NCBI RefSeq assembly: GCF_007655135.1
Contig: NC_045129.1
Location: 20,930,274-20,994,273 of the forward strand
Origin: Punica granatum
Lineage: Eukaryota > Streptophyta > Magnoliopsida > Myrtales > Lythraceae
Length of the DNA stretch: 64,000 bases
Reading direction: 5' to 3'
Shown here: positions 1 through 64,000 of the stretch, one piece after another
How the letters are laid out: every line of letters starts with the position of its first letter
Position numbering within the stretch: position 1 is the first letter of the stretch
Position numbers and translations under genes: made by a program
The notes under the pieces: generated by a model
Databases searched by the model: none
Seen by the model: only the letters and a program-made list of their open reading frames with translations
What the model was told of the DNA's origin: nothing

Positions 1-2529
1 CGCGGTGAGGACTTTCAACAAAGCATTCCGATGCGGCTCGGAGCTCAAAAGCAACGCGAGGAGCGAGATATGGGCGGGTGACTTGCCCATTTGCTCCACC
101 ACTTTGTACTCACTTGCCTTGATCACTTTCATGAAAGCTTCCGCTTCTTGATCGGTGACCTTCTTTGTAAAGACTGGCACGGCTTCTGGAACGGCTGAGG
201 ATGTAATAACAGGGGCTTTCCCTTTGTCTGTAGACTCTGGACCCTGATAAACTCGTCCTGAGCGCGTGATGCCCATCGCACTCATCTCATGCTCCATGTT
301 GGCAACCTCATTCCCATAATCCCAGGGAACTCGACGGTCTTGGTATGGCTCCTTCGCAAGAACCTCGATAACGAATGGGACGTCAGATGTAAATGCATCA
401 TTTGTCGGAGCATAATTGACAATAAAGGGAATTGAGGTCTTCTGCGCGTCTTCTTCCTCTTTGATAGAAGCGATGCTGATCATGTTGATAGAAGGTCCTG
501 AACCTGATCCATGATCGGGGAGAGGGTTTGCGCGGACATTCGGTGGCTTCACTTCATTAAAGGAGATTTGCCTTGCGTCGATCAACTCCTGAATTTTATT
601 CCGGAGTGTCCAGCAATTGTCGAGGGTATGACCAGGAGCACCCCGATGGAATTCACAGTGTAAGTTCTGATTCTGCACTGCGGGGTCAAAGTTGGGACCA
701 GGCGCTTCTGTTCTGATCTTGTTGCCTGCAAGAAGCTGCCTGAATATGTGAGAGAGAGGGGCTGGTAAAGTGGTGTACTGCTTGCGTGGACGCGGTTGTG
801 CAACTTTGTCCTGATAAGTTCTGGGGGCTGGAGCACGTTGAACCGACTGAGGAGATCTCGAAGCCGGGGGTCTACCTTGTTGAGCCTGAGCAGGAATATG
901 CTGTTGCGGAAGTTGCGACTGGATAACAGTTGGCGGGGTTGGGAAATAAGCCTGCGATGTTTGGTAGGGCTGCACATAATGCACGGGATGTGCATATGCC
1001 TGGGGAGTCTGTAATGCAGGAGTATAGTCCACCGAAATCGGCTGTGAAGCCTGATATCCGGAGTTGACGGCGCCAATAGTCATGTCTTTGCTTCTCCTGG
1101 AGGTTCCAGCAGTCTGCTTCTTTGACGTCTCTCCATCCTTTTTCGTTGATGGGCCTTCGATTCTTCCTAACTTAACACCCATGTCAAGCTTCTTTCCTGC
1201 CTCGATCAAGTCCGAGAAGGAGGAAATATGAGCCAGGAGATGTGAGTAATACGCGCCTCTGAGTGTGGAGTGGAACAGCTGAACTTGTTGTCGCTCAGTG
1301 ATTGGAGGAATGTGCTTTGCTGCTCTTCCTCTCCATTCCGTTGCGTATGCTTCGAAAGCTTGACCCTCCTTCATCTCTGTCATGCTGAGATCGAGAAGGG
1401 TAGGAGGTGTTTCCGCACAAAATCGATACTGGTCGAGGAACTTCTGAGAAAGATCTGTCCATGTAGGGACATCGCCGGCTTTCAGGGTCATAAACCAATC
1501 TAGCGCCGATCCCATAAGACTATCTTGGAAAGTCTGAATGACGAATTCCTCATAATCCCAGTATGAGAGCATTTTGCTCTGATAATGACGGAGATGATGC
1601 CGAGGGTCTCTGGTCCCATCATATCTTTTGAACTCTGGAATTTTGATCTTAGGGGGCAGCCGCATGCCTGGAAAGAGATTCCAGTCACTGTCACTGAAAT
1701 CGAAACGGGGGTTGCCTACTTGGAGGGCTCGAATGGTTTCCTCCATTCTCTTTATTCTCCTCTCCTGTTCATTCTCCGCTTCGAGAGGAACGTTTGTCGG
1801 TAGAGCTGGAGGGGCAGCCTGAGTAGGCGTGCCCGGTTCAGTGGGAGGAATGTTTAGGGGCGGTGGAGCAGGGTAAGAAAAGCTTATTTGGGGTTGTGGA
1901 GTTTGGAAAGGAAATTGGTCTGCAGTGGAAACAGGAGCCTGTGCGATCGTGACCGGAGGAACTGTCGGTGGTGGCACAGTATAGATTGGAGGATGCATTG
2001 ACACGGTTAGCGGTGGCAGCGCATGCATAGTAGAGTCCGTGGATAAGAAAGCTGCTGGTGGCAACGGAACTGCTGTTGGAGCAGGTGGTGGCGGTAAAGG
2101 ATCATTGATCGGATGGACTGTTGGTGCAAACGCCATTGCCGAGAAAGATGCGTCTTCAGCCTCCGAAGCAAAGGTTGGAGTGACCATTGGATTTGGATCG
2201 ACAATTGGTCTATGCTCCAGAGGCGGAGTAAAGCTCGATGAGGCCTGATTCTGATTCCTGAGCATGGCCATGAGCTCAGTCATGTTGGTGGCCATGTTGG
2301 CCGCCAAGTGGTTCACCATTCCTTCTAACGCAGTAAAACGTGCGGACTCCACAAGGTTGGACGCCGTCTGTACTGTTGGTGGAGGATGTCCGATAGGGAC
2401 GCCTGAATGCGCTGTAGATATGTCCGTGAGCATTACAGGTGATGTAACTTGCGTCAGTGGTGTTTGAGAATGTATCGGCGTTGGCGGAGTATCCTGTTCA
2501 AGAATGGCGGGTTGTTGGTCTTCTGCCAT
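1..2529 (-). CDS. gag-pro polyprotein of element A, partial
   Basis: The reading frame starts at the ATG complementary to 2527-2529 (context GTAAGGATGG) and is open to the window edge, giving about 843 codons. It matches the first 843 codons of the B gag-pro frame. It contains the proline-rich N-terminus, the retrotransposon gag domain (about residues 283-460) and the C-x2-H-x5-H-x4-C knuckle near residue 625. The protease Asp-Asn-Gly-Ser motif lies beyond the edge. I saw one substitution against B (1226 versus 26575) in the lines compared. Product: Gag, which forms the cytoplasmic particle and binds element RNA. The partial copy looks intact; whether it is expressed cannot be told. Confidence 0.88.
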   Translation of the reverse strand, partial: MAEDQQPAILEQDTPPTPIHSQTPLTQVTSPVMLTDISTAHSGVPIGHPPPTVQTASNLVESARFTALEGMVNHLAANMATNMTELMAMLRNQNQASSSFTPPLEHRPIVDPNPMVTPTFASEAEDASFSAMAFAPTVHPINDPLPPPPAPTAVPLPPAAFLSTDSTMHALPPLTVSMHPPIYTVPPPTVPPVTIAQAPVSTADQFPFQTPQPQISFSYPAPPPLNIPPTEPGTPTQAAPPALPTNVPLEAENEQERRIKRMEETIRALQVGNPRFDFSDSDWNLFPGMRLPPKIKIPEFKRYDGTRDPRHHLRHYQSKMLSYWDYEEFVIQTFQDSLMGSALDWFMTLKAGDVPTWTDLSQKFLDQYRFCAETPPTLLDLSMTEMKEGQAFEAYATEWRGRAAKHIPPITERQQVQLFHSTLRGAYYSHLLAHISSFSDLIEAGKKLDMGVKLGRIEGPSTKKDGETSKKQTAGTSRRSKDMTIGAVNSGYQASQPISVDYTPALQTPQAYAHPVHYVQPYQTSQAYFPTPPTVIQSQLPQQHIPAQAQQGRPPASRSPQSVQRAPAPRTYQDKVAQPRPRKQYTTLPAPLSHIFRQLLAGNKIRTEAPGPNFDPAVQNQNLHCEFHRGAPGHTLDNCWTLRNKIQELIDARQISFNEVKPPNVRANPLPDHGSGSGPSINMISIASIKEEEDAQKTSIPFIVNYAPTNDAFTSDVPFVIEVLAKEPYQDRRVPWDYGNEVANMEHEMSAMGITRSGRVYQGPESTDKGKAPVITSSAVPEAVPVFTKKVTDQEAEAFMKVIKASEYKVVEQMGKSPAHISLLALLLSSEPHRNALLKVLTA

Positions 2530-2684
2530 CCTTACTCGTGCACGAGTCGGATATCGATGGGACGCCAGTTGTTAGTACCTGTATGCGTAAGTGTATGAGT
2601 GTACTTATAGTGCTTTGACTATCTTCAAAATATAGATGACAGTATATGAATGCATGAGGTGCATAAGTTTGAAAATACTAATGC

Positions 2685-2759
2685 CATTACATCAGTTTGA
2701 TTCATATTCTATAATTTATAAAGACAGTCTGTTTGAAAAGGAAACATAAACATTAAACC
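2685..2759 (-). repeat. Downstream arm of the ORF1-flanking inverted repeat (element A)
   Basis: Two blocks, CATTACATCAGTTTG (2685-2699) and ATAAACATTAAACC (2746-2759), are complementary to the arm at 4352-4383 on the other side of ORF1. The blocks are 46 nt apart here but only 3 nt apart in the other arm. The arrangement is identical to that of element B. Confidence 0.85.
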
Positions 2760-2834
2760 GCCAACTATTACAACCCGTAGCTGAGTGAACGCTGCGTGGG
2801 TCCGGTGCGGGGCAAAAGCGTTAACAAACTAAAC

Positions 2835-4329
2835 CTAAGGATGAAAGACCTTGCGAGCTTTTGCCCGCGCTCGGTCCAGCATAGCGCTCAAACGCGCTAT
2901 CTCCCTGTCTTGGTTCGCTATGCGTGCGCGAATCTGAGCCAACTCGCTCTGAAGCTCTCTGTGATCAGTGAGTTCTGCGCGAATATCCACAAGCTCACAA
3001 CGGAGTCGATCTCGCTCTTCTCTGATGGACTGCAATTCTGTGCGCATGACTCCTTGGACTGAGCTCTCCGCGTCTGGAATGTCTGCATGCGGTGCGTGAG
3101 GAATCCGCGGCAAATGTCGTCGACGAACGGGTGTGAGTCCCTGTGGATGGAATTGCGCCACATATGCTACGGTAGCTGAGAAAGCTCGTTCGTCGTCGGT
3201 AGGGTGCTCCGGGAAATAGAGCTCTTGAACGGTGCGCGTGTTCCATAAACGTTGAACTTCTCTAATCCGCAGAACCCTATCTGGAAGTAAAGTTATAATA
3301 TCCGTCCACATGAAGCGGTGTGGAGTGCGATCTGCCTCTCTAGGAATATCCTGTAAGCCGCCAAGTTGTCTGATGACTCGGGCTGGGAAAACAAGTGTGC
3401 TCCCTAAGTGACTGATCAGAGGAAGTCCTATGACTGAAGGGCATCCAATGGTCATGGGTCCACCGGGATTCCAGCGAGCAGCCCACAAAAACTGTGCCGG
3501 GGTGAGTCTCTTGAAGAACTGGATCCAATCGGTGTAGTCGCGATCGGAGGGCCGAAACACTTGAAGTAGGCGAGCGATGAGCGAACGCTCGTCAGTGATG
3601 TAGGAAAAGGGATGTGATGAGCAGAACGGCCTGATGTGTGCGAGGAGCCAAATCTGAAGAAGATGCGGAGCTCCTCTCATTCTACCACGTCGAACCTCTC
3701 GTACATAGTCAAGAACCGAATGGTCTCAGCCAAGACGGCTTCTACATAGCTACGGCCTCCTACCACTTGGAGGATGACTTGGGCAAGTGCCCCGTCTATG
3801 AGGTTCGACGAGTGGGGGAATAGGATGGTCCCAAAGATGAGCAAGAGGAACCCGTGACAGGCGTCACGCTGGTACGATTCTCCCCTGGCATTGAGAGAAC
3901 GAACATGTATGAAGTCTATGAGCCATGCGGTCCTAACGCTATGCTCCCCTCCATGCTGAAGCTCAAGACGAATTTCTTCGTCGCGGAGATCTAAGAGGAT
4001 GGCGAGTCTACTCTGTATCGTGGCGAACTGGTTGGGCGCCACGATGTCGAGGGTCGGCATGGGTCGCTGAATGAGTGCCGCGTACTCCTCTACTGTGGGA
4101 GCTAGCTCTGACCCCTGAAAACTGAATACGGCCCGCTGAGTGTCCAAAAACTAATAGCAGTTCTGAGTAGGGTCCAGTCAATGGGGGAATCAGCGAGTAA
4201 TGGCAAGTCTCCTATGATGAGCCGGAGGAATGCACGGTCAACTGGGCGGAATGTATTCCAAAGGCGAGTAATGTCCGCAGATGGCATGATGATGACATCG
4301 AGCCTAAGACAGGGATGCGAGCGATCCAT
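2835..4329 (-). pseudogene. ORF1 of element A (DUF7745/plant-mobile-like), frameshifted
   Basis: ORF1 lies between PBS and gag, the position of the extra ORF typical of Ogre elements. The frame opens at the ATG complementary to 4327-4329 and ends near 2835. Two single-base deletions against B break it: one G lost from a G-run near 4147, and one C lost near 3716. Corrected, the length equals B's, about 498 codons. Visible features are an N-terminal block with DWTLL and FWD-type motifs, the block HGFLLLIFGT, a LPxISHLGS-type block, and an arginine/glutamate-rich coiled-coil C-terminus. The family is known only as a domain shared by plant transposons; its biochemical role is unknown. Both deletions are homopolymer-type or single-base, so sequence error is possible. 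Confidence 0.8.
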
Positions 4330-4351
4330 CCTTACCTAATGGAGAGATGTT

Positions 4352-4383
4352 GGTTTAATGTTTATAAACAAACTGATGTAATG
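4352..4383 (-). repeat. Upstream arm of the ORF1-flanking inverted repeat (element A)
   Basis: The two blocks, complementary to those at 2685-2759, are separated by only 3 nt here. The arm lies about 22 nt upstream of the ORF1 ATG, between the 5' UTR and the GTAAGGATGG start context. Confidence 0.85.
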
Positions 4384-4910
4384 TCCTAGGTTGTTTTGAA
4401 AACATGCATGCAGTGCAGAAAAGTAAAGTATATCTGTATCTATTACAATGTACATCGCTCATTGTAGAAAAACAACAAAAGGCCCGCCTAAAAGAAAACT
4501 ACGAGCCGACTCAAAGACTCAACTTTTGGGTCGGTTGACGGCATGAGGTTTGTTTTGGTCCAGCATGACGGTCCCTGTTTATGCATGGTTTCAGTGTTCT
4601 ACTGGGAAAACCACTAACTAGGGATGGGGGCTCCCGATTCAAGGGGATCAATTCCTTGAAATCGAGCGAGGATCTTTGGGGGCCAGTTTGGTGGCGGAGC
4701 CAACTCGATCCGTTCCCTTACTCGGAACCTCTGACTAACCTAGCTTCCTAGATTGGTGCCCGTGGGATTTCAGGCATTTGGTACCTAAATCCACTAGAAT
4801 GATGCAATGCGAGTGCAGAAAAGTAAATGTGCAAGAAAAGTAAATGTACAGAAAGCGATAAATAAACATGCAAGCAAGCAAACGGATCGAGCCTGAATCC
4901 ACTAAGCATG

Positions 4911-4928
4911 TCCCCAGTGGAGTCGCCA
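4911..4928 (-). other. Primer binding site of element A (tRNA-Arg)
   Basis: The minus-strand sequence TGGCGACTCCACTGGGGA starts 3 nt inside the 5' LTR. It is complementary to the 3' end, including CCA, of a plant tRNA-Arg ending in ...CCCAGTGGAGTCG, as I recall that tRNA. Ogre elements are known to use tRNA-Arg. Confidence 0.85.
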
Positions 4929-7442
4929 AGCTGTACGGACCCGAATGTGGACTCTCGTCGGGGCCCGCATTGCGCGCTTTTGGATCGCGCGGCTTGAGAG
5001 TGTCCACCTTCCCGTGGGGACGCGTGACGGACACGCGTGAGAGAAGGAGTCGCCACTTATCATTTTACGACCCGTAGGTCGAGGGCGGATAAGTTACCCG
5101 AGTCTAGGGGTATGGAACACCTAGTTTGTCGTTAAGGCATTGATCTGTGCGGAACCGGAAAATCCGTGTTCGGGGGTTCATGTTACATGCGGGCTTATAT
5201 CCCGCACGCCCTTTCGGTACTCTGGTTTGCTAGGCTTGCATTTTTGTTTTATTTACCGCATGAATTAGGCTGCACTCGGCTCACACGTTTTGACACCGTA
5301 ACTTCGATGAATTAAACGATGTCGGTGGAGAAGCTGAGAGAGAAGTAAACCCGTGTGTCGGGGAATTGGTTCACAATCTTGCGTTACAGTTCATCGAACC
5401 ATGGAGGTTGAATCCCTGCGTGAACCAGAACCGCGAGTTCTTGGATTTACTTGTATCTGGGCAAGCATTAGACCGATTCGATTAATTCGACTCTCGGACC
5501 GTTCGCTCACCGACTGGAATTCTTACAGAATAAATGTACAAAATAAAATCCTTACAATGCTCTCGAAAACAATAAATACAAATTACAAATGGCCGAATTC
5601 CAGTCGACTAGCGTTCGGTTATTATTCCACTCTAACTCACCGCGAGTTTAGGGAAAAAGACCGAAGAACTGAAATTCAATGGACGCTCTCACTGAATAGG
5701 GCGTTGGACCCTGTGAGTGTTGATTAGGGTGTTGAACCCTGTGCTCGATGATTAGGGTGTTGAACCCTAATATTATTCGGCCTAGGGATCAAGCTCGACC
5801 CGTATGGCAAACAAGTGCGGAAAGATAACACGCAACATGTTAATAACAGACAAGGTGTTTTGTATTTACCGAATGTACGTGGATTAACAAGTTTATTAAT
5901 CCAAAAGTGTTTTTGCAAGCAAATGCCATATGCTAAGCAATCAAACACGTGCCAATGTTTTAGTATTCTGCTTTTGTTGGAAATTTGGAAAAGAGAATCA
6001 AATATCATGTGTGTAGATTGCTTTTATAGTGATTCGGTGTTGTGACACTGAATTACCACTGAATTGATCCAAACTTGTATTTTGACTCTAGATTTGGAAC
6101 CTAGAGTTCCGCCTAACCATTTTCTAGGATTTGGTTAAGTCGAGTGAAATGATTAGTCCGATAACTGTATTTTGATACAGAATACCCAACTAACATCTTA
6201 AACTGCGCTAGGATGTCGGCGAATCACGAAATGATGTTCTTGCCTTTGATTTGAAAATTTGTTTTCAGAAAAGGAGAACAACACAATAAGGATTTGAAAG
6301 TATGAGGGTTTTGAAAAGGGCATTAACACCGTTTTGTAATTCGTCGACGCGAGTTACAAATTAATGTCCAATTCGTGCAAAGTTATTTAAATGGAATGAA
6401 TTAACCGTGTGAACGTCCCGATTAACCCGTTCGTGGAATTAATGCTTAAGGTTATTGCCGAATACTTTAATTGTGAAAACGATTCGTGATTCGGCGACCA
6501 ACACGAATCCATAAGGATCGAGGATATTTGGTCCAATGACCGAAACTACCCTCGTAACCGAATGGACCCGAATGAGTCAACGATACCCGAATCCATGCAT
6601 GTTTTGTTTTGAAAAGACATGTAATCGATGTTTTAACATGGGAATCGTGGAAATATCGAAATTACACTTTCGTACAATCCGAGAAATGAATTAAACTCGA
6701 AATAAGGAAATCATTCTTGATCCAAAAGGGCCAAGAAGCCCTCGGCTTCACCTTGTCAAAGATGGCCGAATACTCTCATGGCTCGATTCAAATCACAAAG
6801 AATTTCCTTGTCTTGGTTTAATCATTTTTCGCATGCTCAAACATCAAACATCATGAATAACACGTTTTGACAAAAGCCGGTATTACCATGATTTGATTAA
6901 CTCATTTAAACATGCAAACATTCACAAACATGTTATTTAAGGAATCGATAAAATAATACCGGCTTCATGCATGCAAGAACAACAAAATAAACTCGGAAAA
7001 TAACTTGGATCGGGCTAAGGAGACCAATCTTAACCCTAAAAGAGCAACTCAAGTCTCGGCCATCCCATTTAGAGACTTGGCCGTGAGCTCACTTGCCATT
7101 TCCGGGTCGAGATGGTCTTCCAAACAACAATCCAAACCTTTTTCCGACATGCTAGCAAGTTATAAGGTAATACACATGCATAATATAACATAAAATTGCA
7201 TAAAAGTTAAGTCTTGCAAGTTAAGTATGCATAAAATACCATAGTACTCCATAGCCATGCAAAAATATAAAAAGCCCTAACTCCTCTAAGTCAAGAGTGA
7301 TTTACCTAGCCTCGGGATACGAGGAAAGAGTCGGGGAAGTGTTCGAGAGTCGGGTGACTCGGTTGAACGCTTGGAAGGATGCTCGGGTGCAAAGGATGCA
7401 CGTTCGGGGAGCTAGGTGCACGGGGAATGCGGCTGGAATGCA

Positions 7443-7563
7443 CGGGAGGCGCGCGGCGTGCGCGGGGTGCGGGCAGGCGCGCGGGCGTGCAAGCGTGCCC
7501 GCGGGGCGCGCGGGCGTGCGCGCGGGCGTGCGCGGGCGTGCGCGCGGTTGGCGCTGGCGGGTC
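7443..7563 (-). repeat. GC-rich low-complexity tract in LTR (121 bp)
   Basis: Irregular CGCGCACGCCC-type repeats, flanked on both sides by ordinary LTR sequence. Homologous tracts are 181 bp and 144 bp in the two LTRs of B. It lies downstream of the TATA motif and so would be in the transcribed leader. Open frames across it are composition artefacts. Confidence 0.8.
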
Positions 7564-7920
7564 ACTATTCACCCGAGAGTAGCGATTTTACCCGAAATGC
7601 ACTATTTGACCTGAAACAATAATTTAAAGACTTCAAATGGAAAAACCAATTTCACCAATGAACTCCATGGGTCCAAAATGAGTGGGTTATGAAGTTTGAG
7701 AAATTTTGAGCTTAACTCGGGATGATGAACATCGGCTTCCGACTTAAGAACTCAAGGCTCTCTTTTGATCTTTTAGGTTTTCTTTTCTCTTCCTTCTAAG
7801 GGCTGAAGTTTTCTGGTTCTTGAGTGTTCTTGGCTATGGAGTTTGAGAGGATTTCTTGAAAGAGAAAGGTTGGAGAGAGTGTGTAAGAGGAGAAGTTATT
7901 ATCTTAATCACTTTTGGGCC

Positions 7921-7927
7921 ATTTATA
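7921..7927 (-). promoter_or_regulatory. Putative TATA box of A 5' LTR
   Basis: TATAAAT on the minus strand in the context GCCTATAAATGG, about 1.6 kb into the LTR. The same position holds TATAAAT in both B LTRs and a TATA-like motif in C and D. Transcription would start about 30 nt further on. Confidence 0.6.
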
Positions 7928-9531
7928 GGCAAAGCTAATGGCACAATTAGCAAAAGCAAGTGCTCTTAACCCCCATGCTTAGAAAATATCAAGCCTCATC
8001 CTCTTCCATTGCATTAATGAAGAAGAGATAAGACATTGATGAGCATTGATGAGCATTGATGGAGGCTTTAGTGTTCTCTTCAAACTCTTGGATATTTTCA
8101 AGCAAGAGTGCAAGTTGGCTTCTTGCATTGAAGAAGAAGAAGAAGCTTCTAGAGTAAAGGGTGACTCATCTTGAATAGCCCGTGGGTCCCACGACCGAAG
8201 AGGAGAAACCGGGAAAAAGCTCGGGTCTCGATTGATCGCGCATTCGAAGTTCGCGGTTTGAATTGAACGTCGAATTATCGATATACGCGAGGAAATGGAT
8301 TTAATGAGTCCGAGATTGGCATTTTCCGTGAGAAATTGCCAAATGTCTGTATGAGGCTTGGAAGCCGGTTTTGCTCCTTTTATGCATTCAGAGCGAGGTT
8401 ACCCACTTCTGACAGCATATCTTGTATCTGCATCCCACGTCGGTCATTTTGACATAAATTGTCAAATTACGTGAACCCTTGTCCCTTAAACCGGTAAATA
8501 CAAATATGGAGCCGGAGATGTCCTAGGAGGCCGAAACTGGATTTCTCAGATTGCTTTCTGAGTTTCTTGGGCGATCCGGAGATTACTGCGATCTCTGTTT
8601 GCTGAGATTGGGCCTCTAAGGATATGAAAAGTGCATCCGAGACCCTTAAAGCACTGCTCGAGGGGTCTAGATGAGTTGTGTGACTCATTTGGACAATTCC
8701 ACATTGAGCCTTGAGAAGGCTAGCATTGTGTAAGGTAAGCATCCGGCGTCAAGTTTCCCCAAAGAGGACCTCCGGATATGGATTTTCACTGAAAATGGCC
8801 TTTTGTGCCCCTCGGAGGTTACTCGGGAAACCGTGAAGGGTTTTGCTGTCTGTTTTGCCCAATTGCGAATGTCCGCTGGAGTTTTCAGGGCAATGTAGTG
8901 TGAACTTCGTTTGCCGTAATTCCATCAGACCAGTCTCCGGTTACGCTCTTCCGAAGAAGGGTATGCCCGTTTTGTCATTCGGAAGTCATTCAGAGTGTCT
9001 GTATGGCTTCTAAAAGACAATATGAAGCATTGCTCGTGCTCTGTATGATTGAGGGGCATGGCCGCATCTGATATTTGGAATTAACTTTTCTTCGAGAAAC
9101 CGGCATTTTTGGACTTCCACTGAAAAGTTGTCTGTATACAGAAAGTTGTTCTGTATAGAGCAGATGATTTGCAAAATGCCTTTGGGGACACTTTTCATCT
9201 GTTTGGCATTGGAGTGGATTTTTGGGGTCCAATATTGGCTGTCTTCCGATGATCGAGCGAACTATCGGAAAATAGAACTGTCCGTGTGATATACTGAAAA
9301 TGCCGGTTTTGGATATTGCTGAGCTCTCTAGTCACTCTATTACCCTTTGGTGACCCCTGGAGTCCTTCTGTCATATGCATGTGTCATTTGCCCGATTTTG
9401 CCGACTTGAGGATGAATAGTGATTTTCTGCTCTGTTAAGTCGTTTTTCTGTATTCTGCTCAGGTTGTGGCTTGGATCATTGCTGATATCATCGTTTGGAA
9501 AGGTGAGCCAAAATGGGGTGCTGACACCCCC

Positions 9532-11707
9532 TCATCCTTTATCTAACAGTACGCCGGCAATTGTTAGGGTGCATGTTAGGGCAAGAGGAGGAATCCACAC
9601 ACACGGAGCACGCAATCTATTATCTAAGCAAAAAATTCACCGAAGAAGAGTCCAATTATCCTGAAATCGAAAAGATGTGCTGTGCATTGGTGTGGGTCAT
9701 GCAAAGGCTCCGACAATACACGCTCTATCATACGATTCGCTTGCTGTCAAAGGCGGACCCCCTAAAGTATTTACTTGATAACCTGTCCTCCATGCGGAAC
9801 ATTGCTAAATGGCGTTGTCAGTTAACGGAGTACGACATTGAGTACGTATCCCGCACCTTGGTTAAGGGCCAAGCGATCGCAGATCATTTGGCAGAATTCC
9901 TAATTGAAGACAGCACGCCGATCAATCCCGACTTCCCGGACGAGGGAATTCTCCAAGTAGATGGTGAAGAGGAGAAGCCAGGGTGGAAGATGTACTTTGA
10001 CGGTGCCGTCAATTCCACAGGATCCGACATCGGCGCAGTACTGATAGCCCCGGACGGACGCTATTACCCAGTGGCGGCAAAAGTTGACTTCCCATGCACC
10101 AATAATGTGGCCGAGTACGAGGCATGCATCCTCGGCCTACAAGCGGCGATCGACTTCAAGGTAAAGGAGTTAGAAGTATTCGGCGATTCTATGCTCACAA
10201 TCTTCCAAACATTGGGGCAGTGGAAGACAAAGGATGCGAAGCTGGTGCCATACCACGAGTACCTCGAAGGGTTAACGGAGAGCTTTGAGGACATCTCCTT
10301 CACCTACACCCCGCGCATGAAGAATCAATTCGCAGATGCACTTGCGACGCTCACTTCCATGGTAAGAATCACATGGGAAAACCTTATCGAGCCCCTCGAG
10401 ATTGAGATAGCCAAAGGCCCGCCCCACTGTAATGCAATCGAAGCGACTGAGGCGAAGCCGTGGTACGAAGACATTAAGAACTTCTTACGAACTGGCCAAT
10501 ATCCCCCATTCGCCGATCGTTGCGATCGAAAGACGCTCAGGCGCCTCGTGATACACTATTTCTGAACGGCGAGATACTTTACCGCCGTTCCTTCGACTCC
10601 ATACTCCTCCGATACATCGACGGACATGAATCACGACGTCTCATGGAGGAAATGCACGGAGGAAATTGCGGATCCCATATGAACGGTCTCATGCTCGCTA
10701 AAAAGATTATGCGCTTAGGCTACTATTGGTCCACCATGGAGACCGATTGCGTGAAGCACGTTAGGCATTGCCACCGATGCCAGGTTTACGCAGATCAGGT
10801 CAAGGCGCCTCCCAATGAGCTACGCCCTATGACGGCCTCGTGGCCTTTTTCAATGTGGGGGATGGACGTGATCGGCCCGATCGACCCCAAGGCATCTAAC
10901 GGGCATTTGTTTATCTTGGTGGCGATTGACTACTTCACCAAATGGATCGAGGCAATAACGCTCGCGTCGGTCACTGCAAAAGCCCTGGCCCGTTTTCTCA
11001 AGCGTGACGTCATTGCCCGATACGGGGTCCCGGCAACAATCGTCACAGACAACGCCAAGAACTTGAACAACAAAATCATTGACGAGCTTTGTGCGCAATT
11101 CAAAGTCCAACATCGCAATTCCACTCCATACCGTCCCCAAATGAACGGCACGGTGGAAGCTGCGAACAAGAACATCAAAAAGATCATTCAAAAAATGACA
11201 GTGAACTACAAGGACCGGCACAAGATGCTCCCTTACGCGCTCTTGGCATACCGAATGTCCATCCGGACCTCCACGGGGGCAACTCCATATTCCTTGGTCT
11301 ACAGCATCGAAGCGGTCCTCCCGATTGAGGTTGAAATCCCCTCCATGAGGATCCTCGCCGAAACCGAACTTGAAGAGGCAGAATGGGCAAAACAGCGTTA
11401 TGAGCAGTTGAACCTCATCGACGAAAAGAGACTGAAAGCATTATGCCACAGACAGTGCTACCAACAAAGGATGGCTCGAGCATTCAACGCAAAGGTCCGC
11501 CACCGCGAATTCAATCCCGGTGACCTCATTTTGAGGAAGGTCTTACACGTTACATCGGACTCTCGGGGAAAGTTCTCATACAAATAAGATGGACCCTTTG
11601 TTGTTAAGGAGACTTTCTCCGGAGGAGCCATCATTTTGAGCGACATGGATGGGATCGAAAACGCGCTCTCGGTCAATGCTGATGCCATCAAAAAGTATTA
11701 CCCATGA
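9532..11707 (+). pseudogene. pol fragment of element C (RNase H, aRNH, integrase), decayed
   Basis: Starts inside the first RNase H, where element A interrupts the gene, and corresponds to B pol from about residue 420 to the end. In order: RNase H1 remainder; archaeal-type RNase H with YFDGAVN, AEYEA, FGDS and FADALA catalytic blocks; integrase zinc-binding His/Cys block; integrase core with WGMDVIGP, VTDNAK and NGTVEAANK (D, D, E); C-terminal tail. A one-base deletion near 10560 shifts the frame, and a TAC-to-TAA nonsense change at 11585-11587 truncates the last 40 codons. The original stop is at 11705-11707. The frame resumes cleanly after each lesion, so this is a relatively recent pseudogene. 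It retains the TVRRQ replacement in RNase H1 that is also seen in B. Confidence 0.93.
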
Positions 11708-11850
11708 CTGCTCGTATTTGTCTTTCATTTGCCTGGCCTCGTGCCCGTTTCATTTATAACACCTTCTCCATTCATTTATACATGCACCGACTTTTGTCAT
11801 TCCCTCCACCTTGAAACCTTCCTGAGAGAAAAAGAAGAATAATTTTCCCA

Positions 11851-12131
11851 CTAGGTCGAAAACTTCCCCGAGGCGGCCTAGGCAAAAGTTAGGGAACGAG
11901 GGGCACGGTTTAAAATCCCGCAAAGGGGAGTCGTGGCAAAAGGAAAGCATAAATCATTTCCTCGCTAGGTCGAAAACCCTCCAAGGGCACCCTAGGGAAA
12001 ATTAAGAGGAATCTGAGAGGTGCGATCACACCCAAACACTGGCAATCGTAGCAAAATGTGAGCATTTATGTGAGAAGAATCGAATAAAATACCCCGCTAG
12101 GTTACCACGCATCTCGCGGCCTAGGCAAAAG
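11851..12131 (+). ncRNA. Hairpin cluster after pol, element C (GCAAAA tails)
   Basis: Five inverted-repeat stems follow one another: 11851-11881, 11904-11935, 11965-11995, 12021-12050 and 12097-12124. Four are followed at once by GCAAAA and one (11995) by the variant GGAAAA. Stems 1, 3 and 5 have the outer pair CTAGG/CCTAG; stem 2 is CACGGTT/AGTCGTG. The same cluster is present in B and D with compensating changes. Its role is unknown; it may act as an RNA structure in the genomic transcript. Confidence 0.6.
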
Positions 12132-12770
12132 TTAGGGGACAATGTCGGCTCGACCACGAAAGAAAGGCGGCACTTCACGTGAAGCTACAACAAGTAGTAG
12201 TTCGGCAGTCTTCGACGCAAGCAAACTCTCTTCGACTCTCCAAGCTCGAGACTCGCCTCGAAGTGTGGTCGAATCAACGTATCCTTGATTTGGAGGATCC
12301 CATAAGATCTCTCCATTTACCTTTACGCACATATTCCACGGGTTACCCCGTTCCAGGAAAGGCCATTCCCCGATAGGGACACGGCCGGCCTCCAACGATC
12401 ACCGATAGCAAATCCCCGATACATCTTTACATAGATTTCTCTTACGCATCATAGTTTCACCGACTAAGCGTAACTGACATCCTTTGTAGGTTTACTTTTC
12501 TCCGCGTGCAGGTGTAGTCGGGAACCCTAAGGGGCATCTCCTCCCCGACGGACGCGCGATTGGCTCATGTCGCGGGTCGCAACCTCAAGCCCAGTGGAGG
12601 GCCCGACAAAAAAGGGAAAGCCATTTGACTCCAGTTACAAAACACAACAAGTAGTACCTTGAATTGCCCAAGCATGATCTCGACTATGAACTGAGCAATT
12701 CGCCTCTCCCAACACCTTTGAGATACCACCTAGCACAGATCCCCACCTCTACTATCCCTACGCTTTAACA
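12132..12770 (+). other. 3' UTR of element C, no gene
   Basis: The first 170 bases are similar to B 32966-33140 (shared words include CTCGACCACGAAA and CTTGATTTGGAGGATCCC), so this is conserved element UTR. The remainder shows no coding frame or repeat that I recognise. Confidence 0.7.
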
Positions 12771-13344
12771 ATTTACTGCTTTCCACGGGCCTCGGCCCAG
12801 CGATTTACTGCTTTCCACGGGCTTCGGCCTCGCATCTTACTGCTTTCCACGGGTCTCGGCCTGACATCTTACTGCTTCTCACGGGCTTCGGCCTGGCAAT
12901 TTACAGCTTTCCACGGGTTTCGGCCTAACACTTTACTCATTTTCACGGGCTTTGGCCTAGCACTTTACTGCTTTTCACGGGCTTCGGCCTCGCACTTTAT
13001 CGCTTTCCACAGGCTTCAGCCTGGCAATTTATAGCTTTCCACGGGTTTCGGCCTAGCACTTTACTATTTTCCATGGGCCTCGGCCTAGCACTTTACTGTT
13101 TTCCACGGGCTTCGGCCTAGCACTTTACCGTTTTCCACGGGCTTCGGCCTATCACTTTACTGCTTTCCACGGGCTTCGGCCTAGCACTTTACAGCTTTCC
13201 ACGGGCTTTGGCCTAGTAATTTAATGCTTTCCACGGGCTTCGGCCTAGTGATTCACTGCTTTCCACAGGCTTCGGCCTAGTAATTCACTGCTTTCCACGG
13301 GCTTCGACCTAGTGATTCACTGCTTTCCACGGGCTCCGGCCCTA
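12771..13344 (+). repeat. 32-bp minisatellite in element C 3' UTR (about 18 copies)
   Basis: The unit is TTTACTGCTTTCCACGGG followed by CTTCGGCCTAGCAC, 32 bp, with scattered substitutions and no unique spacers. Each unit contains GGC-TTCG-GCC, which as RNA would be a small stem with a UUCG tetraloop closed by C-G. It lies between the hairpin cluster and the PPT, the region where Ogre-type 3' UTRs are known to carry variable tandem repeats. Confidence 0.95.
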
Positions 13345-13514
13345 CACATACTGTCCTGCGGGCTAAGAACCCCTCATCCACCATATCATAATCTTCACCT
13401 CTCAATCATGCTACTATCTTGTGACAGGTTCGTGCACTCACACATTCTCCCCAAATATCCAACGCGGGGGGGGAGCTACTACAGAGAGTGACAACAAGAC
13501 GGTCGCCAGGACCA

Positions 13515-13601
13515 AAAAAGGGATGCTTCTCATGATCTTTGGTTACCTCCTCTAATCGAGCACGCAACCAAAGAGGGGCAAGCTGTCAGCACCCCATTTT
13601 G
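13515..13601 (+). promoter_or_regulatory. PPT and PPT-hairpin of element C
   Basis: The stem CTTTGGTTAC (13537-13546) / GCAACCAAAG (13564-13573) encloses CTCCTCTAATCGAGCAC. The 3' arm runs into AGGGGCAAGC and the LTR start at 13584, so the polypurine tract that primes plus-strand DNA is part of the stem. An outer arm, GGACCAAAAAAGGGATGCT, is complementary to the first LTR bases (AGCACCCCATTTTGGTCC). Confidence 0.7.
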
Positions 13602-15009
13602 GTCCACCGGCTCCAACAGAAGACTTCCGATCAAAGCTCAGGTCACTATTCACGATCGGAAAACCAGAGGCGAACATGCTGGCACGAAGTCATGAATTAC
13701 AGGAGAGAAGCAGGGTCCACTAGAAAAGCACAGGAGGGCAATCGGAAGAGTAAACAGACGACGAGCCCCGAAGCAACAGGAGTTGGCACTGTGATACTAT
13801 TCATCACCGGATCACAGAAGCGTCGGAAGGTATCCAATATGGGACTCTAAAAATCCCTCTTGGTACCAAAATGACCAATGGCACATCCGAGCGCATTTCA
13901 GAAGCATCCTGCTTATGCCGGGGCACTCCCGAACATTCACAGACGCCTTCCCGACAAGGTTCCCAGAGCGCCCGATCCACGAACGAACAAACGGCACCCG
14001 GAAACAGGCCTGCACGCACCCGAAGACCACCAGGACCAAGGAACAAGTTTCAAACTGCCTCTCGGGGCTCATCTTGGTCTCCCGAGTGAGTCTCGACCCG
14101 GAAAATGGGCCCTTTTTGATAGAGGCTAATGCTCAGAGCTTATTCGGTGGAAAGTTAACGTCCGAGCTTCACACCACTCATTCCCTATGACTCTTAGGAT
14201 TAGGAAAATCACTTCGCCTTGGGCCAAGCAAGTCAATTAGATTCCCCAAGTGACATTTCAGTAGTCACGGACGCCTCTCGGCAAGTCTTCGGGGCATGTT
14301 TCTGACAAACAGAGGCATTGATAAAACCCTGATCACGGGTCCCTAGGTCACCTCCGGCTAACGTGTTTCGGTCGAGGACGGCGATCCAATGATCCCGCAC
14401 GGAATAAACAAAAAGCTCATCGAGACGAATACTACAATGGATGAAGGAGCAATTGGAGAACGGGGACGGTCAACTCCACTCTGAATGTCCTAACAGGGCA
14501 AAACCGACTCTCGAGGTGCCGGGTCACCTGAACATTCGTTCACCTGAAGTATGATGATATTAGGCTCAATTAAATTCTCTTCATGCAAGCATTCCAAATT
14601 CATCAATTAATCGGACTTCAGGGATCAGACTCGCGATCAATTGAGCCTCGAGCTTCTCCCGGCTTTTCTCCTAGTCGAATGGGACCCACAACTCAGCCAA
14701 GCCAAGCCTCCAAGCCACGGCTCAAACCCTAAGCCTCGGCTCCAACTCCTAGCCAGGGCTTGGCCGCATCTAGCCACGGCTAGATCCCATGGCCGGCGGC
14801 TCAATCCTCCCCCATTCCCTCCACCACACAATTCAAATATCCCTTACACTTCTTCACATTAACTCCCATCTTTCCATCAATTCCCATCAACTCCCATCAA
14901 CCTTCCACTCACAAAACCCCACCCTAACCCTCCTGATATTTTCGGCAGCCCACACTTAACCCTCCTAAGCACACTTAACCTTCCCTAATCGCTTCATTAA
15001 TCTTCCCTT

Positions 15010-15015
15010 TATAAG
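15010..15015 (+). promoter_or_regulatory. Putative TATA box of C LTR
   Basis: TATAAG in the context CCCTTTATAAGCCC, about 1.43 kb into the LTR, in the same relative place as the TATA of A, B and D LTRs and followed by a pyrimidine-rich leader. Confidence 0.45.
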
Positions 15016-16004
15016 CCCTTGCACCATTAAGTTTAATCACTTCTTGAATCTCACTCTCTCTCAAGCCTACTTCTCTCTAAAATCCTCTCAAACCCCAGCC
15101 CTCTTCCTCATTTCGTCCAACCCATCCCAAGGCCGAAACTGGCCGAAACTTACGGGAAACCACACGGCATTCCGATCACTGCCCGACCCAACTTAAGCCA
15201 AATATCACCAAGCTCCTTAACCTACATATTTCCCACCCCCTAAGTTCATTTCCGAGCTTAGATCTTCAATTCGAAGTCTCCAACCTCACGTTCCGACCGT
15301 GAACACCATCGGGACCCGAGACCGTTCACCGGGTGCACCCGGACTTCTACGACGTGCCATTTCCTCCCGCGACTTCGGCGAGTCGTGCCATCACGTTTAA
15401 AGGGTTCCTCATAATCCTCACTCTCCCCCGTGAAGAGGTGGTCACGGTCCGAGAGCCATACCACCGTGCACAACCTACGTATCATCCATTTTCTCTTTAC
15501 CGGGTCCACTGTTTTTTACCGAGTTTCTTCTCATCCTTTCGGGTTTGTCCAGGCCTTGGCACGTTCGGGACTGTCCATGAATGTCTAGGTCCATCCCTTA
15601 GGAGTCCAAGGAGCCCGATCTTGCACCGTGCCGCGATCGGAACCGTCGTGCCGACCTCATTTTCTCCAAGCTGCCGCTGCCTCTGCTCTCGGGTGTCCGC
15701 TGCCCATCACATCCAACCGGGTCACTCGATCCTCTTACCTCTTCCCCGACTCTTTCCCTCGTACATCGAGGCTAGGTAACATTCCTCTACGACTTAAAGG
15801 GGCTAGATCTTCGATCTTTGTTTGTTGCGGGGTGATAAGGTGATATATACATACATTGCATGCGAGTTTTTTTTTCTTTTATATATACGGATCCGAGTAT
15901 TTCCATGCAATCCCATGCATGTACGTCCCCTATATCTCGCCTATATGTCGCATGAACACATGTACCGTGAGGGAAACAGTTAGGATCGAGGTAGGAGAGA
16001 CGTC

Positions 16005-16630
16005 TAAGCCAAGGTCGGGCCATGGGAACCCACGGCCTAGTCCCAAGGGAGGGACCCGTGAGCTCTTTTGGTTCCTCCGAGGCTAGGGTGGCCTCCTCTT
16101 CCCCGAAACTAGTTGGTTCCCACGTCTTTATCGTCGTTTACCGCACGTAATATATTAATATGACGGAAAGGAACTTAAATCGGGGTCGAAGAGGCCGCCT
16201 TGACCCGTGTGAGCCAAGGGAACCCACGGCCATTCTTGAGGGGATGTGGCCGAGAGTTCCTTTGGACCACACGAGCCCAAGGAAGTCTCTTTCACTCCGA
16301 AATAGGTTGGTTCCCGTGTTTTCACATTTTATTGTTGCATGAATCGACATCGTTTTATCGATTCCTTTATATACATATATCATATGTGTTTTTTTGTGTG
16401 TTTGGTTGCACTTCGAGATCTTGGCGGCGTCGGTTTCCTTTCATTTTCATCGAAATATGTGTTGTTCTTGTGCTTGATGTATTATGCATGCAAGACACGA
16501 CCGGAATTGACGTAGGAGACCCTCCATAACCCAAGTCGGGTCAAGGAGAACTCTCGGCCTAACCCTTGGAGGAGTGGCCGAATGCTCTTTGACCCTTCCC
16601 AGGTTTAGGGTGGTTTCCTTCGTTGCTTCG
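16005..16630 (+). repeat. Three diverged copies of an LTR module
   Basis: Three blocks near 16010-16080, 16185-16300 and 16525-16620 share the order of a GGTC-G word, an ACGGCC or TCGGCC word, a CCTTGG-type GGAG word, GTGGCCGA or an equivalent, a CTCTTTGG-type word, and GGTTTCC or GGTTGG. B's LTR holds two such modules near 20695-20790 and 21030-21110. This is an old internal duplication, by eye only. Confidence 0.45.
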
Positions 16631-17049
16631 GAGTCGTCCCTTTGAATTGATTGTATTCATATTTTGCGTTTTATCGTTAGCCACGCAATAGTCACATGAT
16701 AGATAAGTTAATTTCGAATAATTACCCGTTAAACCCATAATATCCGTGATACAAGATCACCGCCACCGAATAATTCTACAAATGGGAGGAACGGAACGTA
16801 TCATTCGGTTAATTAAATCACTTGGACTAAATAATTGGATAAATTGATCATTAATTCGTAAGCGCATCGATGGTTCACGGAACGGCGGAAATGCCCTTTT
16901 CCTTAGAAGACTCACAATTTCAAAGCACCGAAACGTGTAACACGAATAGAATCGGTGTCTAGCGAGTACTCGCCCACTATGACTCGAGTCCGGGCCCAAT
17001 TTGAGGCGGCTCGAGTCGAGACGCGTGAGTCCTTTTTAGACCTCTTCGT

Positions 17050-17290
17050 GTCACGCGATCTTTAATTCATATGCAAACTACACACGTTTTACCGACTGGA
17101 CCGACGGATAACAGAAGAGTCGCTTGACTTTCAAGATAGCCGTGGGACGGGTCGAGCTCCCGGGTCATGTCCTGACCACGACTCACTCATCCTATCCGAG
17201 TTGTCTTTCCACTTAGACATCACTAAGATTGGGATGTTGAGTCGAGGCAAGACCCGATGCCGCACTCGGGTTGCGCGCTCTCAGTGTGCA
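17050..17290. other. Junction between oppositely oriented C and D LTRs
   Basis: Left of about 17050 the LTR landmarks read in plus orientation (C). From about 17275 they read in minus orientation: CGCTCTCAGTG then GGGCGTTGGACC, as in A near 5684-5710. Neither LTR shows its expected terminus here. The exact breakpoint cannot be placed by eye. Confidence 0.5.
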
Positions 17291-18219
17291 TGGGCGTTGG
17301 ACCCGTGATCGATGATTTTTGAGGCGTTGGACCCCATGCAATCGTCTCTTATGAGTTCAGGCTAGAACCGTGATGAATTCAGCAAATAACAGACAAGTAC
17401 AGGCATGTATATTCAATAAGTAATGCAGAAAATAAAGCATGCTAAATGATAAGTGCATGTGGGTGCATGGATGCAAGCAAACGGTGTATTTACGCCGAGT
17501 TTACGTGATTATGCCGTTTGTTATCTGAAATTTGTTTGACAGACAATTTGGAAGTATGTGTATGTCTGTTTTAGATTGCTTCTGTTTGGTTCTCTGTCGC
17601 GTGCATGATTAGTCCATTACCGACATATGTGCTTTTGCTGCATGTTTGCTCTCGGCTTTGTGAAAGTCTTTTAGTTTCCGCTTGTTATGGTTCGGTGAGA
17701 ACCGGCCAGTAACCGAAGAAAAGAGACCGTTTAATAACCTAAGGAAATCAATACTATCCCAGCCCCTTAAAAGGTATGCCCGCGGGATCTCTCGGTTCCC
17801 TTGAGTTAGGAATGTTCTCTTTACTCAAGTTTATGGTCTTTTCTCACGTTTTTACGGTTCATTTTAGCGTAGTCGGTGCCGCCATGATCTCATGTATTTT
17901 TATGCAACCATTCGGGCGGAATCGATAAAACGGCACCGGCTCATGCATCAACAGTGCGATAAGTAAAGCATGATGAGTTACACGCATTCATCCACGAGCA
18001 TACATCGTTACATGTTCGGAGTAACAGAATAAAAGTGCATAAATGAAATTTGCAAGCGAATAAATGAATCCCGCCTTAAACCCCACATGCCTAAAGACTA
18101 AGAGTCCTAGCCTTCTCTAAGTCGGGGAGAAAAGCATACCTGGTCTCAAGGGTCGAAAATAAGTCGGAAATGTTGCTGAAAACCGGCAAGAAGTGGTGTT
18201 GAACTGGTCGGGTACTGTT
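17275..18219 (-). repeat. 3' LTR of element D, distal segment
   Basis: Minus-strand LTR sequence of a different subfamily from A and B. Matching landmarks include GGAATCGATAAAA near 17925 (A 6941) and the AAGAGTCCTAGCC...CTCTAAGTC segment near 18105. It stops at the insertion of B and resumes at 39004; the 5-bp CTGTT is present on both sides of B. Confidence 0.75.
18215..18219. repeat. Target site duplication CTGTT, left of element B
   Basis: Identical to 38999-39003 directly after the 3' LTR. Five bases is the usual size for Ty3/gypsy integrases, and this fixes both ends of B. Confidence 0.95.
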
Positions 18220-19818
18220 TGTCAGCACCCCATTTTGGCTCACCTTTCCAAACGATGATATCAGTAATGATCCAAGCCACAACCTGAGCAGAATACAGAA
18301 AAACGACTTAACAGAGCAGAAAATCACTATTCATCCTCAAGTCGGCAAAATCGGGCAAATGACACATGCATATGACAGAAGGACTCCAGGGGTCACCAAA
18401 GGGTAATAGAGTGACTAGAGAGCTCAGCAATATCCAAAACCGGCATTTTCAGTATATCACACGGACAATTCTATTTTCCGATAGTTCGCTCGATCATCGG
18501 AAGACAGCCAATATTGGACCCCAAAAATCCACTCCAATGCCAAACAGATGAAAAGTGTCCCCAAAGGCATTTTGCAAATCATCTGCTCTATACAGAACAA
18601 CTTTCTGTATACAGACAACTTTTCAGTGGAAGTCCAAAAATGCCGGTTTCTCGAAGAAAAGTTAATTCCAAATATCAGATGCGGCCATGCCCCTCAATCA
18701 TACAGAGCACGAGCAATGCTTCATATTGTCTTTTAGAAGCCATACAGACACTCTGAATGACTTCCGAATGACAAAATGGGCATACCCTTCTTCGGAAGAG
18801 CGTAACCGGAGACTGGTCTGATGGAATTACGACAAACGAAGTTCACACTACATTGCCCTGAAAACTCCAGCGGACATTCGCAATTGGGCAAAAAAGACAG
18901 CAAAACCCTTCACGGTTTCCCGAGTAACCTCCGAGGGGCACAAAAGGCCATTTTCAGTGAAAATCCATATCCGGAGGTCCTCTTTGGGGAAACTTGACGC
19001 CGGATGCTTACCTTACACAATGCTAGCCTTCTCAAGGCTCAATGTGGAATTGTCGGAATGAATCACACAACTCATCTAGACCCCTCGAGCAGTGCTTTAA
19101 GGGTCTCAGATGCACTTTTCATATCCTTAGAGGCCCAATCTCAGCAAACAGAGATCGCAGTAATCTCCGAATCGCCCAAGAAACTCAGAAAGCAATCTGA
19201 GAAATCCAGTTTCGGCCTCCTAGGACATCTCCGGCTCCATATTTGTATTTACCGGCTTAAGGGACAAGGGCCCACGTAATTTGACAATTTATGTCAAAAT
19301 GACCGACGTGGGATACAGATACAAGATATGCTGTCAGAAGTGGGTAACCTCGCTCTAAATGCATAAAAGGAGCAAAACCAGCTTCCAAGCCTCATACAGA
19401 CATTTGGCAATTTCTCACGGAAAATGCCAATCTCGGACTCATTAAATCCATTTCCTCGCGTATATCGATAATTCGACGTTCAATTCAAACCACGAACTTC
19501 GAATGCGCGATCAATCGAGACCCGAGCTTTTTCCCGGTTTCTCCTCTTCGGTCGTGGGACCCACGGGGTATTCAAGATGAGTCACCCTTTACTCTAGAAG
19601 CTTCTTCTTCTTCTTCAATGCAAGAAGCCAACTTGCACTCTTGCTTGAAAATATCCAAGAGTTTGAAGACAACACTCAAGCCTCCATCAATGCTCATCAA
19701 TGCTCATCAATGTCTTATCTCTTCTTCATTAATGCAATGGAAGAGGATGAGGCTTGATATTTTCTAAGCATGGGGGTTAAGAGCACTTGCTTTTGCTAAT
19801 TGTGTCATTAGCTTTGCC

Positions 19819-19825
19819 TATAAAT
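19819..19825 (+). promoter_or_regulatory. Putative TATA box of B 5' LTR
   Basis: TATAAAT in GCCTATAAATGGCCC. The following 60 bases are pyrimidine-rich (CTTCTCCTCTTACAC), a typical start region. The position is conserved in all LTRs of the window. It would drive the genomic RNA. Confidence 0.6.
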
Positions 19826-20186
19826 GGCCCAAAAGTGATTAAGATAATCACTTCTCCTCTTACACAATCTCTCCAACCTTTCTCTTTCAAGAAATCCTCT
19901 CAAACTCCATAGCCAAGAACACTCAAGAACCAGAAAACTTCAGCACTTAGAAGGAAAAGAAAAGAAAACCGAAAAGATCAAAAGAGAGCCTTGAGTTCTT
20001 AAGTCGGAAGCCGATGTTCATCATCCCGACTTAAGCTCAAAATTTCTCAAACTTCATATCCCACTCATTTTGGACCCATGGAGTTCATTGGTGAAATTGG
20101 TTTTTCCATTTGAAGTCTTCAAATTATTGTTTCAGGTCAAATAGTGCATTTCGGGTGAAATCGCTACTCTCGGGTGAATAGTGACC

Positions 20187-20367
20187 CGCCAGCGCCAGCC
20201 GCGCGCACGCCCGCGCACGCCAGCGCCAGCCGCGCGCACGCCCGCGACGCCCGCCCGCGCGCGCACGCCCGCGCCGCCGCGCACGCCCGCCCGCGCCCGC
20301 GCACGCGCGCCCGCGCGCCGCCTGCACGCCCGCGCGCCTGCGCACCCGCGCACGCCGCGCCTCCCGT
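20187..20367 (+). repeat. GC-rich low-complexity tract in B 5' LTR (181 bp)
   Basis: CGCGCACGCCC-type irregular repeats with an internal duplication of a block containing AGCGCCAGCCGCGCGCACGC. The same tract is 144 bp in the 3' LTR of this element and 121 bp in A, so it is the most length-variable part of the LTR. Confidence 0.85.
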
Positions 20368-22035
20368 GCATTCCAGCCGCATTCCCCGTGCACCTAGCTC
20401 CCCGAACGTGCATCCTTTGCACCCGAGCATCCTTCCAAGCGTTCAACCGAGTCACCCGACTCTCGAACACTTCCCCGACTCTTTCCTCGTATCCCGAGGC
20501 TAGGTAAATCACTCTTGACTTAGAGGAGTTAGGGCTTTTTATATTTTTGCATGGCTATGGAGTACTATGGTATTTTATGCATACTTAACTTGCAAGACTT
20601 AACTTTTATGCAATTTTATGTTATATTATGCATGTGTATTACCTTATAACTTGCTAGCATGTCGGAAAAAGGTTTGGATTGTTGTTTGGAAGACCATCCC
20701 GACCCGGAAATGGCAAGTGAGCTCACGGCCAAGTCTCTAAATGGGATGGCCGAGACTTGAGTTGCTCTTTTCGGGTTAAGATTGGTCTCCTTAGCCCGAT
20801 CCAAGTTATTTTCCGAGTTTATTTTGTTGTTCTTGCATGCATGAAGCCGGTATTATTTTATCGATTCCTTAAATAACATGTTTGTGAATGTTTGCATGTT
20901 TAAATGAGTTAATCAAATCATGGTAATACCGGCTTTTGTCAAAACGTGTTATTCATGATGTTTGATGTTTGAGCATGCGAAAAATGATTAAACCAAGACA
21001 AGGAAATTCTTTGTGATTTGAATCGAGCCATGAGAGTATTCGGCCATCTTTGACAAGGTGAAGCCGAGGGCTTCTTGGCCCTTTTTGGATCAAGAATGAT
21101 TTCCTTATTTCGAGTTTAATTCATTTCTCGGATTGTACGAAAGTGTAATTTCGATATTTCCACGATTCCCATGTTAAAACATCGATTACATGTCTTTTCA
21201 ACAAAACATGCATGGATTCGGTATCGTTGACTCATTCGGGTCCATTCGGTTACGAGGGTAGTTTCGGTCATTGGACCAAATATCCTCGATCCTTACGGAT
21301 TCGTGTTGGTCGCCGAATCACGAATCGTTTTCACAATTAATATTCGGCAATAACCTTAAGCATTAATTCCACGAACGGGTTAATCGGGACGTTCACACGG
21401 TTAATTCATTCCATTTAAATAACTTTGCACGAATTGGACATTAATTTGTAACTCGCGTCGACGAATTACAAAACGGTGTTAATGCCCTTTTCAAAACCCT
21501 CATACTTTCAAATCCTTATTGTGTTGTTCTCCTTTTCTGAAAACAATTTTCAAATCAAGGGCAAGAACATCATTTCGTGATTCGCCGACATCCTAGCGCA
21601 GTTTAAGATGTCAGTTGGGTATTCTGTATCAAAATACAGTTATCGGACTAATCATTTCACTCGACTTAACCAAATCCTAGAAAATGGTTAGGCGGAACTC
21701 TAGGTTCCAAATCTAGAGTCAAAATACAAGTTTGGATCAATTCAGTGGTAATTCAGTGTCACAACACCGAATCACTATAAAAGCAATCTACACACATGAT
21801 ATTCGATTCTCTTTTCCAAATTTCCAACAAAAGCAGAATACTAAAACATTGGCACGTGTTTGATTGCTTAGCATATGGCATTTGCTTGCAAAAACACTTT
21901 TGGATTAATAAACTTGTTAATCCACGTACATTCGGTAAATACAAAACACCTTGTCTGTTATTAACATGTTGCGTGTTATCTTTCCGCACTTGTTTGCCAT
22001 ACGGGTCGAGCTTGATCCCTAGGCCGAATAATATT

Positions 22036-22106
22036 AGGGTTCAACACCCTAATCATCGAGCACAGGGTTCAACGCCCTAATCAACACTCACAGGGTCCAA
22101 CGCCCT
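22036..22106 (+). repeat. Three-copy 28-bp hairpin repeat in B 5' LTR
   Basis: AGGGTTCAACACCCT, AGGGTTCAACGCCCT and AGGGTCCAACGCCCT lie at 22036, 22064 and 22092, spaced by AAT-CA-rich linkers, period 28. Each has AGGG/CCCT arms around a short loop. It is also present in A and in the B 3' LTR. Confidence 0.8.
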
Positions 22107-22875
22107 ATTCAGTGAGAGCGTCCATTGAATTTCAGTTCTTCGGTCTTTTTCCCTAAACTCACGGTGAGTTAGAGTGGAATAATAACCGAACGCGAGTCGA
22201 CTGGAATTCGGCCATTTGTAATTTGTATTTATTGTTTTCGAGAGCATTGTAAGGATTTTATTTTGTACATTTATTCTGTAAGAATTCCAGTCGGTGAGCG
22301 AACGGTCCGAGAGTCGAATTAATCGAATCGGTCTAATGCTTGCCCAGATACAAGTAAATCCAAGAACTCGCGGTTCTGGTTCACGCAGGGATTCAACCTC
22401 CATGGTTCGATGAACTGTAACGCAAGATTGTGAACCAATTCCCCGACACACGGGTTTACTTCTCTCTCAGCTTCTCCACCGACATCGTTTAATTCATCGA
22501 AGTTACGGTGTCAAAACGTGTGAGCCGAGTGCAGCCTAATTCATGCGGTAAATAAAACAAAAATGCAAGCCTAGCAAACCAGAGTACCGAAAGGGCGTGC
22601 GGGATATAGGCCCGCACGTAACATGAACCCCCGAACACGGATTTTCCGGTTCCGCACAGATCAATGCCTTAACGACAAACTAGGTGTTCCATACCCCTAG
22701 ACTCGGGTAACTTATCCGCCCTCGACCTACGGGTCGTAAAATGATAAGTGGCGACTCCTTCTCTCACGCGTGTCCGTCACGCGTCCCCACGGGAAGGTGG
22801 ACACTCCCAAGCCGCGCGATCCAAAAGCGCGCAATGCGGGCCCCGACGAGAGTCCACATTCGGGTCCGTACAGCT

Positions 22876-22893
22876 TGGCGACTCCACTGGGGA
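22876..22893 (+). other. Primer binding site of element B (tRNA-Arg)
   Basis: TGGCGACTCCACTGGGGA starts 3 nt after the LTR end. It is complementary to the CCA end of a plant tRNA-Arg, the primer used by Ogre elements for minus-strand DNA. Confidence 0.88.
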
Positions 22894-23473
22894 CATACTT
22901 AGTGGATTCAGGCTCGATCCGTTTGCTTGCTTGCATGTTTATTTATCGCTTTCTGTACATTTACTTTTCTTGCACATTTACTTTTCTGCACTCGCATTGC
23001 ATCATTCTAGTGGATTTAGGTACCAAATGCCTGAAATCCCACGGGCACCAATCTAGGAAGCTAGGTTAGTCAGAGGTTCCGAGTAAGGGAACGGATCGAG
23101 TTGGCTCCGCCACCGAACTGGCCCCCAAAGATCCTCGCTCGATTTCAAGGAATTGATCCCCTTGAATCGGGAGCCCCCATCCCTAGTTAGTGGTTTTCCC
23201 AGTAGAACACTGAAACCATGCATAAACAGGGACCGTCATGCTGGACCAAAACAAACCTCATGCCGTCAACCGACCCAAAGTCCGGTCTTTGAGTCGGCCC
23301 CTAGTTTTCTTTTAGGCGGGCCTTTTGTTGTTTTTCTACAATGAGCGATGTACATTGTAATAGATACAGATATACTTTACTTTTCTGCACTGCATGCATG
23401 TTTTCAAAACAACCTAGGACATTACATCAGTTTGTTTATAAACATTAAACCAACATCTCTCCATTAGGTAAGG
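22894..23473 (+). other. 5' UTR of element B between PBS and ORF1
   Basis: No gene. Two tandem words, ACATTTACTTTTCTTGC and ACATTTACTTTTCTGC, lie at 22957-22989 and a related TTTACTTTTCTGCACTGC near 23376. The block around 23079-23180 (GAGTAAGGG; GGCCCCCAAAG in part; TTTCAAGGAATTGATCCCC) is conserved in element D at 48835-48930. The last 55 bases hold the inverted-repeat arm and a GTAAGG donor-like site. Confidence 0.75.
23420..23451 (+). repeat. Upstream arm of ORF1-flanking inverted repeat (element B)
   Basis: CATTACATCAGTTTG (23420-23434), 3 nt, then ATAAACATTAAACC (23438-23451). Both blocks are perfectly complementary to blocks at 25042-25116, on the other side of ORF1. The arm ends 22 nt before the ORF1 ATG. 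Confidence 0.92.
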
Positions 23474-24966
23474 ATGGATCGCTCGCATCCCTGTCTTAGG
23501 CTCGATGTCATCATCATGCCATCTGCGGACATTACTCGCCTTTGGAATACATTCCGCCCAGTTGACCGTGCATTCCTCCGGCTCATCATAGGAGACTTGC
23601 CATTACTCGCTGATTCCCCCATTGACTGGACCCTACTCAGAACTGCTATTAGTTTTTGGGACACTCAGCGGGCCGTATTCAGTTTTCAGGGGTCAGAGCT
23701 AGCTCCCACAGTAGAGGAGTACGCGGCACTCATTCAGCGACCCATGCCGACCCTCGACATCGTGGCGCCCAACCAGTTCGCCACGATACAGAGTAGACTC
23801 GCCATCCTCTTAGATCTCCGCGACGAAGAAATTCGTCTTGAACTTCAGCATGGAGGGGAGCATAGCGTTAGGACCGCATGGCTCATAGACTTCATACATG
23901 TTCGTTCTCTCAATGCCAGGGGAGAATCGTACCAACGTGACGCCTGTCATGGGTTCCTCTTGCTCATCTTTGGGACCATCCTATTCCCCCACTCGTCGAA
24001 CCTCATAAGGCACTCGCCCAAGTCATCCTCCAAGTGGTAGGAGGCCGTAGCTATGTAGAAGCCGTCTTGGCTGAGACCATTCGGTCTCTTGACTATGTAC
24101 GAGAGGTTCGACGTGGTAGAATGAGAGGAGCTCCGCATCTTCTTCAGATTTGGCTCCTCGCACACATCAGGCCGTTCTGCTCATCACATCCCTTTTCCTA
24201 CATCACTGACGAGCGTTCGCTCATCGCTCGCCTACTTCAAGTGTTTCGGCCCTCCGATCGCGACTACACCGATTGGATCCAGTTCTTCAAGAGACTCACC
24301 CCGGCACAGTTTTTGTGGGCTGCTCGCTGGAATCCCGGTGGACCCATGACCATTGGATGCCCTTCAGTCATAGGACTTCCTCTGATCAGTCACTTAGGGA
24401 GCACACTTGTTTTCCCAGCCCGAGTCATCAGACAACTTGGCGGCTTACAGGATATTCCTAGAGAGGCAGATCGCACTCCACACCGCTTCATGTGGACGGA
24501 TATTATAACTTTACTTCCAGATAGGGTTCTGCGGATTAGAGAAGTTCAACGTTTATGGAACACGCGCACCGTTCAAGAGCTCTATTTCCCGGAGCACCCT
24601 ACCGACGACGAACGAGCTTTCTCAGCTACCGTAGCATATGTGGCGCAATTCCATCCACAGGGACTCACACCCGTTCGTCGACGACATTTGCCGCGGATTC
24701 CTCACGCACCGCATGCAGACATTCCAGACGCGGAGAGCTCAGTCCAAGGAGTCATGCGCACAGAATTGCAGTCCATCAGAGAAGAGCGAGATCGACTCCG
24801 TTGTGAGCTTGTGGATATTCGCGCAGAACTCACTGATCACAGAGAGCTTCAGAGCGAGTTGGCTCAGATTCGCGCACGCATAGCGAACCAAGACAGGGAG
24901 ATAGCGCGTTTGAGCGCTATGCTGGACCGAGCGCGGGCAAAAGCTCGCAAGGTCTTTCATCCTTAG
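23474..24966 (+). pseudogene. ORF1 of element B (DUF7745/plant-mobile-like), one frameshift
   Basis: ATG at 23474 in the strong context GTAAGGATGG. The first frame runs to about 24010; a 4-nt deletion relative to A near 24010 (A keeps GACG) moves the rest into another frame, which is open to the stop at 24966. Undamaged, it would encode about 498 residues. Visible blocks: DWTLLRTAISFW near residue 50, VEEYAAL, the hydrophobic HGFLLLIFGTILFP, LQIWLLAHIRPF, a glycine-rich WNPGGPM...ISHLGS segment, and a C-terminal charged coiled coil. Function unknown. Tat/Ogre elements characteristically carry an ORF here, and a diverged homologue exists in D. It has no catalytic signature that I can name. GTAAGG just before the ATG may also act as a splice donor. 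Confidence 0.85.
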
Positions 24967-25271
24967 GTTTAGTTTGTTAACGCTTTTGCCCCGCACCGGA
25001 CCCACGCAGCGTTCACTCAGCTACGGGTTGTAATAGTTGGCGGTTTAATGTTTATGTTTCCTTTTCAAACAGACTGTCTTTATAAATTATAGAATATGAA
25101 TCAAACTGATGTAATGGCATTAGTATTTTCAAACTTATGCACCTCATGCATTCATATACTGTCATCTATATTTTGAAGATAGTCAAAGCACTATAAGTAC
25201 ACTCATACACTTACGCATACAGGTACTAACAACTGGCGTCCCATCGATATCCGACTCGTGCACGAGTAAGG
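24967..25271 (+). other. ORF1-gag spacer of element B
   Basis: 305 nt, the same length as in A. Holds the downstream inverted-repeat arm, then an A/T-rich stretch, TACTAAC and the gag start context. No coding capacity. Confidence 0.7.
25042..25116 (+). repeat. Downstream arm of ORF1-flanking inverted repeat (element B)
   Basis: GGTTTAATGTTTAT (25042-25055) and CAAACTGATGTAATG (25102-25116), separated by 46 nt, pair with the arm at 23420-23451, where the gap is 3 nt. It lies 75 nt after the ORF1 stop. Weaker complementarity continues outward around the TTTTCAAA and ATGCA words. Confidence 0.92.
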
Positions 25272-28200
25272 ATGGCAGAAGACCAACAACCCGCCATTCT
25301 TGAACAGGATACTCCGCCAACGCCGATACATTCTCAAACACCACTGACGCAAGTTACATCACCTGTAATGCTCACGGACATATCTACAGCGCATTCAGGC
25401 GTCCCTATCGGACATCCTCCACCAACAGTACAGACGGCGTCCAACCTTGTGGAGTCCGCACGTTTTACTGCGTTAGAAGGAATGGTGAACCACTTGGCGG
25501 CCAACATGGCCACCAACATGACTGAGCTCATGGCCATGCTCAGGAATCAGAATCAGGCCTCATCGAGCTTTACTCCGCCTCTGGAGCATAGACCAATTGT
25601 CGATCCAAATCCAATGGTCACTCCAACCTTTGCTTCGGAGGCTGAAGACGCATCTTTCTCGGCAATGGCGTTTGCACCAACAGTCCATCCGATCAATGAT
25701 CCTTTACCGCCACCACCTGCTCCAACAGCAGTTCCGTTGCCACCAGCAGCTTTCTTATCCACGGACTCTACTATGCATGCGCTGCCACCGCTAACCGTGT
25801 CAATGCATCCTCCAATCTATACTGTGCCACCACCGACAGTTCCTCCGGTCACGATCGCACAGGCTCCTGTTTCCACTGCAGACCAATTTCCTTTCCAAAC
25901 TCCACAACCCCAAATAAGCTTTTCTTACCCTGCTCCACCGCCCCTAAACATTCCTCCCACTGAACCGGGCACGCCTACTCAGGCTGCCCCTCCAGCTCTA
26001 CCGACAAACGTTCCTCTCGAAGCGGAGAATGAACAGGAGAGGAGAATAAAGAGAATGGAGGAAACCATTCGAGCCCTCCAAGTAGGCAACCCCCGTTTCG
26101 ATTTCAGTGACAGTGACTGGAATCTCTTTCCAGGCATGCGGCTGCCCCCTAAGATCAAAATTCCAGAGTTCAAAAGATATGATGGGACCAGAGACCCTCG
26201 GCATCATCTCCGTCATTATCAGAGCAAAATGCTCTCATACTGGGATTATGAGGAATTCGTCATTCAGACTTTCCAAGATAGTCTTATGGGATCGGCGCTA
26301 GATTGGTTTATGACCCTGAAAGCCGGCGATGTCCCTACATGGACAGATCTTTCTCAGAAGTTCCTCGACCAGTATCGATTTTGTGCGGAAACACCTCCTA
26401 CCCTTCTCGATCTCAGCATGACAGAGATGAAGGAGGGTCAAGCTTTCGAAGCATACGCAACGGAATGGAGAGGAAGAGCAGCAAAGCACATTCCTCCAAT
26501 CACTGAGCGACAACAAGTTCAGCTGTTCCACTCCACACTCAGAGGCGCGTATTACTCACATCTCCTGGCTCATACTTCCTCCTTCTCGGACTTGATCGAG
26601 GCAGGAAAGAAGCTTGACATGGGTGTTAAGTTAGGAAGAATCGAAGGCCCATCAAAGAAGAAGGATGGAGAGACGTCAAAGAAGCAGACTGCTGGAACCT
26701 CCAGGAGAAGCAAAGACATGACTATTGGCGCCGTCAACTCCGGATATCAGGCTTCACAGCCGATTTCGGTGGACTATACTCCTGCATTACAGACTCCCCA
26801 GGCATATGCACATCCCGTGCATTATGTGCAGCCCTACCAAACATCGCAGGCTTATTTCCCAACCCCGCCAACTGTTATCCAGTCGCAACTTCCGCAACAG
26901 CATATTCCTGCTCAGGCTCAACAAGGTAGACCCCCGGCTTCGAGATCTCCTCAGTCGGTTCAACGTGCTCCAGCCCCCAGAACTTATCAGGACAAAGTTG
27001 CACAACCGCGTCCACGCAAGCAGTACACCACTTTACCAGCCCCTCTCTCTCACATATTCAGGCAGCTTCTTGCAGGCAACAAGATCAGAACAGAAGCGCC
27101 TGGTCCCAACTTTGACCCCGCAGTGCAGAATCAGAACTTACACTGTGAATTCCATCGGGGTGCTCCTGGTCATACCCTCGACAATTGCTGGACACTCCGG
27201 AATAAAATTCAGGAGTTGATCGACGCAAGGCAAATCTCCTTTAATGAAGTGAAGCCACCGAATGTCCGCGCAAACCCTCTCCCCGATCATGGATCAGGTT
27301 CAGGACCTTCTATCAACATGATCAGCATCGCTTCTATCAAAGAGGAAGAAGACGCGCAGAAGACCTCAATTCCCTTTATTGTCAATTATGCTCCGACAAA
27401 TGATGCATTTACATCTGACGTCCCATTCGTTATCGAGGTTCTTGCGAAGGAGCCATACCAAGACCGTCGAGTTCCCTGGGATTATGGGAATGAGGTTGCC
27501 AACATGGAGCATGAGATGAGTGCGATGGGCATCACGCGCTCAGGACGAGTTTATCAGGGTCCAGAGTCTACAGACAAAGGGAAAGCCCCTGTTATTACAT
27601 CCTCAGCCGTTCCAGAAGCCGTGCCAGTCTTTACAAAGAAGGTCACCGATCAAGAAGCGGAAGCTTTCATGAAAGTGATCAAGGCAAGTGAGTACAAAGT
27701 GGTGGAGCAAATGGGCAAGTCACCCGCCCATATCTCGCTCCTCGCGTTGCTTTTGAGCTCCGAGCCGCATCGGAATGCTTTGTTGAAAGTCCTCACCGCG
27801 GCACAAGTCCCAAAAGACACGGCACCGGATAATATCGAGCAGACTGTTAGTTCAATCTTCTCGAATCAGATATCCTTTGCAGATGATGAGCTTCCATCCG
27901 AAGGTCAGGAACACTTACGGGCATTGCACATAGTCTGTAAGTGCAACAATCACATTGTTGGTCGAGTCATGATCGACAACGGCTCTGCTCTCAACGTTTG
28001 CCCCGTCTCCACACTGAAACAGATGAACGTGGACATGAGCCGCATCCGTGCAAGCAAGACCACTGTTCGAGCCTTTGATGGCTCTAGGAGAGAAGTGAAT
28101 GGAGAAATCGATCTCCTGATCGATGTGGGTCCTTGCTCATTCTCTGTCACCTTTCAGATCCTCGAGATACCCAATGCTTTCAGTCTCTTGCTCGGGAGAC

Positions 28201-28892
28201 CATGGATTCACGCCGCCGGCGCTGTTCCTTCGTCGCTGCACCAGAAACTGAAGTTCTTCGTCGAAGGTAAGCTTATCACTGTCAACGGTGAGGAAGACTA
28301 CGCAGTCTACAAGGAGACAGCCGTTCCTTACATCAGCATTGGAGAAGATCAGAATCTTCCCTTTCACTCTTTCGACACGATTTCCGTAATCCGAGACTAC
28401 GGAAAAGTCGGTCCATCACGAACCGATCGTATGATTGGAAAGGTTCTGTTGAAGAACGATTACGTCCCCGGAACTGGACTTGGGGCACGTGCACAGGGAA
28501 TCCTTCGACCGATTGAAATGGAGGAATACCGCAATAGGAGGGGACTTGGCTTTCGCCCCTCCTGTCATGAGATCGTGCAGTCTCGCCGTGGAAAGCATCT
28601 ACACCGCCTTGCTGTACATTACGAAAAGCTCTTCAGGGGCATTCTGGTTCCACCACTCTCACAGTTTTTTGCAGCACCACCGCAGATCATGGGAGGCACC
28701 TCCGATAGCCCAATCACTGAAACAGATGACTTCTCTTCGGATGCAGTTGAAGCGTTTTTGGCTTTGCCAGCCATATATGCCGTCACTGAGGAGACATCTT
28801 CCAGGGTTCATATCCGCCCTGTACGGGAGGATGAGGAGCTTACCAACTGGACTTCAGTTCCGCTCTACTGGGCCGTAGTTGCCGATGTGTAA
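25272..28892 (+). CDS. gag-pro: gag-pro polyprotein of element B
   Basis: 1206 codons, fully open. Residues 1-280 are rich in proline, glutamine and alanine. Residues about 283-460 are the retrotransposon gag domain (PKIKIPEFKRYDGTRDP, LDWF, WTDLSQKF, FHSTL). A C-x2-H-x5-H-x4-C knuckle (C625, H628, H634, C639) probably binds RNA. The aspartic protease has its D-N-G-S active site at residue 902 and a second hydrophobic LLLGRPWI block; D-N-G replaces the usual D-T/S-G. After the protease, residues about 1058-1095 are G-patch-like (GTGLGARAQG, RRGLGF). Gag forms the particle and the protease matures the polyprotein. The frame ends at a TAA that lies inside a putative intron (28889-29080), so spliced RNA would continue in frame into pol. 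The start is chosen at the first ATG, with G at +4 and A at -3. Confidence 0.96.
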   Translation: MAEDQQPAILEQDTPPTPIHSQTPLTQVTSPVMLTDISTAHSGVPIGHPPPTVQTASNLVESARFTALEGMVNHLAANMATNMTELMAMLRNQNQASSSFTPPLEHRPIVDPNPMVTPTFASEAEDASFSAMAFAPTVHPINDPLPPPPAPTAVPLPPAAFLSTDSTMHALPPLTVSMHPPIYTVPPPTVPPVTIAQAPVSTADQFPFQTPQPQISFSYPAPPPLNIPPTEPGTPTQAAPPALPTNVPLEAENEQERRIKRMEETIRALQVGNPRFDFSDSDWNLFPGMRLPPKIKIPEFKRYDGTRDPRHHLRHYQSKMLSYWDYEEFVIQTFQDSLMGSALDWFMTLKAGDVPTWTDLSQKFLDQYRFCAETPPTLLDLSMTEMKEGQAFEAYATEWRGRAAKHIPPITERQQVQLFHSTLRGAYYSHLLAHTSSFSDLIEAGKKLDMGVKLGRIEGPSKKKDGETSKKQTAGTSRRSKDMTIGAVNSGYQASQPISVDYTPALQTPQAYAHPVHYVQPYQTSQAYFPTPPTVIQSQLPQQHIPAQAQQGRPPASRSPQSVQRAPAPRTYQDKVAQPRPRKQYTTLPAPLSHIFRQLLAGNKIRTEAPGPNFDPAVQNQNLHCEFHRGAPGHTLDNCWTLRNKIQELIDARQISFNEVKPPNVRANPLPDHGSGSGPSINMISIASIKEEEDAQKTSIPFIVNYAPTNDAFTSDVPFVIEVLAKEPYQDRRVPWDYGNEVANMEHEMSAMGITRSGRVYQGPESTDKGKAPVITSSAVPEAVPVFTKKVTDQEAEAFMKVIKASEYKVVEQMGKSPAHISLLALLLSSEPHRNALLKVLTAAQVPKDTAPDNIEQTVSSIFSNQISFADDELPSEGQEHLRALHIVCKCNNHIVGRVMIDNGSALNVCPVSTLKQMNVDMSRIRASKTTVRAFDGSRREVNGEIDLLIDVGPCSFSVTFQILEIPNAFSLLLGRPWIHAAGAVPSSLHQKLKFFVEGKLITVNGEEDYAVYKETAVPYISIGEDQNLPFHSFDTISVIRDYGKVGPSRTDRMIGKVLLKNDYVPGTGLGARAQGILRPIEMEEYRNRRGLGFRPSCHEIVQSRRGKHLHRLAVHYEKLFRGILVPPLSQFFAAPPQIMGGTSDSPITETDDFSSDAVEAFLALPAIYAVTEETSSRVHIRPVREDEELTNWTSVPLYWAVVADV

Positions 28893-29080
28893 AACGGTCT
28901 TTATATATAATGCTACCTGTGTGTCGGCAACGCCATAAGCCACACAACAGAAGAGGGGTTTTTGTTATGGCTTATTAATAAAATCCCTACATGCTTTTTG
29001 AATTTTTGTGTCTAGATTCTCTCTCTCATGCTTACTTCTAGCATCTTTTAATTTCTAAAACAATTCGCTTTCATGTCCAG
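28889..29080 (+). other. Putative spliceosomal intron between pro and RT (192 nt)
   Basis: Donor GTAAAACG at 28889 and acceptor TCATGTCCAG ending at 29080, after a pyrimidine-rich stretch (TTCTCTCTCTCATGC). Splicing joins GT from codon 28887 to G at 29081, giving Val, then continues CTC CAA TCG in the pol frame, so gag-pro and pol become one polyprotein. An intron at this place is a known hallmark of Ogre elements. The alternative GT at 28887 would break the frame. Confidence 0.75.
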
Positions 29081-32000
29081 GCTCCAATCGAATCCAAATC
29101 ACCGATGCAACGATTCGAATTCGTCCGAAACACACCTCAGAAAGTCCCTACCCATATACTTCGGGGAAGGACTTGACGAGGACGATCACGTGCCCGAGAT
29201 ATTGCATCGTCTTGAAAACCATCAACTCACTTCGATCGAGCCAACCGAAGAGATCAACATAGGCACCACAGAAGAGCAACGCACCCTAAGGATCGGGACG
29301 AATCTCGACCCCGCACAGAGAGCCCGGATGATCGATTTCTTGTCAGAGTATCAAGAGGTCTTCGCTTGGTCTTATACCGATATGCCAGGTTTGGACCCCT
29401 CGATCGTAAAGCATTTCCTCCCACTCGACATTGAAAGATTTCCGCCCAAACGTCAACACTTACGGCGTCAACGAGCTGATCTTCTTCTCCGCATTAAAGA
29501 GGAGGTCGTCAAACAGGTGGATGCGGGATTCTTAGAGGTATGCAATTACTCTGAATGGGTAGCTAACGTGGTGCCAGTGGAAAAGAAGAATGGGAAGGTC
29601 AGAGTCTGCATCGACTATCGAGACCTTAACAAGGCCAGTCCTAAGGATAACTTCCCGCTGCCCCATATCGACGTCTTGGTGGACAATACAGCACGCCACA
29701 CACAATTCTCCTTCATGGATGGTTTCTCTGGATACAATCAGATTCAGATGGCCGAGGAGGATAAGATCAAAACGACGTTCATCACGATGTGGGGTACGTT
29801 TTGTTACAAGGTCATGCCTTTTGGTCTCAAAAACGCTGGGGCAACCTATCAGCGGGCAATGGTCACTCTATTTCATGACATGATGCATAAAGAGATAGAG
29901 GTTTACGTCGACGACATGATTGCAAAGTCCAAAGCAGGTGAAGATCATCTTGTCAACCTCAGGCGGCTATTTGATCGTCTCAGGAAGTACAAACTCCGAC
30001 TCAACCCAACGAAATGCACTTTCGGCGTCAAGTCAGGAAAATTGCTAGGGTTTGTAGTCAGCGAAAAGGGCATCGAGGTTGATCCCGACAAAGTCAAGGC
30101 GATCATGGAATTGCCCCCTCCATCGACAGTGCGCGAAGTAAGGAGTTTCCTAGGACGGCTGAATTACATCGCACGTTTCATTGCAAATTTAACAGACAAG
30201 TGCCAACCACTCTTCCGTTTGCTTCGCAAAAATGCAGCGGTTGAATGGGATGACGAGTGTCAGAAAGCTTTTGATACAGTCAAGGCATACCTAGTTCAGC
30301 CACCGGTGTTGGTTCCACCTTCACCGGATCGTCCTCTCATTCTGTACCTGACAGTACGCCGACAATCCATCGGATGCATGTTAGGGCAAAAGGACGATTC
30401 CTCTCATGCAGAGCGAGCAATTTATTATTTAAGCAAAAAGTTCACTGAAGGGGAGTCCAACTACCCTGAGATAGAGAAGATGTGTTGCGCACTCGTTTGG
30501 GTCATGCAAAGGCTCCGGCAATACACTCTCTACCATACTGTTCGCCTGCTGTCAAAGACAGATCCTTTGAAGTATCTACTCAGCAGTCCGTCCTCCATGA
30601 GGAACATAGCAAAATGGCGTTGCCAACTGACGGAGTATGACATCGAATACGTATCACGCACGTCAATGAAGGGCCAAGCAATTGCAGATCATCTAGCGGA
30701 GTTTCCGATCGAGGACGACACACCGATCAACCCTAACTTTCCAGATGAAAGGATCCTCCAAGTGAGTGATGAGGAAGAGACTCTAGGATGGAAGATGTAC
30801 TTTGACGGTGCAGTCAATTCCACTGGGTCTGGTATCGGCGCGGTGCTGATATCCCCTGAGGGGCGTCATTTCCCTGTTGCAGCGAAGATTGATTTCCCTT
30901 GCACCAACAACATAGCCGAATATGAAGCTTGTATCCTCGGTTTGCAGGCCGCAATCTACCTCAAAGTCAAGGAGTTAAAAGTGTTTGGCGATTCTATGCT
31001 CACAATCTTCCAGACGCTTAAACAATGGAAGACGAAAGATCCAAAGTTGGTGCCATATCATGAGTACCTCGAAGAGTTGACAGAGAACTTCAAAGATATC
31101 TCATTTACGTACACCCCACGCATGAAGAACCAGTTCGCAGATGCACTTGCAACGCTCGCATCCATGGTGAGCATTACGAAGGAGAATCTCATAGAACCTC
31201 TCGAGTTTGAGATTGCTCAGGGCCCTGCCCATTGCGATGTAATTGATGCTGTTGACGGCAAACCGTGGTACGCAGACATCAAGCACTTGCTGCAAACAGG
31301 TCAATTCCCAGCGTTCACCGATCGTCATGACCGGAGGACTCTACGCCGCATTGCGGCACACTTTTTCCTGAGTGGCGAGACTCTCTACCGCCGTTCATTC
31401 GATGCTACACTACTTCGGTGTGTCGACGAGAATGAGGCACAACGCCTCATGGAAGAAGTGCACGAAGGAAATTGCGGACCTCATATGAATGGACTCATGC
31501 TAGCAAAGAAGCTCATGCGACTCGGGTACTTCTGGTCTACCATGGAGACCGACTGCGTCAAGCATGTCAGACACTGTCACTTGTGTCAAGTCTACGCGAA
31601 TCAGATCAGAGCACCACCCAACGAGCTCCATCCAATGGCTGCTCCGTGGCCATTTTCAATGTGGGGCATGGACGTGATTGGTCCAGTCAACCCTAAAGCA
31701 TCCAATGGACATTTGTTCATACTGGTAGCTATCGATTACTTCACCAAGTGGATCGAAGCTATCACCCTTGCGTCAGTCACTGCAAAGGCCGTGGCTCGCT
31801 TCCTCAAACGCGACATCATTGCGCGATACGGGGTCCCTGCGACTCTCATCACCGACAATGCCAAGAACCTGAATAATAAGCTCATTGACGAGCTCTGTGC
31901 ACAGTTCAGGATCCAACATCGTAATTCCTCTCCATATCGTCCACAAATGAATGGTGCGGTAGAGGCAGCGAATAAGAATATAAAGAAAATCATCGAAAAA

Positions 32001-32513
32001 ATGACGGTGAATTACAAGGACTGGCATGAGATGCTCCCGTTTGCACTCTTGGCATATCGGACTTCTATCCGCTCATCCACCGGGGCAACCCCGTATTCTT
32101 TGGTCTACGGCATGGAAGCGGTTCTTCCAATCGAAGTGGAGATTCCCTCCATGAGGGTTCTTGCCGAGTCCAAACTCGAGGAAGCAGAATGGGCGAAGCA
32201 ACGCTATGAACAGCTTAATCTCATCGACGAGAAGCGGCTAACTGCACTTTGCCACGGTCAGTGCTATCAGCAAAGAATGGCTCGAACATTCAACAAAAAA
32301 GTTCGTCCTCGCAAGTTCAGCCCCAGCGACCTCGTCTTGCGAAAAGTTTTACACATCGCCCCAGATTCCAGGGGCAAGTTCGCTTACAAGTACGACGGTC
32401 CATTCATCGTTAAAGAAGTCTTTGACGGAGGGGCAATCATTCTCAACGATATGGACGGAAACGAGAACGCTCTTCCGGTCAATGCTGATGCTCTTAAGAA
32501 ATACTATCCGTGA
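29073..32513 (+). CDS. pol: pol of element B: reverse transcriptase, RNase H, aRNH, integrase
   Basis: 1146 codons from the first ATG; the true N-terminus is probably the spliced junction at 29081. Reverse transcriptase about residues 130-330 with VCIDYRDLN and active site Y278-V-D-D. Connection and first RNase H about 405-545; its first catalytic Asp position reads TVRRQ, so this domain may be inactive. Archaeal-type second RNase H about 573-700 with D578, E616, D640 and D690. Integrase: His/Cys zinc block near 795-835, then D867, D928 and E964 with 35 residues between the last two. The C-terminal part ends KYYP at 32513. It makes cDNA in the particle and inserts it in the nucleus. All frames are intact, and with gag-pro this would be an autonomous element. 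Dual RNase H is diagnostic of the Tat lineage. Confidence 0.97.
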   Translation: MSRLQSNPNHRCNDSNSSETHLRKSLPIYFGEGLDEDDHVPEILHRLENHQLTSIEPTEEINIGTTEEQRTLRIGTNLDPAQRARMIDFLSEYQEVFAWSYTDMPGLDPSIVKHFLPLDIERFPPKRQHLRRQRADLLLRIKEEVVKQVDAGFLEVCNYSEWVANVVPVEKKNGKVRVCIDYRDLNKASPKDNFPLPHIDVLVDNTARHTQFSFMDGFSGYNQIQMAEEDKIKTTFITMWGTFCYKVMPFGLKNAGATYQRAMVTLFHDMMHKEIEVYVDDMIAKSKAGEDHLVNLRRLFDRLRKYKLRLNPTKCTFGVKSGKLLGFVVSEKGIEVDPDKVKAIMELPPPSTVREVRSFLGRLNYIARFIANLTDKCQPLFRLLRKNAAVEWDDECQKAFDTVKAYLVQPPVLVPPSPDRPLILYLTVRRQSIGCMLGQKDDSSHAERAIYYLSKKFTEGESNYPEIEKMCCALVWVMQRLRQYTLYHTVRLLSKTDPLKYLLSSPSSMRNIAKWRCQLTEYDIEYVSRTSMKGQAIADHLAEFPIEDDTPINPNFPDERILQVSDEEETLGWKMYFDGAVNSTGSGIGAVLISPEGRHFPVAAKIDFPCTNNIAEYEACILGLQAAIYLKVKELKVFGDSMLTIFQTLKQWKTKDPKLVPYHEYLEELTENFKDISFTYTPRMKNQFADALATLASMVSITKENLIEPLEFEIAQGPAHCDVIDAVDGKPWYADIKHLLQTGQFPAFTDRHDRRTLRRIAAHFFLSGETLYRRSFDATLLRCVDENEAQRLMEEVHEGNCGPHMNGLMLAKKLMRLGYFWSTMETDCVKHVRHCHLCQVYANQIRAPPNELHPMAAPWPFSMWGMDVIGPVNPKASNGHLFILVAIDYFTKWIEAITLASVTAKAVARFLKRDIIARYGVPATLITDNAKNLNNKLIDELCAQFRIQHRNSSPYRPQMNGAVEAANKNIKKIIEKMTVNYKDWHEMLPFALLAYRTSIRSSTGATPYSLVYGMEAVLPIEVEIPSMRVLAESKLEEAEWAKQRYEQLNLIDEKRLTALCHGQCYQQRMARTFNKKVRPRKFSPSDLVLRKVLHIAPDSRGKFAYKYDGPFIVKEVFDGGAIILNDMDGNENALPVNADALKKYYP

Positions 32514-32684
32514 TGGTGTTTCTCTTATCCCACTGCGGATGTTTTCTCAAATGCACATTACATTTTATCTTTCTTTGCATGTACAGTTCCCAACACTTTT
32601 AATTTCGTTAACTCATGTACTCCCATCTTCTGCTCTTTCCCTTTTCTCTGAATTTTTCCTGAGAGAAAAAGAATGGATTTCCCG
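32514..32684 (+). other. Start of 3' UTR of element B
   Basis: 170 nt between the pol stop and the first conserved hairpin. It contains CCTGAGAGAAAAAGAA, which is also present in C at 11821. No gene. Confidence 0.7.
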
Positions 32685-32965
32685 CTAGGTTGAAAACCTC
32701 TTTGAGGCGGCCTAGGCAAAAATTAGGGAATGAGAGGCACGGTTTAAAATCCCGCAAAGGGGAACCGTGGCAAAAGGAGAGCATGAATCAAAATCCTCGC
32801 TAGGCTGAAAACCCGAAAAGGGCGGTCTAGGCAAAAGTTAGAGGAATCGAGAGGTGCGATCAGACCCAATACGGATGATCGTAGCAAAAGGTGAGATCTA
32901 AATGAGAGAAATGTCAAACAAAACACCCCGTTAGGTCGTCACGCGTCTTGCGACCTAGGCAAAAA
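32685..32965 (+). ncRNA. Hairpin cluster after pol, element B (GCAAAA tails)
   Basis: Five stems, each followed immediately by GCAAAA: 32685-32715 (CTAGG/CCTAG outer, CCTC-TTT-GAGG inner); 32738-32769 (CACGGTT/AACCGTG); 32800-32830 (CTAGG/TCTAG outer, CCC-GAAAA-GGG inner); 32855-32883 (TGCGATCA/TGATCGTA); 32930-32958 (TTAGGTCG/CGACCTAG). Equivalent clusters occur in C and D with compensating changes. A functional RNA structure is inferred, not proven. Confidence 0.65.
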
Positions 32966-33635
32966 TTAGGGGACCTTCGGCAGCTCGACCACGAAATGAC
33001 AGCTACATTCAGCATGCAGCGGCAACAAATAGTGGTTTGACAGTCTTCGATGCAAGCAAACTCTCTTTTACTCTCAGAGCATGAGACACGTTTCGACATA
33101 CAGTCGAATCTTTGTATCCTTGATTTGGAGGATCCCAAAGAATCCCCCTATACCCTTATGCAAATTCTACAGGTCATGCCTGTTCTGTAAAAAGCCTTTC
33201 TTGTCAAATCACAAACCTAGCGGGATACGACCATCCCTTTAAATGGTCATCAAGTTCAAATCCCCAAAGCATTATTATTCAGACTTCTTTCTACATCTTC
33301 ATTATGGCTGTAGAGTAGAACTGACAACTACTGTTAGCTCCCATGGTTCTATATGCAGGAACGAAGATGTGAACCTCGGAAGAAGTCTTTCTTTGATGAA
33401 TGCATGTCTGCCTTATGCTAAGGACCACAACTAAAATCCAAGGAGAAGTCTTCAGGATAATACTCCATGCATTCAATCGCATCACAATCAGTTGGCAAAC
33501 AATGAAACATTCTGCCACTACATCGATTGCAACACGGACAAGCTCAATGACGGAGGAAGCACAATGATTCCTTCCACAGCTCACGCAACTCCCCAACGTT
33601 TGCATTTACTTTTTGCAATGCATCCCATGCAATTT
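32966..33635 (+). other. Middle 3' UTR of element B, no gene
   Basis: 32966-33150 is conserved with element C 12132-12310. From there to 33590 I see no coding frame or repeat. The last 45 bases already contain single copies of GCATTTACTTTTTGCA and AATTTACTTTTCTGC, words related to the spacer of the following array. Confidence 0.65.
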
Positions 33636-34180
33636 ACTTTTCTGCATTTCGGGTACGTCCCGACTACTTTTCCGCATTTTGGGTACGTCCCGACTACTTT
33701 CCCGCATTTCGGGTACGTCCCGACTACTTTTTCGCACTTCGGGTACGTCCCGACTACTTTTCTGCATTTCGGGTACGTCCCGACTACTTTTTCGCATTTC
33801 GGGTACGTCCCGACTACGTTTCCGCATTTCGGGTACGTCCCGACAACTTTTCCCGCATTTCGGGTACGTCCCGACTACTTTTCCGCATTTCGGGTACGTC
33901 CCGACTACTTTTCCGCATTTCGGGTACGTCCCGACTATTTTCCGCACTTCGGGTACGTCCCGACTACTTTACTGCATTTCGGGTACGTCCCGACTACTTT
34001 TCTGCATTTCGGGTACGTCCCGACTACTTTTCCGCACTTCGGGTACGTCCCGACTACTTTTTCGCATTTCGGGTACGTCCCGACTACTTTTCCGCATTTC
34101 GGGTACGTCCCGACTACTTTTCCTGCATTTCGGGCACGTCCCGACTACTTTCCTGCACTTCGGGTACGTCCCGACTACTT
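33636..34180 (+). repeat. 30-bp minisatellite in element B 3' UTR (about 18 copies)
   Basis: The unit is TTCCGCATTTCGGG followed by TACGTCCCGACTACTT, 30 bp, with few substitutions. TCGGG-TACGT-CCCGA forms a 5-bp hairpin in every unit. Because 30 is a multiple of three, long open frames run through it on both strands; they are artefacts. It occupies the same place as the 32-bp array of C, with an unrelated core. Confidence 0.95.
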
Positions 34181-34310
34181 ATCTGTTTAGCGGTCCATCC
34201 CCTCAGGTTCATCCTGGCTTTTACATTTCTGCATCAGGTATAACATCCTTACATATCCAAAGTAAGAGGGAGAAGACTGTTATCGGAAATTCCATGTCAA
34301 TCATTGCTAT

Positions 34311-34397
34311 CAAATTGGGGTGCTTCTGAAGTCTTTGGCTGCATCCTCTACTCGAGCATGCAGTCAAAGAGGGGCAAGCTGTCAGCACCCCATTTTG
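34311..34397 (+). promoter_or_regulatory. PPT and two-tier inverted repeat at 3' LTR junction, element B
   Basis: Inner stem CTTTGGCTGCAT (34333-34344) / ATGCAGTCAAAG (34358-34369), loop CCTCTACTCGAGC. The PPT AAAGAGGGGCAAGC (34366-34379) begins in the stem. The outer arm CAAATTGGGGTGCT (34311-34324) is complementary at 13 of 14 bases to LTR bases 34384-34397. The PPT primes plus-strand DNA. Confidence 0.75.
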
Positions 34398-35978
34398 GCT
34401 CACCTTTCCAAACGATGATATCAGCAATGATCCAAGCCACAACCTGAGCAGAATACAGAAAAACGACTTAACAGAGCAGAAAATCACTATTCATCCTCAA
34501 GTCGGCAAAATCGGGCAAATGACACAGGCATATGACAGAAGGACTCCAGGGGTCACCAAAGGGTAATAGAGTGACTAGAGAGCTCAGCAATATCCAAAAC
34601 CGGCATTTTCAGTATATCACACGGACAGTTCTATTTTCCGATAGTTCGCTCGATCATCGGAAGACAGCCAATATTGGACCCCAAAAATCCACTCCAATGC
34701 CAAACAGATGAAAAGTGTCCCCAAAGGCATTTTGCAAATCATCTGCTCTATACAGAACAACTTTCTGTATACAGACAACTTTTCAGTGGAAGTCCAAAAA
34801 TGCCGGTTTCTCGAAGAAAAGTTAATTCCAAATATCAGATGCGGCCATGCCCCTCAATCATACAGAGCACGAGCAATGCTTCATATTGTCTTTTAGAAGC
34901 CATACAGACACTCTGAATGACTTCCGAATGACAAAACGGGCATACCCTTCTTCGGAAGAGCGTAACCGGAGACTGGTCTGATGGAATTACGGCAAACGAA
35001 GTTCACACTACATTGCCCTGAAAACTCCAGCGGACATTCGCAATTGGGCAAAACAGACAGCAAAACCCTTCATGGTTTCCCGAGTAACCTCCGAGGGGCA
35101 CAAAAGACCATTTTCACTGAAAATTCATATCCGGAGGTCCTCTTTGGGGAAACTTGACGCCGGATGCTTACCTTACACAATGCTAGCCTTCTCAAGGCTC
35201 AATGTGGAATTGTCGGAATGAATCACACAACTCATCTAGACCCCTCGAGCAGTGCTTTAAGGGTCTCAGATGCACTTTTCATATCCTTAGAGGCCCAATC
35301 TCAGCAAACAGAGATCGCAGTAATCTCCGGATCGCCCAAGAAACTCAGAAAGCAATCTGAGAAATCCAGTTTCGGCCTCCTAGGACATCTCCGGCTCCAT
35401 ATTTGTATTTACCGGCTTAAGGGACAAGGGCCCACGTAATTTGACAATTTATGTCAAAATGACCGACGTGGGATGCAGATACAAGATATGCTGTCAGAAG
35501 TGGGTAACCTCACTCTGAATGCATAAAAGGAGCAAAACCGGCTTCCAAGCCTCATACAGACATTTGGCAATTTCTCACGGAAAATGCCAATCTCGGACTC
35601 ATTAAATCCATTTCCTCGCGTATATCGATAATTCGACGTTCAATTCAAACCACGAACTTCGAATGCTCGATCAATCGAGACCCGAGCTTTTTCCTGGTTT
35701 CTTCTCTTCGGTCGTGGGACCCACGGGCTATTCAAGATGAGTCACCCTTTACTCTAGAAGCTTCTTCTTCTTCTTCAATGCAAGAAGCCAACTTGCACTC
35801 TTGCTTGAAAATATCCAAGAGTTTGAAGACAACACTCAAGCCTCCATCAATGCTCATCAATGCTCATCAATGTCTTATCTCTTCTTCATTAATGCAATGG
35901 AAGAGGATGAGGCTTGATAGTTTCTAAGCATGGGGGTTAAGAGCACTTGCTTTTGCTAATTGTGTCATTAGCTTTGCC

Positions 35979-35985
35979 TATAAAT
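35979..35985 (+). promoter_or_regulatory. Putative TATA box of B 3' LTR
   Basis: TATAAAT, identical in context to 19819-19825. From here transcription would run out into element D sequence. Confidence 0.5.
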
Positions 35986-36346
35986 GGCCCAAAAGTGATT
36001 AAGATAATCACTTCTCCTCTTACACACTCTCTCCAACCTTTCTCTTTCAAGAAATGCTCTCAAACTCCATAGCCATGAACACTCAAGAACCAGAAAACTT
36101 CAGCACTTAGAAGGAAGAGAAAAGAAAACCGAAAAGATCAAAAGAGAGCCTTGAGTTCTTAAGTCGGAAGCCGATGTTCATCATCCCGACTTAAGCTCAA
36201 AATTTCTCAAACTTCATATCCCACTCATTTTGGACCCATGGAGTTCATTGGTGAAATTGGTTTTTCCATTTGAAGTCTTTAAATTATTGTTTTAGGTCAA
36301 ATAGTGCATTTCGGGTGAAATCGCTACTCTCGGGTGAATAGTGACC

Positions 36347-36490
36347 CGCCAGCGCCAGCCGCGCGCACGCCCGCGCCCGCCCGCGCGCACGCCCGCGCAC
36401 GCCCGCGCCCCGCGCACGCCCGCGCGCCCCGCGCGCACGCCTGCATGTCCGCGCTCCTGCCCGCACCCCGCGCACGCCGCGCGCCTCCCG
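36347..36490 (+). repeat. GC-rich low-complexity tract in B 3' LTR (144 bp)
   Basis: Counterpart of 20187-20367, shorter by 37 bp, and rearranged within otherwise about 99% identical LTRs. Confidence 0.85.
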
Positions 36491-38998
36491 TGCATTCCAG
36501 CCGCATTCCCGTGCACCTAGCTCCCCGAACGTGCATCCTTTGCACCCGAGCATCCTTCCAAGCGTTCAACCGAGTCACCCGACTCTCGAACACTTCCCCG
36601 ACTCTTTCCTCGTATCCCGAGGCTAGGTAATTACTCTTGACTTAGAGGAGTTAGGGCTTTTTATATTTTTGCATGGCTATGGAGTACTATGGTATTTTAT
36701 GCATACTTAACTTGCAAGACTTAACTTTTATGCAATTTTATGTTATATTATGCATGTGTATTACCTTATAACTTGCTAGCATGTCGGAAAAAGGTTTGGA
36801 TTGTTGTTTGGAAGACCATCCCGACCCGGAAATGGCAAGTGAGCTCACGGCCAAGTCTCTAAATGGGATGGCCGAGACTTGAGTTGCTCTTTTCGGGTTA
36901 AGATTGGTCTCCTTAGCCCGATCCAAGTTATTTTCCGAGTTTATTTTGTTGTTCTTGCATGCATGAAGCCGGTATTATTTTATCGATTCCTTAAATAACA
37001 TGTTTGTGAATGTTTGCATGTTTAAATGAGTTAATCAAATCATGGTAATACCGGCTTTTGTCAAAACGTGTTATTCATGATGTTTGATGTTTGAGCATGC
37101 GAAAAATGATTAAACCAAGACAAGGAAATTCTTTGTGATTTGAATCGAGCCATGAGAGTATTCGGCCATCTTTGACAAGGTGAAGCCGAGGGCTTCTTGG
37201 CCCTTTTTGGATCAAGAATGATTTCCTTATTTCGAGTTTAATTCATTTCTAGGATTGTACGAAAGTGTAATTTCGATATTTCCACGATTCTCAAGTTAAA
37301 ACATCGATTACATGTCTTTTCAAAACAAAACATGCATGGATTCGGGTATCGTTGACTCATTCGGGTCCATTCGGTTACGAGGGTAGTTTCGGTCATTGGA
37401 CCAAATATTCTCGATCCTTACGGATTCGTGTTGGTCGCCGAATCACGAATCGTTTTCACAATTAATGCATTCGGCACAATAACCTTAAGCATTAATTCCA
37501 CGAACGGGTTAATCGGGACGTTCACACGGTTAATTCATTCCATTTAAATAACTTTGCACGAATTGGACATTAATTTGTAACTCGCGTCGACGAATTACAA
37601 AACGGTGTTAATGCCCTTTTCAAAACCCTCATACTTTCAAATCCTTATTGTGTTGTTCTCCTTTTCTGAAAACAAATTTTCAAAACAAGGGCAAGAACAT
37701 CATTTCGTGATTCGCCGACATCCTAGCGCAGTTTAAGATGTCAGTTGGGTATTCTGTATCAAAATACAGTTATCGGACTAATCATTTCACTCGACTTAAC
37801 CAAATCCTAGAAAATGGTTAGGCGGAACTCTAGGTTCCAAATCTAGAGTCAAAATACAAGTTTGGATCAATTCAGTGGTAATTCAGTGTCACAACACCGA
37901 ATCACTATAAAAGCAATCTACACACATGATATTCGATTCTCTTTTCCAAATTTCCAACAAAAGCAGAATACTAAAACATTGGCACGTGTTTGATTGCTTA
38001 GCATATGGCATTTGCTTGCAAAAACACTTTTGGATTAATAAACTTGTTAATCCACGTACATTCGGTAAATACAAAACACCTTGTCTGTTATTAACATGTT
38101 GCGTGTTATCTTTCCGCACTTGTTTGCCATACGGGTCGAGCTTGATCCCTAGGCCGAATAATATTAGGCTTCAACACCCTAATCATCGAGCACAGGGCTC
38201 AACGCCCTAATCAACACTCACAGGGTCCAACGCCCTATTCAGTGAGAGCGTCCATTGAATTTCAGTTCTTCGGTCTTTTTCCCTAAACTCACGGTGAGTT
38301 AGAGTGGAATAATAACCGAACGCGAGTCCACTGGAATTCGGCCATTTGTAATTTGTATTTATTGTTTTCGAGAGCAGTGTAAGGATTTTATTTTGTACAT
38401 TTATTCTGTAAGAATTCCAGTCAGTGAGCGAACGGTCCGAGAGTCGAATTAATCGAATCGGTCTAATGCTTGCCCAGATACAAGTAAATCCAAGAACTCG
38501 CGGTTCCGGTTCACGCAGGGATTCAACCTCCATGGTTCGATGAACTGTAACGCAAGATTGTGAACCAATTCCCCGACACACGGGTTTACTTCTCTCTCAG
38601 CTTCTCCACCGACATCGTTTAATTCATCGAAGTTACGGTGTCAAAACGTGTGAGCCGAGTGCAGCCTAATTCATGCGGTAAATAAAACAAAAATGCAAGC
38701 CTAGCAAACCAGAGTACCGAAAGGGCGTGCGGGATATAGGCCCGCACGTAACATGAACCCCCGAACACGGATTTTCCGGTTTCGCACAGATCAATGCCTT
38801 AACGACAAACTAGGTGTTCCATACCCCTAGACTCGGGTAACTTATCCGCCCTCGACCTACGGGTCGTAAAATGATAAGTGGCGACTCCTTCTCTCACGCG
38901 TGTCCGTCACGCGTCCCCACGGGAGGACACTCCCAAGTCGCGCGATCCGAAAGCGCGCAATGCGGGCCCCGACGAGAGTCCACATTCGGGTCCGTACA

Positions 38999-39003
38999 CT
39001 GTT
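38999..39003. repeat. Target site duplication CTGTT, right of element B
   Basis: Matches 18215-18219. Joining the flanks restores continuous D LTR sequence. Confidence 0.95.
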
Positions 39004-40980
39004 CACCCGAGAGAACCACCCAACTTTGGCCGGCTTGAACCGGTGGCTCCGGTTGGCTTTTTGAACTGGCCCGACTTGTGGCACCTCCCAAGAGAGTGCT
39101 TGTGACGTCTATGGGTGACTCGGGACGTGCGGGGACCTGCGCTAACCCGAAAAGCAAGAAAATCGGTAAGTACCAAAAACTGTCTTTTTTTCAATTCGGT
39201 TTTGGTTTTCTTGTTTTGGATGAGTTTTAAAGCTTTGTTTGAGGTCTCCTTCCTCTGGGATGATCCTTAGGAAGTGTATAAGGGTTTTCTAGAGTTAGAT
39301 TTTCAAGAAAGGTCCGGTTTAAAAATCGGCACGGGACAGAACCCGGACTGCCCACTGAACCGGCCTCTGCGCCTGTTTCTGTTTTGGTCCGGTTCGGGCA
39401 GCTAGGAGCCTCAAACGACATATCTAACACCACCACTGGACTCGTGAGTCGAAAGCATATGGGATATGTGTTTAGTTCAAGGTTTGGGCTAGGTCGGGTG
39501 GATGGTCGCCGAAAAACGGTTTGTTTTCCGGCAATTTTCTTGGGATTCTGGTGGCTTCTTTTTGGTGAACGACCAGGGATTTTTGAGAGGCTCTTTTAGG
39601 AGTATTTTGGCTGTGTAATGGCTGAATGCAATGTTGTCTTGAATGAAGAATACCCATGGGTATTTATAGAGGAGGATTAAGGGTCATTTTGCAAAATTGA
39701 GCGGATTTAAGTGCAATTAGCCTTGCAAATTGCCATGGCCGGTGCAAGAGGGGTCCAATGAGGTGTTAGATCTGATCCAAATTGATTGGCAATGGGTTGG
39801 CATGAGTTGAATTTGAATTGGCATGGAAGAGCATGCAAGTTGCTCATTTCGGCCATGAGAGGGAATGGTGGGCGATTCCGGCTCCGGTTTGAAGCGATTC
39901 CGAGTTCCGTAGCTCGAGTTACGGCAAAATCGACGATGTTCGAAAAAATACCGAATCAAATGAGCCCACTATTGACCTCTTTGTCCTCTTGGAAGTGCTT
40001 GGATTGTCTCATGGGAATATTTGACTTGTCTTGAGTGATCACGTGACTCGAGGAATAAATTCGGGACATCCGTGGTGCGGTTTTACGTGCATTATACATT
40101 TTTGCACCGAATGCTCACTGAATGTTCGCTGAATGATCAATGTGCACGTAAAATGAATCGAATGTTTCCGGCGCTTAGTCAGCGGTTTGCACGCTATTCT
40201 GCTCCTTTTGCATGTTCTGCATTTTATTCGGGCCGAGTGACTATTCTGCCCCTACCCAAGGGTCGAGGGTTGACTTTGCTTATTCTGGTCAAACAGAATT
40301 GAATTGGCCATTTCTGTCTGCAGATCCCGCATCTACGCTCTGTGCCGGTCGTTTTGGCATATTTTGCCGTTTTTGCAGGACGGTGGGCCCAGGGACCTTT
40401 TTCTGATGCCAAATGACCATTTTTCCCTTGCTAAATAGAGGAAATGACCATTTTGCCCCTAGGAGGTAAATGACCATTTTGCCCCTGAATGGGTAATTTG
40501 CACTTCAGTGGGAATTATGGGGATATTTGACGTGCCGAAGATATCTGCATCCTCTGTTCTGTCAAACTAAGCCTTGCTCTGTCTGTTAAGCCCGTGCATT
40601 TGGACTGTTCCCGGCTTTTTGCTTGAGCCTTATGGTCGATTCCCTGAATGCGCTCGGGATAGGCTTCTGATTTGTGCCTGTGTTTTCTGATGTGCCCGGT
40701 CTTCACTGAATGCTCTGTTTCGTTGAGAGTGAGCCCCAATTTGCCCTCTGTATGAGTGCTTGAATCCCTCTGGCAATTGGTGGGAGATGTGAATCGTGTG
40801 TCTGATGAACTTAAACTTTCTTTGATTCGATGTATCTCCTTTCAGTGACTGTTTGTCCTTGCTTGCCATGGCTCCTTTTGGGTATTCAGGACCTTGTCCT
40901 ATTGTGCATGCGAGGCCTATGACCGGAGTTGCTGTTGCTGCTCTGTCTGGGAGCCGATGAGCCAAAATGGGGTGCTGACA
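39004..40980 (-). repeat. 3' LTR of element D, proximal segment
   Basis: Its start, complementary to CCAAAATGGGGTGCTGACA at 40962-40980, lies next to the PPT at 40981. The TATA motif is at 39661-39668. It was interrupted by B within the sequence CTCTCGGGTGAAC(AG); homologous sequence (CTCTCGGGTGAATAG) occurs in B's own LTR before the GC tract. The GC tract itself is absent here. Confidence 0.85.
39661..39668 (-). promoter_or_regulatory. Putative TATA box of D LTR
   Basis: TATAAATA on the minus strand (CTCTATAAATACCC), about 1.3 kb into the LTR, matching the relative position in the other LTRs. Confidence 0.55.
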
Positions 40981-41048
40981 GCTTGCTCCTCTTTGGTTGC
41001 ATGCTCGAGTAGAGGATGTAACCAAAGACTATAAGAAGCACCTATTTT
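40965..41048 (-). promoter_or_regulatory. PPT and two-tier inverted repeat at 3' LTR junction, element D
   Basis: In plus coordinates: the inner stem CTTTGGTTGCAT (40991-41002) / ATGTAACCAAAG (41016-41027) encloses GCTCGAGTAGAGG. The PPT complement GCTTGCTCCTCTTT is at 40981-40994. The outer arm near 41036-41048 (AGCACCTATTTTGGCTC) is complementary to the LTR start, which reads GAGCCAAAATGGGGTGCT on the plus strand. Confidence 0.72.
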
Positions 41049-41300
41049 GGCTCCAGCGACCATTGTAATGCCATTCTTACGTCCTCTTTTCGTCCTCAAA
41101 CTTGCCTGGTTGTCACGCCTGAGAATGGTGTGCGCGAATGATGCTTACCTTTGGTAAAGATGCCTACATAAAGAAGAGTGCGAGAGTGAGAATGTACAGC
41201 ATAAATAAGAGGTGCGTTGCGTAATTGAAAGTGCGATGTATAATTGGAAGTGCATTGTATAACTGAAAAGCGCATTGCATAATCAAAAGTGCTTTGCATA

Positions 41301-42020
41301 ATTGAAAGGTGCATTGCGGAGACGGAGATGTGCACTGCATTCCGGAGCAGGGGCACGCTAATTGAAATGTGCATTGCTGAAATGAAAATGTGCACTGTAT
41401 CCCGGAGGAGGCGCACGCTAATTGAAAAGTGCATTGCGGACATGAAAATGTGCACTACATTCCAGAGAAGGCGCACGCTAATTGAAAAGTGCATTGCTGA
41501 AATGAAAATGTGCACTGCATCCCGGAGGAGGTGCACGCTAATTGAAAAGTGCATTGCGGAAATGAAAATATGCACTGCATCCCGGAGGAGGTGCACGCTA
41601 ATTGAAAAGTGCGTTGCGGAAATGAAAATGTGCACTGCATCCCGGAGGAGGTGCACGCTAATTGAAAAGTGCGTTGCGGAAATGAAAATGTGCACTGCAT
41701 CCCGGAGGAGTTGCACGCTAATTGAAAAGTGCGTTGCGGAAATGAAAATGTGCACTGCATCCCGGAGGAGTTGCACGCTAATTGAAAAGTGCGTTGCGGA
41801 AATGAAAATGTGCACTGCATCCCGGAGGAGGTGTACGCTAATTGAAAAGTGCATTGCCGAAATGAAAATGTGCACTGCATCTCGGAGGAGGTGCACGCTA
41901 ATTGAAAAGGGCGTTGCGGAAATGAAATGTGCACTGCATCCCGGAGGGGGTGCATGCTAATTGAAAAGCGCGTTGCGGAAATGAAAATGTGCACTGCATC
42001 CCGGGGAAGGTGCACGATAA
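41301..42020 (-). repeat. 60-bp minisatellite in element D 3' UTR (12 copies)
   Basis: The plus-strand unit contains GCACGCTAATTGAAAAGTGC, ATTGCGGAAATGAAAATG and TGCACTGCATCCCGGAGGAG, period 60, with few substitutions in the middle copies and decayed ends. Two GTGCAC words in adjoining parts can pair as a 6-bp stem. Frames of 220-266 codons on both strands arise from the period and are not genes. Confidence 0.95.
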
Positions 42021-42779
42021 TTGTAAAGTGCATAATTGAAAAGCAGTTGCATGTTTTGTGCTTGCAGCGGATGATGCTGAGATTGGATGTTTTGCGGCTT
42101 GTTGCAAGATTGCAGTGCGTTTGTTGCGAGCAGTTCAGCAGTTTTGGCCTAGGGACTTGCATGGGAGAGGATCGTGCGTGTGCGTCAATTCAAGTATGCG
42201 AAGACACTTGCCTGCAGACAATACCAGAGCAAAAGGTCAGTACTAGGTATGTCGAGTGCTAGAAATGTGCGACATTGATTTGCTTGGCGTCAAGTCTTGT
42301 AAGGCAATGCATAATTGAGAAGAGGTTGCATGATTGAAAAGCAGTTGCATAATTGAAAAGCAGTGCATAATTGAGAAGCAGTGCAGAAGCAGAGCATAAA
42401 AAGCGAGTGCAAGAAGTAAAATGCAAGGATTGAGAGATTGCACAGAGCGCGAACAAAATGGCTGCAATTTGCTTTTCATCGAGCTGATGAGTAGTGGACA
42501 GTGCTGTTGGGCATTTGCTATTTGCCGTGCGGTTGTGCTGCACTGAAAAAGGGGTCCTTGCCAAATGATTTGGTTCGAGTGCTGCCTTGTGGGCTTTCTG
42601 CTCTGGTTGAGATTGCTATCCGTTGCTTATTTTGCTGGGGCCGGCCATAGACTTGGTGAGGATGCCCCTACCAACCTTGGGTGCTCCGGATGCTTTTGAA
42701 TGTGGCTGTAGGATAATGCTGTTGTGGACTAGGTCAACCCTTGCACTGCGACTCGCCTTGTTAGAGGGAAAGTGAGAAC
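42021..42779 (-). other. D 3' UTR beside the 60-bp array
   Basis: Irregular repeats of TGCATAATTGAAAAGCAGT-type words (42290-42400), probably a decayed array edge. Otherwise nothing recognisable. Confidence 0.5.
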
Positions 42780-43230
42780 TATGGGTACTTGCTGTTGCGG
42801 TAACTGCTTGTTGATCTGCCTAAAACTGGCTTTGCACTGGGGTATTTGCTCGCTCATTGAATAAAGGCTTATTTTGCTGCTAGAGCGGTTGCTCGTAAAT
42901 CTGCCTGAAGCCTCTTTCGCTGCTTAGGCGTCGCTTACTGGTCCATAGGAAGTCGATCTCGCCGCTGGGGTAGTTGCTTGTTGCTCAACTAGGAGTTGGG
43001 CTCGCCGCTGGGACGTTTGCGTGGTGATCTGCTGGGGGAGTTGACTTTGCCACAGGATTGGTTGCTTGCTACTCTTGCTGGAAGCTGGTCACGCCGTTGG
43101 GGCGATTGCTTGCTAGGGATGCCCCCGGTCTCGCCACTGAGGCGGTTGCTTGCTTAGTTTGTTGAGGCAATTGCTCATTGCTTCACATGGTGCGATAGCT
43201 CATTGCTCAACCTGGGGCGATTGCTTGTGA
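42780..43230 (-). repeat. Degenerate tandem repeat, period about 43-45 bp
   Basis: Recurring CTCGCCGCTGGGG, CACGCCGTTGGGGCG and CTCGCCACTGAGGCG, each followed by a TTGCTTGCT-type word. At least five recognisable copies, much more diverged than the other arrays, so probably older. Confidence 0.5.
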
Positions 43231-43330
43231 TGCGAGACCCGTGCTTCATATAGGATCGCCTACGTACCTCATTGGATAGGGGATCAGAGTCTGCCGTAGT
43301 TCTTGCCGTGCGGTACCTGTAATCCTGGCA
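43231..43330 (-). other. Conserved UTR motif of Tat-type elements
   Basis: Contains ATAGGATCGCCTACGTACCT and GGGGATCAGAGTCTGCCGTA. From memory, similar GCCTACGTA...ATCAGAGTC words are common in plant Tat/Ogre non-coding regions. Recollection only. Confidence 0.4.
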
Positions 43331-44105
43331 TCAATCGTAAATCATATGAGAAATACTAATACAAGATAGACTCAAGTGGGCATAAAAGGTTGTTGCAACA
43401 CAGATCTTCAGTTTCGGGTCGCCTGAGCAACCCGTGAAGAATTTTACTTCGACAGTGCGAGTGGGTCCTTCTTTCAGAGGCCTAGATATAAGGCCTTCAG
43501 GGCTCCCGTTAGCCATGCATAGGCATATCAAGACTTCCCCGACGATGCCCCAGCAGTTCTATTGTTTGTTCGACACGCCCGTCAACTTTGGACCCTTATC
43601 ATTCGGATGCCGTAGGGCGACTGCATTTGCAACTCGTTTGGGGGTTTCGGTTCAGATTTGGTCAGACTCGATCTGACCATTTCCAAAGCGTTATGACTAG
43701 ACCCCCGCAGAGGAATGTCTGGGATTTTGGCTCTGTGGTAGCCTGTTAAAAGGTGGCTGTGACCCATTTGGAGGTATGCAAAGACAAAGAGAAAAGAAAA
43801 AGCTTGGGAAGCACATTGCCCCAAGCTAAAAGGATACACGGGTTCACGCCTACAGCGAGATGTACCCCCATTTTCCTTTGTCACTCTGTTGTATAGATTG
43901 TACCGAACTGCTTGAACAGCGTGTTCAGTTGCCCACTATGCTTGAGGAAAGTTCCCTCTTGGACAGTTGAATGGTATTGGGGAGCCGATCGAGGATCGTG
44001 TTGAAATAGATAACCTGGCTACTTCCCTTGGGGATGCCTTGTCGGCACGATGTGTGAGAGACTAGGGGGCAATTTTATCTATCTCTCATTTTGCTCTCCT
44101 TTTGC
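43331..44105 (-). other. D 3' UTR, unrecognised
   Basis: No motif, repeat or coding frame that I can support. Confidence 0.5.
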
Positions 44106-44251
44106 TACGGTCACCCACCTCGGGGCCGCACCTCTCAACCTAAAGGGGAAGAGCTCTCCTTTTGCCACGACCGCTCCAAAGGGTTTCCGATCGTACCTCT
44201 CTTTTTCCCTAGCTTTTGCCTAGGCCGCCCCAAAAGGGGTTTTCGACCTAG
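44106..44251 (-). ncRNA. Hairpin cluster of element D (GCAAAA tails)
   Basis: Three stems on the minus strand: 44251-44220 (CTAGGTCG/CGGCCTAG outer, CCCC-TTTT-GGGG inner); 44194-44167 (ACGATCG/CGGTCGT); 44130-44106 (TGCGG/CCGTA). Each is followed by GCAAAAG. Homologous to the clusters of B and C, with fewer stems. Confidence 0.6.
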
Positions 44252-45790
44252 CGGGCTCGATTCTTTTATCTCTCGAGTTTGCAAGGGAGAAGGGTTCGAA
44301 GGAGTCAACCTCCGAGTGCATTCTTTTCAGTCTCCGTCGAGGAATTGTGTTGGCCGCTCCCCATTTGTTGGGGTTCATTGATTTCTCAAGATTGGCGGCG
44401 CCGGAGTTTGAATCTTGGCGGTGCCTTGTTTTGTTCATTGGCGGATTTTTCCCGCGTCTTTTCTCTTTCTCTACGTTGGCGGGTTTTTCCCGCTTCTTTT
44501 CGCTCTGTTTTTTCTTGCAGCTGGGGTTTGTTTTGTGCCCCGTGTCTTTGTTTGGAACTCCTCAAATTTGCATCGCCGAGGTCGCTTTGATGTGCTTCGC
44601 CTCGTGGAGACTCATTGCGTGTTGCTAGCCCTATTTTATGAGGACCAGCTTTCTTGGAAGTTTTGACTCTCATGCATTTGAAAGGTGAACTTCGTGTCAT
44701 TTGCCTTTGCAAACTTTACATGTGAATTTCCCCTGTTGTCTGAAAGAAAACGTAGAATTGCCTCATGTGGAATAGTGAACCGAGGTTGCCTCGGTGCGAA
44801 TGTTGAACGGGAATGCCCCGGTCTTCATTTGTTGAAATGGCCCGGGCAGGCGCCTTGTGCGATTGTTGCCCCCAGTCATAACTTGTTGCTCTTACAATGT
44901 GTGCTTTTCTGAGGGCACCCGCTGTTGAAGTCGATGGATGTTCAAGGAAGACGGTTGCATCGATGCTGAGTGATTCACTCAATTGTCCTCGTCTTCGGCT
45001 TCGTAGGGGGTACCTCATCGTCGGACATCTCCTTCGTCGAAGTATAAGGAAAAGGTTCGAGATAAGTTCTTGGGGAAGCATAAACTCGCGCATCGCCCTT
45101 CGCTTGTGGTCAATGTGCCCCTGTGAAGGATGACAAAAAAGACAATGTATTAGGCGATTATGCGGGGGAATATGTGGTAAGAAATATGGGGTGGTCCCAT
45201 GGGAAAATCCCTTTTTGTCCCGCCCGCGACCCATGGGGTGCCGCGTGCAGACGACATTTGTTTCCGGGAATCTGGTCATCACCACTCTGGAGTCGTTAGA
45301 CCGTGACTGGGGCTCACATAAGCATGTTTTCCCTAGTTGCGAGTAGGCATATGCAATCGTCCTAGGGAAGGCTCGAGGAGCCGGGTCCCACGGGGACAAG
45401 CGAGTCGAACATGTCCGACAGAACTAATAGGGCGTCTTCGAGACTGTCCGAATGCTCCATTTGAAGGATTTGTTCATGTCGTTTGTGGGAGTGGATTAAA
45501 GCAAAAGAGAGTTTTAAAGAAAATTGCGCGTGTTGCCCCAGTGTTTAGTCGGTGGCGACGGCAGAGGGCGGGTAGGACCCATTCTTTGGTCGGGAGCGCG
45601 ACGGTGCTGGTGCCCACTGTTGCAGGCGGGTGGGTCATGCTCTGTTTGTGGAGCTGTCACTTTCGGTCTTTGCAGTGAAAGGATTAGACTTGCTCCTCAG
45701 ATTATCGCTTAGATGAATTGGAATCCAAGTCGATTTTGGACTTCAAATGAGCCTAAAAGCAGTAAGTGCATGGTGTCAAAACCTGGAAGC
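44252..45790 (-). other. D internal region where pol would be expected, no gene
   Basis: No RT, RNase H or integrase motif in any frame. A small run of hairpin words (CCGAGG-TTG-CCTCGG at 44780, CGGG-AATG-CCCCG at 44808, then GCCCGGGC) repeats about every 28 bp near 44771-44870. Confidence 0.5.
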
Positions 45791-46316
45791 AATAAATGCT
45801 GGGCCAGGGCCCGAAAACAGTAAATGCAGAGCCGGAACCCGATGCATGGCTTGAACCCAATGCAGTAAATGCAGGGCCGGAGCCCGGTGCAGTAAATGCA
45901 ATAAATGCAGGGTTGGAGCTCGATGCAGGGCTTGAGCCCAATGCAGTAAATGCAGGGCCGAAGCCTGATGCAGGACCTGAGCCCAATGCAGTAAATACAG
46001 GGCCGGAGCCCAATGTAGTAAATCCAGGACCGGAGCCCGATGTACTCAATACAGGGCCGGAGCCCAATGCAGTAAATGAAGGGCCGGAGCCCGGTGCAGT
46101 AAAAGCAGGGCCGGAGCGCAATGCAGTAAATGCAGGGCCGGAGCTCGATGCAGGATCTAAGCCCAATGCAGTAAATGCAGGGCCGGAGCCCAATGCAGGG
46201 TCTGAGCCCAATGCGGTAAATGCAGGGCCGGAGCCCGATGTTGTAAATGCAGGGCCGAAGCCCAATGCAGTAAATGCAGGGCCGGTGCCCGATGCAGTAA
46301 ATGCGATAAATGCATG
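45791..46316 (-). repeat. 27-bp minisatellite in element D (about 19 copies)
   Basis: The plus-strand unit is GCAGTAAATGCAGGGCCGG followed by AGCCCAAT. GGGC-CGGA-GCCC is a 4-bp-stem hairpin. In element sense the spacer reads TTTACTGCATT. Since 27 is a multiple of three, the long frames on both strands are artefacts. Confidence 0.95.
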
Positions 46317-46920
46317 CATGATAGGAAAGTGCAAGAAATGCGAAAGCAAAGGTCAATGTTGAGGAACAGCGCAGGGCGCTGCAAAGCGGTGACTATGATT
46401 TGCTTGCGATCTTTGTGGAGAGAGGGTGGGAGCTCAGTGTTGAAATCCCAAGGAGCTGGATGAAAGACGTTTGTTATCTCAATTGTGGTCGTTCAGAATT
46501 CAGGCTGCCTTCTTGTTGGGGGTTTCCTGCAATGGGGAATGGAAAAACAATGAATGAGCAAAAACTGTTCGCAGTTTTGACGCAAAGAGGTGGGAATCGA
46601 ACTTGCCTGGTAGGCGTCATGCGAGCACGGGAAGGGATATGCACCGGGGTGTCAAGAGCGTAGAGACATGCTCGCACGACGCTAAAGGGCGTACTCAGTT
46701 GCGCTGGTGGAAATGCTTAATTGCGCCGAGAGACATGTGCTCGGCTATGCGATGACGCGCCTTGTGGTGCGGGGCGGGTGACAGGGATGGACTCTGCCTC
46801 TAGTCATGGCACATCTTGACGTAAAGACCACAGTGGGTCTAACTGGGAATGCGAGCACAACTTGCCTGGCGAGAAGGAATGCATGATAGCTGTAAAACAA
46901 TAAATAAATGGAAAGCTTGC
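46317..46920 (-). other. D internal region downstream of ORF1, no gene
   Basis: No coding motif. On the minus strand TTTATTTATTGTTTTACAG ending at 46890 looks like a 3' splice site. Confidence 0.45.
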
Positions 46921-47021
46921 TATGCATGAATTTTCGAAAGCTAATGCTGTCATTCGCACTGATTAAGGAAGCTTTAAAATACGATGCAAATTTTAGGAAA
47001 ACCAATCCTAAGTTCATCTTC
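46921..47021 (-). repeat. Downstream arm of ORF1-flanking inverted repeat (element D)
   Basis: AATCCTAAGTTCATCTTC (47004-47021) and GCTGTCATTCGCACTG (46945-46960) are complementary at 16/18 and 13/16 bases to the arm at 48585-48621, with a third weaker block at 46921-46939. The first two blocks are 43 nt apart here and 3 nt apart in the other arm. Confidence 0.82.
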
Positions 47022-47093
47022 CATCGCATTAGGGAACAAATGAGCATTGCCGTGGAAAGCGACAATCCTAGGCTTAGGGCCCCGATAACTATC

Positions 47094-48566
47094 CTAAGGT
47101 GGGTATGCTTGTCCTCGAGCCCTTTTTCTAGATTTTTCCAAAGTAATGTTCACCCGTGCCAATTCCTGATCACGTCTCTGCAATTTTGCGCGGGCCTGAG
47201 CGAGCTCCTTCTAGAGTTGGCTCTGATCAGTGAGTTGTTCATCCCTCTCTGCAACTAGTTGGCGGAGGGAATCTCTTTCAGCCTTGAGACTAGCAAGCTC
47301 AATCTGAACAGCCATGGAAGGTGCTTCAGGTGACGTCTGATCCGCGGGTCGTGATGCATCATCTTGCACGGGAGGACCCCATCGGTGGAAGTGCAAGATG
47401 TATTCCTCCGTAGCCTGGAAATGCTGCTCATCCTGAGTGGGGAATTCAGGAAAATATGGATGCTCGGTGATTATAGTGCGCCATGCTGCTAATGCCTGTT
47501 CAATTTCACTTTGGCGATCTACGGACTTCTGGTCCTCCCGCCAAGTGTATTCGAACCTGGTTCGTGCCGTATCCTCGGGGATCGTCTTTAAGCCACCGAG
47601 CTGCCTCATTACCCGCGATGGGAAGTAGTTGGTGGACCCTGCATGACTAATGAGTAGGATTCCGTAAAAATCGGTGCATTTGAGAGCCATGGGTCCGAGT
47701 GGCATCCACGCGACACGCCACTTAAAGCTCCTAGGAGACATCTTGCGAAAAACCTTCATCCACTCATTAATCTTGCGTTCTTCCACTTACACGAAAGGTA
47801 GCAATCGAGAAATGACTGATTCTTGGTTAGTGAAATACATAACCGGGCGTACAAGACCAAAGGAGTATGCATGACTCTGAAGCCAAATTTGCAAAAGGAT
47901 AGGGGATCCTCTTATCCTTCGGTCGCGTGTTTTCAAGACACGGTCGAGGGACCGAATAGTCTCGGTTACGAGGGCCACCTCATACCCGTGTCCTCCGACC
48001 ACTTGGAGGACAACGCTAGCCAATGCTGCATCGATTAAAGCACGCGAACGAGGGAACATAATGGTCCCAAAAATTAACAGTAAGAAAGCGTGGCATAAAT
48101 CTTTCCGAATAAAATTCCCTTGAACTTTGCATGCCCGGGTTTTAATAAAAAGAATAAGTTTCTCGATTGCTATCTCCGTACCCCCTGAATATGCGAGTTC
48201 TGCATGCAAGTGGGAGGTGTGGACCCCGAGTAGGCGCGAAACCAAAGTAGGCCGAGTTGTGCAGAAGTTGGGCTTTATGATATCGTTAGCAGACATGGTG
48301 CGACCGAGGAGGGTGCGATATTCCTCGATTGTGGGCGTGAGCTCATTGCCCTGGATGTTGAAAACAGCATAATCCGGGTTCCAAAAAGTAATGGCTGCTT
48401 CAAGGAAATTCCAATCAACGTTTCGGGTGGGCAACAGAGGTACGTCTCCGATGAAAGCGATGATGTAGTCCCGATCGATTTGGCGCAGGGTTGTCCATAT
48501 CTGAGTAATTTCCTCGAGAGGTGGCGTGATTCTTTCGAGGCGCAGACAAGCAACTGAATGCGACAT
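47094..48566 (-). pseudogene. ORF1 of element D, diverged, two in-frame stops
   Basis: ATG complementary to 48564-48566, preceded by TTGGTAAGGG. The frame is continuous for 491 codons to the stop at 47094-47096, interrupted only by TAA at 47787-47789 and TAG at 47211-47213, with no frameshift. It shares the B ORF1 layout (GDVPLL, DWNFLEAAITFW, HAFLLLIFGTIMFP, LQIWL, GPMALK, QLGGLKTIPED, C-terminal charged coiled coil) at what looks like 35-40% identity, so it is a separate old lineage. Survival of the frame through that divergence suggests past selection. Function unknown. It is the only protein-coding remnant in D. Confidence 0.85.
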
Positions 48567-48584
48567 CCCTTACCAAGATGAAAG

Positions 48585-48648
48585 GAAGATCAACTTAGGA
48601 CTCATCAATGCGAACGACATCCTAATTTTGGAAATTGCATGATGCATG
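48585..48648 (-). repeat. Upstream arm of ORF1-flanking inverted repeat (element D)
   Basis: GAAGATCAACTTAGGACT (48585-48602), 3 nt, then CAATGCGAACGACATC (48606-48621), and a weaker block to 48648. It ends 18 nt before the ORF1 ATG in element sense. It pairs with 46921-47021. Confidence 0.82.
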
Positions 48649-48929
48649 TGTGCAGAAAGATAAATGCCCACGGCTTAATGTTTTGGTACAAGGTACAAGT
48701 TCTAAAAATGAAAAAGACTTGAAGTGGCGCGCAGGCCGACCCGACGGACTAATGTTTGAACCTGTTGGAGGATTTTATGGAGGCTCCTACAAGATGCATG
48801 GTTTAGTCCTACAAGGACCGTGCTACCTATGGATGGGGGCCCCCAACTCAAGGGGATCAATTCCTTGAAATCGGGAGGGGAGCTTTGGGGGCCTAATCGA
48901 CGGTCCAACCGTGCGACGTACCCTTACTC
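48649..48929 (-). other. 5' UTR of element D next to ORF1
   Basis: 48835-48930 is similar to B 23079-23180 in reverse orientation (GGGGATCAATTCCTTGAAAT; CCTTACTCGGA), which fixes D's orientation and shows that the following array sits in the 5' UTR. No gene. Confidence 0.7.
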
Positions 48930-51900
48930 GGACGCGAAGTCCGGGGACGCGATGTCCTGAAAACAGTAAAGTGGACGCGGAGTCCGGAAAGCAATAACCG
49001 GACGCGAAGTCCGGGGACGCGATGTCCTGAAAGCAGTAAAGTGGACACGGAGTCCGGAAAGCAATAACCGGACGCAAAGTCCGGGGACGCGAAGTCCTGA
49101 AAGCAGTAAAGTGGACGCGTAATCCGGAAAGCAATAACCGGACGCGAATTCCTGAAAGCAGCAAACAGGACGCGGAGTCCGGAAAGCAATAAGCGGACGC
49201 AAATTCCGGGGACGCGAAGTCCTGAAAGCAGTAAAGTGGACGCGGAGTCCGGAAAGTAGTAACCGGACGCGGAGTCCGGGGACGCGAAGTCCTGAAAGCA
49301 GTAAAGTGGACGCGGAGTCCAAAAAGCAATAACTGGACGCAAAGTCCGGGGACGCGAATTCCTGAAAGCAGTAAAGTGGACGCGGAGTCCAGAAAGCAGC
49401 AACCGGATGTAAAGACCGGGGACGCGAAGTCCTGAAAGCAATAAAGTGGACGCGGAGTCCAGAAAGCAATAACCGGACGCAAAGTCCGGGGACGCGAATT
49501 CCGGGGACGCGAAGTCCTGAAAGCAGTAAAATGGACGCGGAGGCCGGAAAGCAATAACTGGACGCAAAGTCCGGGGATGCGAAGTCCTGAAAGCAGTAAA
49601 GTGGACGCGGAGTTCGGAAAGCCATAACCGGGGATGCGAAGTCCTGAAGGTAGTAAAGTGGACGCGGAGTCTTGAAAGCTGTAACCGGACGCAAAGTCCG
49701 GGGACGCGAAGTCCGGAACCCAGTAAAGTGGACGCGGAGTCCAGAAAGCAATAACCGGACGCAAAGTCCGGGGACGCGAAGTCCTGAAAGCAGTAAAATG
49801 GACGCGGAGTCCGGAAAGCAATAAACGGACGCAAATTCCGGGGACGCGAAGACCTGAAAGCAGTAAAATGGACGCGGAGTCCAGAAAGTAATAACCGGAC
49901 GCAAAGTCCGGGGACGCGAAGTCCTGAAAGCAGTAAAGTCGAAGTGGTGTCCGGAAAGTAGTAACCGGACACAGAGTCCGGGGACACGAAGTCCTGAAAG
50001 CAGTAAAGTGGACGCGGAGTCTAGAAAGCAATAACCGGACGCAAAGTCCGGGGACGCAAAGTCCTGAAAGCAGTAAAGTGGACGCGTAGTCCAGAAAGCA
50101 GTAACCGGATGCAAAGTCCGGGGACGCGAAGTCCTGAAAGCAGTAAAGTGGACGCGGAGTCCGGAAAGTAATAACCGTACGCAAAGTCCGGGGACAGAAA
50201 GTCCGGGGACGCGAAATCCTGAAAGCAGTAAAAAGGATGTGGAGTCCGGAAAGCAATAACCGTACGCAAAGTCCGGGGACGCGAAGTCCTGAAAGCAGTA
50301 ATGTGGACGCGGAGTCCTAAAAGCATTAACCGGACGCAAAGTCCGGGGACGCGAAGTCCTGAAAGCAGTAAAGTGGACGCGGAGTCCGAAAACCAATAAC
50401 CGGACGCAAAGTCCGGGGACGCGAAGTCCGGAAAGCAGTAAAATGGACGCGGAGTCCGGAAAGTAATAACCGGACGCAAAGTCCGGGGACGCGAAGTCCT
50501 GAAAGCAGTAAAGTGGACGCGGAGTTCGGAAAGCCATAACCGGACGCGAAGTCCGGGGACGCGAAGTCTGGGGACGCGAAGTCCTGAAGGGAGTAAAGTG
50601 GACGCGGAGTCTTAAACGCAGTAACCGGACGCAAATTCCGGGGACGTGAAGTCTCGAACGCAGTAAAGTGGACGCGGAGTCCAGAAAGCAATAAGCAGAC
50701 GCAAATTCCGGTGACGAGATGTCCTGAAAGCAGTAAAATGGACGCGGAGTCCGGAAAGCAATAACCGGACGCGAAGTCCGGGGACGCGAAGTCCTGAAAG
50801 CAGTAAAGTGGACGCGGAGTCCAGAAAGCAATAACCGGACGCGAAGTCCTGAAAGCAATAAAGTGGACGCGGAGTCTAGAAAGCACTAACCGGACGCAAA
50901 GTCCGGGGACGCGAAGTCCTGAAAGCAGTAAAGTGGACGCGGAGTCCGGAAAGCAATAACCGGACGCAAAGTCCGGGGACGCGAAGTCCTGAAGGCAGTA
51001 AAGTGGACGAGGAGTCCTGAAAGCAGTAACCGGACGCAAAGTCCGGGGACGCGAAGTCCTGAACGCAGTAAAGTGGACGCGGAGTCCAGAAAGCACTAAC
51101 CGGACGCAAAGTCCGGGGACGCGAAGTCCTGAAAACAGTAAAGTGGACACGTAATCCGGAAAGCAATAACCGGACGCAATGTCCGGGGACGCGAAGTGCT
51201 GAAAGCAGTAAAGTGGACGCGGAGTCCAGAAAGCAATAACCGGACGCGAAGTCCTGAAAGCAGTAAAGTGGACGCGGAGTCCAGAAAGCACTAACCGGAC
51301 GCAAATTCCGGGGACGCGAAGTCCTGAAAGCAGTAAAGTGGACGCGGAGTCCGGAAAGCAATAACCGGACGGAAAGTCTGGGGACACGAAGTCCTGAAGG
51401 CAGTAAAGTGGACGAGGAGTCCTGAAAGCAGTAACCGGACGCAAAGTCCGGGGACGCGAAGTCCTGAAAGCAGTAAAGTGGACGCGGAGTCCAGAAAGCA
51501 CTAACCGGACGCTAAGTCCGGGGACGCGAAGTCCTGAAAACAGTAAAGTGGACGCGTAATCCGGAAAGCAATAACCGGACGCAAAGTCCGGCGACGCGAA
51601 GTCCTGAAAGCTGTAAAGTCGACGCGGAGTCCGGAAAGTAGTAACCGGACACGGAGTCCGGGGACGCGAAGTCCTGGAAGCAGTAAAGTGGACGCGGAGT
51701 CGAGAAAGCAATAACCGGACGCAAAGTCCGGGGACGCGAAGTCCTGAAAGCAGTAAAGTGGACGCGTAGTCCAGAAAGCAGTAACCGGATGCAAAGTCCG
51801 GGGACGCGAAGTCCTGAAAGCAGTAAAGTGGACGCGTAGTCCGTAAAGCAATAACCGGACGCAAAGTCTGGGGACGCGAAGTCCGGGGACGCGAATTCCT

Positions 51901-54900
51901 GAAACCAGTAAAATGGACGCGGAGTCCGGAAAGGAATAACCGGACGCAAAATCCGGGGACGCGAAGTCCTGAAAGCAGTAAAGTGGACGCGGAGTCCTGA
52001 AAGCAGTAACCGGACGCAAAGTCTGGGGACGCGAAGTCCTGAAAGCAGTAAAATGGATGCGGAGTCCAGAAAGCACTAACCGGACGCAAAGTCTGGGGAC
52101 GCGAAGTCCTGAAAGCAGTAAAGTAGACGCGGAGTCCAGAAAGCACTAACCGGACGCAAAGTCCAGGGACGCGAAGTCCTGAAAGCAGTAAAGTGGATGC
52201 GGAGTCTGGAAAGCAATAACCGGACGAAAAGTCCGGGGACGCGAAGTCCGGGGACGCGAAGTCCGGGGACGCGAAGTCCTGAAAGCAGTAAAATGGACGC
52301 GGAGTCCGGAAAGCAACAACCGGACGCAAAGTACGGGGACGCGAAGTCCTGAAAGAAGTAAAGTGGACGCGGAGTCCTGAAAGCAGTAATCGGACGCAAA
52401 GTCCGAGGACGCGAAGTCCTGAAAGCAGTAAAGTGGACGCGGTGTCCAGAAAGCCCTAACCGGACGCAAAGTCCGGGGACGCGAAGTTCTGAAAGGAGTA
52501 AAGTGGACGCGGAGTCCGGAAAGCAATAACCGGACGCAAAGTCCGGGGACGCGAAGTCCTGAAGGCAGTAAAGTGGACGCAGAGTCTTGAAAGCGGTAAC
52601 CGGACGCAAAGTCCGGGGACGCGACATCCTGAAGGCAGTAAATTGGACGCGGAGTCCTGAAATCGGTAACCGGACGCAAAGTCCGGGGACGCGAAGTCCT
52701 GAAAGCAGTAAAGTGGACGCGGAGTCCTGAATGCAGTAACTAGACGCAAAGTCCGGGGACGCGATGTCCTGAAAGCAGTAAAGTGGCCGCGGAGTCCAGA
52801 AAGCACTAACCGGACGCAAAGTCCGGGGACGCAAAGTCCTGAAAGCAGTAAAATGGACGCGGAGTCCAGAAAGCAATAACCGGACGCAAAGTCCGGGGAT
52901 CTGAAGTCCTGAAAGCAGTAAAGTGGATGCGGAGTTCGGAAAGCCATAACCGGACGCAAAGTCTGGGGACGCGAAGTCCGGGGATGCGAAATTCTGAAGG
53001 TAGTAAAGTGGACGCGGAGTCTTGAAAGCTTTAACCGGACGCAAAGTCCGGGGACGCGAAGTTTGGAACGCAGTAAAGTGGACGCGGAGTCCAGAAAGCA
53101 ATAACCGGACGCAAAGTCCGGGGACGCGAAGTCCTGAAAGCAGTCAAATGGACGTGGAGTCCGGAAAGAAATAACCGGACGCAAATTCCGAGGACGCGAA
53201 GTCCTTAAAGCAGTAAAATGGACGCGGAGTCCGGAAAGCAATAACCGGACGCAAAGTCCGGGGACGCGAAGTTCAGAACGCAGTAAAGTGGACGCGGAGT
53301 CCAGAAAGCAATAACCGGACGCAAAGTCCGGGGACGCGAAGTCCTGAAAGGAGCAAAGTGGACGCGTAATCAGGAAAGCAATAACCGGAAGCAAAGTCCG
53401 GGGACGCGAAGTCCTGAAAGCAGTAAAATGGACGCGGAGTCCGGAAAGAAATAAGCGGACCCAAATTCCGAGGACGCGAAGACCTGAAAGCAGTAAAATG
53501 GACGCGGAGTCCGGAAAGCAACAACCGGACGCAAAGTACGGGGACGCGAAGTCCTGAAAGAAGTAAAGTGGACGCGGAGTCCGGAAAGTAATAACCGGAC
53601 GCAAAGTCCGGGGACGCGAAGTCCTGAAGGCAGTAAAGTGGACGCAGAGTCTTGAAAGCGGTAACCGGACGCAAAGTCCGGGGACGCGACGTCCTGAAGG
53701 CAGTAAATTGGACGCGGAGTCCTGAAAGCGGTAACCGGACGCAAAGTCCGGGGACGCGAAGTCCTGAAAGCAGTAAAGTGGACGCGGAGTCCTGAAAGCA
53801 GTAACCGGACGCAAAGTCCGGGGACACGAAGTCTTGAAAGCAGTAAAGTGGACGCGGAGTCCAAAAAGCACTAACCGGACGCAAAGTCTGGGGACGCGAA
53901 GTCCTGAAAGCAGTAAAATGGACGCGGAGTCTGGAAAGCAACAACCGGAAGCAAAGTACGGGGACGCGAAGTCCTGAAAGAAGTAAAGTGGACGCGGAGT
54001 CCTGAAATCAATAATCGGACGCAAAGTCCGAGGACGCGAAGTCCTGAAAGCAGTAAAGTGGACGTGGTGTCCAGAAAGCCCTAACCGGACGCAAAGTCCG
54101 GGGACGCGAAGTCCTGAAAGGAGTAAAGTGGACGCGGAGCCCGGAAAGCAATAACCGGACGCAAAGTCCGGGGACGCGAAGTCCTGAAGACAGTAAAGTG
54201 GACGCGGAGTCCTGAAAGCGGTAACCGGACGCAAAGTCCGGGGACGCGAAGTCCTGAAGGCAGTAAAGTGGACGCGGAGTCCTGAAAGCGGTAACCGGAC
54301 GCAAAGTCCGGGGACGCGAAGTCCTGAAAGCAGTAAAGTGGACGCGGAGTCCGGAAAGCAATTACCGGACCGAATGTCCGGGGACGCGAAGTCCGGGGAT
54401 GCGAAGTCCTGAAAGCAGTAAAATGAACGCGGTGTCCAGAAAGCCCTAACCGGACGCAAAGTCCGGGGACGCGAAGTCCTGAAAGGAGTAAAGTGGACGC
54501 GGAATCCGGAAAGCAATAACCAGATGCAAAGTCCGGGGACGCGAAGTCCTGAAGGCAGTAAAGTGGACGCGGAGTCCTGAAAGCGGTAACCGGACGCAAA
54601 GTCCGGGGACGCGAAGTCCTGAAAGCAGTAAAGTGGACGCGGAGTCCTGAATGCAGTAAGCGGACGCAAAGTCCGGGGACGCGAAGTCCTGAAAGCAGTA
54701 AAGTGGCCGCGGAGTCCAGAAAGCACTAACCGGACGCAAAGTCCTGGGATGCGAAGTCCTGAAAGCAGTAAAGTGGACGCGGAGTTCGGAAAGCCATAAC
54801 CAGGGATGCGAAGTCCTGAAGGTAGTAAAGTGGACGCGGAGTCTTGAAACCTGTAACCAGACGCAAAGTCCGGGGACGCGAAATCCGGAACCCAGTAAAG

Positions 54901-57900
54901 TGGACGCGGAGTCCAGAAAGCAATAACCGGACGCAAAGTCCGGGGACGCGAAGTCGTGAAAGCAGTAAAGTGGACGCGGAGTCCAGAAAGCACTAACCGG
55001 ACGCAAAGTCCGGGGACGCGAAGTCCTGAAAGCAGTAAAATGGACGCGGAGTCTGGAAAGCAACAACCGGAAGCAAAGTACGGGGACGCGAAGTCCTGAA
55101 AGAAGTAAAGTGGACGCGGAGTCCTGAAATCAATAATCGGACGCAAAGTCCGAGGACGCGAAGTCCTGAAAGCAGTAAAGTGGACGCGGTGTCCAGAAAG
55201 CCCTAACCGGACGCAAAGTCCGGGGACGCGAAGTCCTGAAAGGAGTAAAGTGGACGCGGAGTCCAGAAAGCAATAACCAGATGCAAAGTCCGGGGACGCG
55301 AAGTCCTGAAGGCAGTAAAGTGGACGCGGAGTCCTGAAAGCGGTAACCGGACGCAAAGTCCGGGGACGCGAAGTACTGAAAGCAGTAAAGTGGAAGCGGA
55401 GTCCTGAATGCAGTAACCGGACGCAAAGTCCGGGGACGCAATGTCCTGAAAGCAGTAAAGTGGCCGCGGAGTCCAGAAAGCACTAACCGGATGCAAAGTC
55501 CTGGGATGCGAAGTCCTGAAAGCAGTAAAGTGGACGCGGAGTTCGGAAAGCCATAACCGGGGATGCGAAGTCCTGAAGATTGTATAGTGGACGCGGAGTC
55601 TTGAAAGCTGTAACCGGACGCAAAGTCCGGGGACGCGAAGTCCGGAACCCAGTAAAGTGGACGCGGAGTCCAGAAAGCAATAACCGGACGCAAAGTCCGG
55701 GGACGCGAAGACCTGAAAGCAGTAAAATGGACGCGGAGTCCGGAAAGCAATAACCGGACGCAAAGTACGGGGACGCGAAGTCCTGAAAGAAGTAAAGTGG
55801 ACGCGGAGTCCAGAAAGCACTAACCGGACGCAAAGTCCGGGGACGCGAAGTCCTGAAAGCAGTAAAGTGGACACGGAGTCCTGAAAGCAGTAACCGGACG
55901 CAAAGTCCGGGGACGCGAAGTCCTGAAAGCAGTAAAGTGGACGCGGAGTCCGGAAAGCAATAACCGGACGCGAAGTCCGGGGACGCGAAGTCCTGAAAGC
56001 AGTAAAATGGACGCGGAGTCCGGAAAGGAATAACCGGACGCAATGTCCGAGGACGCGAAGTCCTGAAAGCCGTAAAGTGGACGCGGTGTCCTGAAAGCAG
56101 TAACCGGACGCAAAGTCTGGGGACGCGAAGTCCTGAAAGCAGTAAAGTGGACGCGGAGTCCAGAAAGCACTAACCGGACTCAAAGTCCAGGGACGCGAAG
56201 TCCTGAAAGCAGTAAAGTGGACGCGGAGTCCGGAAAGCAATAACCGGACGCAAAGTCCGGGGACGCGATGTCCTGAAAGCAGTAAAGTGGACGCGGAGTC
56301 CTGAAAGCAGTAACCGGACGCAAAGTCCGGGGACGCGAAGTCCTGAAAGCAGTAAAGTGGACGCGGAGTCCAGAAAGCAATAACCGGATGCAAAGTCCGG
56401 GGACGCGAAGTCCTGAAAGCAGTATAGTGGACGCGGAGTCCGGAAAGCAATAACCGGACGCAAAGTCCGGGGACGCGAAGTCCGGGGACGCGAAGTAATG
56501 AAAGCAGTAAACTGGAAGCGGAGTCCGGAAAGAAATAACCGGACGCAAAGTACGGGGACGCGAAGTCTTGAAAGCAGTAAAGTGGACGCGGAGTCCTGAA
56601 AGCAGTAATCGGACGCAAAGTCCGGGGACGCGAAGTCCTGAAAGCAGTAAAGTGGACGCGGAGTCCAGAAAGCCCTAACCGGACGCAAAGTCCGGAGACG
56701 CGAAGTCCTGAAAGAAGTAAAGTGGACGCGGAGTCCGGAAAGCAATAACCGGACGCAAAGTCCGGGGACGCGAAGTCCTGAACCCTGTAAAGTGGACGCG
56801 GAGTCCAGAAAGCAATAACCGGACGCAAAGTACGGGGACGCGAAGTTCTGAAAGCAGTAAAGTGGACGCTGAGTCCGGAAAGCAATAACCGGACACGGAG
56901 TCCGGAAAGCAGTAAAGTGGACGCGGAGTCCAGAAAGCAGTAACCGGACGCAAAGTCCGGGGACGCGAAGTCCTGAAAGCAGTAAAATGGACGCGGAGTC
57001 TGGAAAGCAACAACCGGAAGCAAAGTACGGGGACGCGAAGTCCTGAAAGAAGTAAAGTGGACGCGGAGTCCTAAAATCAATAATCGGACGCAAAGTCCGA
57101 GGACGCGAAGTCCTGAAAGCAGTAAAGTGGACGCGGTGTCCAGAAAGCCCTAACCGGACGCAAAGTCCGGGGACGCGAAGTCCTGAAAGGAGTAAAGTGG
57201 ACGCGGAGTCCGAAAGCAATAACCAGATGCAAAGTCCGGGGACGCGAAGTCCTGAAGGCAGTAAAGTGGACGCGGAGTCCTGAAAGCGGTAACCGGACGC
57301 AAAGTCCGGGGACGCGAAGTACTGAAAGCAGTAAAGTGGACGCGGAGTCCTGAATGCAGTAACCGGACGCAAAGTCCGGGGACGCGATGTCCTGAAAGCA
57401 GTAAAGTGGCCGCGGAGTCCAGAAAGCACTAACCGGATGCAAAGTCCTGGGATGCGAAGTCCTGAAAGCAGTAAAGTGGACGCGGAGTTCGGAAAGCCAT
57501 AACCGGGGATGCGAAGTCCTGAAGGTAGCATAGTGGACGCGGAGTCTTGAAAGCTGTAACCGGACGCAAAGTCCGGGGACGCGAAGTCCGGAACCCAGTA
57601 AAGTGGACGCGGAGTGCAGAAAGCAATAACCGGACGCAAAGTCCGGGGACGCGAAGTCCTGAAAGCAGTAAATTGGACGCGGAGTTCGGAAAGCAATAAC
57701 CGGACGCAAAGTACGGGGACGCGAAGTCCTGAAAGAAGTAAAGTGGACGCGGAGTCCTGAAAGCAGTAATCGGACGCAAAGTCAGAGGACGCGAAGTCCT
57801 GAAAGCAGTAAAGTGGACGCGGTGTCCAGAAAGCCCTAACCGGACGCAAAGTCCGGGGACGCGAAGTCCTGAAAGGAGTAAAGTGGACGCGGAGTTCGGA

Positions 57901-60900
57901 AAGCCATAACCGGACGCAAAGTCTGGGGACGCGAAGTCCGGGGATGCGAAGTCCTGAAGGTATTAAAGTGGACGCGGAGACTTGAAAGCTTTAACCGGAC
58001 GCAAAGTCCAGGGACGCGAAGGCCGGAACGCAGTAAAGTGGACGCGGTGTCCAGAAAGCAATAACCGGACGCAAAGTCCGGGGACGCGAATTCCTGAAAG
58101 CAGTAAAGTGGACGCGTAATCAGGAAAGCAATAACCGGAAGCAAAGTCCGGGGACGCGAAGTCCTGAAAGCAGTAAAATGGACGCGGAGTCCGGAAAGAA
58201 ATAAGCGGACGCAAATTCCGAGGACGCGAAGACCTGAAAGCAGTAAAATGAACGCGGAGTCCGGAAAGCAATAACCGGACGCAAAGTCCGGGGACGCGAA
58301 GTCCTGAAAGCAGTAAAGTCGACACGGAGTCCGGGGACGCGAAGTCCTGAAAGCAGTCAAGTGGACGCGGAGTCTAGAAAGCAATAACCGAACGCAAAGT
58401 CCGAGGACGCGAAGTCCTGAAAGCAGTAAAGTGGACGCGGAGTCCAGAAAGCAATAACCGGATGCAAAGTCCGGGGACGCGAAGTCCTGAAAGCAGTAAA
58501 GTGGACGCGGAGTCCAGAAAGCACTAACCGGACTCAAAGTCCAGGGACGCGAAGTCCTGAAAGCAGTAAAGTGGACGCGGAGTCCGGAAAGCAATAACCG
58601 GACGCGAAGTCCGGGGACGCGAAGTCCTGAAAGCAGTAAAATGGACGCGGAGTCCGGAAAGCAATAACCGGACGCAAAGTCCGGGGACGCGAAGTCCTGA
58701 AAGCAGTAAAGTCGACACGGAGTCCGGGGACGCGAAGTCCTGAAAGCAGTCAAGTGGACGCGGAGTCTAGAAAGCAATAACCGGACGCAAAGTCCGGGGA
58801 CGCGAAGTCCTGAAAGCAGTAAAGTGGACGCGGAGTCCAGAACGCAATAGCCGGACGCACAGTCCGGGGACGCAAAATCCTGAAAACAGTAAAGTGGACG
58901 CGTAATCCTGAAAGCAATAACCGGACGCAAAGTCCGGGGACGCGAAGTCCTGAAAGCAGTAAAGTGGACGCGGAGTTCGAAAAGCCATAACCGGACGCGA
59001 AGTCCGGGGACGCGAAGTCCTGAAAGCAGTAAAGTGGACGCGGAGTCCAGAAAGCAATAACCGGATGCAAAGTCCGGGGACGCGAAGTCCTGAAAGCAGT
59101 AAAGTGGACGCGTAATCCGGAAAGCAATAACCGGACGCAAAGTCCGAGGACGCGAAGTCCTGAAAGCAGTAAAATGGACGCGGAGTCCGGAAAGCAATAA
59201 GCGGACACAAATTCCGGGGACGCGAAGTCCTGAAAGCAGTAAAATGGACGCGGAGTCCGGAAAGCAATAACCGGACGCAAAGTCCGGGGACGCGAAGTCT
59301 TGAAAGCAGTAATGTGGACGCGTAATCCGGAAAGCAATAACCGGACGCAAAGTCCGGGGACGCGAAGTCCTGAAAGCAGTAAAAAGGACGGGGAGTCCGG
59401 AAAGCAATAAGCGGACGCAAATTCCGAGGACGCGAAGACCTGAAAGCAGTAAAATGGACGCGGAGTCCGGAAAGCAATAACCGGACGCAAAGTTCGGGGA
59501 CGCGAAGTCCCGAAAGCAGTAAAGTCGACGCGGAGTCCGGAAAGTAGTAACCGGACACGGAGTCCGGGGAAGCGAAGTCCTGAAAGCAGTAAAGTGGACG
59601 CGGAGTCCAGAAAGCAATAACCGGGCGCAAAGTCTGGGGACGCGAAGTCCGGGGACGCGAAGTCCTGAAAGCAGTAAAACGGACGCGGAGTTCGGAAAGG
59701 AATAACCGGACGCAATGTCCGAGGACGCGAAATCCTGAAAGCAGTAAAGTGGACGCGGAGTCCTGAAAGCAGTAACCGGACGGAAAGTCTGGGGACGCGA
59801 AGTCCTAAAAGCAGTAAACTGGACGCGGAGTCCAGAAAGCACTAACCGGACTCAATGTCCAGGGACGCGAAGTCCTGAAAGCAGTAAAGTGGACGCGGAG
59901 TCCGGAAAGCAATAACCGGACGCGAAGTCCGGGGACGCGAAGTCCGGGGACGCGAAGTCCTGAAAGCAGTAAAATGGACGCGGAGTCCGGAAAGGAATAA
60001 CCGGACGCAAAGTCCGGGGACGCGAAGTCCTGAAAGCAGTAAAGTGGACGCGGAGTCCTGAAAGCAGTAACCGGACGCAAAGTCCGGGGACGCGAAGTCC
60101 TGAAAGCAGTAAAGTGGACGCGGAGTCCAGAAAGCAATAGCCGGACGCAAAGTCCGGGGACGCGAAATCCTGAAAACAGTAAAGTGGACGCGTAATCCGG
60201 AAAGCAATAACCGGACGCAAAGTCCGGGGACGCGAAGTCCTGAAAGCAGTAAAGTGGACGCGGAGTTCGAAAACCCATAACCGGACGCGAAGTCCGGGGA
60301 CGCGAAGTCCTGAAGCGCGATGTCCGGGGACGCGAAGTCCTGAAGGTAGTAAAGTGGACGCGGAGTCTTAAAAGCAGTAACCGGACGCAAATTCCGGGGA
60401 CGCAAAGTCCGGAACGCAGTAAAGTGGACGCGGAGTCCAGAAAGCAATAACCGGACGCAAAGTCCTGAAAGCAGTAAAATGGACGCGGAGTCCGGAAAGC
60501 AATAAGCGGACGCAAAGTCCGGGGACGCGAAGTCCTGAAAGCAGTAAAGTGGACGCGGAGACCGGGGACGCGAAGTCCTGAAAGCAGTAAAGTGGACGCG
60601 GAGTCCAAAAAGCAATAACCGGACGCAAAGTCCGGGGACGCGAAATCCTGAAAGCAGTAAAGTGGACGCGGAGTCCAGAAAGCAATAACCGGATGCAAAG
60701 TTCGGGGACGCGAAGTCCTGAAAGCAGTAAAGTGGACGCGTAATCCGGAAAGCAATAACCGGACGCAAAGTCCGAGGACGCGAAGTCCTGAAAGCAGTAA
60801 AATGGACGCGGAGTCCGGAAAGCAATAAGCGGACACAAATTCCGGGGACGCGAAGTCCTGAAAGCAGTAAAATGGACGCGGAGTCCGGAAAGCAATAACC

Positions 60901-62348
60901 GGACGCAAAGTCCGGGGACGCGAAGTCCTGAAAGCAGTAAAGTGGACGCGGAGTCCGGAAAGCAATAACCGGACGCAAAGTCCGGGGACGCGAAGTCTTG
61001 AAAGCAGTAATGTGGACGCGTAATCCGGAAAGCAATAACCGGACGCAAAGTCCGGGGACGCGAAGTCCTGAAAGCAGTAAAAAGGACGGGGAGTCCGGAA
61101 AGCAATAAGCGGACGCAAATTCCGGGGACGCGAAGTCCTGAAAGCAGTAAAATGGACGCGGAGTCCGGAAAGCAATAACCGGACACAAAGTCCGGGGACG
61201 CGAAGTCCTGAAAGCAATAAAGTGGACGCGGAGTCCGGAAAGTAGTAACCGGACGCGGAGTCCGGGGACGAGAAGTCCTGAAATCAGTAAAGTGGACGCG
61301 GAGTCCAAAAAGCAATAACCGGACGCAAAGTCCGGGGACGCGAAGTCCTGAAAGCAGTAAAGTGGACGCGGAGTCCAGAAAGCAGTAACCGGATGCAAAG
61401 TCCGGGGACGCGAAGTCCTGAAAGCAGTAAAGTGGACGCGGAGTCCGGAAAGCAATAACCGGACGCAAAGTCCGGGGACGCGAATTCCGGGGACGCGAAG
61501 TCCTGAAAGCAGTAAAATGGACGCCGAGTCCGGAAAGCAATAACAGGACGCAAAGTCCGGGGATGCGAAGTCCTGAAAGCAGTAAAGTGGACGCGGAGTT
61601 CGGAAAGCCATAACCGGGGATGCGAAGTCCTGAAGGTAGTAAAGTGGACGCGTAGTCTTGAAAGCTGTAACCGGACGCAAAGTCCGGGGACGCGAAGTCC
61701 GGAACCCTGTAAAGTGGACGCGGAGTCCAGAAAGCAATAACCGGACGCAAAGTCCGGGGACGCGAAGTCCTGAAAGCAGTAAAGTGGACGCGTAATCCGG
61801 AAAGCAATAACCGGACGCAAAGTCCGGTGACGCGAAGTCCTGAAAGAAGAAAAATGGACGCGGAGTCCGGAAAGCAATAACCGGACGCAATGTCCGGGGA
61901 CGCGAAGTCCTGAAAGCAGTAAAGTCGACGCGGAGTCCGGAAAGCAGTAACCGGACACGGAGTCCGGGGACGCGAAGTCCAGAAAGCAGTAAAGAGGACG
62001 CTAAGTCTAGAAAGCAATAACCGGACGCAAAGTCCGGGGACGCGAAGTCCTGAAAGCAGTAAAGTGGACGCGGAGTCCAGAAAGCAGTAACCGGATGCAA
62101 AGTCCGGGGATGCAAAGTCCTGAAAGCAGTAAAGTGGACGCGGAGTCCGGAAAGCAATAACCGGACGCAAAGTCCGGGGACGCGAAGTCCTGAAAGCAGT
62201 AAAGTGGACGCGGAGTCCCGAAAGCAGTAACCGGATGCAAAGTCCGGGGACGCGAAGTCCTGAAAGCAGTAAAGTGGACGCGGAGTCCAGAAATCAGTAA
62301 CCGGATGCAAAGTCCGGGGATGCGAAGTCCTGAAAGCAGTAAAGTGGA
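48930..62348 (-). repeat. 70-bp satellite-like array in element D 5' UTR (about 190 copies, 13.4 kb)
   Basis: The unit, in plus orientation, has three cores: GGACGCGAAGTCC, GGACGCGGAGTCC and CCGGACGCAAAGTCCGG, separated by TGAAAGCAGTAAAGT and AGAAAGCAATAA; total 70 bp. Variants lose or duplicate the 15-bp GACGCGAAGTCCGGG module. All three minus-strand frames are free of stops, giving overlapping open frames up to 966 codons with a 70-residue period; these are not credible genes. The array begins sharply in conserved 5' UTR and runs to the assembly gap, so its true length is unknown. Confidence 0.97.
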
Positions 62349-62448
62349 NNNNNNNNNNNNNNNNNNNNNNNNNNNNNNNNNNNNNNNNNNNNNNNNNNNN
62401 NNNNNNNNNNNNNNNNNNNNNNNNNNNNNNNNNNNNNNNNNNNNNNNN
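62349..62448. other. Assembly gap (100 N)
   Basis: Exactly 100 N, a conventional size for a gap of unknown length, placed at the end of the long array. Confidence 0.99.
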
Positions 62449-64000
62449 CTCAACCCAACGAAATGCACTTTCGGGCGTCAAGTCAGGGAAAATTGCTAGG
62501 GTTTGTAGTCAGCGAAAAGGGCATCGAGGTTGATCCCGACAAAGTCAGGCGATCATGGAATTGCCCCCTCCATCGACAGTGCGCGAAGTAAGGAGTTTCC
62601 TAGGACGGCTGAATTACATCGCACGTTTCATTGCAATTTAACAGACAAGTTGCCAACCACTCTTCCGTTTGCTTCGCAAAAAACGCAGCGGTTGAATGGG
62701 ATGACGAGTGTCAGAAAGCTTTTGATACAGTCAAGGCATACCTAGTTCAGCCACCGAGTTGGTTCCACCTTCACTGGATCGTCCTCTCATTCTGTACCTG
62801 ACAGTACGCGACAATCCATCGGATTCATGTTAGGGCAAAAGGACGATTCCTCTCATGCAGAGCGAGCAATTTATTATTTAAGCAAAAAGTTCACTGAAGG
62901 GGAGTTCCAACTACCCTGAGATAGAGAAGATGTGTTGCGCACTCGTTTGGGTCATGCAAAGGCTCCGGTAATACACTCTCTACCATATTGTTCGCCTGCT
63001 TCAAGACAGATCCTTTGAAGTATCTACTCAGCAGTCCGTCCTCCATGAGGAACATAGAAATGGCGTTGCCAACTGACGGAGTATGACATCGAACTACGTA
63101 TCACGCAGTCAGTGAAGGGCCAAGCAATTGCAGATCATCTAGCGGAGTTTCCGATCGAGGACGACAGACCGATCAACCCTAACTTTCCAGATGAAAGGAT
63201 CCTCCAAGTGAGTGATGAGGAAGAGACTCTAGATGGAAGATGTACTTTGACGGTGCAGTCAATTCCACTGGGTCTGGTATCGGCGCGGGGTGTTGATATC
63301 CCCTGAGGGGCGTCATTTCCCTATTGCAGCGAAGATTGATTTCCCTTGCACCACCACATAGCCGAATATGAAACTTGTATCCTCGGTTTGCAGGCCGCAA
63401 TCTACCTCAAAGTCAAGGAGTTAAAAGTGTTTGGTGATTCTATGCTCACAATCTTCCAGACGCTTAAACAATGGAAGACGAAAGATCCAAAGTTGGTGCC
63501 ATATCATGAGTACTCGAAGAGTTGACAGAGACTTCAAAGATATCTCATTTACGTACACCCCACGCATGAAGAACAGTTCGCAGATGCACTTGCAACGCTC
63601 GCATCCATGGTGAGCATTACGAAGGAGAATCTCATAGAAACCTCTCGAGTTTGAGATTGCTCAGGGCCCTGCCCATTGCGATGTAATTGATGTGGTTGAC
63701 GGCAAACCGTGGTACGCAGACATCAAGCACTTGCTGCAAACAGGTCAATTCCCAGCGTTCACCGATCGTCATGACCGGAGGGACTCTACTGTCCGCGCAT
63801 GCGGCACACTTTTTCCTGAGTGGCGAGACTCTCTACCGCCGTTCATTCGCGATGCTACACTACTTCGGGTGTGTCGACGAGAATGAGGCACAACGCCTCA
63901 TGGAAGAAGTACACGAAGGAAATTGCGGACCTCATATGAATGGACTCATGCTAGCAAAGAAGCTCATGCGACTCGGGTACTTCTGGTCTACCATGGAGAC
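62449..64000 (+). pseudogene. pol segment (RT end, RNase H, aRNH, integrase start), indel-rich
   Basis: Co-linear with B 29999-31543 and nearly the same sequence, but with roughly 30 or more single-base insertions and deletions and about 15 substitutions in 1.55 kb. Recognisable pieces include the AIADHLAEFPIEDD, KELKVFGDSMLTIF and GKPWYADIKHLLQTGQFPAF segments in shifting frames. The indel excess suggests unpolished single-molecule sequence rather than biological decay. It would encode the same pol domains as B if read correctly. It starts abruptly at the gap and continues past the right edge. Confidence 0.85.

Follow-up and report, generated by a model that had tools for sequence, protein, structure and literature searches.

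Complementary arms and conserved splice-like sites surround ORF1 in Ogre/Tat-type retrotransposons of Punica granatum

Yeast intron zippers are long-range pairings that bridge splice sites. Long-range RNA pairings that either bridge splice sites or loop them out have been described (PMC8052449). Among the plant LTR retrotransposons, 57% of Ogre elements have a plant mobile domain (PMD), and Ogre transcripts are partly spliced, between gag-pro and RT-RH-INT (PMC6317226). In BARE1, a 104-nt segment from the end of gag is spliced out, which yields a gag-only message (PMC3735527), and pools of spliced and unspliced RNA are known for plant LTR elements (PMC3735527; PMC6317226). A different use of a stem is found in the caulimovirids, where ribosome shunting requires a short ORF that terminates ahead of the stem, arm letters that are free to vary, and a landing site (PMC5902531). 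Among the titles and opening abstract lines listed from the open-access literature, none describes a stem around ORF1.

The 64,000-nucleotide stretch of Punica granatum DNA analysed here (contig NC_045129.1, positions 20,930,274 to 20,994,273) is referred to as the window, and all coordinates are those of the window. It contains elements A, B, and D. Element B is an Ogre/Tat-type LTR retrotransposon. It shares with the published Ogre/Tat elements, in which splicing is known, the Ty3-gypsy pol order RT, RH, a second RNase H-like domain, and INT, as well as long LTRs and a PMD-type ORF (PMC6317226); it differs in that the excerpted text of that report mentions neither a stem around the extra ORF nor splicing that removes it. 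The domains of its pol ORF run RVT_1, RT_RNaseH, RVT_3 (577-695), H2C2, and rve, with the extra RNase H-like domain located between RH and INT. The LTRs, positioned at 18220-22872 and 34380-38998, are 97.8% identical and flank the coding region. ORF1 (23474..24966, plus strand), which is DUF7745 / plant mobile domain-like, lies before gag and consists of two overlapping frames; DUF7745 scores above its cut-off in both pieces, whereas the PMD match is weaker and falls below its own. The gag-side ORF (25272..28892, plus strand), which has a G-patch match, is the first ORF past the predicted splice junction described below.

Element A is 99.5% identical to B over the 2.1 kb compared, and its ORF1 is likewise broken into two overlapping frames. 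The ORF1 of element D (47094..48566, minus strand) is interrupted by two internal stops, and downstream of it the window revealed neither a gag nor a pol relative. The ORF1 proteins of B and D show 43% identity in the initial 178 residues, 54% in the 76 that follow, and 36% in the final 239 columns; a preliminary description of this DNA had put the identity at about 35-40%. All 120 listed matches to the ORF1 protein are from Punica granatum, and no relative was found in collections of viral contigs and genome contigs. One relative from another source is P0143 (jgi).

The arms of element B, all on the plus strand, form two blocks on either side of ORF1. The 5' outer arm (H1, 23420..23434) is a perfect complement of the 3' outer arm at 25102..25116 (15/15), and the 5' inner arm (H2, 23438..23451) is a perfect complement of the 3' inner arm at 25042..25055 (14/14). 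The letters that pair across ORF1 are CATTACATCAGTTTG with CAAACTGATGTAATG and ATAAACATTAAACC with GGTTTAATGTTTAT. The 5' blocks are separated by 3 nt and the 3' blocks by 46 nt, with 22 nt between arm and ATG and 75 nt between stop and arm. In element D, on the minus strand, H1 is formed by 48604..48619 and 46948..46963 (16 positions, including two G-U pairs), and H2 by 48584..48602 and 47004..47022 (19 positions with one mismatch and some G-U). With the arm limits adopted here, the corresponding spacings are 1, 40, 17, and 71 nt. Element A carries the same arms as B, its 5' arms at 4352..4383 (4369-4383 and 4352-4365, minus strand) and its 3' arms at 2685..2759 (2746-2759 and 2685-2699, minus strand). 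The preliminary description had reported the 15- and 14-nt blocks of B, the same arms in A, and separate arms in D. The first of these is confirmed to the letter. The arms of A are present, yet they do not constitute an independent case because A is a near-identical copy of B. Those of D are indeed its own and follow nearly the layout of B, but the spacings put forward (3, 43, 20, and 73 nt) were slightly off, and the ranges 48585-48648 and 46921-47021 are wider than the actual arms.

The chain score for pairing between the two flanks is 29 in both B and D, as compared with maxima of 20 and 19, respectively, in 300 dinucleotide shuffles each. When the upstream flank of B is combined with the downstream flank of D the score is 14, and in the reverse combination it is 6. 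In folds of 1.75-2.4 kb the minimum free energy structure contains the stem, with 26 of 29 pairs in B and 33-34 of 34 in D, and the mean pair probability is 0.94-0.98. Seven elements were folded at ∼1.9 kb, and in all seven the 5' arm region is predicted to pair with the 3' flank (mean 0.67-0.89).

A comparison of B with D reveals that the immediate outer surroundings of the arms are conserved and the arms themselves are not. Here, the 40 nt outside each arm were aligned and judged against 2000 shuffles. The stretch outside the 5' arm of B (23380..23419, plus strand) aligns with a z of 5.5, and that outside the 3' arm (25117..25156, plus strand, GCATTAG...TTTTCAAA) with a z of 5.4, neither value being reached by any of the 2000 shuffles. 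The stretch from the inner arm to the ATG aligns somewhat above shuffles (z 2.8, 13/2000). None of the four arm segments aligns above shuffles (z -1.5 to -0.2), and the same is true of the stretch from stop to arm (z -0.6) and of the insert between the 3' arms (z 0.1). Given that the outside flanks align and the arms do not, the frame is homologous, and the arms within it have been replaced and still pair.

A search of the 320-Mb Punica granatum assembly with PF24924 gave at least 118 scored matches (of 1717 candidates) and 30 loci. The element sample was composed of these 30 loci, 20 further regions that were fetched, 10 small flank pairs (of 83 places), and A, B, and D of the window. The survey thus represents one species, with loci obtained for 50 of the 118 matches, and since the listed matches are the best-scoring ones the sample is biased towards intact ORF1. 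In 61 elements both flanks were present and the ATG was placed. Left out of the counts were L001-L008 and L042, the sequence of which broke off short of the 3' flank or too close to it; L073 and L074, with no GTRAG before the ATG, were taken as a single donor failure and are absent from the arm scoring. The chain score between an element's own flanks reached at least 21 in 59 of the 61 elements and in none of 305 shuffled flank pairs (maximum 20). The two below this threshold were L012, which is mis-anchored (19), and L056, the 3' flank of which is replaced by other sequence (14). Elements with no gag relative, which are apparently non-autonomous, retain the stem, ORF1, and both of the splice-like sites described below.

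Flanks were then swapped in a 20 by 20 arrangement, and the elements fell into two blocks, one B-like (element B itself [WB], L055, L058, L040, and L050) and one C/D-like (the other 15). The 150 scores between blocks ranged from 12 to 18 except for four that involved the 3' flank of L050 (22 with L069 and L075, 20 with L059 and L061). Within the B-like block, L050 scored 15-22 with the others and the remaining pairs 21-29; within the C/D-like block the swap scores were 12 to 32.

For an analysis of covariation over both blocks, 45 unique flank pairs from 50 elements were aligned with MAFFT and submitted to RNAalifold, no structure being supplied; L059-L078 are not in this set and L056 was excluded. 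RNAalifold returned 27 long-range pairs, which make up both helices. These were evaluated on the ORF1 tree with 44 sequences, L012 being excluded, against a null model in which the substitutions of each column were re-dropped randomly on the branches (300 simulations). Canonical pairing was 0.964 as compared with 0.625 expected (sd 0.063, maximum 0.814), a level reached in 0/300 simulations. Pairs changed on both sides numbered 17 of 27 versus 8.9 expected, and the G statistic was 376 versus 241 expected, each being reached by 1/300 simulations; there were 40 extra pair types versus 22.9 expected (maximum 32). The tested structure came from these same sequences and is favoured by that in all of these comparisons. 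For the C/D block alone (46 unique sequences of 52 elements, L056 excluded, 500 simulations), canonical pairing was 0.973 versus 0.809 expected (0/500). Extra pair types were weakly above the null (18/500), and double changes were not above it (9/42 pairs versus 6.6 expected, reached by 79/500 simulations). The case for compensation therefore rests mainly on the contrast between blocks.

The preliminary description had proposed that ORF1 is looped out by an RNA stem under selection, and had named complementary flanks in other ORF1-bearing elements and covariation as the tests of that proposal. Such flanks are present in 59/61 elements at a score of 21 or more. Retention of pairing exceeds the tree-aware null in both data sets and double changes do so over both blocks, but not within the C/D block. 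The complementary arms are conserved in their pairing, and the core proposal is supported by the flanks and by the tree-aware null.

Beyond the stem, donor- and acceptor-like sites around ORF1 are new to the present analysis. In element B the donor-like site TAG/GTAAG (slashes mark the predicted exon boundaries) occupies 23465..23472 on the plus strand, with 23467 as the last exon base, and ranks 1 of 83 GTs. In D it reads TTG/GTAAG (48569..48576, minus strand) with 48574 as the last exon base. A GTRAG is found between the stem and the ORF1 ATG in 61/62 elements, the exception being L073, which has GTAAA. The motif is GTAAG in 60 of the 61 and GTGAG in L058; A-to-G is a kind of change that donors allow. 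Two nucleotides separate donor and ATG in 53 elements and one nucleotide in 8. Ten of these donors (from L059-L078 and A) are not independent because the donor motif served to place the ATG; in the elements for which ATG placement ignored the donor, GTRAG is present in 51/51. Scored with a plant matrix that was untrained here and, like all the splice-site matrices employed, rough, the donor ranks 1 or 2 among 80-106 GTs in 12/12 elements.

The acceptor-like site of B, CAG/GTACTAACAACTGGCG, with its CAG at 25220..25222 (plus strand), lies ∼50 nt upstream of the gag ATG and ranks 2 of 32 AGs, and the interval from the predicted junction to the ATG of gag is free of AUGs. That of D, CCATTCCCCATTGCAG/GAAACC (46527..46529, minus strand), ranks 1 of 38 AGs. 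A YAG/G site is located downstream of the stem in 56/61 elements, of which L030, L010, L037, and L054 entered the acceptor counts by eye. The elements with a gag relative (30 loci, A, and B) display YAG/GTRYTAACAACTGGCG, or a sequence near it, in 30/32, and L017 and L020 have deletions there. Those with no gag relative in the available stretch (17 loci and D) have YAG/G in 16/18: a site of the CATTGCAG/GAAA type behind a pyrimidine tract in 15/18 and a gag-type site in L011, with none seen in L044 and the flank replaced in L056. Eleven elements (L050, L051, and nine small flank pairs) were outside the gag search; the gag-type site is found in 10, and L077 reads TAC. The pattern employed demanded C or T before AG, and AAG or GAG was found in none of the nine unmatched elements. 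The acceptor AG survives small indels in L041 and L065. The acceptor of the gag-less elements, with its strong pyrimidine tract, ranks 1 in 4/4 scored, and the gag-type acceptor, scored in 8 elements, reaches no better than rank 2-5 of the 20-32 AGs in its vicinity. Conserved donor-like (61/62) and acceptor-like (56/61) sites thus lie near the two arms, enclosing ORF1 in the arrangement to be expected of 5' and 3' splice sites.

Intron-less genomic copies were sought with joined flanks of two families other than that of B, and none of the scored matches, 40 of 861 and 40 of 218 candidates, spanned the whole query. All of them end at the junction or close to it, the best covering 21-84 of 84 at 90% in one family and 32-93 of 93 at 98% in the other. 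Should spliced RNA not be copied, this outcome would count neither for nor against splicing. A helix hinted at by RNAalifold, in which the donor would be sequestered with a CTTTCC motif after ORF1, was inconsistent in seven full folds and was dropped.

The most economical reading, in our view, is that ORF1 resides in an optionally spliced intron, the ends of which would be brought together by the stem. A probability of about 0.5 is assigned to this arrangement, with the stem serving as a splice-site bridge. The putative GTRAG donor that directly precedes the ORF1 ATG follows the 5' arms at a distance of 16 nt in B and 10 nt in D, and the 3' arms, past ORF1, are ∼105 nt before the candidate YAG/G acceptor in B and ∼420 nt before it in the gag-less D. 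Pairing would loop away ∼1.6 kb containing ORF1 and bring the donor near the acceptor; in B, the distance of ∼1.75 kb would be cut to little more than 100 nt. The unspliced RNA would serve as ORF1 message and genome, ORF1 remaining the ORF after the stem, and in the spliced RNA gag would become the next long ORF. The sequences show the stem, its persistence despite altered letters, and the conserved splice-like sites; the sites may be used in this manner, the stem may promote that use, and the spliced RNA may make gag. The predicted 5' arm is exonic, and the distance from stem to acceptor differs approximately fourfold between B and D, two observations that speak against a bridge. The GTAAA of L073, the five elements that have no matching acceptor (L017, L020, L077, L044, and L056), and the modest rank of the gag-type acceptor likewise weigh against the reading. 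Known intron-internal helices, unlike the predicted 5' arm here, lie within the intron.

The proposed bridge resembles the long-range pairings in the excerpted text of PMC8052449, in that distant complementary boxes join sites or loop out sequence. It differs from them in being part of a retrotransposon, in having one arm in a predicted exon and a full ORF in the loop, and in that the arm letters are replaced between families. As in BARE1, a plant LTR element would have spliced gag RNA (PMC3735527), but the BARE1 intron is at the end of gag, and neither a stem nor an upstream ORF is mentioned in the excerpt of that report.

The stem might instead be a cis-acting structure of the genomic RNA, split by ORF1, that functions in packaging, dimerisation, stability, or reverse transcription, with the splice-like sites serving another purpose or an unconnected splicing event. 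This is considered rather unlikely: the apparently non-autonomous gag-less elements keep the stem, as they would packaging signals, and B and D share a conserved leader on the outer side of the arms, but the same gag-less elements also retain ORF1 and both sites, and the conserved donor, placed in the interval between stem and ATG, and the conserved acceptor are left unexplained. Nor does ribosome shunting of the type found in plant pararetroviruses, in which a short ORF would end at the stem base and ribosomes would jump ORF1 and start at gag, account for the donor and acceptor; it is regarded as improbable. A 7-codon ORF of element B (23394-23417, plus strand) ends 2 nt before the stem, and the stem, which is stable in the predicted folds of the leader, shares with the caulimovirid shunts, as excerpted, its unconserved arm letters and the occurrence of upstream short ORFs (PMC5902531). 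Here, however, the short ORF before the stem is unconserved, the loop contains a 1.5-kb ORF, and it is the splice-like sites that are conserved instead. A short ORF ends at the stem base in 8/61 elements (WB, WA, L057, L055, L040, L069, L075, and L071); in L052 it stops 9 nt short of the base. In D and in the families of L021 and L009 it continues into the stem as far as the H1/H2 junction or close to it; in L014, L019, L050, L051, and L058 the 110 nt before the ATG are devoid of one; and in the remaining elements it is missing, extends into the stem, or terminates farther upstream. In addition, two AUGs intervene between the stem and the gag ATG in B, and the gag-less elements have no known landing ORF. 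Shunting, a strong lead at first from the 7-codon ORF of B, thus lost ground because other families lack that ORF. Classical shunting fits worse than an optional intron and is possibly accessory in some families.

The arms could also be what is left of terminal inverted repeats from a DNA transposon through which ORF1 was acquired; a relic of such repeats from ORF1 capture had been the main alternative in the preliminary description. The PMD/DUF7745 domain also occurs outside these elements, the arms bracket an ORF with this domain, and the outer flanks, too, show some complementary letters (pair I1). Arms from a single pair of terminal repeats would be expected to decay with time, and since ORF1 and leader are homologous in B and D, a relic should have lost its pairing. 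Instead, the family blocks have unrelated arms that still pair, within B-D sequence that is conserved outside them, and on these grounds the relic is judged very improbable. Least probable of all is that the arms favour the formation of a circular ORF1 RNA through back-splicing. Inverted repeats around an exon can do so according to the excerpted text of PMC12093144, but the conserved sites, with the donor ahead of ORF1 and the acceptor behind it, are in the order for removal of ORF1, not for its circularisation as an exon. Of the three mechanisms offered as examples at the outset, splicing is independently backed by donor- and acceptor-like sites, the short ORF needed for a bypass of the shunt type is absent from most elements, and for circular RNA formation the sites found are in the wrong order.

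The optional intron with its ends brought together by a stem, if true, would make the stem a switch that lets a single element RNA yield either of two messages, and the fast turnover of arms that remain paired would constitute a natural experiment in compensatory mutation. The splice-like signals adjoining the stem suggest that it helps the RNA to choose between ORF1 protein and capsid protein. It is tentatively proposed, at somewhat less than even odds, that these elements hold an extra gene inside a spliceable intron, that the stem guards the choice between ORF1 and gag, that the arms turn over freely as long as they stay complementary, leaving each family block with a private pair that hardly pairs with the arms of the other block, and that gag-less, apparently parasitic elements which retain ORF1 have preserved the device too. 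The persistence of ORF1, together with the stem and the splice-like sites, in elements where no gag was found would indicate that ORF1 has enough use to be retained.

The open reading frame that precedes gag, ORF1, is formed by two overlapping frames in both B (23474-24966) and its near-identical copy A (4329-2838, minus strand), whereas it occupies a single frame in other genomic copies. The gag-side ORF of B, which extends from 25272 to 28892, contains a match to the G-patch domain close to its C-terminus.

In the B group, a short ORF of seven codons (23394-23417) ends 2 nt upstream of the stem that brackets ORF1. In the C/D families, on the other hand, a short ORF often terminates where the two helices of the stem meet, or close to that point. 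Additionally, in the families of L021 and L009, two further ORF1 elements of the pomegranate genome, conserved nucleotides flanking ORF1 are mutually complementary, TTTCAAAATTA with TAGTTTTGAAA or sequences close to these, and form a third short helix that lies outermost.

The window also contains pol fragments of other Tat-like elements, one adjoining the LTR of A (9528-11704) and one following the assembly gap (62449-64000). These are 81% identical to B in protein and 97% in DNA, and are nested or broken insertions. Tandem repeats with units of 30 bp (33635-34180), 60 bp (41299-42033), and ∼27 bp (45842-46304) are positioned in or close to the elements. Directly upstream of the leader of D lies a tandem array of ∼13 kb (48921-62348), built from a unit of ∼70 bp and followed by the gap of 100 N (62349-62448). 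No 5' LTR of D was seen within the window.

Among the 47 loci that could be searched for at least 1 kb past the ORF1 stop codon, 17 lack a gag match in the 1.0-1.3 kb after ORF1. The genomic elements L009, L018, L053, and L054, as well as D, are of this kind, and each combines ORF1 with the stem and with splice-like sites. In several of the gag-less elements ORF1 is free of stop codons. Such elements are apparently non-autonomous and have retained ORF1.
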